From assembly GCA_017627115.1 (NCBI GenBank), contig JAGAHK010000323.1:1-15354 (forward strand): a stretch of DNA of 15,354 nt. The letters are read 5' to 3'. Both the position numbers and the translations under genes were made by a program. Below, one piece after another: positions 1-15,354 of the stretch. The notes below the pieces were generated by a model, which did not search any database, was not told the DNA's origin, and worked only from the letters and a program-made list of their open reading frames with translations. Each line of letters begins with the position of its first letter. The stretch's first letter is position 1. The DNA is from Bacillota bacterium. Lineage in GTDB: Bacteria > Bacillota > Clostridia > Lachnospirales > CAG-274.

Positions 1-320
1 AAAGTTTGCTGGAGGCCTCCGCAGACCTCGGTGCAAAGGGTGTATCGACTTTTTTTAGAATTATTTTACCCCTTACGGCAAGCGGTATATTTTCGGGCTC
101 GATAATGGTATTTATTCCCTCTCTCGGATACTTTTTTGTATCGGATATATTGGGAGGAGGAAACTCTGATATAATAGGCAACCTGATAGAAAGGCAGTTC
201 CAAAGCGGTAACAACTGGCCGCTGGGTGCAGCGTTATCTATGGTTCTTATTATTATAACTTTGCTTTTGGTAAAGTTATATCAAAAATGCGGCGGAGATA
301 TGGAAAGTCTGGGGGTGTAG
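1..320 (+). CDS. potB: Polyamine ABC transporter permease PotB, C-terminal part (partial at left edge)
   Basis: This is the C-terminal end of an inner-membrane permease for spermidine/putrescine import. The frame is open to the left edge (first full codon at 3), so the real start lies outside the window. The visible part begins at the EAA loop that docks on the ATPase (EASADLGAKGVSTFF, then PLTASGI). It continues into a hydrophobic helix with FIPSLGYFFVSDILGG, a PotB-like stretch, and ends with a last membrane helix (LGAALSMVLIIITLLLVK) and a short charged tail. The stop at 318-320 is followed by potC after 3 bases, so the two permeases are translationally coupled. The ATPase gene potA is expected upstream but cannot be seen. 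The assignment to polyamines rests on the potC-potD-patA context. Confidence 0.9.
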   Translation, partial: SLLEASADLGAKGVSTFFRIILPLTASGIFSGSIMVFIPSLGYFFVSDILGGGNSDIIGNLIERQFQSGNNWPLGAALSMVLIIITLLLVKLYQKCGGDMESLGV

Positions 321-323
321 TGT

Positions 324-1121
324 ATGACAAGAAAAAACAAAAAAAGGCTGCAAAAAGGCTTTTCGATTGTATACTGCTGTCTGATATATTTGTTTTTGTT
401 CCTGCCTATAACGGTTATAGTAACAAATTCATTCAATGCAACAACTTCCAAGCCATATATGACATGGAAAGGTTTTTCGACAGATTGGTATGGAAAGCTG
501 TTTGACAATACGGCATTGCTTGAATCTTTCGGCAACACAATGTTTATCGCAATAGTGTCAACACTGCTGGCGACAGCAATAGGAACCCTTGCGGCGGTAG
601 GTATGTATAAATATAAGTTCAAGGGTAAATCTGTTATAGATGCACTGTTATACATACCCGTAGTAATACCCGAAATAGTGTTGGGTATATCGCTTTTGAC
701 ATTGTTTTCAAACACCAATATACCAAGAGGGACATTGACACTTGTGCTTGCTCATACAACTTTCAGCATACCGTTTGTTGTATTTAATATAAGAGCAAGG
801 CTTTCGGGATATGATAAATCTATAGAAGAAGCATCTATGGATCTGGGTGCGGGACGGGTAAAAACATTTTTCAATATTACTCTTCCCGTACTTGCACCGG
901 GAATATTTGGCGGTGCGGTACTTGCGTTCACTCTATCCATAGATGATGTAATAATCAGTTACTTTACAAACGGTCAGACAAAAACATTTCCGCTGAAAGT
1001 AATGGAAAGTATAAAAAGCGGCGTATCACCCGATATAAATGCATTATCTGCACTTATACTTATCGGAACGATAATCTTTGTTGTGATAACACAATCGGGC
1101 GTTTTAAGTAGGAATAAATAA
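324..1121 (+). CDS. potC: Polyamine ABC transporter permease PotC
   Basis: This is the second integral-membrane subunit of a spermidine/putrescine importer, partnering PotB, the ATPase PotA and the binding protein PotD. At 265 residues it has the normal family length. A basic N-terminus (MTRKNKKRLQK) precedes the first helix (about 13-35), and about six hydrophobic segments follow. The ATPase-docking EAA loop is clear at about 168-193 (IEEASMDLGAGRVKTFF, then PVLAPGI). The stretch AFTLSIDDVIISYFTNG at about 201-217 is typical of PotC. Start ATG 324 lies 3 bases after the potB stop, and the next gene potD follows after 14 bases with an AGGAGG site. Function is assigned from motifs and gene order; whether it prefers putrescine or spermidine cannot be told from the permease. 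Confidence 0.95.
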   Translation: MTRKNKKRLQKGFSIVYCCLIYLFLFLPITVIVTNSFNATTSKPYMTWKGFSTDWYGKLFDNTALLESFGNTMFIAIVSTLLATAIGTLAAVGMYKYKFKGKSVIDALLYIPVVIPEIVLGISLLTLFSNTNIPRGTLTLVLAHTTFSIPFVVFNIRARLSGYDKSIEEASMDLGAGRVKTFFNITLPVLAPGIFGGAVLAFTLSIDDVIISYFTNGQTKTFPLKVMESIKSGVSPDINALSALILIGTIIFVVITQSGVLSRNK

Positions 1122-1135
1122 AGGAGGAGACTAAT

Positions 1136-2209
1136 ATGAAAAAAATTATAGCATTATTTACGGCAGCAGCAATGACATTGTCATTTACAGGCTGCGGAGG
1201 CGGTACTTCGGGCGAAACGGGCACAGGAGGAACGGCATCTGTGGGAGAAACCTTGAATTTATTTGTGTGGACGGAATATGTTCCGCAAAGCGTTATTGAT
1301 GATTTTACAAAGGAAACGGGTATAAAAGTCAATGTATCTACCTATTCATCAAACGAGGATATGCTTGCGAAAGTAAAGGCAGAATCGGAAGGAGCGTTTG
1401 ACATTATCCAGCCGAGCGACTATATGGTAGAACAATGCATCAATCAGGGCATTGTACAGGAAATAGATCTTTCAAAAATACCGAATTTTTCAAATATTGA
1501 CGAAAGTTATAAAAAACCTTCTTATGATCCCGAAGGTAAGTATTCCGTTCCTTATCTCGGGGGACTGGGCGGTATTGCGGTAAACAAAAAAATGATAACG
1601 GATGAGATCACCTCTTACGCAGACTTGTTCAAGCCCGATTATGCGGGACAGCTTGTGGTGCTTGATGATTTCAGACCCGTGATAGGAATTGCATCGGAGA
1701 GTCTGGGATACGATCTTAATGAGACTGACCCCAAAAAACTGGCTGATGTTAAAGAACAGGTAATGAAACTTAAAAACAATATAAAACTTTACGACAGTGA
1801 TTCTCCCAAATCGGCACTTATTGCGGGTGAATGTAATTTGGGTTTCTGCTGGAGTGCTGAGATCGCACTTGCAAATGCCGAAAATCCCGATATAGAGATA
1901 GTTTTCCCCGATGAAGGCGCATTTTTGTTCCTTGATAACTGGTGCATAACTTCGGGTTCTAAAAATATTGAGGCAGCACATAAGTTTATTGATTATATGT
2001 GCAGACCCGAAGTAATGCAGAAAGTTCTGGAGGAGTTCCCGTATCTTTGTCCAAACAAAGCGGCTGTTGAACTTATGGGAGAGGAATATACATCAAATCC
2101 CGCAAAGAACCCTCCTGCCGAGGTCATAGAAAAAGGTAATTATAATACAAACCTTGATAATGACACCATAGCGATCTACGACGAAATATGGACGGAGTTA
2201 AAAAAATAG
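1136..2209 (+). CDS. potD: Polyamine-binding lipoprotein PotD
   Basis: This is the extracellular substrate-binding subunit of the importer, 357 residues. It has a lipoprotein signal peptide: MKK, a hydrophobic core, then FTGC with the lipid-modified Cys at 20, followed by a Gly/Thr-rich linker, as expected for a Gram-positive anchor. Ligand-site segments of the PotD family are recognisable. LFVWTEYVP carries the Trp and Tyr seen near the start of E. coli PotD, PSDYMV has the Ser/Tyr pair, CWSAEIA has a Trp, and FLFLDNWCI has the Asp that binds an amine. The ribosome site AAGGAGGAG lies just upstream of ATG 1136. The gene sits between potC and the putrescine aminotransferase, which suggests putrescine as a main substrate; spermidine is equally possible from sequence alone. 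Confidence 0.93.
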   Translation: MKKIIALFTAAAMTLSFTGCGGGTSGETGTGGTASVGETLNLFVWTEYVPQSVIDDFTKETGIKVNVSTYSSNEDMLAKVKAESEGAFDIIQPSDYMVEQCINQGIVQEIDLSKIPNFSNIDESYKKPSYDPEGKYSVPYLGGLGGIAVNKKMITDEITSYADLFKPDYAGQLVVLDDFRPVIGIASESLGYDLNETDPKKLADVKEQVMKLKNNIKLYDSDSPKSALIAGECNLGFCWSAEIALANAENPDIEIVFPDEGAFLFLDNWCITSGSKNIEAAHKFIDYMCRPEVMQKVLEEFPYLCPNKAAVELMGEEYTSNPAKNPPAEVIEKGNYNTNLDNDTIAIYDEIWTELKK

Positions 2210-2255
2210 TGTTTTATAATTTTTTATAAGTTTTTATTGAAAGGAAGCGTTTTAA

Positions 2256-3608
2256 ATGGGTTACAGCGAAGTAAGCAAAGATTTGGAAAAGGTTTTGAAG
2301 TTTATCCACAGCGATAAACTTACAGACAAAGAAAAGGAGACTATTACCAACGATACGGTAGAGTATTTTGATAAATATGTAAGCCCCGGCTGGCTTAAGT
2401 ACAGGAAATCCGTTTCTACCAATTCCGCAACGGTAGAATGGACAGATCATGACAGTATTTGTGAGGGTTTGTACGGCGAAGAGTTTATAGATTGTCTCGG
2501 CGGTTTTGGTATTTACACCTGCGGTCACAGAAATCCGCAAATAATGGACACAGTAAAGGCACAGCTCGACCATCAGGCGCTGCACTCGCAGGAACTTCTC
2601 GATCCCTTGCGAGGATACCTTGCAAAGGCTGTTGCGGACATTACCCCGGGTGACCTTAAACACTGTTTCTTTACAAACGGAGGTGCCGAAGCTGTTGAAA
2701 TGGCACTTAAACTTGCAAGAATCGCAACGGGAGGACGCTGGTACATTTCAACGGTTGGTGCATTCCACGGAAAGAGTATGGGTGCTATATCAATGGGCGG
2801 CAAAAATACATACAGAGTGCCTTATACACCTATGGTACAGCAGGTACAGCACGTTGAATACGGCAATGCCGAAGACACAAGAAAAGCCATAAGAAATCTT
2901 ATAGCAGTCGGTGAAAAGGTAGCTGCCGTAATAGTTGAGCCCATTCAGGGCGAAGCAGGAATTATAGTTCCTTCGGACGGATATTTAAAAGAATTGAGAG
3001 AAATATGCGATGAATACAATGTAGCTCTTATATTTGATGAGATACAGACAGGCATGGGCAGAACGGGTACTATGTGGAGATGTGAATATGAGGGCGTTAC
3101 ACCCGATATTATGACATTCGGCAAGGCATTCGGCGGCGGTATAATGCCTATAACGGGTATAATATGCAGACCGCAAATGTGGACACAGGAACTGATAGAC
3201 AACCCTTGGCTTCTCGGCTCTCCCACATTCGGCGGTAACCCTGTATGCTGTGCGGCCGCACTTGCAACGATCAAATTTATGGTAGACAACGATATCCCGG
3301 GTGAGTGCAGCCGAAAGGGGGTTATTATCAAAGAAGGTCTTGAAAAGTTAAAAGCAAAGTATCCGACAGTTATTGATGATGTAAGAGGTACGGGACTTAT
3401 GCTTGCGGTTGAGTTCTGCAGATCCGATGTGGGTTACAGTGTTGCAAAAGGTCTTTTTGCAAGGGGTGTAATGACAGCGGGAACACTTGTAAATGCCAAG
3501 TGTATACGTTTCGAGCCTGCCGCTGTTATAACAGAAGAACAGATAGCGGCAGTGATAGAAAGAATGGACGAAGCACTGGCAGATACCAAAGCAGAATTTG
3601 GCTTGTAA
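2256..3608 (+). CDS. patA: Putrescine aminotransferase (class III, PLP-dependent)
   Basis: This enzyme transfers an amino group from putrescine to 2-oxoglutarate (or pyruvate), giving 4-aminobutyraldehyde, which cyclises to pyrroline. It is cytosolic, 450 residues. It follows E. coli PatA/YgjG closely throughout, including the N-terminal region YFDKYVSPGWLKYRKSV, EFIDCLGGFGIYTCGHRNP and the distinctive LHSQELLDPLR at about 109-119. PLP-site features are NGGAEAVE (about 141-148), FHGKS (170-174), DEIQTGMGRTG (261-271, Asp261 contacts the pyridine nitrogen) and Lys290 in TFGKAFGGG, the Schiff-base lysine. Start ATG 2256 is preceded by AAAGGAAG. The gene lies 46 bases after potD, so import and first catabolic step are probably co-expressed. 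Ornithine aminotransferase is a relative, but the YgjG-type signatures argue for putrescine or cadaverine. Confidence 0.93.
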   Translation: MGYSEVSKDLEKVLKFIHSDKLTDKEKETITNDTVEYFDKYVSPGWLKYRKSVSTNSATVEWTDHDSICEGLYGEEFIDCLGGFGIYTCGHRNPQIMDTVKAQLDHQALHSQELLDPLRGYLAKAVADITPGDLKHCFFTNGGAEAVEMALKLARIATGGRWYISTVGAFHGKSMGAISMGGKNTYRVPYTPMVQQVQHVEYGNAEDTRKAIRNLIAVGEKVAAVIVEPIQGEAGIIVPSDGYLKELREICDEYNVALIFDEIQTGMGRTGTMWRCEYEGVTPDIMTFGKAFGGGIMPITGIICRPQMWTQELIDNPWLLGSPTFGGNPVCCAAALATIKFMVDNDIPGECSRKGVIIKEGLEKLKAKYPTVIDDVRGTGLMLAVEFCRSDVGYSVAKGLFARGVMTAGTLVNAKCIRFEPAAVITEEQIAAVIERMDEALADTKAEFGL

Positions 3609-3626
3609 AATTTATATATCCCCTAT

Positions 3627-3676
3627 GCGGCGGCTTGTCTATAGACTATGTATTGCATCTTTGGGCAAGCTGCCGC
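3627..3676 (+). other. Intra-operon stem-loop between patA and the aldehyde dehydrogenase gene
   Basis: Arms GCGGCGGCTTG (3627-3637) and CAAGCTGCCGC (3666-3676) pair over 11 positions with a single G-U wobble. Four more pairs inward (two of them wobbles) extend the stem to 3641/3662. A perfect 10-base palindrome, GTCTATAGAC, lies at 3637-3646. The downstream bases (TTATATTGAAAC) are not a real U-tract, so this is a poor terminator. It may be an mRNA processing or stability element that sets the ratio of upstream to downstream products. It occupies most of the 115-base gap, the longest gap inside this operon. Confidence 0.5.
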
Positions 3677-3704
3677 TTATATTGAAACATAAAAAGAAAT
3701 TTTC

Positions 3705-3714
3705 GGAAAGGGAA
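3705..3714 (+). promoter_or_regulatory. Ribosome binding site deciding the start of the aldehyde dehydrogenase gene
   Basis: GGAAAGGGAA precedes two possible in-frame starts, GTG 3718 and ATG 3724. Aligning AAGG (3708-3711) to the anti-SD puts the end of the SD window about 9 bases before ATG 3724 but only about 3 before GTG 3718. ATG 3724 also gives the usual family N-terminus (MELKLNYIDGEW). An ATG at 3714 is out of frame and soon meets a stop. Confidence 0.6.
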
Positions 3715-3723
3715 TGAGTGTTT

Positions 3724-5205
3724 ATGGAGTTAAAACTTAATTATATAGACGGTGAATGGAAAGAAGCCTTGGGCGGCGGTAAACGAGAAGTAATAAACCC
3801 CGCAACGGGAGAATTACTTGCCTATACCACGGAAAGTACGGAAAATGATACAATAGAAGCTATTGCCGCAGCGAAAAGATCGTTCTACAAAACAAGACAG
3901 TGGCGTGATACGGATGGCCAGGACAGATCGGATATGCTGCTTAAAATAGCGGATATAATGGAAAAATACAAGGATGAATTGGCAAAACTCGATACACTTG
4001 ACAACGGCAAGCCTTTAAGAGAATCCGAAGGCGATGTAAGTGATGCAATACATTGTTTCAGATATTATGCAGGGCTTATAACTGCGCCAAGCGGATATAC
4101 TTACGAGGTAAATAACGGTTTCGGTAAAATGCACTCATATACCGTTGCCGAGCCTGTTGGTGTCATCGGTCAGATAACACCGTGGAATTATCCGCTGCTT
4201 ATGTCGGTATGGAAACTTGCTCCCGCTCTTGCAGCGGGAAACTCGGTGGTTTTCAAACCCAGTTCAAACTGTCCTCTTTCTACGGTAAAATTATTTGAGA
4301 TATTTGAAGAAGCGGGGCTTCCGAAAGGCTGTGCAAATCTGGTTCTCGGTTCGGGCGGCTCGGTAGGCCATACTATTGCCGCTTCACCCGATGTGGATAT
4401 GGTGACTTTTACGGGGTCAACAAAAGTCGGACAGTCGATAATGTCCGATGCCGTGGGCAATCTTAAAAAGATAGGCCTTGAACTTGGAGGCAAATCGCCC
4501 AATGTGATATTTGCCGATACAGATATTGACAGTGCTGTGGAATGGGCTATGATAGGTACATTTTTTAACCAGGGACAGGTTTGTTCGGCTTGTGCAAGAA
4601 TATATGTACAGGAAGAAATACACGATGAATTTGTGGAAAAATTGGTAAAAAAGGCAGAAGCAATGACCATAGGCAACGGACTTGATAACCCCGATATAGG
4701 TCCGTTAGTTTCGGAAAGTCAAATGAACAAGGTGCTTGGCTACATAGAAAAAGGCAAGGCAGAGGGCGCAAAACTTATGTGCGGCGGTTACAGGGTGACC
4801 GACGGAGAACTTGCCAAAGGATATTTTGTAAGACCTGCGGTTTTTGATAACTGCACACAGGATATGACGATAGTAAAAGAGGAAATATTCGGCCCCGTAT
4901 GTTCGATAGTTACTTTTAAAACAGAGGAAGAGGCAATAGCTATGGCAAATGATACACAGTACGGTCTTGCAGGTGCGATATTCACAAATGACAGCGCAAG
5001 GGCAATAAGGGTTATGAAAGAAATTCGTGCAGGCATTATGTGGATAAATTGCTGTGAGCCCACATTCAATCAGGCTCCATGGGGCGGTTATAAAATGAGC
5101 GGTATCGGCAGAGAACTGGGGGTATACGGTCTGGAAGAATATCAGGAGATAAAGCAGGTCAATATCAATCTTAATAAAGGCGTGCTTGGATGGTATGAAA
5201 ATTAA
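3724..5205 (+). CDS. Aldehyde dehydrogenase, probably 4-aminobutyraldehyde dehydrogenase
   Basis: This NAD(P)-dependent aldehyde dehydrogenase (493 residues from ATG 3724) is predicted to oxidise 4-aminobutyraldehyde to GABA, the step after PatA. Catalytic residues are present: Asn155 in ITPWNYP, Lys178 in VVFKPS, Glu253 in LELGGKSPN and the nucleophile Cys287 in NQGQVCSA. TFTGST at 228-233 is the coenzyme-fold glycine motif, and KEEIFGPV and the C-terminal APWGGYKMSGIGRELG are classic. The last motif, preceded by a Cys-rich WINCCEP, places it with betaine-aldehyde / aminoaldehyde dehydrogenases (GbsA and PatD relatives) rather than with succinate-semialdehyde dehydrogenases. Substrate choice is inferred from its position between patA and gabT; betaine aldehyde remains possible, but no choline gene is seen nearby. 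The gap to gabT is 21 bases. Confidence 0.9.
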   Translation: MELKLNYIDGEWKEALGGGKREVINPATGELLAYTTESTENDTIEAIAAAKRSFYKTRQWRDTDGQDRSDMLLKIADIMEKYKDELAKLDTLDNGKPLRESEGDVSDAIHCFRYYAGLITAPSGYTYEVNNGFGKMHSYTVAEPVGVIGQITPWNYPLLMSVWKLAPALAAGNSVVFKPSSNCPLSTVKLFEIFEEAGLPKGCANLVLGSGGSVGHTIAASPDVDMVTFTGSTKVGQSIMSDAVGNLKKIGLELGGKSPNVIFADTDIDSAVEWAMIGTFFNQGQVCSACARIYVQEEIHDEFVEKLVKKAEAMTIGNGLDNPDIGPLVSESQMNKVLGYIEKGKAEGAKLMCGGYRVTDGELAKGYFVRPAVFDNCTQDMTIVKEEIFGPVCSIVTFKTEEEAIAMANDTQYGLAGAIFTNDSARAIRVMKEIRAGIMWINCCEPTFNQAPWGGYKMSGIGRELGVYGLEEYQEIKQVNINLNKGVLGWYEN

Positions 5206-5226
5206 AATGTTATGGAGTGAGATATT

Positions 5227-6591
5227 ATGTTAAAAAAAGAAGATCTGCCAATTATTGTCACGGGAAAAGTTCCGGGAGAAAAAGCAGCAAAACTGCTTGA
5301 AAGAAGAAATAATGCGATCCCATCGGCACTTTGCGGAAAGACATACCCTGTGTGTATTGCAAAGGGCAAAGGTGCGTTGATAGAGGATGTTGACGGAAAC
5401 AGATTTCTGGATTTTATAGGCGGTGTAGGCGTTCTTAATATCGGCTATTCCAATGATGAAGTCATTGAAGCGGTAAAACAACAGTCGGAAAAATATTTTC
5501 ATTGCATTTTTAATGTTGTTGCACACGAAGGATATATCGAGCTTTCGGAAAAACTCAACGAATTAATGCCTTGCAGAGGCAAGGAGAAAAAAACATACTT
5601 TGCAAACAGCGGAGCAGAAGCGGATGAAAATGCAATAAAAGTTGCCAAGGCTTATACGGGAAGAAAAGGTATAATATGCTTTTCGGGAGCTTTTCACGGC
5701 AGAACGAATCTTGCAATGGCTCTTACGGCAAAGAAAGCGTATTCAAAAGGTATGGGACCGTTTCCATCGGATATTTACCGTGCCGAATACCCATATCTTT
5801 ACAGAGCGCCAAAAGGCTTTTCAAGAACCGAAGCCATAGATTATTATTTGGAAAAACTTACCTGTCTTTTTGATGAAGCTGCACCCGCAAGCGATATAGC
5901 GGCTATGATAATCGAACCGATCCAGGGTGAGGGCGGCTTCATTCCCGCACCTATCGAATGGGTAAAGGCTGTCAGAAAAATATGTGACGATAACGGTATT
6001 TTAATGATAGCTGATGAGGTACAGTGTGGTAATTGCAGAAGCGGCAGATATTACGCAAGTGAATACTGGAAAGAAGCAGGAGCAGCACCGGATATTATAA
6101 CAACAGCCAAATCTTTGGGGGCAGGCCTTCCTATAAGTGCAATAACGGCAAGCAAAGAAATTATGGATAGCGTTCCTGCGGGTACGATAGGCGGAACATA
6201 TTGCGGTAATCCTCTTTCCTGTGCATCGGCTTTAAAGGCGATGGAAATATATAAACGTGATAATTATGCAAAAAAAGCCGAAGATATTGGTTTAAAAGTA
6301 AGGTCATTCTTTGAAGAACTTATGAAAGATAATGAGGAAATAGGCGATATACGAGGTATCGGTTCCATGCTCGGTATTGAGTTTGTTAAAACCAAAGAGG
6401 GAAAAGAGCCTGCTTCTCAACTTGTATCGGACATTATTGCAAATGCTTTGCAAAACGGTCTGCTGCTTGAAAATGCAGGAAGTCACGGTAATGTTATCAG
6501 ATTTCTTGCACCGCTTTGCATAAGTGACGAACAGCTTGAAACGGGTCTTGAAATATTTAAAAAGTCTTTTATGCAGGCAAAGGAGAAATAA
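5227..6591 (+). CDS. gabT: 4-aminobutyrate (GABA) aminotransferase
   Basis: This class III PLP aminotransferase of 454 residues is predicted to convert GABA and 2-oxoglutarate to succinate semialdehyde and glutamate. It aligns with E. coli GabT over its whole length: FLDFIGGVGVLNIGY (about 60-74), ANSGAEADENAIKVA (126-140), FSGAFHGRT (152-160), IIEPIQGEGGF (228-238), Asp263 in IADEVQ, Lys295 in TTAKSLGAG (Schiff-base lysine), and GGTYCGNPLSC (322-332). It is a clear paralogue, not a duplicate, of the upstream PatA. An oddity is the segment after DEVQ: the family normally has [S/T]GxGR[T/S]G, whereas here it is CGNCRSG (267-273), giving a Cys-x-x-Cys next to the active site. The next gene starts 1 base after its stop, with its ribosome site AGGAG inside gabT. 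Confidence 0.9.
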   Translation: MLKKEDLPIIVTGKVPGEKAAKLLERRNNAIPSALCGKTYPVCIAKGKGALIEDVDGNRFLDFIGGVGVLNIGYSNDEVIEAVKQQSEKYFHCIFNVVAHEGYIELSEKLNELMPCRGKEKKTYFANSGAEADENAIKVAKAYTGRKGIICFSGAFHGRTNLAMALTAKKAYSKGMGPFPSDIYRAEYPYLYRAPKGFSRTEAIDYYLEKLTCLFDEAAPASDIAAMIIEPIQGEGGFIPAPIEWVKAVRKICDDNGILMIADEVQCGNCRSGRYYASEYWKEAGAAPDIITTAKSLGAGLPISAITASKEIMDSVPAGTIGGTYCGNPLSCASALKAMEIYKRDNYAKKAEDIGLKVRSFFEELMKDNEEIGDIRGIGSMLGIEFVKTKEGKEPASQLVSDIIANALQNGLLLENAGSHGNVIRFLAPLCISDEQLETGLEIFKKSFMQAKEK

Positions 6592-6592
6592 A

Positions 6593-7723
6593 ATGAATTT
6601 TAATTATTATTTGCCTGTAAACCTGATATTCGGATGCGGTGTAATTGAAACAGCGGGAAATGTCGCAAAAAAATACGGCAGTAAAGCCCTTGTTGTAACA
6701 GGAAAAGCGAGCACTAAAAAAACGGGACTTCTTGACAAAATTATCACGATTTTAAAAAAATCGGAAATATCAAGTGTTGTTTTTGATGAGGTTGAACCAA
6801 ACCCGCTGACCACAACAGCACATAAAGCAGCCGAAATAATAAAAGCCCAAAATTGTGATATGGTTATCGGTGTCGGCGGCGGAAGCATAATGGACTGTGC
6901 AAAAGCTGCTGCATTTATTGCTTGTAATGACGGAGATATAAACGAGTATATTTTTAACAAAAAAACAAGCGAAAAAGCATTGCCTGTCATTCTTATACCA
7001 ACGACCTGCGGTACGGGAAGCGAGGGCAACGGATTTGCTGTACTTACAAATCCCGAAAACGGTGATAAAAAATCATTGAGATGCAATGCCATAGTTCCGA
7101 AATCATCTATAATTGATCCCGATTGTATGAAAACAATGCCCAAACACATACTTGCATCTGTAGGATTTGATGCGCTGTGCCATAACATAGAAGCCTATAC
7201 ATCAAAAATTGCCCAGCCATTTACCGATATATTGAGTTTATATGCCATAAAACTTATTTCCGATGATCTTGTAAATGTATACAACGACCCGGAATATGCA
7301 GAGGGTTGGAACAATATAACTCTTGCAAGTACGATAGGCGGTATGGTCATAAACACGGCAGGTGTAACTCTCGCTCATGGCATGGAACATCCTGTAAGCG
7401 GATTGAAAAATGTTGTTCACTGAAAAGGTCTTGCAGCTTTGACACCTGTTGTAACAGAAGCATCTTATGTCGGAAATACAGCAAAATATACGCAAATAGC
7501 AAAAACTATGGGCGGAAATGAAGCTGCCGATTGTCCGAGAATAATAAGAAAACTTTTAAAGGCTATAGATTTGGAATGCACTCTTTCCGAACTCGGTATA
7601 CAGGAAAAAGACATTCCTTGGCTGACTGAAAACTGTATAAAAGTATCATCAGCGAATATAGCAAATAATCCCGTTGTATTCTCATACGAGGAAATTGTGG
7701 AACTGTATAAAAAATCATTATAA
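6593..7723 (+). pseudogene. Iron-containing alcohol dehydrogenase, interrupted by in-frame TGA (candidate 4-hydroxybutyrate dehydrogenase)
   Basis: This group III metal-dependent alcohol dehydrogenase is predicted to reduce succinate semialdehyde to 4-hydroxybutyrate with NAD(P)H. ATG 6593 has AGGAG 7 bases upstream. Family motifs are intact: GVGGGSIMD (93-101, dinucleotide binding), PTTCGTGSE (136-144), and metal ligands Asp193, His197, His262 and His276 (with His266 in MEHPVSG). Codon 277, directly after His276, is TGA (7421-7423). The same frame then continues without interruption for 99 codons (KGLAALTPVV, then PWLTENC and VFSYEEIVELYKK) to TAA at 7721-7723. The family has HGxGLA here, so TGA replaces an expected Gly (GGA to TGA is one base). 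Total length, 376 codons, is normal. Without readthrough the product is 276 residues and lacks the C-terminal helical part. Nonsense mutation or sequencing error is most likely; recoding is not excluded. Confidence 0.85.
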
Positions 7724-7726
7724 TTT

Positions 7727-7762
7727 TGCAAGAACGCGGGATAAAACTTGCATTTTATTCTT
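7727..7762 (+). terminator. Weak terminator-like hairpin after the dehydrogenase gene
   Basis: TGCAAG (7727-7732) and CTTGCA (7747-7752) form a perfect 6-bp stem with a 14-base loop, followed by TTTTATTCTT. It lies 3 bases after the stop codon. The stem is short and the loop large, so termination would be leaky. Its position between the catabolic operon and a fresh consensus promoter supports the role. Confidence 0.4.
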
Positions 7763-7789
7763 GACAAACATCCGATAAAATGATATTAT
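7761..7789 (+). promoter_or_regulatory. Consensus sigma-A promoter for the ATP-grasp operon
   Basis: The -35 box TTGACA (7761-7766) matches consensus exactly. It is separated by 17 bases from the -10 box TATTAT (7784-7789), one mismatch from TATAAT. Predicted transcription start is about 7796-7798, 76-78 bases before the first gene. It marks the ATP-grasp cluster as its own transcription unit, separate from the polyamine operon. Confidence 0.85.
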
Positions 7790-7797
7790 AATTGCAT

Positions 7798-7845
7798 AAC
7801 GAGGGTGTTTCGTCTGTATAGACGGGGCATCTTCGTTTTTGTTTT
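7798..7845 (+). terminator. 5'-leader stem-loop with U-rich tail (candidate attenuator)
   Basis: Arms 7798-7815 (AACGAGGGTGTTTCGTCT) and 7820-7837 (AGACGGGGCATCTTCGTT) pair at all 18 positions around a GTAT loop. Five of the 18 pairs are G-U, which fold in RNA but do not form a DNA palindrome, so this is an RNA element rather than an operator. The 3' arm runs into TTTTTGTTTT (7836-7845), the layout of an intrinsic terminator. The stem begins at or within about two bases of the predicted +1. It could cut transcription short just after initiation, or protect the 5' end of the mRNA. No leader peptide or known riboswitch is visible between it and the ATG at 7874. Confidence 0.65.
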
Positions 7846-7873
7846 AGAGCAATTTACGAAGGGAGTGGTTGAT

Positions 7874-9193
7874 ATGGCAGCAGATGGATTATACAAGTAT
7901 TCGGAACAGATAAATGAATTATTGGCACGTTACGGCGTCAAATTCGGCATATACAAAAACAATATTTTTAAAGAACAGCTTTTTCCGTTCGACACTATAC
8001 CGAGGGTCATAAAAAAGTCTGAATTTGATTATTTAGAGCGTGGTTTGAAGCAGAGAGTTACGGCACTTAACGAATTTATAAAGGATATTTATTCCGATAA
8101 AAAGATAATTCGTGACGGTGTTGTACCGGAGGAATTTGTTTATTCGGGCAGCGGCTATCTTGCACAGTGCGAGGGCGTCTGTCCGTCAAAGGGTGTATAT
8201 ACGCATATTTCGGGCATTGACCTTGTGCAGGGCAAAGATAAAAACTGGTACATATTGGAAGATAACCTGCGCATACCGTCGGGTGCGTCTTATCCTATGA
8301 TAGCAAGGGATATTTGCAGAAGAAGTTCACCTGCGACCTTTGAAAAATATCACATAGAAGACAACAGAAATTATGCAAAACTCCTGCGCAGGACAATGGA
8401 CTATGTAAACACGGGCGGTCATACGGTGATACTTTCGCCCGGCAGATATAATGCCGCCTATTTTGAACATTCCTATCTTGCCGAGCAGACGGGCGCACAC
8501 CTTGTAACGGGCAGTGAACTTACGGTCGAAAACGACAGATTGTATTTCATAGATTATTCGGGCAAAAAAGAACAGGTCGGTGCAGTTTACCGCAGGATCT
8601 CGGACGAATACCTCGATCCGATGAACTTCAATAAAGAATCCGTTATCGGCATACCGCATATTTACGATATTTACCGAAAAGGCAATGTTGCGCTGATAAA
8701 TGCACCCGGGAACGGTGTTGCCGATGATAAAGGCATATATTATTTTGTGCCCAAAATGGTCAAGTATTATTTAAACGAAGAGCCTATTTTGCAGAACGCG
8801 CCCACATATCTCCCCTATTATAAGGAAGATATGAAATATGTGCTTGATAACATAGACACACTTGTTTTGAAAGACGTTGCGGAAGCGGGCGGTTACGGCG
8901 TAGTGTTCGGCAGCAAAATGACAAAGACGGAAAAAGAAGAATTCATTGTACTGCTCATAAGAGAACCGCGCCGATTTATTGCACAGGAAGTTATTGATTT
9001 TCTTGATATAGATATTTACGATGACGGAGAAATTGTGCCGAGAAAAGCCGATTTAAGGGCTTTTGTGCTTATGGCGGATGAACCGCTGGTGTGGAAAAGC
9101 GGACTGACAAGGTTTTCGAGAGACCCCGATTCGTTTATAGTAAATTCATCGCAGGGCGGCGGCTTTAAAGACACATGGGTTTTAAGTGAATAG
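7874..9193 (+). CDS. Circularly permuted ATP-grasp protein (COG2308, DUF404/DUF407 type)
   Basis: This is a predicted ATP-dependent carboxylate-amine ligase of 439 residues with the ATP-grasp motifs in permuted order. Seen in sequence: FPFDTIPRVI (37-46), LERGLKQRVTALNEF (54-68), THISGIDLV (110-118), LEDNLRIPSG (128-137), YRRISDEYLDPM (239-250), GVADDKGIYYFVP (281-293), VLKDVAEAGGYG (331-342), PRKADLRAFV (389-398) and the C-terminal NSSQGGGFKDTWVL (424-437). All are hallmarks of the family, including the acidic and basic residues expected to bind Mg-ATP. ATG 7874 is chosen because GGGAGTGG sits about 6 bases upstream and MAADGLYKYSEQ is a family-like start. A GTG at 7805 would lie inside the leader hairpin. 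Family members occur with Alpha-E and transglutaminase-like proteins, as here; the substrate is unknown. Confidence 0.93.
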   Translation: MAADGLYKYSEQINELLARYGVKFGIYKNNIFKEQLFPFDTIPRVIKKSEFDYLERGLKQRVTALNEFIKDIYSDKKIIRDGVVPEEFVYSGSGYLAQCEGVCPSKGVYTHISGIDLVQGKDKNWYILEDNLRIPSGASYPMIARDICRRSSPATFEKYHIEDNRNYAKLLRRTMDYVNTGGHTVILSPGRYNAAYFEHSYLAEQTGAHLVTGSELTVENDRLYFIDYSGKKEQVGAVYRRISDEYLDPMNFNKESVIGIPHIYDIYRKGNVALINAPGNGVADDKGIYYFVPKMVKYYLNEEPILQNAPTYLPYYKEDMKYVLDNIDTLVLKDVAEAGGYGVVFGSKMTKTEKEEFIVLLIREPRRFIAQEVIDFLDIDIYDDGEIVPRKADLRAFVLMADEPLVWKSGLTRFSRDPDSFIVNSSQGGGFKDTWVLSE

Positions 9194-9204
9194 GAGGCGA
9201 TAAT

Positions 9205-9900
9205 ATGGCAATTTTATCATTTTCAAACAGTGACAGACTATATTGGCTGGGGCGGTACAGCGAAAGAGTTTATACAACATTACGGTCATTTGCCAAACAT
9301 TTTGATACCATGATAGACCTGAAGCCCGAGGAATACGCCGATTTCTGCAAAAAACAGGATATTCCCAATATCTACACATCTAAAGAGGATTTTTCAAGGC
9401 GATATTGTTTTGACGAAAACGACCCAAACTCGATATACTCAAACCTTATGCGTGCCTATGATAATGCAATAGTACTGCGCGAGGAAATAGGCAGCGAAAC
9501 TTTGGCTTATATTCAGCTTGCGGTCTACGCAATGAACAAGGCAAAAATCTCCGATGCCCCTCTTTTGGAACTGCAGAAAGTTGTTGACAATATTGCAGCA
9601 TTTTGGGGAATGGCGGATGACAGAATAGACGAAGCAAACGTGCGCAGTATTATAAAACTCGGCAAGCGTGTTGAACGTATTGACTTGTATGCAAGAATGA
9701 ATGCAAGCCCCGATGAGATAAGGCGGGAGATACACAGATTAAGTGCGAGGGTGCCGCAGACGGGTCTGAAATACTCCGCCTCAGTAATAGTACATCTTAA
9801 CTATATGGCGGCAAAGACTGAATTGGACTATCCAACCATTGTAAAAGAAGTGGAATCACTTATAGATTTTACGGAAATAAGACCTGTAATAGGCTTATAG
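9205..9900 (+). CDS. Alpha-E domain protein (COG2307, DUF403 type), short form
   Basis: This all-alpha protein of 231 residues belongs to the Alpha-E family, the standard partner of the permuted ATP-grasp protein. The N-terminal signature is clear (SDRLYWLGRYSERVYTTLR, residues 9-27). A helical segment with LREEIGSETLAYIQLA follows, matching the family's R-x-x-[IL]-S-x-E-x-W region, and later IKLGKRVERIDLYARM. The molecular role is not established; it may hold the substrate or a carrier for the ligase. From memory, family members are usually about 300 residues or more, so this copy is compact, with a shortened C-terminal half rather than a broken frame. AGGAGGCG precedes ATG 9205, 11 bases after the ligase stop. 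In other genomes the two proteins can be fused, which supports a direct complex. Confidence 0.88.
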   Translation: MAILSFSNSDRLYWLGRYSERVYTTLRSFAKHFDTMIDLKPEEYADFCKKQDIPNIYTSKEDFSRRYCFDENDPNSIYSNLMRAYDNAIVLREEIGSETLAYIQLAVYAMNKAKISDAPLLELQKVVDNIAAFWGMADDRIDEANVRSIIKLGKRVERIDLYARMNASPDEIRREIHRLSARVPQTGLKYSASVIVHLNYMAAKTELDYPTIVKEVESLIDFTEIRPVIGL

Positions 9901-9914
9901 GATGATGATGCGGT

Positions 9915-10694
9915 ATGAAAAAATTAAATTTCAGCTATCATATGCAGCTTACATTTGAATATCCCGTAAGGGATCATCATTTTACTCTGCGCTGTTTTCC
10001 GCCAAACGACGCAAGACAGCAAATTCTGACCGAAAGCATAGAGATTTATCCAAAGCAATACAGCAGCACACAGACAGATTCTTTCGGCAACCGCTGTGTT
10101 TACGGAACAGCGGATCAGGCGCATAATTATTTTGCCGTAGATGTAAACGGAGAAGCCGTTGTTGATTCGGAAAAGAATATAACGGAAGATGCGTACAAAA
10201 CAGGCTTGTTCAGATACCAAACGGAACTTACCCGGGCGGGAGAAGGTATAATGGGGTTTTACAATAAAATAAAACGGTTCGGGCATCCTTTGGAAACAGC
10301 AAAACATTTTATGAATAAACTGTTTGAGAACTTTGTGTATGAACAAGGCGCAACAAACATCCTTACAACGGCGGAAGAAGCATTTACACTCGGGAAAGGC
10401 GTGTGTCAGGATTATGCGCATATTCTTATTTCACTTTGCAGGCTTGAAAAAATACCCTGCCGTTATGTTGCGGGTATGATGACGGGAGAGGGAGCAACAC
10501 ACGCTTGGGCAGAGGTATTTGACAACGGCATTTGGTATCTTCTTGATCCGACACACAACAGGCTTGTTGATGATACCTATATAAAAATTTCATCGGGCAG
10601 GGATGCTAAGGACTGTGCAATAAATCAAGGGGTTTTTATTGGCGGAGGAAAACAAAAACAGGAAGTCAGAGTTACAGTTGAGGAAATATTATGA
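9915..10694 (+). CDS. Transglutaminase-like cysteine protease/amidase (COG1305)
   Basis: This is a papain-fold transglutaminase-like protein of 259 residues. It has an N-terminal beta domain (TFEYPVRDHHFTLRCFP, about 13-29, matching the family's 'bacterial transglutaminase-like N-terminal' region) and a C-terminal catalytic domain. The triad is visible: Cys164 in GKGVCQDYAH, His196 in GATHAWAEV and Asp211 in YLLDPTHN. SSGRDAKDCAINQGVFIGG (226-244) is a typical ending for the subfamily found with permuted ATP-grasp proteins. Such enzymes can cleave or form amide bonds; this one may process the product of the ligase or transfer it to a protein. There is no signal peptide, so it is cytosolic. 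The ribosome site is modest (AGGA, 12 bases before ATG 9915). It overlaps the next gene by 4 bases (ATGA). Confidence 0.9.
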   Translation: MKKLNFSYHMQLTFEYPVRDHHFTLRCFPPNDARQQILTESIEIYPKQYSSTQTDSFGNRCVYGTADQAHNYFAVDVNGEAVVDSEKNITEDAYKTGLFRYQTELTRAGEGIMGFYNKIKRFGHPLETAKHFMNKLFENFVYEQGATNILTTAEEAFTLGKGVCQDYAHILISLCRLEKIPCRYVAGMMTGEGATHAWAEVFDNGIWYLLDPTHNRLVDDTYIKISSGRDAKDCAINQGVFIGGGKQKQEVRVTVEEIL

Positions 10695-11677
10695 GTAAAA
10701 TCGTTGATAAAATATTGACGGTCGCAAGCGTTCAGCTTCCCGTCGATGAAGAACTGAAAATAAAAAAGCACCGCATAATGCCGTTTGATTCGGATGCAAA
10801 ACTGCTTGAAAAACACGGCAGGCGTATAAGCATAGTTACGGGCATACACGGCGACGAACTGGAAGGTCAGTATGTCTGCTTTGAACTGTCAAGGCGTATA
10901 TCGGAACATCCCGAATATTTGAAAGGCGTTGTGGATATATACCCTGCAATGAACCCCTTTGGCATTGACAATATAACAAGGGGCATACCTGCGTTTGATC
11001 TGGATATGAACCGTATATTTCCCGGAAACCATAACGGAGATATGAACGAGCATATTGCAGCGGAAATAATAAAGGATATGAAGGGTACGAGTCTTTGTCT
11101 TGATATACACGCAAGCAATATTTTTTTGACGGAAGTACCGCAGATAAGGATAAACACATTGCATAAAGATGTGCTTGTTCCCATTGCAATGAAGTCCAAT
11201 GTCGATTTTATTTGGGTACACGGCGCAAGCACGGTACTTGAATCGACTTTTGCTTACAGCCTTAACAGCCGCGGCATAAACACACTTGTTGTTGAAATGG
11301 GCGTTGGTATGCGCATAACCAAAGATTACGGCGATCAGCTTGTTGACGGTATCTTTTCACTTATGAAAGACATGGAGATATGGTCGGGCAAAGTGTCCGA
11401 GGTACGCAGACCGATTTTAAGCAACGATGAAAGCGGAAATGATGTTTATTATCTTAACGCACCTTTTTCGGGAATTTTTTTTAAAGAAAAAAATCACGGC
11501 AGCATTGTAAAAAAAGGTGATATTATAGGCAGAATTGTAGATCCTCTTTCGGGCCGACTGCTTTGTGAGATAACTGCACCGGGCGACGGTTGGCTGTTCA
11601 CTATAAGAGAATATCCCGTTGTTGAGGACGGTTCGCTTATGGGAAGAATTTTAAAACATACGGAGGTACAGGCATGA
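10691..11677 (+). CDS. AstE/AspA-family zinc hydrolase (succinylglutamate desuccinylase / aspartoacylase-like), active form
   Basis: This M14-type zinc amidohydrolase has 328 residues. Family members remove an acyl group from an amino acid amide. Residues expected for activity are all present: zinc ligands His53 and Glu56 in GIHGDELEG and His140 in CLDIHAS, substrate-binding Asn-Arg in DLDMNRIFPG (103-112) with Arg97 before it, and general base Glu202 in LVVEMGVG. The tail from about 255 (APFSGIF, GSIVKKGDIIGRIVDP, ITAPGDGWLF) is the beta-barrel, biotinyl-like domain common in the AstE/AspA group. ATG 10691 overlaps the transglutaminase stop by 4 bases, and its own stop overlaps the next gene by 4. 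The natural substrate cannot be read from sequence; an N-acyl or peptide product of the upstream ligase is a reasonable guess. True AstE is unlikely because no arginine-succinyl pathway genes are near. Confidence 0.88.
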   Translation: MSKIVDKILTVASVQLPVDEELKIKKHRIMPFDSDAKLLEKHGRRISIVTGIHGDELEGQYVCFELSRRISEHPEYLKGVVDIYPAMNPFGIDNITRGIPAFDLDMNRIFPGNHNGDMNEHIAAEIIKDMKGTSLCLDIHASNIFLTEVPQIRINTLHKDVLVPIAMKSNVDFIWVHGASTVLESTFAYSLNSRGINTLVVEMGVGMRITKDYGDQLVDGIFSLMKDMEIWSGKVSEVRRPILSNDESGNDVYYLNAPFSGIFFKEKNHGSIVKKGDIIGRIVDPLSGRLLCEITAPGDGWLFTIREYPVVEDGSLMGRILKHTEVQA

Positions 11678-12606
11678 AAAGCGAAATACTATACAAAATA
11701 AACGGCTTGTACAGGGATGATTTCCGTGTCAGGGGCTATCGCTTCGGCAAGGGTGAAAAGTCGGTCTGCATTATGGGCAGTATGCGAGGAAACGAGTTTC
11801 AGCAGATATATGTCTGTTCTCAGCTTATACAAAAACTGAAACGCCTTGAAGAAAAAGGCAGGATAAAAAGCGGGATACTTGTGATCCCCTGCGGAAACCC
11901 TTATTCGGTCAATGTCAAAAAGCGTTTTTGGACGATAGACAACACGGATATAAACAGAATGTCCCCGGGTTATTCGCTTGGTGAGACCACTCAGCGAATA
12001 GCTGCGGGTATTTTTGAGAACATCAAGGACTATAAATACGGCATACAATTTGCATCGTTTTATATGCCCGGAGATTTTGTTCCACAGGTAAGAGTAATGA
12101 AAACGGGCAGCGAGGATGTTGAACTTGCAAAAAAATTCGGGCTGCCCTATGTAGTTCTGCATAATCCTAGACCTTTCGATACCGCAACACTTAATTATAA
12201 CTGGCAGATATGGGAAACGGCAGCTTTTTCGATCTATACAACAAGCACAAGTGCAATAGATAAAACAAGTGCAAAACAGGCTGTTGATGCGGTCTTGAAT
12301 TTTCTTTCAAAGCAAGGCATTATTGAATACAAAGGCTACGAGGGCTATCTTTCACGGGTGGTTGAAAACAGCGATCTTGTAAACGTAAGAACTGCCTGTG
12401 CAGGATTTTTTGAAAAACTTGTGAGTGCGGGAGAAAAAGTTGAAAAAGGTCGGCTTCTTGCAAAAATAGCAGACCCTTATACTGCCGAGATAAGGCAGGA
12501 AATAATATCGCCGATAGATGGCATTGTGGCCTTTTCCCATAACGAGATCATGGCATATCAAAACACGGCGGTTTATAAATTGATAGCGGAGGATGATGTT
12601 ATATGA
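11674..12606 (+). CDS. AstE/AspA-like paralogue lacking zinc and catalytic residues (predicted pseudoenzyme)
   Basis: This 310-residue protein aligns with the gene just upstream over its whole length: YVCSQLIQKL against YVCFELSRRI, IPCGNPYSVN against YPAMNPFGID, TDINRMSPG against DMNRIFPG, FVPQVRV against EVPQIRI, and a matching C-terminal beta-barrel (AGFFEKLVSAGEKVEKGRLLAKIADP). The catalytic residues are gone. HGDE has become RGNE (Arg38 for the first His), the second zinc His is Ala127 by alignment, and the general base Glu falls at Tyr188. Only Glu41 and the substrate-binding Asn-Arg remain. The frame is intact, with ATGA overlaps on both sides, so it looks maintained rather than decaying. 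It may be a regulatory or structural partner of the active paralogue, or a binding protein for the same ligand. That it is catalytically dead is inferred from my own alignment by eye. Confidence 0.82.
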   Translation: MKSEILYKINGLYRDDFRVRGYRFGKGEKSVCIMGSMRGNEFQQIYVCSQLIQKLKRLEEKGRIKSGILVIPCGNPYSVNVKKRFWTIDNTDINRMSPGYSLGETTQRIAAGIFENIKDYKYGIQFASFYMPGDFVPQVRVMKTGSEDVELAKKFGLPYVVLHNPRPFDTATLNYNWQIWETAAFSIYTTSTSAIDKTSAKQAVDAVLNFLSKQGIIEYKGYEGYLSRVVENSDLVNVRTACAGFFEKLVSAGEKVEKGRLLAKIADPYTAEIRQEIISPIDGIVAFSHNEIMAYQNTAVYKLIAEDDVI

Positions 12607-13301
12607 AACCTTTTATCGGCGTAATGCCACTTTATGATATAGAGAAAGACAGTTTGTGGATGATACCCGGATATTTGGACGGCATTATCAACACGGGCGG
12701 GATACCCGTTATCTTGCCTTTATCGACAGACAAGGAAATGCTGAAAAGTTTTGCAAAAAGATTTGACGGATTTCTGTTTACGGGCGGACAAGATGTCGAT
12801 CCTGCTTTGTACGGTGAAGAAAAAATAGATACCTGCGGTGAAGTCTGCAAAGAACGCGACGAAATGGAAAAGATATTGCTTGAATACATAATAGAAGCCG
12901 ATAAGCCGCTTTTAGGTATCTGCCGCGGCATACAATTTGTAAATGCAGCTTTGGGCGGTACATTGTATCAGGACTTAAAAACACAGCACTCATCAAGCAT
13001 TGAACATACGATGAAACCGCCGTATAACAGAACGGTGCATTATGTTTCCGTGATAGATAATACACCCCTATCCAAAATAGCAAACAGCACAAATATCGGT
13101 GTAAACAGCTATCATCACCAAGCTGTAAAAGAACTTTCCCCCTTGCTTAAACCTATGGCAGTAGCGGACGGTCTTGTCGAGGCCGCCTATATGGAGGACA
13201 AGAAATTCCTGTGGCTTGTTCAGTGGCATCCCGAGCTATCCTTTGAATCCGATGAAAATGCCGCTGCACTTTTCAAGGCTTTGGTGGATGCCTGCTTGTA
13301 A
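12603..13301 (+). CDS. puuD: Gamma-glutamyl-GABA hydrolase-like class I amidotransferase (PuuD family, peptidase C26)
   Basis: This 232-residue enzyme has the class I glutamine amidotransferase fold. PuuD hydrolyses gamma-glutamyl-GABA to glutamate and GABA in the glutamylated putrescine pathway. Signatures are FLFTGGQDVDPALYGE (57-72), the nucleophile Cys107 in LLGICRGIQ, NSYHHQAVK (168-176) and the His209/Glu211 pair in VQWHPELS. The GGQDVDP and NSYHHQ motifs are typical of PuuD and related gamma-glutamyl hydrolases and set it apart from amidotransferase subunits. ATG 12603 overlaps the previous stop by 4 bases (ATGA). None of the other Puu genes (PuuA ligase, PuuB oxidase, PuuC) is in the window. 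This leaves open that the hydrolase acts on a conjugate made by the permuted ATP-grasp ligase. The family assignment is firm; the exact substrate is not. Confidence 0.87.
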   Translation: MKPFIGVMPLYDIEKDSLWMIPGYLDGIINTGGIPVILPLSTDKEMLKSFAKRFDGFLFTGGQDVDPALYGEEKIDTCGEVCKERDEMEKILLEYIIEADKPLLGICRGIQFVNAALGGTLYQDLKTQHSSSIEHTMKPPYNRTVHYVSVIDNTPLSKIANSTNIGVNSYHHQAVKELSPLLKPMAVADGLVEAAYMEDKKFLWLVQWHPELSFESDENAAALFKALVDACL

Positions 13302-13319
13302 AATTCAGAGGTGATATAA

Positions 13320-14546
13320 ATGGACGAATACTCATATCTTTTGTTTATTGCAATAATACTGATGTCAACAAAGGTCGTAGGGCTTATGACCGAAAAGATA
13401 CATATGCCGCAGGTGGTCGGCGCACTTTTGGCAGGGCTTATTCTCGGCCCTTCCGTACTCGGACTTGTGACCGAAAGTGATTTTTTGACCAAATCATCGG
13501 AAATAGGTGTCATTTTGCTTATGTTTCTTGCGGGACTTGAAACCGACCTTGACGAATTGAAAGCAAACGGAAAGGCATCTTTTGTTGTTGCACTTTTGGG
13601 AGTTTTACTGCCCCTTGCAGGAGGATTCGGTGTGTATTACCTTTTCTTTCCAGATATTGTACGCACAGATCCTCAAGGTGCATTAAAAGGTATTTTCATT
13701 GGTGCAACACTTACTGCGACTTCGGTCAGTATTACCGTTGAAACCTTGCGCGAAATGGGTAAATTACATGGTGCAATGGGGACAACGATACTGGGTGCAG
13801 CAATAATAGACGACATATTCGGAATAATCGTGCTGACCGTGATCGTTGGTTTGAGCGGTCCCGGTGAAAATATCTTTCTTGTTCTTCTGCATATTGCCGA
13901 ATTTTTTGTGCTGACTGCCATTATAGGAATACTTATATCTTTTATAAAAAAGAATTTTATACACACAGTAAAAACAAGTCATCGTATAAGCATATATGCA
14001 CTTACAATTATGTTTATGATGAGTTATGCCGCCGAAAGATTTTTTGGCGTTGCCGATATAACAGGTGCATATTTTGCGGGCATACTGCTCTGTAAATATG
14101 GTGTTAGAAATTATATAAATAATAAAGTTTCAAAGTTAAGTTATCTGTTCTTTTCGCCTATATTTTTTGCAAGTGTAGGCTTAAAAGCGGACATAAGCGG
14201 CATAACTCCACGTCTTATAGCATTTGCATTTGCACTTGTTATAACAGCAGTAATGACAAAAATGATAGGCTGCGGATTGGGTGCAAAAATATTCAAATTT
14301 AATAAAAAAGAAGCTGCTGCTATCGGTATAGGTATGGTATCGCGCGGTGAGGTGGCTCTTATTGTGGCACAGAAAGGTGCTGCTGCAAACCTGCTTGAAC
14401 CCGCCATGTTTTCACCCATAGTTATAATGGTCATAGCAACAACTCTTTTTACTCCCATATTTCTTAAATTGGTACTTAATAATGCGGGCGGCGGTGATAC
14501 AGTCAGCAATAAACTTGCCGAAGCCATAGCAGATCCGAGCGAATAA
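13320..14546 (+). CDS. Cation/proton antiporter, CPA2 family (NapA/GerN/KefB-like membrane domain only)
   Basis: This is an integral membrane antiporter of 408 residues with about 12-13 hydrophobic segments. Family features are PQVVGALLAGLILGPSVLG (30-48), LLMFLAGLETDLDEL (66-80), the unwound-helix stretch ATLTATSVSITVETL (129-143), and the ion-binding double aspartate Asp164-Asp165 in GAAIIDDIFG, typical of electrogenic CPA2 exchangers. Further on are GAYFAGILL and VSRGEVALIVAQ. It ends after the membrane domain with a short tail and lacks the TrkA-N nucleotide-binding domain of KefB/KefC, so it resembles NapA or GerN. Na+, K+ and H+ are candidate ions. GAGGTGAT gives a strong ribosome site, and the 18-base gap from the puuD-like gene implies co-transcription. 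Its role in the operon is unclear: export of a charged product or simple ion balance. Confidence 0.9.
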   Translation: MDEYSYLLFIAIILMSTKVVGLMTEKIHMPQVVGALLAGLILGPSVLGLVTESDFLTKSSEIGVILLMFLAGLETDLDELKANGKASFVVALLGVLLPLAGGFGVYYLFFPDIVRTDPQGALKGIFIGATLTATSVSITVETLREMGKLHGAMGTTILGAAIIDDIFGIIVLTVIVGLSGPGENIFLVLLHIAEFFVLTAIIGILISFIKKNFIHTVKTSHRISIYALTIMFMMSYAAERFFGVADITGAYFAGILLCKYGVRNYINNKVSKLSYLFFSPIFFASVGLKADISGITPRLIAFAFALVITAVMTKMIGCGLGAKIFKFNKKEAAAIGIGMVSRGEVALIVAQKGAAANLLEPAMFSPIVIMVIATTLFTPIFLKLVLNNAGGGDTVSNKLAEAIADPSE

Positions 14547-14588
14547 AAATCCCTTTCAGATACAACTTGCGTACCGAAAGGGATTTTT
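14545..14588 (+). terminator. Bidirectional intrinsic terminator between convergent genes
   Basis: AATCCCTTTC (14548-14557) and GAAAGGGATT (14576-14585) form a perfect 10-bp stem with an 18-base loop. It is flanked by AAAA on the left and TTTT on the right, which extend the pairing and give U-tracts in both directions. It overlaps the antiporter stop codon at one side and lies about 17 bases from the end of the convergent RelA/SpoT gene at the other, so it can end both transcripts. Confidence 0.88.
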
Positions 14589-14604
14589 TGTTACTTTTCC
14601 GATT

Positions 14605-15354
14605 TCAATCAAGAATATCATTCTGAAACCTTGACAGATGCTCAAACGGCAAGATCTGTCTGCCTCTGAAAAGCCCGCATCCGTCATTTATAAGGTGGTT
14701 GTTATATGCTTTGAACATATTGACATCTATTTTTGAAAGGTCGAGTTCCTGTAATTTTATCAGACGCTCATAAGCCTCGTCAAAATATATGCACTCTCCC
14801 TCGGGAATTATATCCCGCCTTGAACGGCTTGATTCCTGCTGCTGTTCATATCCAAAGTGATTTGCATCGCCTATCTCCGCATAATCATCCATATCTTTTG
14901 TACGAAGCTGTACTTCGGTAAAACACCTTGCAAGATTATCATAAAATGTTATATGCAGCGATTGGTAGCCCGATGGACGCGGAAACGCTATATAGTCACG
15001 GTAGTTTTCTCTTACATTTTCACTTAAATAAGGCGAGGCTTTTTTATTGTCAAAACCTGAGATCTCGGCAGTAAACCCTCTCTCTTCCAAAAATTCGGGC
15101 AGTATCTCCGCAATTTCATAAAGATATTTAAGTTCGGTCTTTTCTCTTTCTTCAAGATTTTCTACATGGCAAACAGGCAAAGAAATAACTATTCTGTAAG
15201 CTATAAGGTCTCTGAAACGCATAAGATTATTTTTTATTTCCGCTTCCGTCGGATATTTCCCGTTATTTTTGTAGTTATCGTATATGTACTTTAAAATATA
15301 TCCGTTAAATTTTTCTTCGACCCTTATCAGCGATTTTATCCGCCCCTTAAAAGT
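14605..15354 (-). CDS. RelA/SpoT-type (p)ppGpp synthetase domain protein (partial at right edge)
   Basis: This alarmone synthetase transfers pyrophosphate from ATP to GDP/GTP. The minus-strand frame is open to the window edge (first full codon 15352-15354). 249 residues are visible and the real start is outside; the ATG at 15220-15222 is internal, since family sequence continues above it (GRIKSLIRVEEKF, then NNLMRFRDLIAYRIV). Synthetase features are an Asp in RFRDLIAYRI, the nucleotide-stacking Tyr in RPSGYQSLHI, and Glu in EVQLRT followed by MDDYAEIGDANHFGYE, the equivalent of MHxxAExGxAxHWxYK. About 90 residues follow, mostly charged, with no TGS or ACT domain. This suggests a single-domain or unusual long alarmone synthetase rather than full Rel. 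Whether a hydrolase domain lies upstream cannot be seen. It is convergent with, and so independent of, the antiporter operon. Confidence 0.85.
   Translation of the reverse strand, partial: TFKGRIKSLIRVEEKFNGYILKYIYDNYKNNGKYPTEAEIKNNLMRFRDLIAYRIVISLPVCHVENLEEREKTELKYLYEIAEILPEFLEERGFTAEISGFDNKKASPYLSENVRENYRDYIAFPRPSGYQSLHITFYDNLARCFTEVQLRTKDMDDYAEIGDANHFGYEQQQESSRSRRDIIPEGECIYFDEAYERLIKLQELDLSKIDVNMFKAYNNHLINDGCGLFRGRQILPFEHLSRFQNDILD

Follow-up and report, generated by a model that had tools for sequence, protein, structure and literature searches.

A five-gene ATP-grasp, transglutaminase and AstE module of gut and rumen bacteria that seems to belong to the nitrogen-assimilation regulon

The window analysed here, the whole 15,354-nucleotide stretch of DNA from a Bacillota bacterium of the Lachnospirales, contains an operon whose conserved unit is, by sequence comparison, five genes and not the seven proposed in a preliminary description. 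The operon seems to be part of the nitrogen-assimilation regulon, under a predicted control that is ANTAR-like but lacks the first ANTAR hairpin. We give an even chance to the explanation that the five-gene module and an accessory C26 hydrolase run within this regulon, their ligase and hydrolase chemistry being switched on by nitrogen limitation. The proposal draws on the fixed gene order, on predicted active sites that are kept in AstE1, the transglutaminase-like protein and C26 and lost in AstE2, on the near-absence of the proteasome-like hydrolase Anbu, and on a shared covarying attenuator.

Organisation and conservation of the core

All seven open reading frames first named are present on the + strand, and Pfam agrees with their names. 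The trio genes are adjacent and in order, encoding a circularly permuted ATP-grasp (7874-9193; PF14403/PF04174, CP_ATPgrasp_2 446.7 bits, CP_ATPgrasp_1 416.2 bits), a short Alpha-E protein (9205-9900; PF04168, 77.7 bits, profile positions 7-165 of 294) and a transglutaminase-like protein (9915-10694; Transglut_core 67.6 bits, Bact_transglu_N 51.2 bits). They are followed by AstE1, of zinc amidohydrolase type (10691-11677; AstE_AspA_cat 75.8 bits), AstE2 (11674-12606; AstE_AspA_cat 48.3 bits), the PuuD-like C26 hydrolase (12603-13301; Peptidase_C26 204.1 bits) and, starting 18 bp past the C26 gene, a CPA2-type antiporter (13320-14546; Na_H_Exchanger 237.9 bits). The ATGA overlaps previously described do join the transglutaminase, AstE1, AstE2 and C26 genes (4 bases each, at 10691, 11674 and 12603), but the trio genes themselves are spaced by 11 and 14 bp. 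Features passed over in that description are the polyamine-type genes at 3-7723, the promoter and attenuator, and the missing catalytic residues of AstE2.

In 65 of 80 related loci all five genes are present at full length and in this order, and every trio genome of a class sample (7/7) has AstE2, so the proposed association of the trio with two AstE/AspA proteins holds far above chance. The larger grouping does not: C26 is nearby in 10/80 loci and the antiporter in one, a near-identical genome. When other genomes are surveyed for these neighbours, as had been suggested, the AstE pair thus stays with the trio while the PuuD-like gene and the antiporter mostly do not. The same survey of 80 loci leads us to reject both the seven-gene unit and the polyamine genes as conserved parts. 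In the class sample ATP-grasp and Alpha-E co-occur in the same 7 of 291 genomes, and strong AstE2 matches are found in ten, all seven trio genomes included (four weak AstE matches are left out of this count). Long and short Alpha-E types separate in Spirochaetota, where, among 25 genomes with Alpha-E, strong AstE2 matches are present in 2/2 of the short type and 0/23 of the long type, leaving out weak AstE matches in six of the 23. An AstE pair also stands alone in one locus (L092), preceded by a weak match to our leader model R1, an amino-acid ABC importer, a PucR regulator and a class-III aminotransferase. An apparent transglutaminase-AstE1 fusion in locus L080 is explained by masked bases; the AstE1 of genome G280 has an open frame of 312 aa. 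Literature searched by DUF and product names yielded, among the titles and abstract openings listed, no functional study of the five-gene set, and none of the papers searched has 'succinylglutamate desuccinylase', 'ATP-grasp' and 'transglutaminase' together.

The genes upstream of the core (3-7723, + strand) encode PotBCD-like proteins, a putrescine aminotransferase, an aldehyde dehydrogenase, a GABA-transaminase-like protein and an Fe-alcohol dehydrogenase, the last with its frame interrupted by a stop at 7421. Rfam also gives a sub-threshold CRISPR-repeat-like match at 445-481, within the PotC gene, which we take as chance. This neighbourhood recalls the Puu pathway, as an ATP-dependent ligase-type gene and a C26 hydrolase lie beside amine catabolism genes, and the core could be an extension of a putrescine/GABA pathway in which ATP-grasp acts as PuuA and C26 as PuuD. 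Polyamine-type genes are directly upstream both in the window and in locus L012, and gabT and adh relatives are found in L088 and L092. We nevertheless consider this reading quite improbable: the complete polyamine set accompanies the core in 1/80 loci, the near-identical L012, a promoter and terminator hairpin stand between the polyamine genes and the core, and C26 scores far under the NCBIfam PuuD cut-off (98.9 versus 266 bits). The window differs from the Puu pathway also in that C26 is optional and that its genes include no PuuA or PuuB.

Predicted activities of the core proteins

The only PDB relative of the ATP-grasp found by sequence is 3n6x (368 bits), and the Alpha-E protein is modelled as all-helical (pLDDT 87.7). 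Conserved residues include C164, H196 and D211 of the transglutaminase-like protein and C107, H209 and E211 of C26 (in 10 sequences), and the AstE1 zinc ligands H, E, H and catalytic Glu (H53, E56, H140, E202) are kept in at least 97% of 74 sequences. AstE2 has R38, E41, S128 and Y188 at the aligned places, so that it lacks the catalytic Glu and keeps one zinc ligand of the three. Judged by these residues AstE2 is a conserved pseudoenzyme and probably not a second amidase, which leads us to reject two active AstE enzymes and gives no support, as far as the AstE proteins go, to the several amide-cleaving activities previously envisaged.

The AstE2 model has the AstE/AspA fold (pLDDT 89.7); one row of the underlying alignment, P0001 (477 aa), carries an internal duplication that we read as an assembly artefact. 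A fold search of the PDB with the AstE2 model places first the hydrolase of cyanophycin dipeptides, CphZ (E 2.6e-21), and the AstE1 profile also reaches CphZ, chiefly its C-terminal domain, at 3e-7. The likeness to CphZ/DoeB-type enzymes lies in the fold and, for AstE1, also in the zinc and catalytic residues, but identity is low, the AstE2 active site is lost, and DoeB, the closest NCBIfam model, is matched far under its cut-off (45.9 versus 402.7 bits). The CphZ matches, and the presence of ligase and hydrolases in one operon, are compatible with a cyanophycin-like logic in which ATP-grasp and Alpha-E build a small isopeptide or amino-acid oligomer that the transglutaminase, AstE1 and C26 dismantle when nitrogen is short. 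Such storage and release is possible but rather unlikely, as two other AstE/AspA structures, 3cdx and 3na6, match the AstE2 model almost equally or better by TM-score, and the leader described below points elsewhere.

The absence of Anbu, remarked on previously, is borne out: neither the window nor the genome it belongs to yielded one, and among 13 core genomes one has a proteasome/Anbu match over cut-off, on another contig, and one further genome a sub-threshold match. The Anbu operon has the identical trio order and a hydrolase-type fourth partner, but the core has AstE1 and the pseudoenzyme AstE2 in place of an adjoining Anbu, and its Alpha-E is not full-length, covering about half of the family profile. 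Nitrogen control may be a further likeness: in the available text of two reports, expression of some members of the proteobacterial Anbu operon goes up under nitrogen limitation (PMC5491218, PMC6376114), and the Burkholderia cenocepacia trio is under nitrogen control by an unrelated regulator (PMC5491218). Trio loci of other phyla, on plasmids of Deinococcus, Acidithiobacillus, Hymenobacter, Kozakia and Caballeronia likewise have ATP-grasp followed by Alpha-E (5/5), with a transglutaminase nearby (5/5). They differ from the core in that no AstE is annotated in the five regions (8 kb flanks), that three contain a 'putative zinc-binding metallopeptidase', and that the ATP-grasp is about 41-44% identical to that of the window.

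The parallel with Anbu raises the alternative of protein or peptide modification, in which the trio would tag or crosslink its target and AstE1 would be the editing enzyme in Anbu's stead, as proposed for the Anbu operon. AstE does occupy the place that Anbu has in other loci, and the trio is the one proposed, in the portions of text available, for tagging or peptide synthesis (PMC6376114, PMC5666114). We found no conserved acceptor protein gene adjoining the core, and the leader ties the core to nitrogen metabolism. Moreover, the substrates known for characterised AstE/AspA enzymes are small N-acyl amino acids or dipeptides. A role in modification is therefore unlikely.

A covarying leader shared with nitrogen genes

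Between the upstream genes and the core lie a predicted sigma-70-type promoter with extended -10 (7761-7789, + strand; TTGACA, 17 nt, TATTAT; 11/12 consensus matches) and a putative attenuator, a terminator hairpin with a T-rich tail (7796-7845, + strand; z -3.0; 33.1 bits with R1, a model trained on 45 of these leaders). The 5' arm of the attenuator is able to refold into a hexaloop mini-hairpin, TAAC-GAGGGT-GTTT. The leader was seen directly in 61/79 cases and, in all, upstream of the core in 77/81. R1 matches at E ≤0.05 in only two (L096, L097) of ten more distant core loci outside the 80 (L010, L011, L095-L100, L107, L108), so the link between leader and core is lineage-limited.

Alternatively, the leader might simply end transcription of the gene before it, as a plain terminator, and the nitrogen link might be produced by too loose a model. 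In favour of this, R1 was built from these very loci, and three of the 25 places it identifies in seven whole genomes resemble plain terminators or are not leaders. Against this, a similarly spaced promoter precedes the hairpin in 30/61 leaders compared with 1.7 in shuffles. Both structures covary, the terminator stem (98.6% paired) with 84 double-change cells versus 15.9 shuffled and the mini-hairpin (95.4% paired) with 20 versus 6.0. R1 has no match in the five plasmid trio loci, and its whole-genome matches outside the training set land on Amt and glutamine synthetase genes. We regard the plain terminator as very improbable.

The other 22 of the 25 places are gene leaders, including those of Amt (three), glnA (two), glnN (one) and an apparent gltB (one). 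The element also stands before C26 and amino-acid importers, and the genome of the window has it upstream of amt. Genes that are not classical nitrogen genes are also among the R1 places (pyrG, a PPDK_N protein, an FAD oxidoreductase), and the list may be incomplete, as 150 of 883-2769 first-look candidates were scored per genome. It is this leader, common to amt, glnA and glnN, that makes the operon appear part of the nitrogen-assimilation regulon, and an RNA hairpin switch like that before ammonium-uptake and glutamine-making genes suggests that the core aids nitrogen gain or recycling. Building a store during nitrogen shortage would be odd, and since the common leader suggests co-expression with amt and glnA, a role in nitrogen limitation is favoured over storage and release.

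The leader resembles the ANTAR-target RNAs (PMC3369931) in having a hexaloop mini-hairpin at the 5' base of a terminator, before nitrogen genes. The P2 hexaloop hairpin overlapping the terminator, an ANTAR-target feature, is present. The classical dual-hairpin target was not found: a P1 hexaloop upstream of P2 occurs in 7/61 leaders, against 7.8 ± 2.6 in shuffles, and two hexaloops were seen in 4/78 leaders in a first scan. The leader differs further in that the promoter often ends 5-14 nt ahead of the mini-hairpin (30/61), that loop position 1 is G in 14/61 (constancy of loop G4 is no test, this base having belonged to the search pattern), and that an Rfam scan of the window and loci L016, L067 and L042 gave no match for the element. 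ANTAR domains are present in 24/28 genomes, including 4/4 without the core, whereas the genome of the window, 86% complete, yielded none; a role for an ANTAR protein is therefore a guess. In the G663-type genome an ANTAR protein gene follows glnA.

Proposed function and implications

In our preferred explanation, an antiterminator, probably an ANTAR protein, would respond to nitrogen shortage by stabilising the mini-hairpin at the RNA's 5' end; this would keep the terminator from forming and let the operon be read. ATP-grasp and its partner Alpha-E would spend ATP in joining a carboxylate to an amine, and AstE1, the transglutaminase and C26 would hydrolyse or rearrange the amide, freeing amino-acid nitrogen for assimilation, while AstE2 would assist AstE1 by holding the substrate or by allostery. 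The best candidate for the substrate is an amine or amino-acid conjugate. In a further view, to which we give somewhat less than an even chance, gut Clostridia and Treponema have a nitrogen-acquisition pathway that moves horizontally. The trio, a catalytic AstE and, in Anbu's place with it, an obligate pseudo-AstE would together act on some nitrogen compound, and the pathway would be controlled by an antitermination RNA of a new, minimal class, with one hexaloop hairpin at its very 5' end, which would also govern amt and glnA.

The trio is a long-known set of genes without an assigned product, and its five-gene version is common in gut and rumen bacteria. A core with a catalytic/pseudoenzyme AstE pair and a nitrogen-gene leader names the condition (nitrogen limitation), the hosts and the enzymes for direct functional testing. 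The nitrogen control of a proteobacterial trio by an unrelated regulator, as far as the available text of PMC5491218 reports it, suggests that the role in nitrogen metabolism is possibly general, and ANTAR-type antitermination may have a simpler form in this leader.

Results and discussion

The seven open reading frames that the preliminary description placed in one operon were found at the coordinates and on the strand it gave, and every name is backed by Pfam. Four-base overlaps at 10691, 11674 and 12603 link the window's transglutaminase, AstE1, AstE2 and C26 (PuuD-like hydrolase) genes, the remaining junctions of the run being gaps of 11, 14 and 18 bp. On the 5' side are genes of PotBCD type, a putrescine aminotransferase that scores 673 bits against a cut-off of 612, an aldehyde dehydrogenase, a gene resembling GABA transaminase and an Fe-alcohol dehydrogenase (6593-7723), whose frame is interrupted by an in-frame TGA (7421-7423) and is intact, at 399 aa, in the near-identical locus L012/L007.

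One species-genome scan confirmed at least 557 ATP-grasp relatives, and the best 80 loci were retained; most of these 80 are titled Lachnospiraceae or Clostridiales, two Treponema and one Synergistales. In 65 of these best 80 every one of the five core genes (permuted ATP-grasp, short Alpha-E, transglutaminase, AstE1, AstE2) has 85% or more of the length of its counterpart in the window. Among the other 15, some stop at a contig end, have split frames or contain masked bases. Genuine exceptions seen are L039 and L055, in which the trio of the first three genes has no adjoining AstE, and the Treponema locus L027, in which core genes are interspersed with others. C26 is present in at least 10 of the 80 loci (six directly downstream, two directly upstream, two more distant), and the antiporter with the full polyamine set in at least one, L012, these counts being lower bounds as contig ends truncate many loci. 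In 10 of 80 loci (L067 4721-10020 and similar) the core has an ArAE/FUSC-type membrane protein, which may be an exporter, no more than three genes away, frequently preceded by a cytidylate-kinase-like gene. Relatives of the RelA/SpoT-type synthetase gene at 14605-15354 (minus strand) occur in 8 of 80, and in five of these they are at most three genes from the core. The G017 ATP-grasp (L005) has a single in-frame TAG within an otherwise conserved frame.

Upstream of the ATG at 7874 the window carries a promoter (7761-7789) and a terminator hairpin (7798-7837), whose 5' arm can refold into a hexaloop mini-hairpin. A motif search found this leader element in 61 of 79 leaders, and model R1, built from 45 leaders, added 16 loci in which it lies farther upstream or had been overlooked; in several of these it precedes an amino-acid ABC importer, cytidylate-kinase-like gene and ArAE/FUSC-type protein continuing into the core. 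Together the searches give 77 of 81 cases, with no element found in L034, L055, L065 and L077, and outside the set R1 reaches E ≤0.05 in just two of ten core loci (L010, L011, L095-L100, L107, L108). Across the 45 leaders 98.6% of the terminator stem is paired and 84 double-change cells were counted, against 15.9 shuffled and at most 24 slid; for the mini-hairpin the values are 95.4% and 20, against 6.0 and at most 9. The shuffles ignore kinship of the leaders. ANTAR targets are described, in excerpts of PMC3369931, as dual hairpins, many 5' of nitrogen genes. A spacing of 5-14 nt between promoter end and mini-hairpin was seen in 30 of the 61 leaders, against 1.7 ± 1.2 when their letters were shuffled, and leaves no room for the upstream P1 hairpin of such targets, which was sought in the 61 leaders and not found. 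At loop position 1, 47 of the 61 have A and 14 have G; the search pattern itself demanded G at position 4.

Over seven whole genomes R1 (E 0.01) gave 27 matches at 25 places, two being antisense duplicates, and three of the 25 are not clear leaders. Downstream of the remaining 22 lie most commonly the core (five), amino-acid ABC genes (three) and Amt (three), then C26, glutamine synthetase glnA and an alanine/sodium symporter (two each), and singly glnN, pyrG, an FAD oxidoreductase, a PPDK_N protein and a class-II glutamine amidotransferase that we interpret as GltB. Pfam was applied to ten of these genes; translation or BLAST supplied the names of one glnA (G005), one symporter (G665) and the ABC and C26 genes. 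In the window's own genome R1 marks the core, Amt and a single plain terminator. Of 28 genomes searched, 24 encode an ANTAR domain, among them all four that lack the core; the search found none in G000 (the window's own), G237, G382 and G461; in G663 an ANTAR gene lies 3' of a leader-bearing glnA on the same contig. A stand-alone AstE1-AstE2 pair (L092 2426-10741) has an amino-acid ABC importer, a PucR regulator and a class-III aminotransferase upstream, and a leader-like hairpin ahead that matches R1 weakly (E 0.0076).

In 97% or more of 74 sequences AstE1 retains H53, E56, H140, N107-R108 and E202. The aligned residues of its paralogue AstE2 (hhalign probability 99.5, identity 23%) are R38, E41, S128 and Y188, and AstE2 has conserved motifs of its own (71 sequences). 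Also conserved are C164, H196 and D211 of the transglutaminase and C107, H209 and E211 of C26, which from their families we take to be catalytic. The short Alpha-E, predicted to be all-helical, is presumably a partner of the ATP-grasp, whose sole PDB relative by sequence is 3n6x. The AstE2 model (pLDDT 89.7) matches AstE/AspA structures, CphZ 8eip being the top match (E 2.6e-21) and 3cdx and 3na6 having E near it. Excerpts of PMC10206079 describe beta-Asp-Arg hydrolases that form an M14/AstE family.

In a class sample of 291 genomes, ATP-grasp and Alpha-E occur in the identical seven, all among the ten with a strong AstE2; an AstE1-like match adjoins AstE2 in all ten, and three have the pair without the trio. 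Alpha-E is found in 25 of 198 Spirochaetota genomes, where strong AstE2 accompanies both short forms versus none of 23 long ones, six of these 23 giving weak AstE-like matches. The Synergistales genome contradicts this pattern, having a short Alpha-E and no match in its AstE2 search. Its locus (L055 2279-6807) continues from the trio into a Na+/H+ antiporter-family gene, a further case of an antiporter next to the trio. The proteasome/Anbu family exceeds the cut-off in one of 13 core genomes, on a different contig, with one further sub-threshold case. No annotated AstE lies within 8 kb of five plasmid trios from other phyla, three of which have a 'putative zinc-binding metallopeptidase'. The hydrolase partner of the trio seems to differ from lineage to lineage.

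The two Treponema ATP-grasps sit in separate places among Bacillota rows of the tree, the starred branches require two changes, and both loci have the leader, which suggests two transfers with the leader carried along.

Excerpts of earlier reports touch on nitrogen elsewhere: in B. cenocepacia an ntrC mutant shows a 6- to 9.4-fold drop in trio-cluster genes (PMC5491218), and urea domains are associated with trio domains in marine metagenomes (PMC3597751). In excerpts of PMC6376114, Anbu reportedly has high expression under nitrogen starvation, no peptidase activity of Anbu was detected, and phosphate release from ATP is reported for the ATP-grasp of Y. bercovieri. Judged from sequence, nitrogen-regulon membership of the core is well supported in near relatives but not in the majority of the distant core loci; the chemistry of its enzymes is what we infer. 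The system in the window is real and conserved, a nitrogen-linked form of one that is known but unexplained.
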